Shown here one piece after another: positions 1 through 40,059 of a stretch of 40,059 bases of DNA (position 1 is its first letter; each line of letters opens with the position of its first letter). Source of the DNA: a virus. The translations under genes were made by a program, and so were the position numbers. The notes below the pieces were generated by a model. It made no database searches. It saw nothing but the letters and a program-made list of their open reading frames with translations, and had not been told where the DNA came from. The stretch covers positions 1 through 40,059 of IMG/VR virus record IMGVR_UViG_3300043331_002823, one strand, 5' to 3'.

Positions 1-40
1 AATGCCCGTTACCGGGTTGCGGCCGTACACCGCATAGGCT

Positions 41-79
41 GACCACGTTCGCAGTCGCACAATCCCTGCGGGCGTGGTC
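41..79. repeat. Hairpin-forming inverted repeat upstream of the first gene
   Basis: GACCACG (41-47) pairs with CGTGGTC (73-79). Inside it CGCAG (50-54) pairs with CTGCG (66-70), giving a 12-bp interrupted stem. A smaller CCCG-TTAC-CGGG hairpin lies at 5-16. It ends 27 bases before the preferred start of the next gene and could be a terminator or a leader structure; no T-run follows. It overlaps the GTG at 74, which is one reason to prefer the ATG at 107 for that gene. Confidence 0.4.
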
Positions 80-106
80 GGTCGCTCGGTCAAAGGATTG
101 TGCAGG

Positions 107-2278
107 ATGTCGGCGCTCTGGGAATATGTCAGGCAGATAGAACGTCAAGCTGATCTGCTGGAGTGTGCCCAAACCTACGACAGTATTTATTGCGCAGAAA
201 CGCCTGAATCCGCTCACGTCACCAGAGCCCCAGGCATCGAGCGCCGCAGGCATTGGACTCGACAGGACCGAAATCGGTTCCTGTACGAAGTCGAGTTTGA
301 GGAAGCTCAAATGCGCGGGGCGGCGGTCGATGAAATCCTCGACCTAGCCACCCAGCGGCGGATGGGAACGCGGCTGGGCTGGTTTCTCAGGAAGTTTGAT
401 CGGCCCAAGCATTCTCTACGGCAGGCGTTTCATCCGGCGGCGCTTAACGAAGCCAGGCAGCTTGGCATCTACAATGTCGTTGCCCCCTTGCTTGTCGAGG
501 CCACGAACGCGCACATGAACTTTTTGAAGGCGCACGATGAACCCGACCTATGGGATTGGAATGAAGTAACAAAGCGTCGCGACGGTGCGATCGCTAGTTT
601 GAAGATGCACCTTCCGGCGCGATCGATCGACCTTGGCGCGCTAAAGTCGTTGCTGATCGATCAGCTCTTTAGTTCCTGCTGGGCAATTGCAAAATCGCTA
701 GCCCAAGAAACGCACGACGGCCCGGAGGCCTTTGGGCGAATCCGGTCACATTGGTACACCCTGACGAAGGCATTGAATGAAGCAGGAGCGATTCGGCGGG
801 CGCTGCCAGCGGCGCTGTCTGAGCCAATCGAAGCGATCGGTCGTATCGTAAACGAAGCTGCGGTGGGTCCCGCATATGAAGACGTTTGCCGCATGCTACG
901 CGAGTCGAAGTTAGAAGAGCTTTCGCGCGACGGCCATCGGGCATATTGCAAGGAAACGCAAGCGCCTACCATCGGATGGGTAAATGAACTGCCAAACCAA
1001 AACTGTAGTGACATGAGCCGAACTAAAAGTATTGAGAAAGGTATAGAAGATATAGAAAAGCAAATACGTGTGATCGATGAGTCCATCGGCGACTTGGGCT
1101 ACGGCGCCGGCGGCATCGACTTGGAGATCGATGGTATCACCGAAATCCTCCAGTGCGACATTATGGAGGATTGGCAAAGAATTGCCGGCACAACGTTCCC
1201 TGGCTTTTCGCGGGAAACGCTCTTAAAGGTTGCGGCTCGCTCAGGTATTTCGCACAGCGACGCCAAGGCGATGCATTGGGGAAAGATTTACATGACGGCG
1301 TTAAAGGTAATTCGCAATGAGAAACGACGACCGCTAATTCGCCGCATTCGTACCCTGGCAGAGCGCTTTCGGCGCATCACTACGACGACAGGTGACGGCA
1401 ATCGGGAGGTTATTGCGGCATGCGCATGGGGCGGAAATCTCGCTACCAAGGCAAGCCAAATTGACGTTCTCCCAATCAAATTGCCGAAACCGCTGGGCGA
1501 ACTAAGCGAGCAAGCCGACGACTTTACAACTACCTGGGTCGCACTCGTCGGATGGTTGGCGGAGGCATGGCCCAGCCATTTCCCGGCCGACCCTTCGCAG
1601 TTCGGACGGAATGATACGGCAAATAAGGAACGCGCTGTCAACAGCGTGCTTGGTTGGCGCGTTCGAGCAGAAAACTATGGCGAAGTTTGTGATACGCTCG
1701 CCGACTGGTGGAGCTCGGATCTCGATGTTGGACCGGCGAAGGTGGAAACTGACCCGCATGGGATAGTTCGAATCCAATCAAGCGGTCACAAAGTCTACGT
1801 CGTGAAGTATCCGGATCGAGATTCGGCGTTCGTTGCCAGATCGGTATCGCCGCTGACCCAATGTTCGCTCCCGCTTCCCATTGAGATACCTGGGGGTGAC
1901 TCCATACTGACGATCACGTTAAGAAGGCAAGCGGATGACGTGCTCGAGACAGCACCGGGCAACCCAGCATCCTCCGCCGATTCAGCAGCGAGCGAGGTGG
2001 ATATAGGTCATGTGCGGACAGATCCGCCAACTCGAGTTCCGCTCGTTTACATCGACCCACAGCGGGCTTGGATCACGCACAAGGGTACAAAACACCCTGT
2101 ACCTCACAGCGTCGCTGAAGCCTTTCAGAGGATGATCGACGCGAAGGGTCAGCCGATCGGCATAGGCGATATCTTGCGGGAAAAGCCATCGCGTGCGATT
2201 CGAAAACTCCCGCAGGAACTTCGAGCCATCGTCTCGCAAGTTGGCAACAAAGGGTATCGCGTGACCGTCTTTGACTGA
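107..2278 (+). CDS. Hypothetical phage/island protein, 723 aa, winged-helix-like C-terminus
   Basis: I do not recognise this protein. The ATG at 107 is chosen because AAAGGA lies 9-10 bases upstream; a GTG at 74 would add 11 residues but falls in a hairpin. The protein is soluble, with no signal peptide or membrane segment. Residues ~310-335 are rich in E/K/I and may form a short coiled coil. The last ~75 residues (from PLVYIDPQRAWI to the end) are spaced like a winged-helix module, with a basic region and a terminal GYRV strand; this is an impression only. The gene is visibly more A/T-rich than the structural genes. It is followed by a perfect palindrome and an excisionase-type HTH gene, so it may belong to the early/regulatory module. 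Function unknown. Confidence 0.75.
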   Translation: MSALWEYVRQIERQADLLECAQTYDSIYCAETPESAHVTRAPGIERRRHWTRQDRNRFLYEVEFEEAQMRGAAVDEILDLATQRRMGTRLGWFLRKFDRPKHSLRQAFHPAALNEARQLGIYNVVAPLLVEATNAHMNFLKAHDEPDLWDWNEVTKRRDGAIASLKMHLPARSIDLGALKSLLIDQLFSSCWAIAKSLAQETHDGPEAFGRIRSHWYTLTKALNEAGAIRRALPAALSEPIEAIGRIVNEAAVGPAYEDVCRMLRESKLEELSRDGHRAYCKETQAPTIGWVNELPNQNCSDMSRTKSIEKGIEDIEKQIRVIDESIGDLGYGAGGIDLEIDGITEILQCDIMEDWQRIAGTTFPGFSRETLLKVAARSGISHSDAKAMHWGKIYMTALKVIRNEKRRPLIRRIRTLAERFRRITTTTGDGNREVIAACAWGGNLATKASQIDVLPIKLPKPLGELSEQADDFTTTWVALVGWLAEAWPSHFPADPSQFGRNDTANKERAVNSVLGWRVRAENYGEVCDTLADWWSSDLDVGPAKVETDPHGIVRIQSSGHKVYVVKYPDRDSAFVARSVSPLTQCSLPLPIEIPGGDSILTITLRRQADDVLETAPGNPASSADSAASEVDIGHVRTDPPTRVPLVYIDPQRAWITHKGTKHPVPHSVAEAFQRMIDAKGQPIGIGDILREKPSRAIRKLPQELRAIVSQVGNKGYRVTVFD

Positions 2279-2288
2279 TGCCCGATGC

Positions 2289-2306
2289 TTGCCCGACGTC
2301 GGGCAA
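2289..2306. promoter_or_regulatory. Perfect 18-bp palindrome, candidate operator or terminator stem
   Basis: TTGCCCGAC is followed immediately by its exact complement GTCGGGCAA, then AAAAATT. Related half-sites flank it: TGCCCGATG at 2280-2288 and TTGCCGGGATGTCAGGCA at 2310-2327. A stem with no loop is a poor terminator, so a binding site for a dimeric regulator such as the HTH protein encoded next is more likely. This is an inference. Confidence 0.45.
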
Positions 2307-2374
2307 AAATTGCCGGGATGTCAGGCATTCTATGGCTCTTTAATCTTCAAGTAATCGTATCCGATTGCTTGGAG

Positions 2375-2650
2375 ATGTCTTCAGTGCCCAGTGTTCCCCA
2401 GCAGCGCAACCTGACGCCGCCGGAAATCGCCCGCCGCTACCGGGTCGGGACGAAGAAGGTGATCTCGTGGATCGCAACTGGCGAGTTAGCCGCTCTGAAC
2501 CTCGCAAGCTCATCCAGCACACGTCCCAGATACAGCGTCACGCCTGAGGCTCTTGAGGAGTTCGAAGTAGCCCGCCGGGTAATTCCCGAGGCTGGACCAG
2601 TTCGCCGGCGACGACGCCGTCTACCCAGCGGCGTAAAGCAGTTCGTTTAG
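2375..2650 (+). CDS. Excisionase/MerR-type helix-turn-helix DNA-binding protein
   Basis: The product is about 91 aa. Residues ~14-60 (LTPPEIARRYRVGTKKVISW followed by an Arg-Tyr-Ser-Val wing) match the helix-turn-helix domain of excisionase-family proteins (HTH_17 type): a helix-turn-helix that ends in W-x-x-x-G-E-L and a short strand carrying RPRYSVT. The C-terminus is Arg-rich. The start is uncertain: ATG 2375 abuts GGAG directly, whereas GTG 2384 lies 9 bases after the same GGAG and may be the real start (88 aa). It could be the phage excisionase or an early-gene regulator acting on the palindrome at 2289. No integrase is visible to pair it with. Confidence 0.75.
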   Translation: MSSVPSVPQQRNLTPPEIARRYRVGTKKVISWIATGELAALNLASSSSTRPRYSVTPEALEEFEVARRVIPEAGPVRRRRRRLPSGVKQFV

Positions 2651-2672
2651 CACCGCGGTGTGGAGAGCGGCC

Positions 2673-3914
2673 ATGATCGAAGAGCTGCATGCTGAAGCAC
2701 ACAAGTTACACCGGGCTGGACTCCCGATTACGCTCTGTCCGCCGGGGAGCAAAAAACCACTGGGCGACGGCTGGGATGCCAAACAAGACGGCAAGGCCTG
2801 GCAGAAGAAATCGTGGACATTGAAGGAGATAGACCGGGCATTCAAGGTGCGCGGCGAGCTAAATCCTGGCGTCCTCTACGGTCCGCGATCCGGCCTCGTG
2901 GACATTGAATACGACTCCGGGGACGGCGAAGCGGCGCTTGGCGCCTTGTTCGACGGCGACGTACCCGTGGCCCCGATGTTCCGGAGCAAACGAAGCCCGC
3001 ACCGTATCGTCAAGTTCGACGACGACCTCAACAGAATCAACCGAGCCACCGTCCATTTTGGTGATCTGGAGATCAAGCTTGGCTGCAACGGATTGGCAGC
3101 GCACTCGCTTTGGCCGCCGGCTGTGACAGGCGGCACTCACCGCGCATGGGTTGGCGGACTCGCATACTACGAATGCGATCCGCCAGCCGTCTCTCAAGCG
3201 ACCAAAGAGCGCTTGTTCGAACGGGCGCTGAGCGACTTTTGCAAGACGGCGGGGGAGGGAAGAGAAAAAAGTAGTAGTGGTACACAGAGACCACAGAAAT
3301 TGCATGAGATATGTGTGTCTACTGCGCCTTCTGAGTTCTCTGTGTACCCATCCCCCAAAAAAATAAAACCCTCCCCCGCCATCCAAAAGGCCGTCGCGAT
3401 GACTTTGCCGACCCGTAGCGGTATTCGTCATCGGTGCATTTTCAGTCTTGCCCGGCATCTCAAAGCCATCCCTGAGTTGGCAAACGCCGACGACGACAGC
3501 CTACGTCGAATTGTCGAGTGGTGGCACGAAGTCGCGCTGCCCGTAATCACTACCAAGGCCTTTGAGGAGACGTGGTTTGACTTCCGCAATGCCTGGCGGG
3601 CGGTCAAGTTCCCGGCCGGAAAGGAGCCTATCGCCATGATGTACGCAACAGCGATATCGCGGCCGATGCCGAAGTGTGCCGAGAAGTACGAACAGACTCA
3701 ACTGCGTTGTCTCGTCGCGCTGTGTCGCGAATTGCAGCAAGAAGCAGGTGACGATCCGTTCTATCTTGCCGGTCGAATTGCCGCTGAACATATCGGAGTA
3801 GACCACAAGACGGCGGCGCGCTGGCTGAGGATGTTATGCATGGATGACGTACTGCGCTTACATGAGCGCGGTACGCGCCATAGTGCCAGCGAATATCACT
3901 ATCTAGGCGACTGA
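2673..3914 (+). CDS. Bifunctional primase/polymerase (Prim-Pol, AEP superfamily)
   Basis: The product is 413 aa. The start is ATG 2673, with GGAG 7 bases upstream; a GTG at 2658 is less likely. The N-terminal ~175 residues fit the Prim-Pol domain of plasmid and phage primases: an N-terminal PGSKKPL segment, the metal-binding strand GLVDIEYD (D77 and E79), SPHRIVKF (~108-115), and the PPAVTGGTHRAW segment (~148-159) that resembles the family's PPS-x-HP-x-G motif. Its likely role is primer synthesis or polymerisation in phage replication. No helicase domain follows. Instead there is a linker (~192-236) and a C-terminal helical region ending in a winged-helix-like segment (AGRIAAEHIGVDHKTAARWL). 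The linker DNA is a nested inverted repeat (3248-3380) that looks inserted but keeps the frame open. Confidence 0.8.
   Translation: MIEELHAEAHKLHRAGLPITLCPPGSKKPLGDGWDAKQDGKAWQKKSWTLKEIDRAFKVRGELNPGVLYGPRSGLVDIEYDSGDGEAALGALFDGDVPVAPMFRSKRSPHRIVKFDDDLNRINRATVHFGDLEIKLGCNGLAAHSLWPPAVTGGTHRAWVGGLAYYECDPPAVSQATKERLFERALSDFCKTAGEGREKSSSGTQRPQKLHEICVSTAPSEFSVYPSPKKIKPSPAIQKAVAMTLPTRSGIRHRCIFSLARHLKAIPELANADDDSLRRIVEWWHEVALPVITTKAFEETWFDFRNAWRAVKFPAGKEPIAMMYATAISRPMPKCAEKYEQTQLRCLVALCRELQQEAGDDPFYLAGRIAAEHIGVDHKTAARWLRMLCMDDVLRLHERGTRHSASEYHYLGD
3248..3380. repeat. Nested inverted-repeat (MITE-like) element inside the primase gene
   Basis: The outer arms are GGCGGGGGAGGG (3248-3259) and its exact complement (3369-3380). 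The inner arms are GGTACACAGAGA (3279-3290) and its exact complement (3337-3348). The spacers between outer and inner arms are 19 and 20 bases, so the unit is nearly symmetric around a 46-base loop. The ACACAGAG/CTCTGTG core is typical of dispersed intergenic repeats in many bacteria. It codes for a low-complexity linker rich in Ser, Pro and Lys. No target duplication is obvious. Confidence 0.7.
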
Positions 3915-3963
3915 AACTATGACCCTCGCACATCAAACAGAAGTACCTACCAGTAATAGATAA

Positions 3964-4680
3964 ATGAGCGGCATCTTCAACGGCACTAGTTCGGTCATCT
4001 CTGTGGGCCAGAGCGTCGTCGGCACGGCCGATCTGGACTATGGGGTGCTGGTGTGCGCGTGGTTCAAACAATCTGCCGCGCCGTCCGGCACTCAGTCGAT
4101 GTTTTCGGCCCACAACGCCCTGACCGGTGGTAATATCCGCACCATCCAACTCGCCACGCTCAGTACGCAGAAACTTTTTATCCGCCATCGCGGCAGCACG
4201 GCCAACGGAGACCTTACATCGACGAACATCTGGCCTACTTCAACGTGGGTCGCGGCAATGGGCGAGTTCATCGCAACGAACTCCCGCACTCTGCGATTCA
4301 ATGACGAGGCGACGGACGCCAACTCGACGAGCACGGGCACCGGCGTCAACGCCGTCGAGACCCGGATCGGCTCCATTAACTCAGCATCCCAATTCTTCAG
4401 CGGCCGCATCGCCGAAGTCGGCGTTTGGGCGCTGACGAACCAGACGCATCGGGACGCGATCATTGCCGATTTTAAGGCTAGTAAGCGGCCGAACCTCTGT
4501 GCCCACAGCGAAAAGTTAGTTCTCTACCAGCCGCTCAAAAGCGGCGTCAATGAGGACGGTTGCGTTGGCCCCGCGATGACGGAAACCAATGTAACTTGGG
4601 ACGCGGAGGACCACCCGATCGACTATGGCGGCTTCCAACCGTGGTACGTTCAACCTGAGTCAGGGAGGTTTGTCGGATGA
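3964..4680 (+). CDS. Phage structural protein with LamG/concanavalin-A-like fold
   Basis: The product is 238 aa. The sequence pattern (alternating strands, IFNGTSSVISVGQS near the start, and FSGRIAEVGVWALTNQTHRD at ~141-160) is typical of LamG/concanavalin-like jelly-roll domains, where a strand ending in G-x-I-x-E-V-x-x-W is the most conserved part. Such proteins decorate phage heads or tails or bind glycans. No clear Shine-Dalgarno precedes the ATG. The stop overlaps the next start (ATGA), so the two are translationally coupled. Its position upstream of the terminase is unusual because the other structural genes lie downstream. The exact virion location is unknown. Confidence 0.65.
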   Translation: MSGIFNGTSSVISVGQSVVGTADLDYGVLVCAWFKQSAAPSGTQSMFSAHNALTGGNIRTIQLATLSTQKLFIRHRGSTANGDLTSTNIWPTSTWVAAMGEFIATNSRTLRFNDEATDANSTSTGTGVNAVETRIGSINSASQFFSGRIAEVGVWALTNQTHRDAIIADFKASKRPNLCAHSEKLVLYQPLKSGVNEDGCVGPAMTETNVTWDAEDHPIDYGGFQPWYVQPESGRFVG

Positions 4681-6269
4681 TTTATCGGAATGAAGCCGGG
4701 CAATTCATTCAATTCGGCTCGCTCGTGAAGCTGGCCGACGGGACACGGCTGACTTCGGGCGCGACCGTGCGCTGGAGCAAGGACGGTGCATGGAGCGATG
4801 GCGCCGGTACGCTCAGCGTTGATGATGCGGACCAATGGAAATACGCACCTACGACGGCGGAAACCAATTGCACACGTTTTGCCGCATCCGTTGACCACGC
4901 CGATGCAGTACAACCACTCACTACATCAGGGTTGACACTTCAGAGACCCGCCGTAGCTACCTTCCCATTCTTTTCCCAAATAGCGTTCACTGTAAGCCAA
5001 ACTGAATTCGCGATTCTAGGCGGCGGGGACAATATCGCCGATTCTTGGGCCGGATGCACGATTGTGCTTTCTTCGATCGAGGGGACGGTCAAAGCTGTGC
5101 GAACTGTTCTGTCGAGCAGCGATGCCGGGGGAAATGTGATTCTTATAATCGACAGCGATCCCGGATTACTCGTGGATGCGGGCGCAGCAGTCGAGCTCTA
5201 TCCGCCTGGATTCGCCTCGCACGATCGAGCAAAACTAGCATCTAACAAGGCAAAACTCGACACGCTGCATGACACTCGTCTGACCGCACAGCGGGGGGCG
5301 AATCTGGATTACCTCGATGCGCCCGTCACGAGTCGTCTGGCGCCCACGGTCGTCGGCCGCGCGCTTGACGTATCGGCTACTGGCGAAGCGGGCATCGATT
5401 GGGCGAACGTGGGCAGTCCTGCCGCAGCCGTCGCGCTGAACAATACACAAATCTATAAGGCCGCTCAGGTCGATTACTCCGTGCTCGCAGGTGCAGTCAA
5501 CTCAATCAATAGCGACGGTATTACTGCGTCATCGATCGCCGACGGTTCATTTACCGCCTCCAAGTTCGCAGCCGGCGCTTTCGATGCGGTATGGACATCT
5601 AGCCTGCGAACGCTGACGAGTTTCGGCACGTTGACGATCGATATTTGGACGTATGGATCGCGCACACTGACAAGCCTGGGGAGCCAGTTCAGCGGAATCA
5701 CGTCGCTCGCCAACTGGCTGCGAGCCGTTGCCCGAAAGGCCAACATCGACGCGACCACGATCAGTGAGATCAACGCTTCGACTGGCGCAGGCACGGGAAC
5801 ATATGACGCGACGACTGATTCGCAGGAAGCGATTCGTGATCAGGGAGACGCGGCGTGGATCACGAGCAGCGGCGGACTTGTAATTCCGGTCAACCAGGTT
5901 CCGGTGCCTCTGGTGCGCACATGGATATTGAAGCCATCGGATGAAGGGTTAGAAGGCGAATTGCCACTAGTTCGCACCGTCGGCGAGAACCAGACCTTCG
6001 CGGTAGACTTCCGCAACGATCTGCCGAACAACGGCCGGCTCGTGTCGCTCGACACCGCTACCGTCGTCAGCGGTCCAGAAAACGGTATCGAGATTAGCGC
6101 CGTCGAAGAAGATCGCGGCGTCGATCGATCTCAGGCAAAGTTCAAGATCAACCTGATCGCGGTCGGCACCTACGTTATCGCGGTGCAGGTCACTTACGAG
6201 GCGAGCGATGGCGGAGGCACTTCCGAAGGGAGCGTGACGCTTATCGTGCGTCCATCTTTGCAGACATGA
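4677..6269 (+). CDS. Phage tail-fibre/appendage-like structural protein
   Basis: The product is 530 aa and begins within the stop of the preceding gene. Residues 1-60 look like a small beta domain with polar strands. Residues ~175-240 contain the alternating DTLHDTRLTAQRGANLDYLD / VTSRLAP pattern and ~300-345 the AVWTSSLRTLTSFGT / IWTYGSRTLTSLGS repeat; such degenerate D-x-W-x-x-x-x-R-T-L-T repeats are common in phage fibre and neck-appendage proteins. The C-terminal ~110 residues (~420-530) read as an Ig-like beta-sandwich. I infer a role in host contact or tail decoration. Annotators would often call it hypothetical. Confidence 0.6.
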   Translation: MIYRNEAGQFIQFGSLVKLADGTRLTSGATVRWSKDGAWSDGAGTLSVDDADQWKYAPTTAETNCTRFAASVDHADAVQPLTTSGLTLQRPAVATFPFFSQIAFTVSQTEFAILGGGDNIADSWAGCTIVLSSIEGTVKAVRTVLSSSDAGGNVILIIDSDPGLLVDAGAAVELYPPGFASHDRAKLASNKAKLDTLHDTRLTAQRGANLDYLDAPVTSRLAPTVVGRALDVSATGEAGIDWANVGSPAAAVALNNTQIYKAAQVDYSVLAGAVNSINSDGITASSIADGSFTASKFAAGAFDAVWTSSLRTLTSFGTLTIDIWTYGSRTLTSLGSQFSGITSLANWLRAVARKANIDATTISEINASTGAGTGTYDATTDSQEAIRDQGDAAWITSSGGLVIPVNQVPVPLVRTWILKPSDEGLEGELPLVRTVGENQTFAVDFRNDLPNNGRLVSLDTATVVSGPENGIEISAVEEDRGVDRSQAKFKINLIAVGTYVIAVQVTYEASDGGGTSEGSVTLIVRPSLQT

Positions 6270-6310
6270 CGGCCATCGATAGGTACTTTTTTCCAACCCG
6301 GCCGTCGATA
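6270..6310. repeat. Pair of short direct repeats before the methyltransferase gene
   Basis: CGGCCATCGATA (6270-6281) and CGGCCGTCGATA (6299-6310) match at 11 of 12 positions and are 29 bases apart, on roughly the same helix face. The 88-base gap before the methyltransferase start has no Shine-Dalgarno next to the ATG at 6358. The repeats are a possible operator; no binding protein can be named. Confidence 0.3.
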
Positions 6311-6357
6311 CCACGCGGAAGAGCGGCCTACACGGACACAGTTTATTTAATTTCACG

Positions 6358-7710
6358 ATGAAGATTCGCGACCGAATTAAGGACTTTCGCCGGGTGAAAG
6401 CCGCTGATTTGCGTCCAAACCCCCGCAACTGGCGGACTCATCCGCAGGCACAGCAGGATGCCCTGCGGGGCCTGCTCGCCGAGGTCGGGTACGCGGACGC
6501 CCTGCTGGCCCGCGAGCTACCGGATGGCAGCCTCGAACTGGTGGATGGGCACCTGCGGGCCGAGACCACCCCCGAACTGGAGGTGCCGGTCCTAGTGCTC
6601 GATGTGAACGAGCAGGAGGCGGAAAAGGTACTGGCGACGCTCGATCCGTTGGCCGCGATGGCGCGGGCGGATAAAGAGCGGCTGGATGCCCTGCTACAGC
6701 GGATCGACACCGGCAGCGAAGCGTTGCAGGAGATGCTCAACGAATTGGCCAAAGACAACGGCATCTACAAGATGCCGGAGGTGACCGAGGACGAGGTGCC
6801 GGCACCACCCGATGAAGCCACCACGCAAGCGGGCGACCTGTGGATATTGGGTGACCACCGGCTGCTCTGCGGGGATTCATCGCGGCCGGCGGACGTCGAT
6901 CGGCTGCTGGACGGCGCCACGATCCAGTTGGTGAACACCGACCCGCCGTATAACGTCAAGGTCGAACCCCGTTCGAACAACGCCATCGCCGCCGGCCTAT
7001 CGTCCTTTGAAGGCACACGGCATCACCAGGGCCTCGACCTCGCGCGGCACCCGGAGAAGGCCAAGCCCACGCAGAAGAAGCTGCGAGCAAAGGATCGCCC
7101 GCTGGCCAACGACTTCGTCTCGGAGGAAACATTCGACGAATTGCTCGGCGCCTGGTTCGGTAACATCGCCCGCGTGCTGGAGCCGGGTCGCGCGTTCTAC
7201 ATCTGGGGCGGCTATGCCAACTGCGCGAACTACCCGCCCGTGTTGAAGGCGTGCGACTTGTACTTTTCACAGGCGATCATCTGGGTGAAGGAGCACCCGG
7301 TGCTGACCCGCAAAGACTTCATGGGCAACCACGAGTGGTGCTTTTATGGTTGGCGCGACGGCGCCGCGCACGTTTTCCTCGGGCCCAACAACGCCGTGGA
7401 TGTGTGGAGCGTCAAGAAGATCAACCCCAACAAGATGGTCCACCTTACCGAGAAGCCGGTCGAACTGGCCGTGCGGGCCATGCAGTACTCGTCGCGCCAT
7501 GGGGAGAACGTGCTCGACCTGTTCGGCGGCAGCGGCTCAACGCTGATCGCCGCCGAACAAGCCGTCCGGCGTGCATTTTTGATGGAGCTCGACGCGCTCT
7601 ACTGCGACGTGATCGTCGAACGCTGGGAGAAGTTCACCGGGCGGAAGGCTGAACGCATCGCCGCCAACGAGAAAACCCCGGCGCTTGCCGGGGTGGGGGA
7701 TAAGGCATGA
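6358..7710 (+). CDS. ParB-domain / DNA methyltransferase fusion (N6_N4 Mtase)
   Basis: The product is 450 aa. Residues ~12-95 form a ParB/sulfiredoxin-like domain (DLRPNPRNWRTHP, then LVDGHLRAE). Residues ~165-435 are an S-adenosylmethionine-dependent DNA amino-methyltransferase. The catalytic motif DPPY is at 195-198 and the AdoMet-binding motif DLFGGSGST at ~387-395; with DPPY before FGGSG this is the beta-class order, so it methylates adenine N6 or cytosine N4. ParB-Mtase fusions are common in phages as solitary methyltransferases that protect viral DNA from host restriction. The target sequence cannot be predicted. No Shine-Dalgarno is visible upstream. The gene ends 11 bases before the stop of the convergent leftward cassette. 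Confidence 0.85.
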   Translation: MKIRDRIKDFRRVKAADLRPNPRNWRTHPQAQQDALRGLLAEVGYADALLARELPDGSLELVDGHLRAETTPELEVPVLVLDVNEQEAEKVLATLDPLAAMARADKERLDALLQRIDTGSEALQEMLNELAKDNGIYKMPEVTEDEVPAPPDEATTQAGDLWILGDHRLLCGDSSRPADVDRLLDGATIQLVNTDPPYNVKVEPRSNNAIAAGLSSFEGTRHHQGLDLARHPEKAKPTQKKLRAKDRPLANDFVSEETFDELLGAWFGNIARVLEPGRAFYIWGGYANCANYPPVLKACDLYFSQAIIWVKEHPVLTRKDFMGNHEWCFYGWRDGAAHVFLGPNNAVDVWSVKKINPNKMVHLTEKPVELAVRAMQYSSRHGENVLDLFGGSGSTLIAAEQAVRRAFLMELDALYCDVIVERWEKFTGRKAERIAANEKTPALAGVGDKA

Positions 7711-7721
7711 AGCAATGCGCG

Positions 7722-8093
7722 TCAGCCATTATGTGCCGCCGCTTCGCGGGCCATCGCCTCGTCGTGGGATCGTTGCAGTTCGATCTCCTCATGCGTGGCC
7801 GGACGGACGGTCACGATATTGATTGGCACGTCTTTGCCAAGTCGCTCCCGCAGGTCGACGTACAAATCGTGCAACGCAACTTGCCCAATGCGGCGGGCCT
7901 CGTCCTCGTTCGCCGCATCGACCAGCACATAGCGGGAAAGCGTGGCAACAAGATAGGTGGTCATTCCACGCGCGTTGCGAACGGCGTCATTCAGTGCCTC
8001 CCATTCAACGCGGGTGAGCATCTGATCCTCCCGCGCGCCAAGCACAGCCTCTGCCGCAACCAAAACATGTTCGAGTGCTTCGAGTCGTGTCAC
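7722..8093 (-). CDS. Small hypothetical protein, 123 aa, leftward cassette gene 5
   Basis: The start is a GTG with AGGAGA 6 bases upstream. The protein is largely helical and acidic (e.g. ARRIGQVALHDLYVDLRERL), without cysteines or membrane segments. I recognise no family. It follows the 74-aa gene after 15 bases and is probably co-transcribed with it. It converges on the methyltransferase gene. This strand, not the longer opposite-strand frame, is judged coding because of the strong ribosome-binding site and normal composition. Confidence 0.7.
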   Translation of the reverse strand: MTRLEALEHVLVAAEAVLGAREDQMLTRVEWEALNDAVRNARGMTTYLVATLSRYVLVDAANEDEARRIGQVALHDLYVDLRERLGKDVPINIVTVRPATHEEIELQRSHDEAMAREAAAHNG

Positions 8094-8108
8094 GTTCGAT
8101 CTCCTGTT

Positions 8109-8333
8109 TCAGTTTATGGGGACCGTGACGATTCGGTACGAGCCGTCCGGCATCTCGTGGTTGAAGATGTGGGCAAAACTAACTCCGGCCTCTTCCAAAT
8201 TGTCGAGGTCTGCTTTCGGAACGACCATCGGCTTGCCGCCGATCAAGACCGCTTCGCCTTGCCCGCTGGCGTCGGCCCATTGCAGGGCGTCGGTCATCGA
8301 TTCGCATTCAATCGCTTGATACGTGACATCCAT
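8109..8333 (-). CDS. Small hypothetical protein, 74 aa, leftward cassette gene 4
   Basis: ATG with AGGAGA at a spacing of 7. The compact, mixed alpha/beta sequence (GQGEAVLIGGKPMVVPKADL, then a YRIVTVPI strand at the end) resembles small phage accessory proteins, but I cannot name a family. It is the first gene of a two-gene unit with 7722-8093. The bipartite motif at 8382-8416 begins 49 bases upstream of its start, matching the position of the same motif before the gene at 9291. Confidence 0.7.
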   Translation of the reverse strand: MDVTYQAIECESMTDALQWADASGQGEAVLIGGKPMVVPKADLDNLEEAGVSFAHIFNHEMPDGSYRIVTVPIN

Positions 8334-8381
8334 CGAATGTTCTCCTGGTTAGTTGGCCGGGCGAACCTAACGCCCGTTATG

Positions 8382-8416
8382 ACACAGGAGCCATGCGGGC
8401 GGCAAAACATCAAGCG
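8382..8416 (-). promoter_or_regulatory. Bipartite conserved upstream motif, copy 1
   Basis: On the minus strand this reads CGCTTGATG-N13-ATGGCTCCTGTGT. Copy 2 at 9536-9570 has the same two blocks and the same 13-base gap, and sits at the same distance (48-49 bases) from a start codon. It could be a promoter or activator site. The second block also encodes a micro-ORF (Met-Ala-Pro-Val-Ser-stop), so a leader-peptide role is an alternative. A short CGGGCG/CGCCCG hairpin follows at 8357-8375. Confidence 0.5.
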
Positions 8417-8528
8417 GGTCGGCCCGGAATCCGTCGGAATAGCCCGGAATTCGCCCGCTCCCCGCGACGCCGCGACGTTTGGCCCGTGTCGCCGCCTGGG
8501 CGTTGGGCCAATGGTTCGCCGAACCAAC

Positions 8529-8563
8529 GAGAAAACGCCCCGACGTTCGCGACGTGGGGCGTT
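8529..8563 (-). terminator. Rho-independent terminator of the HARE-HTH gene
   Basis: The AACGCCCC arm (8534-8541) pairs with GGGGCGTT (8556-8563). Read leftward, the stem ends in GGGGCGTT followed by TTCTC. It lies 23 bases downstream of the stop of the gene at 8586-8960. The rest of the 252-base gap up to 8333 holds the bipartite motif copy 1 and no further gene that I can support. Confidence 0.7.
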
Positions 8564-8585
8564 GGGCGGGAACCTGTGGCGGGCG

Positions 8586-8960
8586 CTACCTGTTGGCGGC
8601 GAACTTGCCGCGTTCGGTCTTCTTGAACCGGGCCTCCTTCCCCTTCTCGTTGATCTCCCGCAGGATCGCGCTGTAAAGCGTGCGGTCGGGCGTCTTACCG
8701 CCAGGCGTCTTCCAGAGACCTTTGGCGGCCATCGTGTCGATCATCTCCTTGGTGGTCATTGGATTCTTCGAATCCGCGAGCACCTTAGCGGCGGCGTCGA
8801 GCGCGCTGAGTTTCTTGGCTTTCGCCTTGCCGTTACCAGCAGCGGCGTTCGCCTTCGCCGGAGCGGCCTTCGTCGCTCGAGCCTTCTTCGTCCTCGCCCC
8901 CTTCGCACTGCGGTTGCCCTTGCGCGTCGCTGCCTTCTTCGTGGTTCTGCTCTTCGACAT
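8586..8960 (-). CDS. HARE-HTH domain protein with histone H1-like basic tail
   Basis: The product is 124 aa. ATG 8960 has AGGAGA 6 bases upstream; a start 15 bases earlier is less likely. Residues 1-50 are a low-complexity tail of Lys, Arg and Ala resembling the C-terminal arm of histone H1. Residues ~52-124 match the HARE-HTH (HB1/ASXL) winged-helix pattern: LSALDAAAKVLADSKNPMTT, KEMIDTMAAKGLW, then T-P-x-x-T-L-Y-S-A-I-L-R-E-I and a basic FKKTERGKF strand. HARE-HTH domains bind DNA and are linked in bacteria to restriction or modification-associated proteins. Here it probably binds or compacts DNA. It is monocistronic with its own terminator. Similar proteins are frequent in planctomycete chromosomes. 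Confidence 0.85.
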   Translation of the reverse strand: MSKSRTTKKAATRKGNRSAKGARTKKARATKAAPAKANAAAGNGKAKAKKLSALDAAAKVLADSKNPMTTKEMIDTMAAKGLWKTPGGKTPDRTLYSAILREINEKGKEARFKKTERGKFAANR

Positions 8961-9008
8961 GGTACATCTCCTCATTCAAGCGTGCGATGGTTTGGCTGCC
9001 ATCATCAG

Positions 9009-9046
9009 GCGGCGGGAACCACCCGCCGCGACGCGCCCGCGGCGCG
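9009..9046 (-). terminator. Double GC-rich hairpin after the 73-aa gene
   Basis: GCGGCGGG/CCCGCCGC (9009-9016/9022-9029) and CGCGCC/GGCGCG (9032-9037/9041-9046) form two stems just after the leftward gene ending at 9054. No U-run follows, so this may be a Rho-assisted terminator or processing site. It separates the 9488-9054 unit from the HARE-HTH gene. Confidence 0.45.
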
Positions 9047-9053
9047 TTTCGGC

Positions 9054-9275
9054 TTATTTGTCAGTTCCACCCAGGAAGGCGACCACCGACGACAGGCGGT
9101 TGTTTACCTCGTTGATGTCTCCCACGTGGCCCCAATGGATCGGGTACTCCTCGTTGCCTGGGGCCGGCATGTCGAACAACAGTTCGCGGATGCGTTCGAG
9201 GAGGTCTTGCGCTACCAAATGCGCGTTCTCGTAAGCCGCCTCTGCGGTGAGTTTTGGTTTCTTGTTGCGTGGCAT
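9054..9275 (-). CDS. Small hypothetical protein, 73 aa, leftward cassette gene 2
   Basis: ATG with AGGAGA at a spacing of 7. The N-terminus is basic (MPRNKKPKL), followed by an amphipathic helical stretch (residues ~10-40) and a terminal helix (INEVNNRLSSVVAFLG), suggesting a small DNA-associated or helical adaptor protein. The family is not recognised. It begins 15 bases after the stop of the 65-aa gene, so they form one unit. Confidence 0.7.
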   Translation of the reverse strand: MPRNKKPKLTAEAAYENAHLVAQDLLERIRELLFDMPAPGNEEYPIHWGHVGDINEVNNRLSSVVAFLGGTDK

Positions 9276-9290
9276 GTTTGGGTCTCCTTG

Positions 9291-9488
9291 TTAGTTGCAG
9301 TCGCGGAGGTACGCCCGCAGTTCCTTCAGAGCCTGGCAGGCGTCGAGCGAATACTCGCGGCCCCATTCGGCCAGCGTTTCGACGGCGTCCCACGGCTCGT
9401 CGGCATCAACTTCGAAGGCGTCGTACCCGTTGCCGTCGGCGTCCGCGACGGTCATCAGCTCGTTCACGAATTCGATGTAGTGTTTCAT
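9291..9488 (-). CDS. Small acidic hypothetical protein, 65 aa, leftward cassette gene 1
   Basis: ATG with AGGAGA at a spacing of 7. The product is strongly acidic (ADADGNGYDAFEVDADEPWD). The D-A-D-G-N-G-Y-D-A-F-E segment at ~16-26 superficially resembles a calcium-binding loop, but one short loop is not enough to call an EF-hand. It is the first gene of the leftward unit. The bipartite motif at 9536-9570 lies 48 bases upstream. Confidence 0.7.
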   Translation of the reverse strand: MKHYIEFVNELMTVADADGNGYDAFEVDADEPWDAVETLAEWGREYSLDACQALKELRAYLRDCN

Positions 9489-9535
9489 GCGTTCGTCTCC
9501 TTGGCGGTTGTGATGGAATGCCCCCAGCGACAGTC

Positions 9536-9570
9536 ACACAGGAGCCATCAAGTCGCGCCCGCATCAAGCG
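9536..9570 (-). promoter_or_regulatory. Bipartite conserved upstream motif, copy 2
   Basis: On the minus strand this is CGCTTGATG, 13 unrelated bases, then ATGGCTCCTGTGT, as in copy 1 at 8382-8416. Here the micro-ORF would be Met-Ala-Pro-Val-stop. No good TATAAT-like hexamer is seen at a standard distance, so the recognising factor may be phage-encoded or an alternative sigma factor. Confidence 0.5.
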
Positions 9571-9682
9571 CGGTGTTGGCCAGCAGGAAAAGAATTCCCA
9601 GGATTTTTCAGCGGCCATTTAGGGAAGCCGAAATGGCCGGATTCGGGACACATCCCGGAGTTTGCGCAGGTGGGGCGGGCTG

Positions 9683-11845
9683 ATGGTCGATCTTCTCGAG
9701 GCCCGTCGCAGGCACCGCGAGCAAGGACGGCTTCTTCGCGAAGCCGAGCGGACGGCCGGCATCACGCCTGGAGAAAAGCACCGCCAACTAATGGCCGAAC
9801 GATCGCGTGAGGCAAGCCGCCAGAACGCGGAGGTCGGTCCGCCGCCGCCGCGCGACGAGCAGCTTTATCAACGTTATCGAAACGACCTGTACGTGTTTCT
9901 CTCCGAATGTTTCCCTGAATCCCTCGGCTTGAGCCCGTTGTCGCCGGACCACCACCGGATCATTGAGCGTCTACAGGAAGCAATCCTTCACGGCGGCCAG
10001 GAGCTAATCATCATGCCGCGCGGCTTCGCCAAATCGACCATTGTGGAAAGCACCGCGATCTGGGCGGGCGGCTACGGCCATCGTAGCTTCTTCGTGCCGC
10101 TTGCGGCCACGGACGAGATGGCAAAAGCCGCTCTCGATTCGCTTCAATACGAGTTCGAGACCAACGAAGCCCTGATGCTGATCTTTCCGGAGGCCTGCCA
10201 CGCCGCCCGGGCGCTGGAGGGCGTGCCGCAGCGGGCCGGTAAACAGACGATTGACGGTCGCCTCACCCGCATCGAATGGAGCTGCCAGCGGTGCGTACTG
10301 CCCACGGTAAATGGCTTCCCCGGCAGCGGCGCGATCATCTGGCCGCGATCCATCGTTGCGAAGGGGCTTCGCGGAACTCGCTTCAAGCGGCCGGACGGAA
10401 AGCAGGCGCGGCCGGACTTTATCATGGCTGACGATCTGCAAACGGATGAAAGTGCCGAGAGCGCGGCGCAAACACGAAAGCGGTTCAACATACTCAATCG
10501 CACCGTGCTGAGGATGGGCGGGCACACTAGCCGGCTGGCGATTGCTCTTGTTGGAACGATCATCGAGCCGGACGACTTGGTGGACCAGCTCTCTGACCAC
10601 GACAAGCACCCTGCCTGGCGCTCGATCAAGGTTCCTATGCTGAAGGCCCTGCCGGCGGCGCTTGACGAATGGCTGGGGCCGTATGCGGAAACCCGCATGG
10701 GGTACAACCCCGACGACGACCAGGACAAGTCTCGTGCCGAGCGTGAGGCCAACGATTACTACGTCGCCCATCGCGCCCGGTTGGACGCGGGTGCCGTGGC
10801 GACGTGGGAAAGCTGCTACGACACAGAGCACGAGCTCTCAGCGATCCAGCATGCCATGAATATCTGGATCGACTCCGGGGAAGACGCGTTCATGGCCGAG
10901 TGCCAGAACACGCCGATCCGCGAGGCGACTTCCCTTGAGCTGCTCTCGGCCGAGCAAATCTGCCGCAAGCAATCGGCATTTCCTCGAGGTTGCTTCCCCG
11001 CCGAATGCACGACGCTTACCGCATTCGTGGACGTGCATCCGTCGATCTACTACTGCGAAATCTGGGCATGGGAGCCGAACTTCACTGGCTACATGATCGA
11101 TAGCTTCACACTACCGGACCAAAAGCGGAAGTATTTCTCGCACCGGAAGCACCCACGTCGGCTGAAACAGCTTTATGCGCGGATGGACAGTGAAGCGACT
11201 GCAACAGCAGCGCTGAACGCTTTGCTGCACGGCGACGAGGACAAAGGTATTTCCGGGTTGATGCAGCGCGAGTGGACGCGCCACGACGGAGTGCTCCTTC
11301 GTATCCGTTGCTGTTTGGTGGACGCCAATGGAGAACTACGCGATGTCGTCGTGCGCGTGCTGAGCCGCTCGCCGTTCGCGGCCAGTTTGCATCCGTCCTT
11401 CGGCAAAGGCATCGGCGCCAAAGACAAGCCAATGTCGTCTTGGCCCAATACGAAGAAGCAGCGCAACGTCGGTCCGGAGTGGCTGGTAACCAAGGGCCGC
11501 CCTGGCGAGGTGCCGGGCATCCAGTTCGACACGAACTATTGGAAAATGAGATTCCACCGGGCGATGGCGCTGCCCGACGGGAGCCAAGGCGCACTCTATC
11601 TCCACAAGACGCCGCCAAATGACCACCGTCTCGCGGCGGACCATTACCTTTCGGAGAATCCGACTGAAGTCACCGTCGGCAGCCGCACGGTGCATGAGTT
11701 CAAGATCAAGCCGAACGCCGACAACCATCGGCTGGACTGCGCGGTTGGCAATATGGTCGCCGCCTCTCGGTGCGGAATCACCAACGTCAAATTCAATCCA
11801 TTGCGCAAATCGCGCAGTCGTAGGAGGACCATTTATTATGGCTAA
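9683..11845 (+). CDS. Phage terminase large subunit (TerL)
   Basis: The product is 720 aa. ATG 9683 follows an AGGTGGGG-type ribosome-binding site. The ATPase domain has a variant Walker A, MPRGFAKST (~111-119), and a Walker B strand DFIMADD (245-251). The nuclease domain has the RNase H-like acidic residues in AFVDVHPS (D450) and DCAVGN (D685). The length and PRG-x-x-KS loop resemble GpA/GpA-like terminases, long forms that pack DNA into proheads with a nuclease that cuts concatemers. No small terminase is obvious; the zinc-ribbon protein immediately downstream or a leftward cassette gene might substitute. The gene overlaps the next start by 8 bases. Confidence 0.9.
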   Translation: MVDLLEARRRHREQGRLLREAERTAGITPGEKHRQLMAERSREASRQNAEVGPPPPRDEQLYQRYRNDLYVFLSECFPESLGLSPLSPDHHRIIERLQEAILHGGQELIIMPRGFAKSTIVESTAIWAGGYGHRSFFVPLAATDEMAKAALDSLQYEFETNEALMLIFPEACHAARALEGVPQRAGKQTIDGRLTRIEWSCQRCVLPTVNGFPGSGAIIWPRSIVAKGLRGTRFKRPDGKQARPDFIMADDLQTDESAESAAQTRKRFNILNRTVLRMGGHTSRLAIALVGTIIEPDDLVDQLSDHDKHPAWRSIKVPMLKALPAALDEWLGPYAETRMGYNPDDDQDKSRAEREANDYYVAHRARLDAGAVATWESCYDTEHELSAIQHAMNIWIDSGEDAFMAECQNTPIREATSLELLSAEQICRKQSAFPRGCFPAECTTLTAFVDVHPSIYYCEIWAWEPNFTGYMIDSFTLPDQKRKYFSHRKHPRRLKQLYARMDSEATATAALNALLHGDEDKGISGLMQREWTRHDGVLLRIRCCLVDANGELRDVVVRVLSRSPFAASLHPSFGKGIGAKDKPMSSWPNTKKQRNVGPEWLVTKGRPGEVPGIQFDTNYWKMRFHRAMALPDGSQGALYLHKTPPNDHRLAADHYLSENPTEVTVGSRTVHEFKIKPNADNHRLDCAVGNMVAASRCGITNVKFNPLRKSRSRRRTIYYG

Positions 11846-12113
11846 CCGCAAGTCGCCGGGCCGGCCGCCCGGCTCACGGAATAGAGAATACGCAAACGCC
11901 GTTGAAATCCCAGCATATTGCATAAAGTGCGGATCAACCAAACTTCGTCGCGTGAAAGGTTCCAAGATTATCGAGCGAAACCTCGCCGGCACCCTGGCCA
12001 ATGGCTTTAAGTTCCGCGCCGTCCGCTGGTCGCGTGAGCGTTGCGAGTGCGGACAAATGCTGAACGTCCGAACGTACCTCCCGGCACTTGCGGACGACAG
12101 TATTGCTGATTGA
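11838..12113 (+). CDS. Small zinc-ribbon protein, 91 aa
   Basis: ATG 11838 has a perfect AGGAGG 10 bases upstream and lies inside the end of the terminase gene. Residues 3-16 (NRKSPGRPPGSRNR) form an AT-hook-like basic arm with a GRPPGSR core. C28-x2-C31 and C69-x-C71 make a plausible zinc ribbon. It probably binds DNA and might act as a packaging accessory or small-terminase analogue; this is inferred from position only. A 236-base gap follows before the HTH gene. Confidence 0.75.
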   Translation: MANRKSPGRPPGSRNREYANAVEIPAYCIKCGSTKLRRVKGSKIIERNLAGTLANGFKFRAVRWSRERCECGQMLNVRTYLPALADDSIAD

Positions 12114-12281
12114 CACGAAGCTGCTGTCAGACCTGCATGACACGATATGTTCAAGCCGTATTTCAGGGCGTTTTTGCGCGGCAACGATGGACGCTGGGTG
12201 CTATGTGAAGTAATGAGGCGAGGCGGTGGGTGGTGGTGAGGGGCCGAAAAACCACGTCCAGAAAATTCGTTAGACACCCTC

Positions 12282-12310
12282 TTGCAATTCTATCGCAGGG
12301 CGATAGAATT
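12282..12310 (+). promoter_or_regulatory. Promoter with overlapping palindromic operator for the HTH-kinase module
   Basis: TTGCAA (12282-12287), a 16-base spacer and TAGAAT (12304-12309) make a good sigma70-type promoter. An exact inverted repeat, AATTCTATCGC (12286-12296) / GCGATAGAATT (12300-12310) with a 3-base centre, covers the end of the -35, the spacer and the whole -10. A repressor bound here would block RNA polymerase. The HTH protein encoded 40 bases downstream is the obvious candidate (autoregulation). Confidence 0.7.
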
Positions 12311-12311
12311 A

Positions 12312-12327
12312 GCTGCTGACAGGCAGC
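12312..12327. promoter_or_regulatory. Second inverted repeat at the presumed transcription start
   Basis: GCTGC-TGACAG-GCAGC directly follows the -10 element, around the expected +1. It could be a second, weaker operator or a 5' stem in the mRNA. Its sequence is unrelated to the upstream palindrome. Confidence 0.35.
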
Positions 12328-12349
12328 ATATCATCGCAAGGGCAGAGGA

Positions 12350-12619
12350 ATGACCCTCTCTGGCAAAGGTCGAAAGCCATCAAAAGTGGTCGGGGATAGC
12401 TTCCGCCACAAGGTTGCTGATCGTATTCGTTCGCGACGGCTCGAATTACAAATGCGCGCTGAAGATGCGGCAGATCAAGTAGCCGTGTTGATCGGAAAGC
12501 CCGTCAGCGTTCAAACATGGTATCACTGGGAGAAAGCCGAGCATCCCTTCGATATCGACATTCTGCCGGCAATAGCAAAGGTGCTGCAATGGCAACCGAA
12601 ACAGCTCCTCGAAAGTTAA
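12350..12619 (+). CDS. Cro/CI-like helix-turn-helix repressor, 89 aa
   Basis: Residues ~18-85 form a lambda-repressor-like HTH: RHKVADRIRSRRLELQMRAED, AADQVAVLIGKPVSVQTWYHW, then DIDILPAIAKVLQWQPKQLL, the usual fifth helix of XRE-type domains. The protein has no extra dimerisation or protease domain. It likely binds the palindrome at 12286-12310 and controls itself and the kinase. Its last 31 bases overlap the kinase gene in another frame, so the two are tightly coupled. Placed between head genes, it looks like an independent regulatory module rather than the main prophage repressor, although the latter is not excluded. Confidence 0.85.
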   Translation: MTLSGKGRKPSKVVGDSFRHKVADRIRSRRLELQMRAEDAADQVAVLIGKPVSVQTWYHWEKAEHPFDIDILPAIAKVLQWQPKQLLES

Positions 12620-14016
12620 AGCCAAAACCGACAGCCGTCGCAACTACCACTGAGGATCGCTACGTGATCGCTCCAGTCGAAGTCGGCGCAGGCGGATTCG
12701 GCAAAGTGCATTTGGGCGAAGACCGAATACTTCAACGAAAAATTGCGGTCAAGACGATCAATCCCGATTGGGGGAAGGCTACGGACGAAGACAAGGAAAG
12801 ATTCCGGCGTGAGGCCCGAACGCTTGCACAGCTCAACCACCCGCATATCCCCGCTATCTACGACGTAGTTTTGCGGGAGGGAAAATTCGAGATCATCTTT
12901 CAGTTTGCTGAGGGAACCACGCTTCGGGCAATTATTGAGAGCGGCGGCACAACGTTTCAGGACTGCCGAATATGGTTTAGCCAGATTGCTTCTGCTTTGG
13001 AACATGCGCACGAAAAAAAGATTATTCATCGTGATGTCAAACCTGAAAACATGATTGTGTCGCCAGACAAGAAACACTGCTATCTGGTCGATTTTGGCAT
13101 TGCACTTTCCAAGGAAGAAATGACACGCTTGACAGGATCAGATAATTGGATCGGCACGCCGGGCTATATGTCTCCCGAACAAGAGGATGGCAAAGAGGTC
13201 GATAGTAGCGACGATCTTTTTGTACTAGCGGGGTGCCTGTACGAAGCACTTTGTGGCCATCGGATCCAACAAGGCGACTATCAGCCGCTTAACGCGATCA
13301 ATGAGTTAATTCCTCCCGCAATTGACAGTTTGATTCTAAGATGCATCGCTCCTAAGCCTCAACGCCTAAAGTCGGCAGCCGAATTTCGCGACCTGCTAAG
13401 AAGCGCAGCGCATGGGCACAGAACGTTGTCCGACATTCTAGTAAACGGTCAGCTATACGAAATTGCCGCAGCAATTCGGGACATGTCTCCTGCTGAGTTC
13501 ATGGAAATGAAAATGGGGCAACGGCTGCTTGTCTTGCAAAAATGTCATAGCATTATTGCGAGCGAGAATCCCAATCTCGAAGCCGCGCGAATTGAGTTCC
13601 TGACCACGATGACGGGCCTTGGAATATACTTGGAGCAAGATCAGTATCTTCGGGTAATTAAGCCCGCGATTAGATTCGGTTTCGGATACCTTGCGGGCGA
13701 TGGCTCGCCCGCCGCAAAGGGTAATTTCCGAGTTCGGGAGGCAATTGCGGACGCAGCGCGTCAAGTTACAACAGACAACCACCATGCCATAGTTGAAGCT
13801 TTGCTTGAATGGCTTGAGGGCATCGATATCAAAATCCAGAGAAACTGGTTCTACCACTCCGTCCGTCAATTGCTTAATTCGCTGTTAGCGAATCCATCTT
13901 GCTCCGACAGCGACGCATCGCGATTAGCCGAGAAGCTGGCAATCGTGGATGATTTGCACTTTGGTCACAGCCACGATGCAGACCAAAAGTACGCCGAAGA
14001 ACTGGTTGGTCGCTAG
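12589..14016 (+). CDS. Hanks-type Ser/Thr protein kinase with novel C-terminal domain
   Basis: The product is 475 aa. ATG 12589 lies within the HTH gene. All key kinase motifs are intact: glycine loop VGAGGFGKV (32-40), VAVK-type lysine K55, helix-C glutamate E75, catalytic HRDVKPEN (147-154, D149), DFG (168-170) and activation-segment GTPGYMSPE (189-197). The kinase domain spans ~25-290 and should be active. Residues ~290-475 are helical and unfamiliar, with no membrane segment, PASTA or WD repeats, so the protein is cytosolic, unlike most PASTA-type bacterial kinases. The gene is visibly more A/T-rich than the flanking head genes. It is co-expressed with the HTH repressor and ends in a strong terminator. 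Possible roles are superinfection exclusion, abortive infection or lysogeny control. Confidence 0.9.
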   Translation: MATETAPRKLKPKPTAVATTTEDRYVIAPVEVGAGGFGKVHLGEDRILQRKIAVKTINPDWGKATDEDKERFRREARTLAQLNHPHIPAIYDVVLREGKFEIIFQFAEGTTLRAIIESGGTTFQDCRIWFSQIASALEHAHEKKIIHRDVKPENMIVSPDKKHCYLVDFGIALSKEEMTRLTGSDNWIGTPGYMSPEQEDGKEVDSSDDLFVLAGCLYEALCGHRIQQGDYQPLNAINELIPPAIDSLILRCIAPKPQRLKSAAEFRDLLRSAAHGHRTLSDILVNGQLYEIAAAIRDMSPAEFMEMKMGQRLLVLQKCHSIIASENPNLEAARIEFLTTMTGLGIYLEQDQYLRVIKPAIRFGFGYLAGDGSPAAKGNFRVREAIADAARQVTTDNHHAIVEALLEWLEGIDIKIQRNWFYHSVRQLLNSLLANPSCSDSDASRLAEKLAIVDDLHFGHSHDADQKYAEELVGR

Positions 14017-14034
14017 ATTGGCGGCATGCTACAG

Positions 14035-14064
14035 GCCGGGGTGGTCAGAAGCGACCACCCCGGC
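14035..14064 (+). terminator. Strong hairpin terminator after the kinase gene
   Basis: A perfect 12-bp stem, GCCGGGGTGGTC (14035-14046) / GACCACCCCGGC (14053-14064), with loop AGAAGC, starts 18 bases after the kinase stop. The following sequence is AAACTTATCTTGCTTT, only moderately U-rich. The remaining stretch to 14240 is A/T-rich with no gene or clear promoter that I can support, although late head transcription must read through or restart here. Confidence 0.75.
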
Positions 14065-14240
14065 AAACTTATCTTGCTTTGGTGAGCGCCTCGCATCTTG
14101 GTGGCGCAGCAGACTTATCCGTTAATGCTTCTTCCCGGCCAAAATTAAAATGCCGCATGCATTAACCGCAACCAAAATTCTGTGGAATCGACAACGACTT
14201 CTGTAACAATTGAACTAGCGGCTTGATCCACCGCATTCAG

Positions 14241-14276
14241 AAGCCCGTGCCGGGGCGGCACCCCCTGCGCGGGCTT
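14241..14276 (+). terminator. Hairpin just before the gpW-like gene
   Basis: AAGCCCG (14241-14247) pairs with CGGGCTT (14270-14276), with an inner TGCCG/CGGCA stem; TTGTTC follows. It is terminator-like but lies only 5 bases before the presumed GTG start, so it may instead shape the leader of the head operon. Confidence 0.45.
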
Positions 14277-14281
14277 TGTTC

Positions 14282-14491
14282 GTGTCGGAACAGCAAGACT
14301 ACCGTCGCGAAATCCAGCAGCTCGAAGCGCTGATCAACAGCGCGTCGACGTCCGTCAGCACCGACGGCCTCTCGACTAGCTTCGACCTCGACAAGGCGCG
14401 CAAGCGTTTGGCCGAGCTGCGGCGTTTGCAGGGCGACCTGCGTCTCGTGCGGCCCAAAGTAGCATCACTCAATCTCGGAGGGGCGTGGTGA
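14282..14491 (+). CDS. gpW-like head-tail joining protein, 69 aa
   Basis: The start is a GTG at 14282 (MSEQQDYRREIQQLEAL); TTG 14276 is possible, and neither has a good ribosome-binding site. The size, the helix - beta hairpin (TSVSTDGLSTSFDLD) - helix (KARKRLAELRRLQGDL) layout and the place directly before the portal gene match lambda gpW, which plugs the portal before tail attachment. The stop and the portal ATG overlap by one base. Confidence 0.75.
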   Translation: MSEQQDYRREIQQLEALINSASTSVSTDGLSTSFDLDKARKRLAELRRLQGDLRLVRPKVASLNLGGAW

Positions 14492-15945
14492 TGCCGAACC
14501 TGCTGCGACGATTCACCGGCCGCTTTTCGCGCGGTTACGACGCGACCGAGGACCGCGGTCGGCGCCGGCCTCCGCCCACCACCACGAGCCACGAAGACGT
14601 TCACGCCGACGAGCGACGGCGACGAATCCTCTCGGCCAGTTCCCGCGACCTCGCGCGCAACTTCGCCATCGCGGCCTGGGCAATCAGAAAACACATCGAT
14701 TTCGTGGCGGACTTCTCGTTCCAGGGTAAGACGCCCGACCAGAAGTACAACGCCTACCTGGAGGCCTGGTGGAAAGAGAAGTGTAAGCGCCACAACTTCG
14801 ACATCGCCCATCGTCATCCCCACCGCCGTGCAGTGCGTCTCGCGGAAGCAGGGCGCACGGTCGATGGCGACGTGGGCTGGCTCAAGATCGCACCGCCGAC
14901 CGGCAACGCCAACCGCGGTAAGGTGCAGGCCATCGAAGCAGATCGGATCGCGATTCCCCGTGGCGACCTTCCCCGCAACTCTAAGCCGGAAGAGTGGATC
15001 AACGGCGTCCGCGTCGATCTCGATACCGGACGCGCACTTGCCTACGGCATTTGCCGTCGTGTCGGCAATACGCGGAAGGAACTTCAGCGGATCGTGCCAG
15101 CGCGCCACATCATCATGCACGCCGCCTACGAGTTCCGCTACGACCAAGTCCGCGGCATCTCACCCATTGCCAGCGCGCTCAACTGGTTCCGCGACACCTA
15201 TGAAGGATTCGACTACGCGCTAGCGAAGATGAAAGTGAACCAGCTATTCGGCCTCCAAGTGCTGACCGAGATCGGCGACGGCGGACCGTTCACCGGCCCC
15301 GGCACGGCCCAGTACACCGAGGACACCGACGACGACGGCGTTAAAGACAGTGCTCCACGCATCGACCTCAAGCAAGGGCCGTTCGTGACTGAATTGGACC
15401 CCGGCGAAAAAATCGAAGTGGTCGAGTCGAAGACTCCCAGCTCCGAGACCGTGGCGTTCCTGAAGTTGATGGTACACATTTCGCTACGGGCACTCGACAT
15501 TCCGTTTAGCTTCTTCGACGAGTCCTTCACGAACTTCTACGGATCGCGTGGTGGGCTGATTCAGTATCTCCACGCCTGCGACAGCAAGGTGAAGGATCTG
15601 CAAGAGTTCCAGGACGAGCACTTCAAATGGCGCGCTGGCCTGGCAGTGGAGGACGGCGAACTCGAGCTGCCCAGCGGCCGCGACTTCGACTATTTGGCTT
15701 GGGAGTTCGTGCCCGGCGGAGTGCCGTGGTGGGACCCGGCCAAGGAGGCCCGCGGGCAGGCGATGGGTATCGCAATGGGGGCCACGAGCCCGCAGCGCGT
15801 CTGCCGTGAAATGGGCACGCGCTTCGAGGAGAACATCGACGAGATCGCTGCCGCGATGGAGTACGCCAAGAGCAAAGGTGTTTCCCTGCACTTCGCTGAT
15901 AGCTCAGCGTTTCGTCCGGAAATCACGGTAGGAGCCGAAGAGTAA
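14491..15945 (+). CDS. Phage portal protein (lambda gpB family)
   Basis: The product is 484 aa. ATG 14491 is 7 bases after GGAGGGG. Typical features of the lambda-type portal family are visible: an N-terminal DLARNFAIAAWAIRKHIDFV helix, GDVGWLKI, EADRIAIP, the GRALAYGICRR strand, IMHAAYEFRYDQVRGISPI, then LKLMVHISLRALDIPFSFF and FTNFYGSRGGLIQY. It forms the dodecameric ring at the capsid vertex through which DNA passes and docks TerL. It is followed after 2 bases by the protease/scaffold gene, as in lambda (B-C-Nu3). Confidence 0.92.
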   Translation: MPNLLRRFTGRFSRGYDATEDRGRRRPPPTTTSHEDVHADERRRRILSASSRDLARNFAIAAWAIRKHIDFVADFSFQGKTPDQKYNAYLEAWWKEKCKRHNFDIAHRHPHRRAVRLAEAGRTVDGDVGWLKIAPPTGNANRGKVQAIEADRIAIPRGDLPRNSKPEEWINGVRVDLDTGRALAYGICRRVGNTRKELQRIVPARHIIMHAAYEFRYDQVRGISPIASALNWFRDTYEGFDYALAKMKVNQLFGLQVLTEIGDGGPFTGPGTAQYTEDTDDDGVKDSAPRIDLKQGPFVTELDPGEKIEVVESKTPSSETVAFLKLMVHISLRALDIPFSFFDESFTNFYGSRGGLIQYLHACDSKVKDLQEFQDEHFKWRAGLAVEDGELELPSGRDFDYLAWEFVPGGVPWWDPAKEARGQAMGIAMGATSPQRVCREMGTRFEENIDEIAAAMEYAKSKGVSLHFADSSAFRPEITVGAEE

Positions 15946-15947
15946 TC

Positions 15948-17075
15948 ATGCCCAACGCCGTGCTATCCAATCCGCCAACCTATTTGCGGGCACCGACCAG
16001 CCGTGGTGGCTCACCGCGCGTCGAGCGCCGCGGCGGCTATCACAGCGCGGGCATTATCCGAGGCGTAAGTGTGATCACCCAGGGCGAAGCGCTCGGCCAT
16101 GATCTGTGGATCGACGATACGATGCTCGAGCAGGTCCACGACGCGATCAACATGCGCAACAAAGGTGTGAAAAGTCGCTTCACCCACCCGACTCTTAGCG
16201 GCGATGGCCTCGGTAAGCATGTCGGCCGCATTATGGATGCCGAGTTGGCGGACGACGGCCGGCAAGTCCTGGCCGATCAGCACTTTGCCCAATCCGCCCA
16301 CCACACGCCCGATGGCGACCTCGCCGGCTACCTGATGGACCTCGCCGACGAAGACCCTGAAGCCTATGGGCTGTCCATCGTGTTTGCGCTCGACAAGGGG
16401 GAGATGAAGCGCTTTGAGAGCGAGCATACAGACGAGAACGGCCGCTTCCTAAGCCCCGAACCGCTCAATGTAAACAACTACCCACACGCCCGCTTGTCGG
16501 AGCTACGGGCCGTCGATGCCGTGGATGAGCCGGCAGCCAATCCGAACGGCCTCTTTCATCGCGAGCAGGACATCGTAAGCGAAGCGGACGCCCTCGCCGC
16601 ATTCGCCCTCGGCCTTACCAGCGAACAACCAGAGGCCATAGCCCTCGGTCTCGATCCCCAACGTGTACGCGGCTTCGCCGCCCGATTCTTGAACCAACAC
16701 AAACTGGAGGTGCGCCCGATGGCTGCCGACGATACCAAACCCGCCGAAGAGACCACGACCGAGCCGGACGCCAACGATCCCAAGCCCTCAGAATCGGCGA
16801 CGACCGAATCAGAAACGCCGTCCGCCGCTGGGGACCGCAGCGAGGCGGCCCGTTTTCGTGAGGCCTTTGGTGATCGCGGCGCTGTGTGGTTCGCCGAGGG
16901 GCTCACCTTCGAACAGGCGCGCGACCGCGAGCGCGACGAGTTGCGGAAGCAAGTCGCGGAACTGACCAAGAAGCTCGCCGCCGTACCAGCCGGGGAGCTG
17001 TCGCCCGTGGGATTCGACCCGCGCGATGAGAACCGAGCGCGAAGCGGTTTCGCGTCGAAAATCCGTATCAGGTAA
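15948..17075 (+). CDS. Prohead protease with C-terminal scaffold region
   Basis: The product is 375 aa. Residues ~30-215 resemble prohead/herpesvirus-type assembly proteases: the KSRFTHP segment supplies a candidate catalytic histidine (H80) and AYGLSIVF a serine (S143), 63 residues apart, a spacing usual for this fold. Residues ~258-330 are acidic and low-complexity (Thr, Glu, Ser, Pro), then a helical coiled-coil segment (ARDRERDELRKQVAELTKKL), then a basic tail, as in capsid scaffolds. A second start inside the gene (16719) would produce the scaffold alone. The catalytic residues are inferred from pattern and spacing, not alignment. Confidence 0.8.
   Translation: MPNAVLSNPPTYLRAPTSRGGSPRVERRGGYHSAGIIRGVSVITQGEALGHDLWIDDTMLEQVHDAINMRNKGVKSRFTHPTLSGDGLGKHVGRIMDAELADDGRQVLADQHFAQSAHHTPDGDLAGYLMDLADEDPEAYGLSIVFALDKGEMKRFESEHTDENGRFLSPEPLNVNNYPHARLSELRAVDAVDEPAANPNGLFHREQDIVSEADALAAFALGLTSEQPEAIALGLDPQRVRGFAARFLNQHKLEVRPMAADDTKPAEETTTEPDANDPKPSESATTESETPSAAGDRSEAARFREAFGDRGAVWFAEGLTFEQARDRERDELRKQVAELTKKLAAVPAGELSPVGFDPRDENRARSGFASKIRIR
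16719..17075 (+). CDS. Nested in-frame scaffold protein (Nu3-like internal start), 118 aa
   Basis: An internal ATG at codon 258 of the protease gene is preceded by GGAGGTG at 16706-16712, 6 bases before the ATG, a stronger ribosome-binding site than that of the full-length gene. Translation from it would yield exactly the acidic linker plus coiled coil plus basic tail (MAADDTKPAEE... to the shared stop). This is the arrangement of lambda C/Nu3, where protease and scaffold share a reading frame. The internal start is inferred from sequence only. Confidence 0.65.
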   Translation: MAADDTKPAEETTTEPDANDPKPSESATTESETPSAAGDRSEAARFREAFGDRGAVWFAEGLTFEQARDRERDELRKQVAELTKKLAAVPAGELSPVGFDPRDENRARSGFASKIRIR

Positions 17076-17104
17076 ACGCCGACAAAGGCACACACAATTT
17101 GGAG

Positions 17105-17124
17105 CCGCGCGTTCATTCGCGCGG
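17105..17124. repeat. Short GC hairpin after the scaffold gene
   Basis: CCGCGCG-TTCATT-CGCGCGG forms a 7-bp stem 29 bases after the stop of the protease/scaffold gene. It may be a partial terminator or an mRNA stability element that sets the high ratio of capsid to scaffold message; no U-run follows. Confidence 0.45.
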
Positions 17125-17170
17125 TTCGCCATTCGGAGCTGAACGCGGGAGTCATGACCCGTTAGAAGGC

Positions 17171-17240
17171 TCAACACTTCGCTGCCCGTTGAGGGGCCGC
17201 GCGGATGACCGTGCGGCTCCTCCACTATGCGAGGTGTTGA
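17171..17240 (+). promoter_or_regulatory. Two-tier RNA structure enclosing the major capsid ribosome-binding site
   Basis: The outer stem is TCAACACTTCGC (17171-17182) with GCGAGGTGTTGA (17229-17240), 12 bp including one G-U. The inner hairpin (17191-17222) has GAGGGGCCGC pairing with GCGGCTCCTC (one G-U), extended by GCGG/CCGT around an ATGA loop. The Shine-Dalgarno GAGGTG of the capsid gene (ATG 17244) lies in the outer stem's 3' strand, so folding would hide it. Candidate translational switch or mRNA-stabilising leader. Confidence 0.65.
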
Positions 17241-17243
17241 ACA

Positions 17244-18188
17244 ATGGCTGACTCCTTTTTGGCAATGGCTGATCTGGTCGCCGACGCGCTCGATCTGTCG
17301 GACGCCGAAGTAACCGACCTGGTGCAAGCCGTGCCGCTTGTCGAGATGCTCCCCATGGAGCGCAGCAGCAACGGTGAAACGCACAAGTACACCAAGGAGA
17401 CTGGGGCACCCACAGTCGGTTTTCGCGCTCCCAATACCGGTCGCGAGTTCTCGAAGTCCGCCGATACGGTCGTCACCGTCACATTGAAGGTGCTCGATTT
17501 CTCGTGGGCTGTGGACAAGGCCGTCGCCGACATCTGGCGCAAGGGCGGCCGGGAGGCGCTGATCGCCCGCGAAGGTCTCCGCCATTTGAAGGCTGCCCTG
17601 GTGAAGTACGAGAAGCAGCTCATCTACGGCACGAACGCCACGCACGGCGACACGGCCGGGTTCACCGGCATGGTGAACGCATCGACGGTCGATGGTCTGG
17701 CCGACCCGATGGTTGTGAATGCGGGCGGCACGACGGCCAACACCGCATCTAGCGTGTGGGCGATTGCACTCGGCCCCAACGATGTACTGGGCGTCGTCAA
17801 CGGCGACGGAGAATTCGATCTCGGCGAGACCACAGTCCAGAATTTCCAGGACGGCACTGGCAAGCATTACCCGGCGTACTACACGCCGGCGACGACCTGG
17901 CTGGGCTTGCAGGTCGGTTCGGCCCATAGCATGGGTCGGATCGTCAACCTCACCGAGGACAGCGGCAAGGGACTCACGGATGATCTAATCGCCGAACTGC
18001 TGTCACGGTTTCCGATTACGCACCGGCCGACGGCGCTCTTCATGAACCGCCGCAGCCTGAAGCAATTGCAGCAATCGCGCACTGCGACCAACGCGACCGG
18101 CGCCCCGGCACCGTTCCCTTCGGAGTCGTTTGGCGTGCCGATCACCACCGTGGAGTCGATCGTCAACACCGAAGCGCTCGTTACTTGA
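17244..18188 (+). CDS. Major capsid protein (HK97 fold, GP48-like)
   Basis: The product is 314 aa, without an N-terminal delta domain; assembly is presumably guided by the separate scaffold. It opens with MADSFLAMADLVADALDLSD, has an E-loop-like stretch (residues ~40-75, GETHKYTKETGAPTVGFR...) and the SSVWAIALGPNDVLGVVNGDG segment (~168-189) seen in phage major capsid proteins of the GP48 type. The C-terminal FPSESFGVPITTVESI forms the last P-domain strand. Its place between protease/scaffold and head-completion genes supports the call. Expression may be controlled by the leader structure upstream. Confidence 0.9.
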   Translation: MADSFLAMADLVADALDLSDAEVTDLVQAVPLVEMLPMERSSNGETHKYTKETGAPTVGFRAPNTGREFSKSADTVVTVTLKVLDFSWAVDKAVADIWRKGGREALIAREGLRHLKAALVKYEKQLIYGTNATHGDTAGFTGMVNASTVDGLADPMVVNAGGTTANTASSVWAIALGPNDVLGVVNGDGEFDLGETTVQNFQDGTGKHYPAYYTPATTWLGLQVGSAHSMGRIVNLTEDSGKGLTDDLIAELLSRFPITHRPTALFMNRRSLKQLQQSRTATNATGAPAPFPSESFGVPITTVESIVNTEALVT

Positions 18189-18580
18189 TGGCTAGTCTGC
18201 TCGCCTCATCCGTTGCTGTTCTGTCGGGCGGCCTGAAATCGGCCGCCGGGGAGAGCACCACGTATCGGCGCGGCAACGACTCGATCGACGGCGCCGTTGG
18301 CGTGCCGGTCCGCGTGCGCCACGAGGAGTACGTCGCAGACGATGACGTGAATCTCACCGCGCGAGAACGCGACTGGATTTACTGGGCTGAGGATTTGGCC
18401 AAAGACGGCCAGCGATGGGAGCCGCAGCGTGGCGACGAAATCGACTGGATCGATCCATTGGGCGTAAAGCGAACCTATCAAGTGCTTCCTCGCGCCGGGG
18501 ACCGCTGCTATCGGCACACGGACACCACGATGCAGCAGTTGCGAGTCTACACCGTCGAAACGTTAACTAACCCCGAATAG
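18188..18580 (+). CDS. Head-completion / head-tail connector protein, 130 aa
   Basis: ATG 18188 overlaps the capsid stop by one base (TTGATGG). It is a small beta-rich protein with DRDWIYWAEDL-like and GDEIDWIDPLGVKRTYQVL segments, compatible with the beta-barrel stopper proteins that close the portal after packaging (lambda gpFII and SPP1 gp16 have this position and size). The assignment rests mainly on gene order. Confidence 0.6.
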   Translation: MASLLASSVAVLSGGLKSAAGESTTYRRGNDSIDGAVGVPVRVRHEEYVADDDVNLTARERDWIYWAEDLAKDGQRWEPQRGDEIDWIDPLGVKRTYQVLPRAGDRCYRHTDTTMQQLRVYTVETLTNPE

Positions 18581-18582
18581 CC

Positions 18583-18999
18583 ATGACGAGCGACGAGATT
18601 GCCGACCGCATGGTGGAACACCTCAACGCACTGGAGGAGCCGCTGATCGCGTTTCAGGCGGTAAACCCGCCAGAGATTGGCGAGGCCGACAAGGAGCGCA
18701 GCGATTACGCCGTGTTCGTTATTCCGAACGCCGAAAGGGAAACGCCGTTCGACCGCGGCGACACATGCGACGAGCGCCGCGTACTGAGCATCATCGTCAA
18801 CGGCCCGATCCGCGGCAACGTGACCAAGCGAATCGCCATGCAGTTCGGTGAGCAGCTCCGGCGGTCGTTGCGGGAGACTGAATTCGAGGGCTACCGCTGG
18901 GCTGGCAACGAAACGACGACACTCGTCGATTACGCCGCATTAAAGACTAAGAACCAGTTCCTGTCCCGATTCGACGCCGAGTATTTCGCGCTGCAATGA
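18583..18999 (+). CDS. Tail terminator/minor tail-like protein, 138 aa
   Basis: The alpha/beta layout (helix DEIADRMVEHLNAL, a long central strand YAVFVIPNA, the RRVLSIIVNG strand, the KRIAMQFGEQLRRSL helix) fits the tail-terminator/completion family (lambda gpU-like), which caps the tail tube. It begins 2 bases after the previous stop and overlaps the next gene by 4. No Shine-Dalgarno is evident, so it depends on coupling. Confidence 0.55.
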   Translation: MTSDEIADRMVEHLNALEEPLIAFQAVNPPEIGEADKERSDYAVFVIPNAERETPFDRGDTCDERRVLSIIVNGPIRGNVTKRIAMQFGEQLRRSLRETEFEGYRWAGNETTTLVDYAALKTKNQFLSRFDAEYFALQ

Positions 19000-19433
19000 G
19001 CCAGGCCATTACGACAAAGGTGGAACTGTACGCCGACCGCGTGCAGAGACGGGTCGCCGCGAAAAAGCGTCGCGTGCTATTCAAACAGGGCGCGTACCTG
19101 CGCACGACGATGCAGCGATCTATGCGGTACAGGAAAGCGGCATCCAAGCCGGGCGAACCGCCCAGCGCGCACCGGGAAACCGGCGCTCACTTGCGGCAGC
19201 GCATCCGATTTGACGTGGACCTCGGCGCGGAGTCGGTCGTCTGCGGTCCAGATTTGAAACCGGACAGCAAAGTTCTTTCTCTCAAACCATTGCCGCAACT
19301 TCTCAACGAAGGGGGCGTGATCGAGGGTATCGGCGGCGAGCCGGTTAACATCGCCAGCCGCCCCTTTGTCGATTCGGTGTTCTCCGACGGCGGCAAGAAG
19401 TTTCGCGAGCTAATCGAGAAGGAGCAGCTATGA
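18996..19433 (+). CDS. HK97 gp10-like head-tail / minor tail protein, 145 aa
   Basis: A basic N-terminal helix (QRRVAAKKRRVLFKQGAYLRTTMQ), the phrase KPGEPPSAHRETGAHLRQRI followed by beta strands, and a C-terminal RPFVDSVFSDGGKKFRELI helix are hallmarks of the HK97-gp10/gpZ-like family of neck proteins: the P-G-x-P-P-x-x-x-T-G-x-L-x-x-S/R-I pattern is characteristic. It acts at the head-tail neck. ATGA overlap with the previous gene. Confidence 0.75.
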   Translation: MSQAITTKVELYADRVQRRVAAKKRRVLFKQGAYLRTTMQRSMRYRKAASKPGEPPSAHRETGAHLRQRIRFDVDLGAESVVCGPDLKPDSKVLSLKPLPQLLNEGGVIEGIGGEPVNIASRPFVDSVFSDGGKKFRELIEKEQL

Positions 19434-19576
19434 CCCAGGAGGAAGCCAAGGCCGCCCTCTTGCTCGGGGCGCAGAACACGACGAGCGAGTACATCACCAT
19501 CCAGCGCGAGACGCTCCTGATTGCGCTCGGCGCACAACCAAACCGCGAGGAACCTGGCGATGGCGAAGGATTATAA
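19430..19576 (+). CDS. Small ORF, 48 aa, with strong ribosome-binding site
   Basis: MTQEEAKAALLLGAQNTTSE begins at an ATG overlapping the previous stop (ATGA), with AAGGAG only 5 bases upstream. The end overlaps the next gene's start by 17 bases. The composition is ordinary for the region and the C-terminus is Gly/Glu-rich. No family is recognised. Small unassigned genes are common between neck and tail-tube genes. It may only serve to carry ribosomes to the tail-tube start. Confidence 0.5.
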   Translation: MTQEEAKAALLLGAQNTTSEYITIQRETLLIALGAQPNREEPGDGEGL

Positions 19577-20003
19577 ACGTGGGGCGGACTATCGCCTGTA
19601 TCTCAATACCGGTGCGTATGCCTCACCGAGCTGGGTGCTGATCAAGGCATGCGGCGACATCGACGTGGCCAGCAATCCGGATGACGTCCAGGTTCCGGAG
19701 CGAAATGGGCCGACAGGCCATCTCCACGGCGAGGACGATCCGGCGATCACGTTCACACTGTTCGAGGACGCCGGAGACTCGAACGTCGAGACGCTCATCG
19801 CCGCGATCTTCGACGGCAGCATGAAACATATCGCGGTCACCCGCGGTGACATCGCCACGAGCGGCACAAAGTACTGGCACCTGGAGGCGTGCTTGATGGG
19901 CGTCAACCTGGGCGCGGCGCGCGGCGATCCGGCACAGTACGACGTGGAAGCCCGGCGGCACGCGAACAGCGACAATCCGATGGTGAGGGCGACGGCTGCA
20001 TGA
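19560..20003 (+). CDS. Major tail tube protein-like, 147 aa
   Basis: ATG 19560 follows GCGAGGAAC. The product is beta-rich: RLYLNTGAYASPSWVLIKAC, then a DVASNPDDVQVPERN loop and the TFTLFEDAGDSNVETLIAAI segment. Size, order (directly before the chaperone pair and tape measure) and the opening D-Y-x-L-Y-x-N-T-G pattern fit tail tube proteins of siphoviruses. It would polymerise around the tape measure. The stop overlaps the next start (ATGA). Confidence 0.7.
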   Translation: MAKDYKRGADYRLYLNTGAYASPSWVLIKACGDIDVASNPDDVQVPERNGPTGHLHGEDDPAITFTLFEDAGDSNVETLIAAIFDGSMKHIAVTRGDIATSGTKYWHLEACLMGVNLGAARGDPAQYDVEARRHANSDNPMVRATAA

Positions 20004-20491
20004 CGGGCACAGCAACATTCACCGATACGGCTGGCCGCGAATGGCATCTGGCGCTGGATTACCAGAAGCTCCGTGCAATCCGCTCGGCGACCGGGCTCGA
20101 CTTTGGAGAAACGGAGCGCGTCGCCGAGCATTGGAGCAGGATTCTGGCAAGCGACACGGTGGCGCTGGACGTCATTTGGATCGCGCTCGCGGATCGCACC
20201 GCGGGCGTATCGCAAGACCAGTGGCTTTCAGCGATGGACGGCCAGCGATTGGAGGCGGCACGGGAAGCCCTGCTGGCGGCAATCATAAATTTTACCCCGC
20301 CCCTGAAGAAGGGGATGGTCGAGGAGGGAGCCGTCGTGGTGATGAAGCGGTACAAGGAGGCGATCCAGCAGGCCGAGGCGACGATTCGCGAGCTGACGGA
20401 GGCGACGACGAAAGCGGCCCTCGATCGGCTTGGGATTGCGCCGCCCAGTGCGCCGGCATCATCGGCTATTTCGACGAACGCTGGAGCTTGA
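20000..20491 (+). CDS. Tail-assembly chaperone, gpG-like, 163 aa
   Basis: It lies between the tail-tube and tape-measure genes, where lambda G/GT sit. It starts with a short beta segment (FTDTAGREWHLALDYQKL), then helices containing WSRILASDTVALDVIWIAL and a long amphipathic helix (YKEAIQQAEATIRELTEAT). A second frame opens at its 3' end and continues to the tape-measure start; that frame is displaced by -1 relative to this one, the same geometry as the lambda programmed frameshift. I see no classical X-XXY-YYZ slippery site in the last ~90 bases. Confidence 0.65.
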   Translation: MTGTATFTDTAGREWHLALDYQKLRAIRSATGLDFGETERVAEHWSRILASDTVALDVIWIALADRTAGVSQDQWLSAMDGQRLEAAREALLAAIINFTPPLKKGMVEEGAVVVMKRYKEAIQQAEATIRELTEATTKAALDRLGIAPPSAPASSAISTNAGA

Positions 20492-20724
20492 GACAAGCCC
20501 TGGATGCCGTTAAAGCGCGACGACGCGAGGATTGGGACCGTCTCGCCTGGGGGCTGCTGTGGGTCGTCAACCGAATGCCGAACTTCGGCAAGCGTCCGCG
20601 GCCCCCGGTTCGCTTCCACCAGCTCAACCCAATGACGCGACTTTACGCCGCCGGCCGCCGGTCTGGTTTGTCCGATGATGCGTTGGAACTTGCGCTGGAC
20701 CGCATGACGGAGATGAATCAATGA
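20488..20724 (+). CDS. Tail-assembly chaperone second ORF (gpT-like), 78 aa
   Basis: The coding frame LRQALDAVKARRREDWDRLA...LDRMTEMNQ is in frame -1 relative to the upstream chaperone. Reading is open further upstream, so it could be joined by -1 frameshifting into a ~240-aa GT product. The only apparent independent start is a TTG at 20488 that overlaps the upstream TGA (TTGA), with GGAG too close to help. Helix-rich and basic, with a PNFGKRPRPPVRF linker. The last bases overlap the tape-measure start. Confidence 0.6.
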   Translation: MRQALDAVKARRREDWDRLAWGLLWVVNRMPNFGKRPRPPVRFHQLNPMTRLYAAGRRSGLSDDALELALDRMTEMNQ

Positions 20725-21953
20725 TCGGCGCGGGCGGCATCAAAGCGGGCAAAGCGTTTGTCGAATTCGTGCTCGACGATAAACGCATGACGTCCGGCCT
20801 CGATTCGCTGGCCGGGAAGATGCGGCGCTTCGGCACGATCGGCAGCGCCGTCTCCGGTCCGATCGTCGCCGGTTTCGCCGCCGCAGCCGTGCAATTCTCG
20901 AAGACAGGCGATGAGTTCGACAAAATGCGCGGGCGACTCGGCGAATCGGTCGAGGAGCTCTCGAGCCTTGCATTCGCCGCCGAGCGTTCTGGCAGCAGCA
21001 GTGAGACCCTCGAACGCGGCATGGCCCGGCTCAATAAGAACATCCGCGACGCCGCGGTCCACGGACTGGAATCAGCACGGCGCGGATTTGACGCGCTCGG
21101 ACTGAGCGTCGAGGAATTCCAAAATCTGTCGCCAGCCGAGCGCTTCCGTCGCGTGGCTGAGGCAATCTCTGGCCTCAGTAGTGATACTGAAAAGGCTGCC
21201 ATCGCCGAAGAATTATTCGGCAAAGCCGGCCGGGAGCTCGTACCGCTGCTCAACGAAGGTGCGACCGGCATCGCCGCGCTGCAAGCGGAAGCGAAGCGTC
21301 TCGGTTTGACGCTCACCAACGAGGATGCCGCCGCCGCCGCGCAGCTAAACGACGCGCTTGGTGATCTCTGGAGCCAAGTAAAGGCCGTCAGCTTGCAGGT
21401 GGGAGCCGCCATCGCCGGGCCGCTCACCGAATTCGTGAAGTGGGCGTCGGAGATCCTGGCCTGGGTCATCGCTTTCATTCGCGAGAACCCCAATCTCGTC
21501 CGGGCGATCGCCGCGATTGCGACGGGCATCGCCGCCGCGAGCGCCGCAGCCGTGACATTTGGGATCGTGCTGGCCATCATCAGCGCCCATCCGATCATCT
21601 CGGCGCTTACGGCGATCTCGGCACTGGTCCTGGGACTCGCTGCCTACTTCGGGTTTGCCAGCGACGGCGCAAAGGATTTCAGCAAGCAACTGGACAAGGT
21701 GACAGCCCCAACTGGAGCGAAGCCCGCCGTCGAAGCCGCTCGCAGGCAGCAGGCGGCTCAGGTTCAACGCGAGCTCGAGGCGGCGCTGGCTGCCAACCGA
21801 AGCGTACCGGCGGAGCGGGCGTCGCGGGAATCAGCAAGCCTTATTTCGGAAGGCATGGACGAAGTCGTCAAGTGGACTCGGGCCACGGCCGAAGGCGTCG
21901 AGCGGTTGATTACCGTCGCCCAGCAGAGTGGCTTCCTTGCGGGAGCTAGTTGA
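20721..21953 (+). CDS. Tail tape measure protein, 410 aa
   Basis: The N-terminus GGIKAGKAFVEFVLDDKRM and long Ala/Gly-rich helices are typical of tape measures. A hydrophobic segment spans ~263-316 (several membrane-like stretches, e.g. AAVTFGIVLAIISAHPIISA), followed by a Lys/Glu/Ala-rich C-terminus. At ~1.5 A per residue it would set a short tail of about 60 nm; that relationship is known from siphoviruses and the value is only an estimate. ATG 20721 has GGAG 8 bases upstream and overlaps the previous stop. Confidence 0.85.
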   Translation: MIGAGGIKAGKAFVEFVLDDKRMTSGLDSLAGKMRRFGTIGSAVSGPIVAGFAAAAVQFSKTGDEFDKMRGRLGESVEELSSLAFAAERSGSSSETLERGMARLNKNIRDAAVHGLESARRGFDALGLSVEEFQNLSPAERFRRVAEAISGLSSDTEKAAIAEELFGKAGRELVPLLNEGATGIAALQAEAKRLGLTLTNEDAAAAAQLNDALGDLWSQVKAVSLQVGAAIAGPLTEFVKWASEILAWVIAFIRENPNLVRAIAAIATGIAAASAAAVTFGIVLAIISAHPIISALTAISALVLGLAAYFGFASDGAKDFSKQLDKVTAPTGAKPAVEAARRQQAAQVQRELEAALAANRSVPAERASRESASLISEGMDEVVKWTRATAEGVERLITVAQQSGFLAGAS

Positions 21954-22813
21954 TGGCGACCCGCACCAAAATCGGCAGGCTCGATGGTTCGCTCGACGGC
22001 GTGCAGCTGTCGGTCAAGGCGTGGGACGACGCCGGCGGAACGCTCAACGAAGCGACCGCCTTGGCAGCCGCCGACGCCGCAATCCCGCTTACGCTGTTCG
22101 GCGGCCTCTTTCCCACGGGCAGTGTCAGCGTCAAACAGGAAAGCCGCAGCGCCTACGAGTTTCGTTACACCTATCAGCCGCCCGAACTGCAAGAGCCGGA
22201 CCCGCCGGAGCCGCCGCCGACCGGCTCCCTGGTGCGGCGGGCCAATTGCAACACGAAATCTAAAACGCTCAGCCGTTATGTGTCGCCAGTCGGCGTGTTC
22301 ACCAGCGTAGGAGACCAGACCACATACTACGCGGATCAAAAATGGTCCCCGAAGAAACCGGGCCCGGACACCGAGCAAGGGCAACACGGCGACGTCACGG
22401 TTGAGCCGCTCGCCGAAAGCCGGACGCTCGATTACTACGTCCCCAATGCGAACGTGACCGAGGCCTACGTCGATGCGGTCGAGAACCTCGTCATTCGCGG
22501 CGCATTCAACGACGACACCTTCTTCGGCAAGCCGGCGGCGACGGTGCAGATCGTCCGCTTCTCGGTGCAGGAGCGCAGCGCCAACGATTGGGAATTGAGC
22601 TTCGGCTTCGGTCATCGCGCCGTTGAGATGAACGTCTCGGTCGCGGACGGCATTGTGATTCCCACGTTGCGGCCTTGCGACCATTACTACGTGATCGAGC
22701 GCCCTGTATTTCCGAGCGGCAGCGATGTGGTGCAGCAGCGCGCCGTGGCGGTGGTGGTCGGCCAGGCGTGGCCGCTCATGTCTTTCGGCGTACTTGACCT
22801 GCCCAACCAATGA
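21953..22813 (+). CDS. Distal tail / baseplate-type protein, 286 aa
   Basis: ATG 21953 with GGGAG 7 bases upstream; a TTG three bases earlier is less likely. Beta-rich, with an N-terminal GRLDGSLDGVQLSVKAWDD segment, a proline-rich linker (PPELQEPDPPEPPPTG, ~76-91) and a C-terminal strand-rich domain (e.g. DDTFFGKPAATVQIVRF). Its position directly after the tape measure suggests a distal tail or hub protein. I recognise no family with certainty. ATGA overlap with the fibre gene. Confidence 0.5.
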   Translation: MATRTKIGRLDGSLDGVQLSVKAWDDAGGTLNEATALAAADAAIPLTLFGGLFPTGSVSVKQESRSAYEFRYTYQPPELQEPDPPEPPPTGSLVRRANCNTKSKTLSRYVSPVGVFTSVGDQTTYYADQKWSPKKPGPDTEQGQHGDVTVEPLAESRTLDYYVPNANVTEAYVDAVENLVIRGAFNDDTFFGKPAATVQIVRFSVQERSANDWELSFGFGHRAVEMNVSVADGIVIPTLRPCDHYYVIERPVFPSGSDVVQQRAVAVVVGQAWPLMSFGVLDLPNQ

Positions 22814-25800
22814 GCGACCTCAAGAAAATCTTCGTCGGCCAAAAGTTCAAGAAGTTCCCGGCACACACCTGGAACAAGCTTCTCGCCGGCGAGCTGCGCG
22901 ACCGCGGCCGTCGAAGTCCGCCTGACATCAAGACCGGCTCGCCGCATTCACCTGTCGTCGTGCGGCTGCACTGGGATGGCGGTAGCGGCATCGGCGCTGG
23001 CCGCGTGGTTAAGCTGTCGACGCCATTTGCGGTGCCTGGCACGGACGAAATCGGAGTCTCTGCGGGACTCGGGTTCGGGTGTTCTGCGTTCGCCGCAAAC
23101 GAGCCGCTAAAGCGCTATGCGATCACGCTTGGTCCGATCGATGGCGGCGGGGAAGGCGTCGGCTACGGCGTCATCCCCGAGGCGTGGTGGGCGCTGGTTA
23201 ACGTGCTCGACACGGACCACGAGTACGCCCAAGTGCCCGCCGTTGGCGGCGACCTGTTGGAGAGTGTGGCGCACGGGGAGCTGCCAATCGTATGGAAACC
23301 GAATCAAACTGGCGAGCGGTGGTGCATCGTGCAGCTACTCACTGGGAGTTATCAGCTCATTCGCGGCACTGCGGTAACGGCCGTTACGCCAGTCAATGCG
23401 GCATTTCAGATTCAGGCCGTCACCGAGTTCGAGGAACATGCAGTTGCCCCCACTGCGCCGGTCTGGGTCGCCGCGCCACCGGGAGGCACGACGCTCAGCG
23501 AAGGCGACTACGTGTGGGCGGCATACCATCGTGCGTTTACAACGCATGACCCTGGCGGAGGCCCCGTCGATGTCGATTGGGTCATGATCCCAACGGCAGA
23601 AAGCCAATCAACTCCACCGCTGCGCCGTTTCGCGATCACCAGCGGCAAGTTCAGCACGACGCCCAGCGTAACTGCCAACTGGCTCGACTTCGCAGACAAT
23701 CCCGTCGGCGACCCGGTTGTTATTGACGACCCGCATCTTCTCTTTGCCGGGCAAGACGCGAACTACATCAGCGGCGAGGCCGGCTTTCGCGGAGTGGCGC
23801 TGCAACGATCAGATCTGGCCGAGGAAGATCCTGAGCCCGCACGCTGGGAAATGGTCGCGATGGAGGGATTTGCGCGGTGGATCACAGCCACATATGAGTC
23901 GGCCATCAGTGGCGATTCCGACGAGCGGAAAACCCAAGACTGGTTCCGTTTCACGGGCGTTTACGCGACGCGCGACCAGTGGAACCGCAAGCCGCCGCAA
24001 TTGGTGGGAAGCCCGATTCGTTGGTATGACGATATCGAAGACCCGCTCGTCGAGCCGATCGTCGGCGACACCGTGTTAATGATGCTTGTCGATGCCGATG
24101 GCTTTCCGAATCCAGTACCGTCGGAATGGGAAGATCAGCCGTGGTCGCCCCTCTATGTGCCAGTTGCCGTGTTCGATCGCACTGCGGTTGTGCAGGTTCG
24201 CAGTGACAATGCGAACGATCCGGCAGGCATGCCTGTCCAGAAAGCACCAGATGTCTTTCCCGGCAAGCGGGCCAATACGGTCGGCATCGTGCCAGTTGAT
24301 AATAACGCCACAAGCGCTTGTTGGATTACTGATTTGTCGGGAGCGGCCAGGCTACCCAATAAGGCGTTCTATCTGGCCCGGCTGAATGGCGTTTTCAATC
24401 CGGACGTGGGCGGTGGTGGTGAGGAACGGCCTGTCTATGTGATTGAAAAGCCCGGCGTGCGGTTCGTGCAGGGACAGACAACCGCTGTCGTCAGCGCAGC
24501 CGCGGCCACGTTTAGCCTCACCAACCTAACAAGCGGCTACGGCACTGCTCCGCCGGCGCCACTGCAAGTCACGCAGGCATTTCCCGTCGGCTACGAATCG
24601 GGGCAATACGTGCTCGCGATCGAGGCCGCCAGCGGTCAATGGGTCAATACGCCTGACAGCGGCAAGTCGCGGGTGGACGCGCTCGATGTGGTGCCGGAGT
24701 TTCTTCATAACAAGTTTTTCTATCACGGCGTCCTGCCATTCGATGAGCAGCTCTATCAGCCGGTTTATGCGGGGGTCGGCTATGTAAATGTCGGCGGCAA
24801 CAACGTCGCGCACGTGAGCCTGTTTACCGCGAAGGCGGAACAAGGTGAGCCCGGCCCGCCTGGCACCTACAACGAAGGCTACGCCATCGACATCGAATCG
24901 GGCACTCCGCCTACGATTCATTTCGATCCGACGGAGATCACGGGCCACGCACCCGGTGCCGCACTGCAAATCTTCGTCCACTTCGGCGGCTCGGCCCGCA
25001 CGGACCCTCTTTGGCAGACGATTAACGGCTACGACGAAAACAAAGAGCAACTGTTCTGGCACGAGCTCGGCACATTCGAGGCCAAGACGCTGGACAACTA
25101 CGACGCCGGCAAAACGCAATGGTTCGTTAGCGTCATGGGCAGTTGGAAGTGCTTCGAGATCGAGAATTATCAGGCGGCCGAATACCAGGTCTTTTGGCAC
25201 AAGAACGCGGGCGACGACAAATGGCGCTGCGAGACGACCGAGTTTTACGCCGCGGCGACCGACCAGCTTCTCGCCAAGCACACGAACGATGCCTGGGAAT
25301 GGTGGAACATCGGTAGCGGCATCGAAGTCGAGACCGGCGGCGGCGTTCGCTCGCTTCGGGTCAATCGAGCGCAGTACATCATTTTCGACGGCACCAACGC
25401 CATCAATGTGGACCGCACGCTGCTCGCGGCCGACCTGGCCGATGGCGTGACGATAACGGCGGCCGGCGGCGTGTTGAGTGCAACCGGCACGCAGTTCACC
25501 GCCGGCTGCGGAGTCACGATTGTTGATAATGAGATTTCCGTCAACATCGACGACCTGATGGGACCGGGTCTGACACAAGGCGAGGGCTGCCAGCTGGCGG
25601 TTGCGATTGACGATTGCACACTGATGCTCAACGCGGAGGACGAATTGGCCGTCGATCTCACGACCATCGCCGGCGACGGTCTCGGCGCAGACTTCGGCAG
25701 CCCACCGGGAAGCGCCTGCACGCTCTTCGTAAAGACCGGCTGCGGCCTGATGATCGACACGGACAATGTCGCCGTGAAATTGAAAACGGGCGGCTATCTG

Positions 25801-26277
25801 GCCTGCGATCCGGCCGAGGGGCTATCTGTTGATCAGGTCGCATTGGCAGCCGCCCTTGCGGACGGTGAAACAATTACGGCTGATAGCGGCGTGCTCAGCG
25901 CCGTCGGCGGTGGAGGCGGCCCGACTTACACGGCCGGCTGCGGCATCAACATCGCGTCGAACGTCATCAGCGCCGTCGTAGACAACTGCACGCTTGTCTG
26001 CGCCGGCGGCGTATTGTCTGTCGATTTGACGACGGTTGCAGGTTACGGGCTGGAAGCGGACTACTACCAAGGCGCGTGCAGCCTCAACTTGGACGACAAC
26101 GGCCTGTCGCTTTCGCAGAATCAGCAATTCGGGCATGACGACGCCGGAAATCCCATCTGGAGGTCCGTTGCGGATTGGCTCAAGACGTTGCCCGGTTGGT
26201 CAACGAACGGAACGCTGGTGTTGATCGCTGACGACGGCGAAATCCGATGGGAGCAGCCAAACACTGCCTGCACGTGA
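22810..26277 (+). CDS. Large tail fibre / tip structural protein, 1155 aa
   Basis: The N-terminal ~60 residues (KKIFVGQKFKKFPAHTWNKL) look like a conserved attachment segment. The middle is a series of beta domains. At ~680 a short collagen-like GEPGPPG precedes a glycan-binding-like region with repeated W-H/F-aromatic strands (LFWHELGTFEAKTL, QWFVSVMGSWKCF, VFWHKNAGDDKW). The C-terminal ~300 residues contain tandem repeats: LAADLADGVTITAAGGVLS (~872) recurs as LAAALADGETITADSGVLS (~1012), with TAGCG-x-x-I and VDLTT-x-AG blocks also duplicated. These features fit a trimeric receptor-binding fibre. It carries many Cys-Gly pairs, unusual for a fibre. Confidence 0.75.
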   Translation: MSDLKKIFVGQKFKKFPAHTWNKLLAGELRDRGRRSPPDIKTGSPHSPVVVRLHWDGGSGIGAGRVVKLSTPFAVPGTDEIGVSAGLGFGCSAFAANEPLKRYAITLGPIDGGGEGVGYGVIPEAWWALVNVLDTDHEYAQVPAVGGDLLESVAHGELPIVWKPNQTGERWCIVQLLTGSYQLIRGTAVTAVTPVNAAFQIQAVTEFEEHAVAPTAPVWVAAPPGGTTLSEGDYVWAAYHRAFTTHDPGGGPVDVDWVMIPTAESQSTPPLRRFAITSGKFSTTPSVTANWLDFADNPVGDPVVIDDPHLLFAGQDANYISGEAGFRGVALQRSDLAEEDPEPARWEMVAMEGFARWITATYESAISGDSDERKTQDWFRFTGVYATRDQWNRKPPQLVGSPIRWYDDIEDPLVEPIVGDTVLMMLVDADGFPNPVPSEWEDQPWSPLYVPVAVFDRTAVVQVRSDNANDPAGMPVQKAPDVFPGKRANTVGIVPVDNNATSACWITDLSGAARLPNKAFYLARLNGVFNPDVGGGGEERPVYVIEKPGVRFVQGQTTAVVSAAAATFSLTNLTSGYGTAPPAPLQVTQAFPVGYESGQYVLAIEAASGQWVNTPDSGKSRVDALDVVPEFLHNKFFYHGVLPFDEQLYQPVYAGVGYVNVGGNNVAHVSLFTAKAEQGEPGPPGTYNEGYAIDIESGTPPTIHFDPTEITGHAPGAALQIFVHFGGSARTDPLWQTINGYDENKEQLFWHELGTFEAKTLDNYDAGKTQWFVSVMGSWKCFEIENYQAAEYQVFWHKNAGDDKWRCETTEFYAAATDQLLAKHTNDAWEWWNIGSGIEVETGGGVRSLRVNRAQYIIFDGTNAINVDRTLLAADLADGVTITAAGGVLSATGTQFTAGCGVTIVDNEISVNIDDLMGPGLTQGEGCQLAVAIDDCTLMLNAEDELAVDLTTIAGDGLGADFGSPPGSACTLFVKTGCGLMIDTDNVAVKLKTGGYLACDPAEGLSVDQVALAAALADGETITADSGVLSAVGGGGGPTYTAGCGINIASNVISAVVDNCTLVCAGGVLSVDLTTVAGYGLEADYYQGACSLNLDDNGLSLSQNQQFGHDDAGNPIWRSVADWLKTLPGWSTNGTLVLIADDGEIRWEQPNTACT

Positions 26278-26280
26278 TCA

Positions 26281-26946
26281 ATGAGCACACAGATATATTG
26301 GGCATGCGACGGCAGCCGGCCATTGAAACACCCAAACGGTGGAATTTGGGGCCGCGACGAATCGCTCGGCAACATCGTGTTGGCCGAAGTCGGCGACATC
26401 ATTGCTTACGAAGACGAGATCAAGTGTTATCGGCCTTTTTGGTGCTGGCGAGTGCGTGGCTGGGGGCCGAACACGAGCAACGACAGCACGTATTGCAGCC
26501 GAAACTCCGAAGGGATTTTGGGAGATGAGGCGAAAGACTACACCGGGTTAATGTGCTTCGAGACGATCGGGCCTTGGGAGCTTGATCCGCCGCTGAGTTA
26601 TGCGGAGTGGAGCACTGACGGGATCACTACGGCCAGCGCAGTCCGCATTCAATACCAAGACGAATGGGCCGGCGACGATTATAAAATTCGCGCCTACTTC
26701 AACATCGATCCCGGCATCTTTGGTTTTACGACTGGAGCCGTCCACTGCGACTACGAGGGAAACAGTTCCATGACGTGGAATTTTCCAACCACGATTGCAG
26801 CGGTCTTCGGCGGACCATTCTGCAATCTCGTGGTTGAGCCGCTGGACGTAACCGACCCCGATCCGCAAGACCCAAATAATCCTGCGGAATGGTCACCGTG
26901 GTGCCGTCCACAGAATGGCGCGGGAATGAACGTTGATCTTTGGTGA
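26281..26946 (+). CDS. Cys/Trp-rich hypothetical phage protein, 221 aa
   Basis: It starts 3 bases after the fibre stop. Ten cysteines and many tryptophans are scattered (e.g. KCYRPFWCWRVRGWGPNTS, NPAEWSPWCRPQ). No signal peptide or membrane segment. It is beta-rich by composition and probably a small virion or fibre-associated protein. I recognise no family. The preceding fibre ends in a similar Trp-containing motif, so it may cap or decorate the fibre. Confidence 0.6.
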   Translation: MSTQIYWACDGSRPLKHPNGGIWGRDESLGNIVLAEVGDIIAYEDEIKCYRPFWCWRVRGWGPNTSNDSTYCSRNSEGILGDEAKDYTGLMCFETIGPWELDPPLSYAEWSTDGITTASAVRIQYQDEWAGDDYKIRAYFNIDPGIFGFTTGAVHCDYEGNSSMTWNFPTTIAAVFGGPFCNLVVEPLDVTDPDPQDPNNPAEWSPWCRPQNGAGMNVDLW

Positions 26947-26947
26947 A

Positions 26948-27436
26948 ATGGAACCGCAAGACAAAGAAGCGCACAGACGTAGACGGCTAGAGCAAACTGC
27001 CCAGCGGCTCGGTCAGGCAATACCGACTCCGACTCACGAGCAATGGACTCCCGACTACACCGAATCGCGTTTGCTCGGAATCGGTGTGCCGCTGGATCGG
27101 TTGGAAAAGGCTAAGCAACTCTTCGGCGACTGCCCTAAGAGCGACTGCAACGCCAGCCGCGGCTGGAAAGCGCGCGTGCGCGAATGGAGCCGCGGCCTCA
27201 ATTCCACCTCAGTTCCACACTCCCGGCTCCTGCTGTGTTGGGCTTTCACGTTGATGGGAACGGTTGCGGGCGACGGAAGCTCCCGATGGCTAGTTGCCAA
27301 ACAATTCTTGTTGATGGAGCTCCGTCGAGGGATCAAATATCTCTGCCTCTGCTGGGGCATCGGTCACACCAACAAGCCGAAACCCTTCGCCCGCCATATT
27401 GATCCTGTAGCCGGCACCACGTGGCTTGTCTCCTAA
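26948..27436 (+). CDS. Hypothetical protein at the prophage end, possibly truncated
   Basis: Up to 162 aa from ATG 26948; a TTG 15 bases earlier is possible. Residues 1-~95 look genuine: charged, with DCPKSDCNASRGWKARVREW (a C-x4-C pair and a basic helix). The last ~50 residues (after ~115) are antisense to the toxin gene at 27290-27790 and look like an accidental read-through. The gene is therefore probably broken by the junction with the toxin-antitoxin locus. Function unknown. Confidence 0.45.
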   Translation: MEPQDKEAHRRRRLEQTAQRLGQAIPTPTHEQWTPDYTESRLLGIGVPLDRLEKAKQLFGDCPKSDCNASRGWKARVREWSRGLNSTSVPHSRLLLCWAFTLMGTVAGDGSSRWLVAKQFLLMELRRGIKYLCLCWGIGHTNKPKPFARHIDPVAGTTWLVS

Positions 27437-27790
27437 CTGATGTAACTTCTCCCAAAGGGTCGAAATAGCCAATGCTTTGTGAAACATATTCCGTCTATGG
27501 AGCGCCCTAGAAAGCATTACGTGCGTTACGCCGAACGCGCGGCAGATTAGCGGGAGCTTCTCACTCTTCTTACTGTTCCTACCCTGATCGGCGGTGATCA
27601 CGATCCAGCCCGTTTCCCTGGCAAGGGCTGGAATCCACTCGATATCCTTAACTCCGCTGCTCCCGAATTTCGTCAGCAGGTGGGCAACTTCTACCGTCGA
27701 TCCGTAGAGCGCCAGTGACCTCACAAGATCGCCTTCAACGACAGGCCGGCTGAGACATTCGTCGAAAAAGAAACGGACTTCCGGTATCAC
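27290..27790 (-). CDS. PIN-like toxin (VapC45-like), 166 aa
   Basis: The N-terminal strand FFFDECLSRPV with D10, then KDIEWIPALARE (D49/E51) and the strand WIVITADQGRN (D68) give the acidic constellation of PIN-like RNases (the DUF5615 / VapC45 type, which starts with a F-F-x-D-E-C/N motif). The predicted activity is endoribonuclease cleavage of RNA. The start overlaps the antitoxin stop by 4 bases, as usual for TA operons. The 3' end is antisense to the last phage gene for 147 bases. Confidence 0.75.
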   Translation of the reverse strand: MIPEVRFFFDECLSRPVVEGDLVRSLALYGSTVEVAHLLTKFGSSGVKDIEWIPALARETGWIVITADQGRNSKKSEKLPLICRAFGVTHVMLSRALHRRNMFHKALAISTLWEKLHQLGDKPRGAGYRINMAGEGFRLVGVTDAPAEAEIFDPSTELHQQELFGN

Positions 27791-28515
27791 GCCGCAGATG
27801 GGGGCCGAAGGTAATCGAAGTATTCAACGGCCAGTTCAACCAGATTCGGCGGCACCCCGTAAACCTCGGCGGCGCGAGTGACCGAGCCTTCAGATTGATA
27901 AGCGTCGAAAAGAGTCCGTGCCGTATATCCAACATCCTCAGCATACGGTTCGCCAAACCGTACTTCTGGGTCCATCATGATTGTGCCGTCATCAGTTTTG
28001 TAAGCTATGTACCGAGTTGCCAAACCCGACTCGTCATAGATCAGTCGTTTGGAGTATGTTTTAACTACCTCTCCGATTAGCTGATTCCCATGCTTTTTGC
28101 CCGTTAGCTGAAAGTATTGGCGTACGGCGTCTTCGGTCTTTTCGAGACAGATGTAGACCTCTTGCCTTGATGGGTCGTCGGGCGGCCCGAACAATCCAAT
28201 TCGGGTGTTGTCCAGCGCAAGAGGGTACGGAACCTTAAATTCGTCGCGCGCGCGAAAATACGCTTCCCTGAGCTTGGGTAAGCTCACTCGCCGCTCTTGG
28301 CGGATGCGTCTGATTGCCAAGGCCTGTACGAAATCGAGAAAGGTGACGACTTTGTCACCGTTTTGCTCATCGAGTTCGGGCAGGATTACCTGCTCGCCGC
28401 TCCTATCGCCATAGACCCACCGACTGAGCGTTCGGGTCGGAACACGAGCATAAAGCGCCGCTTCACTGACGCTGTAGAGGCCAACTCCCAATAATGATTT
28501 CGCTGCGACCGCCAT
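27787..28515 (-). CDS. DUF433-type antitoxin with HTH N-terminus (VapB45-like), 242 aa
   Basis: Residues ~14-40 (YSVSEAALYARVPTRTLSRW) form a MerR-like helix-turn-helix. The C-terminal ~65 residues carry the DUF433 signature: MMDPEVRFGEPYAED, then GYTARTLFDAYQSEGSVTRA and AAEVYGVPPNLVELAVEYF. DUF433 proteins pair with PIN-like toxins (e.g. M. tuberculosis VapBC45). It likely neutralises the downstream toxin and represses the operon. TAAAAT lies 6 bases before the ATG and no proper Shine-Dalgarno exists, so the mRNA may be leaderless. Confidence 0.8.
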   Translation of the reverse strand: MAVAAKSLLGVGLYSVSEAALYARVPTRTLSRWVYGDRSGEQVILPELDEQNGDKVVTFLDFVQALAIRRIRQERRVSLPKLREAYFRARDEFKVPYPLALDNTRIGLFGPPDDPSRQEVYICLEKTEDAVRQYFQLTGKKHGNQLIGEVVKTYSKRLIYDESGLATRYIAYKTDDGTIMMDPEVRFGEPYAEDVGYTARTLFDAYQSEGSVTRAAEVYGVPPNLVELAVEYFDYLRPPSAA

Positions 28516-28521
28516 ACCTGC

Positions 28522-28527
28522 ATTTTA
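28522..28527 (-). promoter_or_regulatory. Candidate -10 element of the toxin-antitoxin operon
   Basis: Reading leftward, TAAAAT is separated by 6 bases from the antitoxin ATG, so transcription would begin at or near the start codon (leaderless). No good -35 is seen 16-18 bases upstream. Low confidence. Confidence 0.3.
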
Positions 28528-28630
28528 ACAAAATTGCGAGGCCCACACAGGCTTGCGCGATGCACTGGCTCGGTCAAAGGGGCAGAAAACCCGCACAAAA
28601 TGCACCGCTTGGCCCTCCTAGGCTGCTATC

Positions 28631-28655
28631 AGTCTACTGTAGGGTTTGATAGACT
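28631..28655. promoter_or_regulatory. Inverted repeat before the MerR-type regulator gene
   Basis: AGTCTA (28631-28636) and TAGACT (28650-28655), with an internal CTAC-T-GTAG palindrome (28634-28642), lie 28-53 bases upstream of the regulator start at 28684, in the divergent gap between TA locus and restriction operon. Candidate operator for autoregulation of the operon. No confident -35/-10 pair can be marked. Confidence 0.35.
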
Positions 28656-28683
28656 TATGCCAATCCTCTGGAGCAACCTTCAA

Positions 28684-28896
28684 ATGGCAAAGTTAAGCGA
28701 ATATGTCAAGGTCGCTGAGGCCGCGCAGGTCCTCGGCATCTCCCAGGGAACCTTACGAGCGTGGTCTGAAGCCGGGAAAATTCCGATGCACCGCAACCCG
28801 GCCAATGGCTACCGACTGTTCAAGCGAATCGATTTAGAAAGGTTTCTGCGCAAGACGGCCAAACCGGTGACGGTGCGGGCTCGGAAGGCACGGTAG
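28684..28896 (+). CDS. MerR/excisionase-type HTH regulator of the restriction operon, 70 aa
   Basis: ATG 28684 with GGAG 10 bases upstream. MAKLSEYVKVAEAAQVLGIS, then QGTLRAWSEAGKIPMHRNPA and a GYRLFKRIDLERFL wing give a complete helix-turn-helix of the excisionase/MerR group, without a ligand-binding domain. It lies 43 bases upstream of hsdM in the same direction. I infer that it controls the timing of modification versus restriction, like controller proteins of other systems, although C-proteins are usually Xre-type. An excisionase role is the alternative. Confidence 0.8.
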   Translation: MAKLSEYVKVAEAAQVLGISQGTLRAWSEAGKIPMHRNPANGYRLFKRIDLERFLRKTAKPVTVRARKAR

Positions 28897-28939
28897 ATAA
28901 ACCGTCGCTATTGTGCGACATGGCACAAAGGAAGTTGCC

Positions 28940-31051
28940 TTGGATAACATCGAACAACTTGAATCCGACCTCTGGGCAGCAGCCGACAATCTCCGTGCCA
29001 ATTCCAAGCTGACTTCGTCGGAATACTGCATGCCGGTGCTGGGCGTGATCTTCTTGCGCCATGCTACCAACCGGTACGACGCAGCAGCGGCGCAGATCGC
29101 AGCAGATCAGTCGGCCGGCAAAATGCCCAAGCGGCCGCTCGTGAAAGGTGATTTTCTCAAACGTCGCGCGCTCATGTTGCCGAGGGAATCCCGCTACGAC
29201 GAGCTGCTCAAGCTGCCAAAGGGCGCCAAACTCGGCTCTGGCCTGGTCAAGGCGATGGAGGCTGTCGAATACGACTTCGAGCCGCTTAAAGGTCAGCTTC
29301 CCAAAGACTATGACAAGTTCGAGAACGACCTGCTTGAAGACTTGCTTCGTGTGTTCGACAGCGAAACGCTCCGCATGGCCAGCGGCGACGTGTTCGGGCG
29401 TATCTACGAATACTTCCTCATGAAGTTCGCGATGCAGGGCGCGCAGGACAACGGCGAATTTTTCACGCCGCCCTCGCTGGTGCAAACCATCGTCAATGTG
29501 ATTGAACCGGATCACGGCACGGTCTTCGATCCGGCGTGTGGCTCGGGCGGCATGTTCGTGCAATCAAGCCACTTTATCGAACGCCTGGGCAAGGACACGG
29601 CCCACCGCGTCACGTTCTTCGGCCAGGAGAAAACGGCGACGACGATCCGGCTGGCGAAGATGAATCTGGCAGTGCATGGGCTCGAAGGTGACATTCGCGA
29701 GGCCAACACCTTCTACGAGGACGCCCACAATCTCTTTGGTAAGTGCGACTTCGTGATGGCTAATCCACCGTTCAACGTCGATATGGTGGACGCCGAGAAG
29801 GTGAAGGACGACCGCCGCTTGCCGTTTGGCCTGCCTGGCGTCAATAAGGCGAAGAAGGTTTCCAACGGCAACTACCTGTGGATCTCTTACTTCTACAGCT
29901 ACCTGGGCGCTAAAGGCCGGGCCGGATTCGTGATGTCGTCGCAGGCGTCGAGTGCCGGTCATGGCGAGGCCGAGGTCCGCCGCAAGATCATCGAGACGGG
30001 TGACGTCGATGTGATGATCTCGATCCGCGCGAACTTCTTTTACACCCGGACCGTGCCGTGCGAGCTGTGGCATTTCGATCGCGGCAAGCCTAATGAACGG
30101 CGTGACCTAGTGCTGATGCTCGACGCCCGAAATATCTACCGCAAAGTCACCCGCAAGATTTACGACTTCGCGCCCGAGCAGTTGGCCAATCTGACGGCCA
30201 TCGTGTGGCTCTATCGCGGCGAGTCAGAGCGATTCTTGAAGCTCGTACAAAACTACCTCGATCGCACGCGCAGCGAAGCGGCGCTCATCGCCGCGCCTGC
30301 GACCGACCTGCGCACGGCGTACCAAGCGCTCGTCGATGCCACTGCGCCCGTACTCAAGTCCATCCTCTCCTCTCCTATTGGGAGCGGGGCCGGGGGTGAG
30401 GGCACCAACGGCCAACCCGTGGCGCTGCGCGAGCTCATGAAGGAGCGCAACACTGTAGCCAAAGCGTGCTTCGCGTCGCTCGATGAATGGACCGGCCGGG
30501 TCGCCAAGGACCGGAATAAACCGTGTGAGCCGAAGATCGCCGCGCTACAGAAGCGGCTCGCCGCGCTCGATTCGCTCGCGCAGGCATGTAAAGACTTGGT
30601 GAAGGACGTTGACCTTATGTGCAAGCTCGCCGGTCGTGTGATGGATGTGGCCGAGAAGGATTGCGCGGCCCGGGAACACGACGATTGGGACAGCCGCGCC
30701 ATTGGTCGGCTCGCGAAAGACCTCGACACGCGGCGCAAAGCGCTGGTCGAACAGCTTAAGCAGACGGCCTACTTCGAGCGGCAGGCGCATTGGCTGTTGT
30801 CGCGATTTCCCAATGCCAAGTTCGTTGCGGTCGCCGGCCTATGCCGCGCCGTCACACTCAAGGAGATCGAAGCGGCCGACTGGAGCCTCACCCCCGGCCG
30901 CTATGTCGGCGTTGCGCCGGCCGATGTCGATGAGGACTTCGACTTCGAGCAGGCGCTCAAGGACATCCATACCGAACTGGCCGATCTGAATGAGGAAGCC
31001 GTCGTGCTTGCGGCGAAGATTCAAGAGAACTTTGAGGGGCTGGGGGTATGA
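28940..31051 (+). CDS. hsdM: Type I restriction-modification methyltransferase subunit HsdM
   Basis: 703 aa from TTG 28940, with AAGGAAG just upstream; a GTG at 28913 is less likely because homologues begin near DNIEQLESDLW. An N-terminal HsdM_N helical domain (1-~155) precedes the N6-adenine methyltransferase core: AdoMet motif FDPACGSGG (196-204) and catalytic NPPF (275-278). It methylates host DNA within the M2S1 complex and joins HsdR for cleavage. At ~703 aa it is ~150-200 longer than typical HsdM: residues ~430-640 are Ala/Lys/Glu-rich helices, probably coiled coil. An in-frame palindromic repeat lies in this extension (30364-30403). Overlaps hsdS by 4 bases. Confidence 0.93.
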   Translation: MDNIEQLESDLWAAADNLRANSKLTSSEYCMPVLGVIFLRHATNRYDAAAAQIAADQSAGKMPKRPLVKGDFLKRRALMLPRESRYDELLKLPKGAKLGSGLVKAMEAVEYDFEPLKGQLPKDYDKFENDLLEDLLRVFDSETLRMASGDVFGRIYEYFLMKFAMQGAQDNGEFFTPPSLVQTIVNVIEPDHGTVFDPACGSGGMFVQSSHFIERLGKDTAHRVTFFGQEKTATTIRLAKMNLAVHGLEGDIREANTFYEDAHNLFGKCDFVMANPPFNVDMVDAEKVKDDRRLPFGLPGVNKAKKVSNGNYLWISYFYSYLGAKGRAGFVMSSQASSAGHGEAEVRRKIIETGDVDVMISIRANFFYTRTVPCELWHFDRGKPNERRDLVLMLDARNIYRKVTRKIYDFAPEQLANLTAIVWLYRGESERFLKLVQNYLDRTRSEAALIAAPATDLRTAYQALVDATAPVLKSILSSPIGSGAGGEGTNGQPVALRELMKERNTVAKACFASLDEWTGRVAKDRNKPCEPKIAALQKRLAALDSLAQACKDLVKDVDLMCKLAGRVMDVAEKDCAAREHDDWDSRAIGRLAKDLDTRRKALVEQLKQTAYFERQAHWLLSRFPNAKFVAVAGLCRAVTLKEIEAADWSLTPGRYVGVAPADVDEDFDFEQALKDIHTELADLNEEAVVLAAKIQENFEGLGV
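30364..30403. repeat. GC-rich palindromic repeat inserted in-frame in hsdM
   Basis: CCTCTCCTCTCCTATTGGGA followed by GCGGGGCCGGGGGTGAGGGC has the form of dispersed intergenic repeats known as CCCTCTCC...GGGAGAGGGCCGGGGTGAGGG in many high-GC bacteria. In the protein it encodes a Ser-Ser-Pro-Ile-Gly-Ser-Gly-Ala-Gly-Gly stretch, out of character with the flanking charged helices. Confidence 0.5.
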
Positions 31052-32184
31052 AATCTGTAGCTGAAGTTCCGCTTGTCGATATTGCCGAGGGGATATTTGA
31101 TGGGCCGCATGCGACGCCGCCTGAATCAGAGGACGGACCAATTTTTCTGCGGCTCGACAACATCACCCCTGAAGGGCGCCTTGACCTGACCGACTTGCGA
31201 TACATAAATCAGGCCGACTTTCCGAAGTGGACTCGCCGAGTCAAACCTGAACCGGGCGATGTAGTCTTCTCCTACGAGGCCACACTTCACCGTTATGTAG
31301 AGATTCCTGAGGGTTTCCACGGATGCTTGGGACGACGACTCGCCCTGATACGTCCCAATCGAAGTAAGATCGAGCCGCGATATTTGCTGTACTACTTTCT
31401 GTCGCCTCGATGGCGTAGCGTAGCAGGGACCGCCGTTATCAATGGTGCGACCGTGGATCGAATCTCCCTGACGCTTGTCCGAAACCTGCCGGTCAGGCTT
31501 CCAGCCCTAGAGCAACAACGCCAAATTATCGATGTTCTCTCCGCCTACGACGACTTGATTGAGAACAACCGACGACGGATGGCATTGCTGGAGGAATCGG
31601 CGCGGCTATTGTACCAGGAGTGGTTCGTCCGCCTCCGCTTCCCCGGCCACGAACGTACCCGCCTCGTTGAGGGCGTGCCCGACGCCTGGGAGCGTGTGCT
31701 ACTTGGGGACAGAGTAGTCCTGAACTATGGAAAAGGGCTAAAGGCAGATGAGCGGATCGACGGTCCCTTTCCGGTTTTCGGTTCAAGTGGGATCGTTGGT
31801 TTCCACGAAAGGCCTCTTGTGGCTGGTCCGGGCATCATTGTGGGCCGAAAAGGCAACGTTGGCAGCGTCCATTGGTCCAGCAAGGATTATTATCCAATCG
31901 ACACGGTGTACTACATCGACGCCGATAGCAGCGATCTCTATCTCTATTACGCGCTTCGAAACATGCATTTCATCAGCACCGATGTGGCAGTGCCTGGCTT
32001 AAACCGCGACTTCGCCTATAGCCGACCGTTGCTGTTCCCGACGGACACAATGCGACGGCAATTCCTCGATGCTGTTGTGCCATTGCGACAGCAAATCGAA
32101 AACTTGGAGGCAATGAACGACAAGCTTCGCGCCGCCCGCGACCTACTATTGCCACGCCTGATGAGCGGGGAAATAGCCATTTAG
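31048..32184 (+). CDS. hsdS: Type I restriction-modification specificity subunit HsdS
   Basis: The product is 378 aa with two target-recognition domains: TRD1 ~1-150 (SVAEVPLVDIAEGIFDG...) and TRD2 ~205-345. They are separated by the conserved spacer PALEQQRQIIDVLSAYDDLI with ENNRRRMALLEESARLL, and the C-terminal repeat PLRQQIENLEAMNDKLRAAR ends in LLLPRLMSGEI. The two helical spacers set the bipartite target spacing. The recognition sequence cannot be predicted. Starts within the hsdM stop. Confidence 0.9.
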   Translation: MKSVAEVPLVDIAEGIFDGPHATPPESEDGPIFLRLDNITPEGRLDLTDLRYINQADFPKWTRRVKPEPGDVVFSYEATLHRYVEIPEGFHGCLGRRLALIRPNRSKIEPRYLLYYFLSPRWRSVAGTAVINGATVDRISLTLVRNLPVRLPALEQQRQIIDVLSAYDDLIENNRRRMALLEESARLLYQEWFVRLRFPGHERTRLVEGVPDAWERVLLGDRVVLNYGKGLKADERIDGPFPVFGSSGIVGFHERPLVAGPGIIVGRKGNVGSVHWSSKDYYPIDTVYYIDADSSDLYLYYALRNMHFISTDVAVPGLNRDFAYSRPLLFPTDTMRRQFLDAVVPLRQQIENLEAMNDKLRAARDLLLPRLMSGEIAI

Positions 32185-32199
32185 TATGGAAAAGCCACA

Positions 32200-33948
32200 A
32201 TGATAAAGCAACATAAGAGCGATCTGTTCGATTTTATGGTTTCACGGGTGCAGGACACGCAGAAGAACCACCTAGACGGCGAGCCGCAGGCGTTCGGACG
32301 CTGGTTCGCTAACCTGTTCTTTATGAGCCCGCGTGATCTGTTTGTCTCGGACGGTTGCCGGGACGGACAGATCGATCTTTTCTGTACGACAGACAATGGC
32401 AAGTCAGTGCTTCACCACGTTCTTAACACAAAGTATACGAAGCACTTCAACAAGATCGCCCCGCCCGCTTTCTACCATGAGATCAAGTCTTTCTGGCAGG
32501 TATTCGACAACCGCGAGGCGCGCCGTCCATATCTAGAAAAATCTGTGGCTGCCGAATTGCGGCCTCGATACAAGCAACTCTTCGAGCGGTATGACAACGA
32601 TGCAGCGGAGTTGATGTTTGTCACCAATCACCGTTGCAACGACGGGCAGTATGAGCAAGTGCGAAACATCCCGGTCAAGATCTTTCACCTGGACGACCTG
32701 ATCCAATGCCTCATCGATGATATCGATGGCGCGATGCCCCGCACGCCCGATATCAGCCTTCATAGCGTACACGCGGTCTTGTCGCCAGATAAGGCCGACA
32801 CCGAAGTTGCCACATCGATCATCTTTGCCCGGCTGGTGGACTTCCTCCATTACATGGACAGCGACCCGTTCGACCTGCTGTTCAACCGCAATGTTCGCGT
32901 TGCCATCAGCTTATCTCAGTCGCCGGTGAACCAGGAGATTCGTGAAACATTCAAGACGAGTCCCAAGGAATTCGCGTTCAGCAATAACGGCATTACGATG
33001 CTGTGCGAGAAACAGCACTACGACCCAGGCCAAAAGGTTCTGACTTTGGAGAACCCGCGCGTTGTGAATGGCTCGCAAACACTCCACAGCATTCGCGACG
33101 TGCCGAATCCCTCGCCGAACGCACGTGTCATGGTGCGAGTGATCGAAATCGAGCCGCCGCGCGGCGATGCGCTCGATGAGAAATACCAGTGGCGAAAGGA
33201 CATTATCAACAAGATCGCCCGACGCAGCAACCGGCAGAACCCGATCAAGGCTTGGGACTTGGCAGCGAACGATGATTTCCAACTTGAACTATTCAGGTTC
33301 TTCCGAAGCAAAGGATACTTCTATGAGCGGCGAAAAGGCGAATGGAAACAGCGCCGCAAGCAACTCAAGAATGTGAACATCCAGTATGGGAGCAACATCA
33401 AACGGCTGATGCAGCTGATCGCCAGCTATTACTGGTCGAAGCCCAAGCTGGGCCCTGTTTCTGCAAAGAAGGTTGCCGAATTGTTCGATGGCGACATCTA
33501 CGACATCATCAGCGCGACGACACCGGAACTTGCCTTTCAGATCACCCTCATTAATTGGAACTTGCGGGAGTGTGAGCGCGACCTCGCCAATGAGAAGGTG
33601 TACATCGCAAAGCTGAAGGCATACGGGCAATTTGCAGTCTTTGCACTCGCCATCAGAGCGTTGCAGGTAGCGGGCGCGAAATTCGGCCATCCAAGTTTCA
33701 CTGAACTACTGCAAGACCAGTGGCAGGACTGGTCGAATCGATATCGCTCGTGGAAACTCCTCACCAAGGCATGTATCGATCAAATAGTGAGGGTCTTCAA
33801 AAAGGAGGCGGCGCGTGCGACTCGCGACGGCGATGACGTTTTGACCTACGTGAACTACGTCAAGAATCAAAGTTACATGTCCGATCTGTTAGCCGCGCCA
33901 CTCAGTGGCGACATAAAGCGCCACGCCCGTGCCGTGTTGAAAGCTTAA
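32200..33948 (+). CDS. AIPR-family abortive-infection protein inside the type I operon
   Basis: The product is 582 aa. The AIPR-type core (PF10592) is seen at ~250-350: EFAFSNNGITMLCEK (F260) and the signature ENPRVVNGSQTLHSI (V288-T294), with MVRVIEI following. The N-terminal ~200 residues resemble a restriction-like nuclease fold: GQIDLF (D59) and VLHHVLNTKYTKHF, where the usual E/Q-x-K is N-x-K (N76, K78). It may thus be a degenerate or altered nuclease. AIPR proteins are linked to phage resistance. Its place between hsdS and hsdR, 15 and 9 bases from its neighbours, makes it part of the restriction operon. Confidence 0.85.
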   Translation: MIKQHKSDLFDFMVSRVQDTQKNHLDGEPQAFGRWFANLFFMSPRDLFVSDGCRDGQIDLFCTTDNGKSVLHHVLNTKYTKHFNKIAPPAFYHEIKSFWQVFDNREARRPYLEKSVAAELRPRYKQLFERYDNDAAELMFVTNHRCNDGQYEQVRNIPVKIFHLDDLIQCLIDDIDGAMPRTPDISLHSVHAVLSPDKADTEVATSIIFARLVDFLHYMDSDPFDLLFNRNVRVAISLSQSPVNQEIRETFKTSPKEFAFSNNGITMLCEKQHYDPGQKVLTLENPRVVNGSQTLHSIRDVPNPSPNARVMVRVIEIEPPRGDALDEKYQWRKDIINKIARRSNRQNPIKAWDLAANDDFQLELFRFFRSKGYFYERRKGEWKQRRKQLKNVNIQYGSNIKRLMQLIASYYWSKPKLGPVSAKKVAELFDGDIYDIISATTPELAFQITLINWNLRECERDLANEKVYIAKLKAYGQFAVFALAIRALQVAGAKFGHPSFTELLQDQWQDWSNRYRSWKLLTKACIDQIVRVFKKEAARATRDGDDVLTYVNYVKNQSYMSDLLAAPLSGDIKRHARAVLKA

Positions 33949-33957
33949 TCGCATCTC

Positions 33958-36900
33958 ATGGCCTTAACGCCCATCAACTCCGAAGACAGGCTTGTCCAGG
34001 CAACCTTCGCCGAGCACCTGGAAAACGCGCTTGGTTGGGAGAATATCTATGCCTGGAACGACGAGACGATTGGGCCGGGCGGCACACTTGGCCGCAATGA
34101 CACCCGCGAGGTAGTACTGACGCGCGACCTGCGGGCAGCGCTCGTGCGCCTCAATCCAGAGCTGCCGCAGGCGCCTGTGGACGAGGCGGTCGCGAAACTC
34201 ACGCAGCACGACCACACTCGGTCGCTCCTCGCGCACAACCAAGAGTTCTACAAATTCATCCGCGATGGCGTGCCGGTGAGCTATCGCGATGGCCAGGGCC
34301 AGCTGCGACATGCCCAGGCCCGCGTGATTGATTTCGCCAACGGCCGTGCGGCCGACGGCCAGCCGAACAATCGATTCCTGGCCGTGCGCGAGCTGAAGAT
34401 CACTGGCCTGCGTGCGCCGAGCTATAATCGCCGGGCCGATCTGGTTTGCTTCGTCAACGGCCTGCCGCTGGTTTTTATCGAGCTCAAAGCCGTCTACCGG
34501 AACATTCGGGCCGCGTTCGATGGCAACCTGCGCGACTACCTGGACGAGAACGTCATCGCGCATGCGTTTCATCACAACGCGTTTTTGATCGTCAGCAACG
34601 GCCACCGCGCCCGCTACGGCTCGATCACCAGCCAATGGGAGCATTTCAACGAGTGGAAGCGGCAAGGCGAGAAGGACAAGGGAAGCGTCGATGCCGAGGT
34701 GCTTTTGAATGGCATGCTGGCCCACGATCGGCTGCTCGACCTCGTGGAGAATTTCATCCTGTTCGACACAAGCAAGCCGGGGGCAACTCGCAAGGTGATC
34801 GCCCGCAACCACCAGGTGCTGGGAGTGAACGCGGCGGTGGAATCGGTGCGCCATCAGGAAGAACTCAAAAAGCAATTCCCACCGGAAAAGAGGCTGGCGT
34901 ATCGGGTGGTGGAAGTGCCGAAGAAGGACGCCACCGACGCCGGTTTGGAGGAGGTTGCGCCTCCCAGTGACCATGCAAAGCGACCCGATGTGCTTGAGTT
35001 GGTCGAGTCAGCCCATCCCGACTTGGGCAAGTTAGGCGTGTTCTGGCACACGCAAGGCAGCGGCAAATCCTATTCGATGGCGTTTTTTGCGGAGAAAGTG
35101 CGCCGGCAGGTGTCGGCCAAGTTCACTTTTCTTTTGATGACCGACCGCACGGACCTCGACACGCAGATTTACGGCACGTTCGTCGGTTGTGGCGTGGCCG
35201 ACGAGGGCACGCCACGGGCCGCGACTGGTGAAGATCTTCAGCGGATTCTCAAGGAGAACCATCGGTTCGTATTCAGCCTGATTCACAAGTTCAACAAGGA
35301 CGTGAACCCGAAGCAGCCTTACAGCACGCGTGATGACATCATCGTCATTTCCGACGAAGCGCATCGCACGCAGGCGGGTAAGCTGGCTCGCAACATGCGG
35401 CTGGCCTTGCCGAACGCTTCGTTCATCGGCTTCACCGGCACGCCGCTGTTCAAGTACGACAACCTGACGAAGCGCATCTTCGGCAGCTATGTGTCGCGAT
35501 ACGACTTCAAGCGCAGCGAAGAGGACGGCGCCACGGTGAAGCTGGTGTACGACAATCGCGGCGAAAAGCTGGGGATTGCCCGGCTCGACCTTAACGACCG
35601 GATTGCCGAAGCCATCGCGCGAGCGAGCCTCGACCCCGACCAGGAAGCGCAGCTCGAAAAGCTGCTGGGGAAGGATTACGAGGTGATCACGGCCGACGAT
35701 CGGCTGGATAAGATCGCCGCCGACTTCGTGGAATACTGCGCCGCACGCTGGCAGTCGGGCAAGACTATGCTAGTGTGCATCGACAAGATCACATGTGCAC
35801 GAATGTATCAGCGTATCATGCCGCTGTGGCAGGCCAAGCTGGCGGCCGTGCAGGCGCTGATCCCGCAGAAGGAATTGGAATTAGCGTCGCTCACCGACGA
35901 GGATCTCCGCGAGGAAAAGGAGAAAGAGTTGGCATTGCTGCTTGGCCAGGCAGCCTGGCTGGCGGAGACGATCGTCGAAATCATTATTAGCGAGGCCCAG
36001 AACGAAGTGGCGGACTTTCGGAAGTGGGGCTTTGACATCATTCCGCACCGCTCCCGCATGAAGCAGGGCTTTGAAGTGGGCGATAAGCGTATCGATGTTG
36101 AGTCCGCATTTAAGGACCCCGACCATCCGTTTCGCGTGGCGATCGTGTGTGCGATGTGGCTCACGGGCTTCGATGTGGAATGCCTTTCCACCCTCTACAT
36201 CGACAAGCCAATGAAAGCCCACACGTTGATGCAGGCGATCGCGCGCGCTAACCGCGTCTACCCTGGTAAGGATTTCGGGCTCATCGTTGATTACAACGGC
36301 ATGCTCAAGAGCCTGCGCGAGGCGCTCGCCCAGTACGCGCTCGGCGACGATGGGAATGGCGACGAGGAGATCGTCGCACCGATCGAGGAGCGCGTGCAGG
36401 CGCTCGCCGATGCGCTCGAGGAAACGGAAAAGCACCTGCGCGGCTTGGGTTTCGAGCCGAACCGCCTGGCCGGCACCCGGGGGTTCACCAAGATTCAGGC
36501 CATCGCCGATGGCGTCGAAGCGGTCTATATGACGGATGAAAGCAAGCGGCGGTATGAGATTCTGTCGCGTGTTGTATTTACGCGATTCAAGGCGCTTGTC
36601 ATGGAGCCCGCAGCATATGCTTATGCTGAGCGCCACGACAACATCGAGGCCATCTACAAGAAGCTCCTCGAACGCCGCGATACGGCTGATGTTACCGAGG
36701 TGCTCAAAGAGCTACATCGGATCGTCAACGAAGCCATTCGAACCGCTGCTCCGGGAAGTGACCAATTGGAGTCCCGCTACTATGACCTCAGCCAGGTCGA
36801 TCTGGAGAAGCTTCGCGACGAGTTCGCGAAAAAGTGTAAGCGCAAGGCTAGCGCCATGCAGGACGTTCGCCAAGTAGTCGAAGACAAGCTTGCACAGATG

Positions 36901-37371
36901 CTGGCCCAAAACCCCGAGCGGATGGATTTCTATAAGAGGTATTCGGAGATTATCGCCGACTATAACCGGGAAAAGGACCGCGTCACGATCGAAGAAACCT
37001 TCGCCCGACTCGTCGATCTGGCCAATAACCTCGACGCCGAGCAGCGGCGTGCGGCGGAAGAAGGATTGAATGAAGAAGAGCTGGCGATCTTCGATCTCTT
37101 GAAAAAAGAGTCGCTGTCGAAAGCGGAGCGCGAGCGCGTGAAGCAAGCGAGCCGGAGTTTATTGGCGTCAATTCAGCGGCTGATCGTTCCGTTGGAGCGG
37201 TGGACCGATAAGGAACAAACGCAGGCCGAGGTTGAGGTCTTTATTCTCGACCAAGTGTTTGCCACGTTGCCGACGCCACCTTTCACCGATGAGGAGAAGC
37301 AGGCCGTCGCAAAGCGCGTGTACCAGTACATCTGGCAACAAAGCGTGGCCCCGCAGTCCACTGCGGCCTAA
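33958..37371 (+). CDS. hsdR: Type I restriction endonuclease/translocase subunit HsdR
   Basis: The product is 1137 aa. The N-terminal nuclease domain has D161 in RRADLVCFVNG and the E-x-K pair in FIELKAV (E175, K177). The SF2 motor has Walker A GSGKS (367-371), a DEAH box SDEAHRT (466-469), FTGTPL (motif III) and later helicase motifs (VAIVCAMWLTGFDVE, ...MQAIARANRVYPGK). The C-terminal region is helical and presumably binds HsdM. It translocates DNA and cuts far from the site when unmodified. No Shine-Dalgarno precedes the ATG; it depends on the upstream gene. Confidence 0.93.
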   Translation: MALTPINSEDRLVQATFAEHLENALGWENIYAWNDETIGPGGTLGRNDTREVVLTRDLRAALVRLNPELPQAPVDEAVAKLTQHDHTRSLLAHNQEFYKFIRDGVPVSYRDGQGQLRHAQARVIDFANGRAADGQPNNRFLAVRELKITGLRAPSYNRRADLVCFVNGLPLVFIELKAVYRNIRAAFDGNLRDYLDENVIAHAFHHNAFLIVSNGHRARYGSITSQWEHFNEWKRQGEKDKGSVDAEVLLNGMLAHDRLLDLVENFILFDTSKPGATRKVIARNHQVLGVNAAVESVRHQEELKKQFPPEKRLAYRVVEVPKKDATDAGLEEVAPPSDHAKRPDVLELVESAHPDLGKLGVFWHTQGSGKSYSMAFFAEKVRRQVSAKFTFLLMTDRTDLDTQIYGTFVGCGVADEGTPRAATGEDLQRILKENHRFVFSLIHKFNKDVNPKQPYSTRDDIIVISDEAHRTQAGKLARNMRLALPNASFIGFTGTPLFKYDNLTKRIFGSYVSRYDFKRSEEDGATVKLVYDNRGEKLGIARLDLNDRIAEAIARASLDPDQEAQLEKLLGKDYEVITADDRLDKIAADFVEYCAARWQSGKTMLVCIDKITCARMYQRIMPLWQAKLAAVQALIPQKELELASLTDEDLREEKEKELALLLGQAAWLAETIVEIIISEAQNEVADFRKWGFDIIPHRSRMKQGFEVGDKRIDVESAFKDPDHPFRVAIVCAMWLTGFDVECLSTLYIDKPMKAHTLMQAIARANRVYPGKDFGLIVDYNGMLKSLREALAQYALGDDGNGDEEIVAPIEERVQALADALEETEKHLRGLGFEPNRLAGTRGFTKIQAIADGVEAVYMTDESKRRYEILSRVVFTRFKALVMEPAAYAYAERHDNIEAIYKKLLERRDTADVTEVLKELHRIVNEAIRTAAPGSDQLESRYYDLSQVDLEKLRDEFAKKCKRKASAMQDVRQVVEDKLAQMLAQNPERMDFYKRYSEIIADYNREKDRVTIEETFARLVDLANNLDAEQRRAAEEGLNEEELAIFDLLKKESLSKAERERVKQASRSLLASIQRLIVPLERWTDKEQTQAEVEVFILDQVFATLPTPPFTDEEKQAVAKRVYQYIWQQSVAPQSTAA

Positions 37372-37512
37372 AGCAGGCGTGGATTGAATCGCCGAGTTCC
37401 ACCGACCAATGGGGTATGCGGTTTCGCGGCCGTCGCAAGGAACCGTATTGCTTGACCACCACCTCTACCACAATCCATCCAGAACTAGGCGCGATACTCC
37501 GATGGAACGCAA

Positions 37513-37546
37513 CGGGTGTCTTTGACACCCGCTCGCGGCGTTTTTT
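37513..37546 (+). terminator. Candidate terminator of the restriction operon
   Basis: CGGGTGTC-TTT-GACACCCG forms an 8-bp stem with a 3-base loop (37513-37531). After 9 bases a run of six T follows (37541-37546). The distance between stem and T-run is longer than ideal. It lies 142 bases after the hsdR stop. Confidence 0.55.
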
Positions 37547-37567
37547 GGCCTCTTTTGGCCCTTCTCA

Positions 37568-37709
37568 GAAATTGGCTGTAAGTGCGATTGGGCCTAGAAA
37601 AATAGTCGTTTCTGCGGTTTTTCGCACCTCGCCGAAAATGGCTCGTTTGCTTCCGAAGACCAGTGCTCTATCCAATTGAGCTACGGACGCTACGAAATTG
37701 GCCGGAAGT
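37568..37709. repeat. Degenerate direct repeats flanking the tRNA fragment
   Basis: GAAATTGGCTGTAAGT (37568-37583) and GAAATTGGCCGGAAGT (37694-37709) match at 14 of 16 positions; GAAAATGGCTCG (37634-37645) is a partial third copy. Spacing is 66 and 60 bases. They bracket the tRNA fragment and could be integrase arm sites or a footprint of insertion; this is an inference. Confidence 0.35.
37652..37690 (-). pseudogene. 5' half of tRNA-Arg(TCG), broken in the anticodon loop
   Basis: Read leftward from 37690 the sequence is a correct tRNA 5' half: acceptor strand GCGTCCG, TA, D-arm GCTC/GAGC with AATTGGATA loop, A, anticodon 5' strand CTGGT and loop CTTCGGA (anticodon TCG, Arg). The expected ACCAG strand, variable loop, T-arm and acceptor 3' strand are missing; the sequence continues AGCAAACGAG. 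No 3' half (no GCGTCCG-complement or GTTCGA-type T-loop) is present before hsdR. tRNA genes are common integration sites. Confidence 0.8.
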
Positions 37710-37793
37710 CATTCCCTAAGCACTTCAACATACTGCATTGGCGAATCGCTTAACAGCGGTCGGCAACCCTCCCAGAAGCCACAAATGGCATGC

Positions 37794-37824
37794 TTGCCGG
37801 CGGCGGCTCGTTGCCGCCTATAAT
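37794..37824 (+). promoter_or_regulatory. Candidate promoter of the 47-aa zinc-ribbon gene
   Basis: A perfect TATAAT (37819-37824) is preceded by TTGCCG (37794-37799) with a long 19-base spacer that itself contains a GGCGGC/GCCGCC hairpin. The expected start of transcription would leave a very short leader before ATG 37836. Confidence 0.4.
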
Positions 37825-37835
37825 TGGAGCAACGC

Positions 37836-37979
37836 ATGATCGCAAGGCCGCCCCCAATGAGCTGTCACTTTGGCAAACCGAATCGCAAGCCGAAGCCCGG
37901 CGACTTCCGCTGTAAAGAATGCGGAGCCGTTTCGGCGAAAAAGAAACTTCTTTGCAAACCCAAGAAGGTAAAAAAGTAG
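37836..37979 (+). CDS. Tiny zinc-ribbon-like protein, 47 aa
   Basis: ATG 37836 with GGAG 6 bases upstream; an ATG at 37857 is an alternative. The cysteine pattern is C10-H11, C26-x2-C29 (RCKECGA) and C40, in a Lys/Pro-rich background (KPNRKPKPGDF, KPKKVKK). It probably binds one zinc ion and possibly nucleic acid. It is short but has a good ribosome-binding site and a promoter-like TATAAT. Probably a host gene lying directly outside the island. Confidence 0.65.
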   Translation: MIARPPPMSCHFGKPNRKPKPGDFRCKECGAVSAKKKLLCKPKKVKK

Positions 37980-37980
37980 C

Positions 37981-38065
37981 CGTTAGTCGTTAGCTGTTAG
38001 TCGTTAGTCGAGTTGTATCGCGAGCCCTACGACTTACGACTAACACCTCACACCTGACGACTAAC
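37981..38065. repeat. GTTAGTCGTTAG direct/inverted repeat array between convergent genes
   Basis: GTTAGTCGTTAG occurs at 37982-37993 and 37996-38007. Inverse copies CGACTTACGACTAAC (38030-38044) and GACGACTAAC (38056-38065) follow. The arms can fold into a long stem. It lies between the stops of two convergent genes and may act as a bidirectional terminator. Confidence 0.6.
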
Positions 38066-38078
38066 AACGAACACCGTA

Positions 38079-38303
38079 CTACTGCAGCCAGGTGAGCAAC
38101 TGGATCACCGCCAGAACGATGACCATGAACACCACGATCCAGATCGCAAAGCGGGCGGCGTGAACTGCGATCGGGCCCATCTCTTCATGCCTTGTGGCGG
38201 CGCAAACCAGGCTAACGCTCGTCACCAGCGGCACCGCGTACCATAAGCGCAGAGGCCCAAGTACCGCCGCGAGCAACGTCCATAAGGCAGGAGCTTCAAT
38301 CAT
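38079..38303 (-). CDS. Small membrane protein, 74 aa
   Basis: Two hydrophobic segments are visible: residues ~6-36 (WTLLAAVLGPLRLWYAVPLV and onward) and ~50-73 (FAIWIVVFMVIVLAVIQLLT). No recognised family. It follows the larger membrane-protein gene by 6 bases on the same strand, so they are co-transcribed. No good Shine-Dalgarno; the start ATG is the first Met. Confidence 0.65.
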   Translation of the reverse strand: MIEAPALWTLLAAVLGPLRLWYAVPLVTSVSLVCAATRHEEMGPIAVHAARFAIWIVVFMVIVLAVIQLLTWLQ

Positions 38304-38309
38304 TTCTTT

Positions 38310-38939
38310 TCACTTTGTTTGCGACGTTTTGCCGGCGGATTTCTCGTCGCCCTTCTTTTCTTCGTCGGGCGGCACGATCAGCGGACCTCCATAGGCGTCG
38401 CAAATCGCCAGCACATTCAGCAGGCCGGCGATCACCGTGAACACCGTGCCGATTTCAAAGTATTCACCCAGGTCATAGTTCCACTTAGCCAACTCGTCGG
38501 GGTGATGAACGCGGCGGCGGCGATCCGACTGATCGACGGATTGAAAACCGTCCGGCATGTCGGGCGGTGGGTTCTTATGGGGCGGGCGCATGAACCAATC
38601 GGACACGAGCGGTTTCTTGTGTTCCAGCATTCGCGCCCGCTGCACCAGCGCGGGTAGCGCGGGCAGGCCTACGCCCACCTGGCAAATGTACTGCCACCGC
38701 TCCAGGAACTGCCGCGAGAACAGCTCGCCTGTCGACGCATAGACCACGCGCCCGCCACCGATGTAGAAGCCATACACGAAAGTGCCCACGATGCACGCGA
38801 AGAACAGAATCCCCTTGCCCGTTCGGCCCTGGTAAAAATGCCCGAGTCCTGGCATCAGCCACGCCAGAAACGCCGCCAACCGCGGGTCTTTCAAGTCGAT
38901 TTCCAGGTCGGTTTCATCGCTGGGCGAGTCTTTTGCCAT
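38310..38939 (-). CDS. Planctomycete membrane protein (DUF6677-like), 209 aa
   Basis: ATG 38939 has AGGAG upstream. Residues ~20-62 contain the pattern DPRLAAFLAWLMPGLGHFYQ, then GRTGKGILFFACIVGTFVYG: the P-G-x-G-H-x-Y-x-G-R-x-x-K-G motif that precedes a membrane helix in TM2/DUF6677-type proteins. A second hydrophobic region is at ~160-185 (FTVIAGLLNVLAICDAYGG). The tail is Lys/Glu-rich. Function unknown; it is a typical conserved planctomycete housekeeping-like neighbour. Confidence 0.75.
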   Translation of the reverse strand: MAKDSPSDETDLEIDLKDPRLAAFLAWLMPGLGHFYQGRTGKGILFFACIVGTFVYGFYIGGGRVVYASTGELFSRQFLERWQYICQVGVGLPALPALVQRARMLEHKKPLVSDWFMRPPHKNPPPDMPDGFQSVDQSDRRRRVHHPDELAKWNYDLGEYFEIGTVFTVIAGLLNVLAICDAYGGPLIVPPDEEKKGDEKSAGKTSQTK

Positions 38940-39294
38940 CAACTGCTCTCCTAGGCTCGTAACACTGGCCGCTCACCATCACGCTGGCAAGAGTCATCAT
39001 TCTAGAAGACGATGCTGTGAATTCCAGGTCAGTTTCCCGGCGCCTCCAGCGATTCGCCGCGGCATCGACATGCTCCTCGGTCATTCGCTCGCCGGCGAGC
39101 ACAATTGCCGTCCGGTTGTGAACAAATCCTGAAACGGCTAAAATTTAGGCGTGTTTTCCTCATGCCGCGCGACGAATCGTTCAGCTACGGCCGAATCGCT
39201 GTGGCGAACCTGTTCGTCGGGCGCGCACCTGCCTTAAACAACGGACAGGGTTATCCGCCCCATCCTGTTGGCGCCTTGCTGAAAGGACTGGCCC
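38940..39294. other. Intergenic region between DUF6677-like gene and gyrA
   Basis: 355 bases without a supported gene. It contains the Shine-Dalgarno of the leftward gene, the gyrA promoter (39116-39144) and a ~143-base gyrA leader. Short frames here have no ribosome-binding site and were not called. Confidence 0.6.
39116..39144 (+). promoter_or_regulatory. Sigma70-type promoter of gyrA
   Basis: TTGTGA (39116-39121), a 17-base spacer and TAAAAT (39139-39144) match -35/-10 consensus at ideal spacing. Transcription would begin near 39151, leaving a ~143-base leader before the GTG at 39295. Confidence 0.7.
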
Positions 39295-40059
39295 GTGTCG
39301 ACCGATTCGACCGATCCCACCCCGCCTGAAGACCCGCAAGAACAAGCCATCGCGGCCCGGCTGATCGATCTGCCCATCGAGGACGAGCTCAAGGAGAGCT
39401 ACCTCACCTACGCCATGAGCGTGATCGTCAGCCGCGCGCTGCCCGACGCGCGCGACGGCCTCAAGCCCTCGCAGCGGCGGATTCTGGTCGCCATGAACGA
39501 CCTGAACCTTACGCCGGGCGCGGGCCGGGTGAAATGCGCCAAAATCTCCGGCGACACCAGCGGCAACTATCATCCCCACGGCGAAAGCGTCATCTATCCC
39601 ACACTCGTGCGCATGGCCCAGGACTGGAACATGCGCTACGTTTTGATCGACAAGCAGGGCAACTTCGGCTCGATCGCCGGGTTGCCGGCCGCGGCGATGC
39701 GGTACACCGAGGCCCGCCTCTCGCCCGTGGCGGCCCTGATGCTCGAAGACCTAAAGCTCGACACGGTCGACTTCGTTCCCACCTACGACGAGCGGCACCA
39801 GGAACCGACCGTCCTGCCGTCAAAGTTTCCGAACCTTCTCGTGAACGGCTCGGGCGGCATCGCGGTGGGCATGGCCACCTCCATCCCACCGCACAATCTG
39901 GGCGAAGTCTGCCGCGGCATCATCGCGCTGCTCGACAACCCAAACATCACCGTGCCGGAGCTGATGGAGTACATCCCGGGCCCCGACTTTCCTACCGGCG
40001 GCGTCATCTGCGGCAAGACGGCGATTTGGAAAGGCTACGAAACGGGCCGCAGCACGATC
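39295..40059 (+). CDS. gyrA: DNA gyrase subunit A (5' part, runs off the window)
   Basis: 255 codons from GTG 39295, with AAAGGA 8 bases upstream; no stop before the window end. After a ~20-residue acidic N-terminal extension, [20 protein letters not shown] and [20 protein letters not shown] are canonical type IIA topoisomerase A. The catalytic tyrosine lies in [10 protein letters not shown] (Y137). In the QRDR equivalent, [10 protein letters not shown] (93-102), the E. coli Ser83 position is Ser98 while the Asp87 position is Pro102. [20 protein letters not shown] follows. It introduces supercoils with GyrB. ParC is the alternative, but the close match to GyrA motifs favours gyrA. Confidence 0.9.

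What the first reader, a model, noticed from the sequence alone, without database searches (positions are those of the whole stretch)
12282..14064. Self-contained HTH repressor + Ser/Thr kinase module inside the head-gene operon
A promoter fully covered by an 11-bp perfect inverted repeat drives an Xre-type repressor gene. That gene overlaps a complete soluble Hanks-type kinase with an unfamiliar ~185-residue helical C-terminus, and a 12-bp-stem terminator closes the unit. It lies between terminase and gpW, is visibly more A/T-rich than its neighbours and can be regulated independently of late genes. Phage-encoded kinases with their own repressor are candidates for superinfection exclusion or abortive infection (compare lambda rex under CI control, or anti-phage Ser/Thr kinases). 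The pairing with a palindromic switch is the best candidate here for an undescribed system.
Basis: partly seen in the sequence, partly recalled or inferred. Interest (0 to 1): 0.8.

Follow-up and report, generated by a model that had tools for sequence, protein, structure and literature searches.

The report
Prophage cargo: autoregulated repressor–kinase gene pair
A dormant virus sitting in a bacterial chromosome carries, wedged between two of its particle-building genes, a self-contained cassette of a small DNA-binding protein and a protein kinase with an unusual helical tail, most likely an accessory gene pair that the resident virus expresses on its own terms, possibly to block rival viruses.

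Summary
The window's only two perfect inverted repeats (arms ≥11, spacer ≤8) bracket the module: a promoter-overlapping operator and a 12-bp hairpin. Between them lie an 89-aa XRE-type HTH gene and, overlapping it by 31 bp, a Hanks-type kinase with all catalytic motifs. GC is 51% against 59% for the window. In 58 related phage contigs the terminase–portal gap is 511–1347 bp, against 2.68 kb here; none carries the kinase or HTH. It is therefore an autonomous 'moron' in a provirus (gyrA lies at the window's right end). The kinase C-terminus matches no family or solved structure by sequence; it models as an ARM/HEAT-like helical solenoid. One full-length relative (43%) was found, in one of several hundred Myxococcota genomes. 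It lies just upstream of a PADLOC candidate-defence helicase and has no HTH partner. Best reading: an autorepressed, lysogen-expressed kinase acting as exclusion/abortive-infection or host-modulating cargo, functionally like phage 933W Stk. That function is inferred. A HipBA-like toxin–antitoxin reading is not excluded. The HTH–kinase pair was seen nowhere else, and Planctomycetota, the probable host phylum, could not be searched.

The parts
12282..12309 (+). sigma-70-like promoter: TTGCAA - 16 nt - TAGAAT
   Evidence: 9 of 12 consensus matches; consensus match only
12286..12310 (.). perfect inverted repeat, 11-bp arms, 3-nt spacer, overlapping the promoter; presumed operator of the HTH protein
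   Evidence: only one other perfect repeat of this size in the window; binding inferred
12350..12619 (+). 89-aa XRE-type helix-turn-helix protein, presumed autorepressor
   Evidence: HTH_31 E 2.7e-4, below the Pfam cutoff; PHROG transcriptional repressor E 1.6e-5
12589..14016 (+). 475-aa Hanks-type Ser/Thr kinase, start overlapping the HTH gene by 31 bp
   Evidence: Pkinase E 3.2e-38; catalytic motifs complete; full-length relative at 43% identity
13390..14013 (+). kinase C-terminal 208 residues: all-helical, ARM/HEAT-like solenoid model; no family match
   Evidence: no match; model pLDDT 75, pTM 0.70; weak Foldseek matches to armadillo/TOG proteins
14035..14064 (+). 12-bp-stem, 6-nt-loop hairpin closing the unit; probable terminator without a classical T tract
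   Evidence: perfect inverted repeat; -28.7 kcal/mol, z -4.56
11619..12113 (+). left neighbour: conserved small Cys-rich (zinc-ribbon-like) late protein; left edge of the insertion slot
   Evidence: homologues after TerL in relatives
14276..14491 (+). right neighbour: conserved 71-aa gpW-position protein before portal; right edge of the insertion slot
   Evidence: homologues in relatives; no profile match to gpW

Best explanation
An autonomous moron in the late operon of a provirus. The HTH protein binds the palindrome over its own promoter and holds the bicistronic mRNA at a low, self-limited level in the lysogen, independently of late transcription; the hairpin ends the unit. The overlapping, probably translationally coupled kinase is soluble. 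Its ARM/HEAT-like tail is proposed to dock a partner (a host protein or a component of an incoming phage), and the kinase then phosphorylates target proteins to stop a competing infection or retune the host. Shown: cassette boundaries, gene content, intact kinase motifs, absence from relatives, absence of family matches for the tail. Inferred: repressor binding, expression in lysogeny, tail as docking module, anti-phage outcome.
For: Palindrome and hairpin bracket the genes and are the only such repeats in 40 kb. The TerL-portal gap is 511-1347 bp in 58 relatives vs 2682 bp here, and in the closest relative L007 the slot holds a different cargo, a T5orf172/MUG113 ORF. Low GC. Complete kinase motifs. 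Tail conserved in a relative at 35% and modelled as a helical solenoid. The relative lies 222 bp upstream, same strand, of a PDC-S28 candidate-defence helicase and is sporadic (1 of 184 in its order). Precedent: the 933W kinase cotranscribed with cI aborts HK97 infection (PMC3564112). Phage kinases also appear as cargo in phiES15, a Klebsiella P2-like phage and another IMG/VR provirus.
Against: No anti-phage activity is known for this subfamily. The HTH-kinase pairing was seen once only. PADLOC's PD-T4-6 match covers essentially only the generic kinase domain. In the eight other helicase loci that were read, no relative of this kinase appeared. The solenoid model has moderate confidence and no Foldseek match below E 0.001.
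Confidence: 0.5

Rival explanations
1. HipBA-like type II toxin-antitoxin module: the HTH protein is both autorepressor and direct inhibitor (antitoxin) of the kinase; loss of the HTH protein, for example after phage takeover, frees a growth-arresting Hanks-type kinase.
For: Gene order, small XRE size, overlapping genes and promoter-overlapping palindrome match the hipBA layout (PMC3874152: HipB neutralises HipA and represses hipBA).
Against: Kinase is Hanks-type, with no HipA match in Pfam. The only relative exists without an HTH neighbour, so the HTH is not an obligate antidote of this kinase family.
Confidence: 0.2
2. Regulatory kinase for the provirus's own life cycle or host physiology (lysogeny maintenance, induction control or metabolism), not defence.
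For: Location in the late operon with its own promoter allows lysogenic expression; phage kinases occur in other settings (a kinase-phosphatase pair in phiES15).
Against: Absent from all related phages examined, so not needed for the phage cycle.
Confidence: 0.2
3. A captured host-type signalling kinase with its regulator, without selected phage or defence function (recent hitchhiker).
For: Low GC and uniqueness among relatives; the probable host phylum (Planctomycetota, an assignment from memory on gyrA and DUF6677) is rich in Hanks kinases (own knowledge).
Against: Own operator, hairpin and intact motifs suggest maintained expression; the one relative is a sporadic accessory gene, not a conserved host kinase.
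Confidence: 0.1

Closest known systems
Phage 933W / phi24B Stk kinase, co-transcribed with the cI repressor
   Same: Prophage-encoded eukaryotic-like kinase linked to an HTH repressor gene; proposed exclusion/abortive infection role (PMC3564112)
   Different: Stk lies in the immunity region; here the unit is in the late operon with its own small HTH and palindrome. Only 23% identity, over the kinase domain
PD-T4-6 anti-phage kinase (PADLOC profiles)
   Same: Single-protein Hanks-type kinase; best PADLOC matches E 2.4e-61
   Different: Best matches limited to residues about 20-279, the generic kinase domain; tail not covered; PD-T4-6 has no dedicated HTH partner to my knowledge
HipBA toxin-antitoxin system
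   Same: Small HTH autorepressor gene before a protein-kinase gene; palindromic operator
   Different: Kinase is Hanks-type, not HipA; direct inhibition of the kinase by the HTH protein untested
C-protein-controlled restriction operons and Aca-type regulators
   Same: Small HTH protein binding inverted repeats at its own promoter to limit a linked effector (PMC3874152; PMC8434428); weak Aca2_YdiL match (E 0.006, below cutoff)
   Different: Effector is a kinase, not a nuclease or anti-CRISPR; in Aca operons the regulator gene usually follows the effector gene

Membership tests
Phage moron (autonomous cargo) | Inserted between genes that are adjacent in related phages | tested here: met
   TerL-portal gap 511-1347 bp in 58 relatives vs 2682 bp here; no kinase or HTH in them
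Phage moron (autonomous cargo) | Own promoter | tested here: inconclusive
   9/12 sigma-70-like match with overlapping palindrome; transcription not testable
Phage moron (autonomous cargo) | Own terminator | tested here: inconclusive
   Very stable 12-bp hairpin but no T tract; scan did not call it
Phage moron (autonomous cargo) | Base composition differs from the flanks | tested here: met
   0.513 vs 0.591 for the window
Hanks-type Ser/Thr kinase | Kinase domain with Gly loop, VAIK-type Lys, HRD, DFG | tested here: met
PD-T4-6 defence kinase | Full-length match including the region beyond the kinase domain | tested here: not met
   Best profiles cover residues about 20-279 (one weaker profile reaches 358); NCBIfam, PHROG and PDB searches with the tail alone find nothing
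PD-T4-6 defence kinase | Anti-phage activity | not testable with these tools
   Needs plating assays
933W Stk-type repressor-linked kinase | Kinase gene co-oriented downstream of the phage's main repressor in the immunity region | tested here: not met
   Unit lies in the late operon between TerL and portal; its HTH is a short local regulator
HipBA toxin-antitoxin | HipA-family kinase | tested here: not met
   Pfam gives Pkinase, no HipA family
HipBA toxin-antitoxin | HTH gene preceding and overlapping the kinase gene, palindrome at the promoter | tested here: met
   operator binding inferred
HipBA toxin-antitoxin | Toxicity of the kinase neutralised by the HTH protein | not testable with these tools
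   Needs expression assay

The most novel reading that the evidence does not exclude
A new class of phage-carried immune or toxin-antitoxin unit in which a Hanks-type kinase with an ARM/HEAT-like sensor tail is kept in check by a co-encoded HTH protein and unleashed by infection.
Probability: 0.2. Interest if true: 0.75.

Novelty: new variant of a known kind. Interest (0 to 1): 0.45.

Why it matters
Prophage-encoded kinases tied to repressors are a known but thinly sampled exclusion strategy (933W Stk). An autonomous, self-repressed kinase cassette with a sensor-like solenoid tail, in a provirus of a probably planctomycete host, would extend that strategy beyond the immunity region of lambdoid phages and give a compact, testable module for how kinases recognise infection. 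The tail, found in only two proteins here, defines a searchable subfamily.

Tried and rejected
PHROG 2361 (E 9e-60 over residues 25-432) at first looked like a family including the tail; the tail alone does not match it, so the match rests on the kinase domain. The palindrome occurs exactly in one other viral contig (L076), but that is an A/T-rich stretch full of hairpins with no related gene: taken as chance. The genome-contig search with the kinase returned only a generic myxobacterial kinase fragment. Terminase, HTH, tail-alignment and P0004 queries found no relatives in viral contigs. A fixed kinase + PDC-S28 helicase system: in eight other genomes the helicase has different neighbours, so rejected as a conserved pair. 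Plasmid and phage kinase hits share mainly the kinase domain; three plasmid hits aligned further (to residues 375-465 at about 24%), but the tail alone found nothing. Some gut 'Bacteriophage sp.' hits (H4, H8) look like ordinary bacterial kinases beside housekeeping genes. The full-length kinase model was poor (pLDDT 51).

Full report
WHAT IS THERE. The window is a 40,059-base IMG/VR virus record. Its right end runs into bacterial chromosome: a gyrA start at 39295 (Pfam DNA_topoisoIV, 2e-89) and a DUF6677 gene. So this is a provirus with host flank. The gyrA sequence and DUF6677 look planctomycete to me; that assignment rests on memory, not on a search.

THE UNIT. At 12286-12310 lies AATTCTATCGC-AGG-GCGATAGAATT, with perfect 11-bp arms, over a 9/12 sigma-70-like promoter. 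It covers the -10 and the spacer but only two bases of the -35. A scan of the whole window found exactly two perfect inverted repeats with arms of at least 11 and spacers up to 8: this one and the 12-bp hairpin at 14035-14064. Eight first-order Markov simulations of the window gave one in total. The two repeats enclose precisely the two genes. The hairpin folds at -28.7 kcal/mol (z -4.6), but no T tract follows, so 'terminator' is probable rather than certain.

GENES. The first gene encodes 89 residues with weak but concordant XRE matches. The second starts at ATG 12589, inside the first gene and in another frame, overlapping it by 31 bp, and encodes a 475-residue Hanks-type kinase (3e-38) with intact Gly loop, K55, HRDVKPEN, DFG and SPE and no hydrophobic segment. 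GC of the unit is 0.513 against 0.591 for the window, 0.61 for TerL and 0.62 for portal.

INSERTION SLOT. The portal protein found 69 related viral contigs. In all 58 where both TerL and portal are present, the distance between their homologies is 511-1347 bp; here it is 2682 bp. Most relatives carry only a small Cys-rich protein and the conserved gpW-position ORF in that interval. None encodes the kinase or the HTH. The closest relative, L007 (71% in portal), has a different extra gene in the same slot, a T5orf172/MUG113 ORF. The unit is thus cargo, and the slot has accepted other cargo.

THE KINASE TAIL. Residues 268-475 match nothing in plasmids, phages, NCBIfam or PDB sequences, and nothing significant in PHROGs. 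A single-sequence AlphaFold model is all-helical with pLDDT 75 and pTM 0.70. Foldseek's best PDB matches are designed armadillo repeats and TOG/HEAT domains, E 0.015 at best and TM about 0.56; BFVD gives nothing significant. An ARM/HEAT-like docking tail is the best description, at moderate confidence.

RELATIVES. One full-length relative (P0004, 438 aa, 43% identity, tail 35%) turned up in one Myxococcota genome. Draws of 189 and 379 genomes from the phylum (overlapping), and 184 of its order, gave no second relative along the whole tail. It stands 222 bp upstream of, and co-oriented with, a helicase matching PADLOC's candidate-defence family PDC-S28 at 995 bits. It has no recognisable HTH gene beside it. 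In eight other genomes the helicase has different neighbours, so the adjacency is one instance, not a conserved system.

HOW IT PROBABLY WORKS. The layout (small HTH gene, palindrome over its promoter, overlapping effector gene, closing hairpin) is that of a self-limited operon such as hipBA, C-protein-controlled restriction operons or Aca-regulated operons (PMC3874152; Aca papers listed). The likely outcome is steady low expression in the lysogen, independent of late transcription. Function is by analogy: in 933W a kinase co-transcribed with cI aborts HK97 infection (PMC3564112), and other phages carry kinases as cargo. I put anti-phage or host-modulating cargo at about 0.5, a true toxin-antitoxin arrangement at 0.2, a phage-cycle or physiology regulator at 0.2 and a hitchhiker at 0.1.

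LIMITS. The pair HTH+kinase was not seen elsewhere, but the genome tools gave access only to Myxococcota after the single genome-contig scan, so the probable host phylum was not sampled. Absence is therefore weak evidence. Operator binding, expression and phenotype are untested.

Noticed in passing
window 8990-9054 (-): Type II hammerhead ribozyme (Rfam RF02276, 53 bits, above gathering score), antisense within the ORF 7707-9683 just upstream of terminase.
   Followed up: no
window 28913-37371 (+): Type I restriction-modification cluster: HsdM, HsdS, an AIPR/AbiU-like protein, HsdR; may be provirus cargo or host flank.
   Followed up: partly
window 38310-40059: Host chromosome at the right end: gyrA start and a DUF6677 gene, showing the record is a provirus with flank; looks planctomycete (from memory).
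   Followed up: partly
window 6358-7710 (+): ParB-like/DNA methyltransferase fusion (PHROG 498, 4.5e-92), homologues upstream of terminase in several relatives.
   Followed up: no
window 3964-4680 (+): Laminin-G/concanavalin-like domain protein next to a primase-polymerase gene.
   Followed up: no
window 14240-14275; L007 about 1920-1990: A G+C-rich hairpin directly upstream of the gpW-position gene (z -2.8) appears, by eye, to be shared with relative L007.
   Followed up: no
L082:4150-8222: Myxococcota kinase relative followed by a PDC-S28 helicase; possible two-gene defence locus downstream of a glmU-like gene.
   Followed up: partly
L130:2426-4569: Two tandem kinase genes next to an integrase-like ORF in a Klebsiella P2-like phage record.
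   Followed up: no
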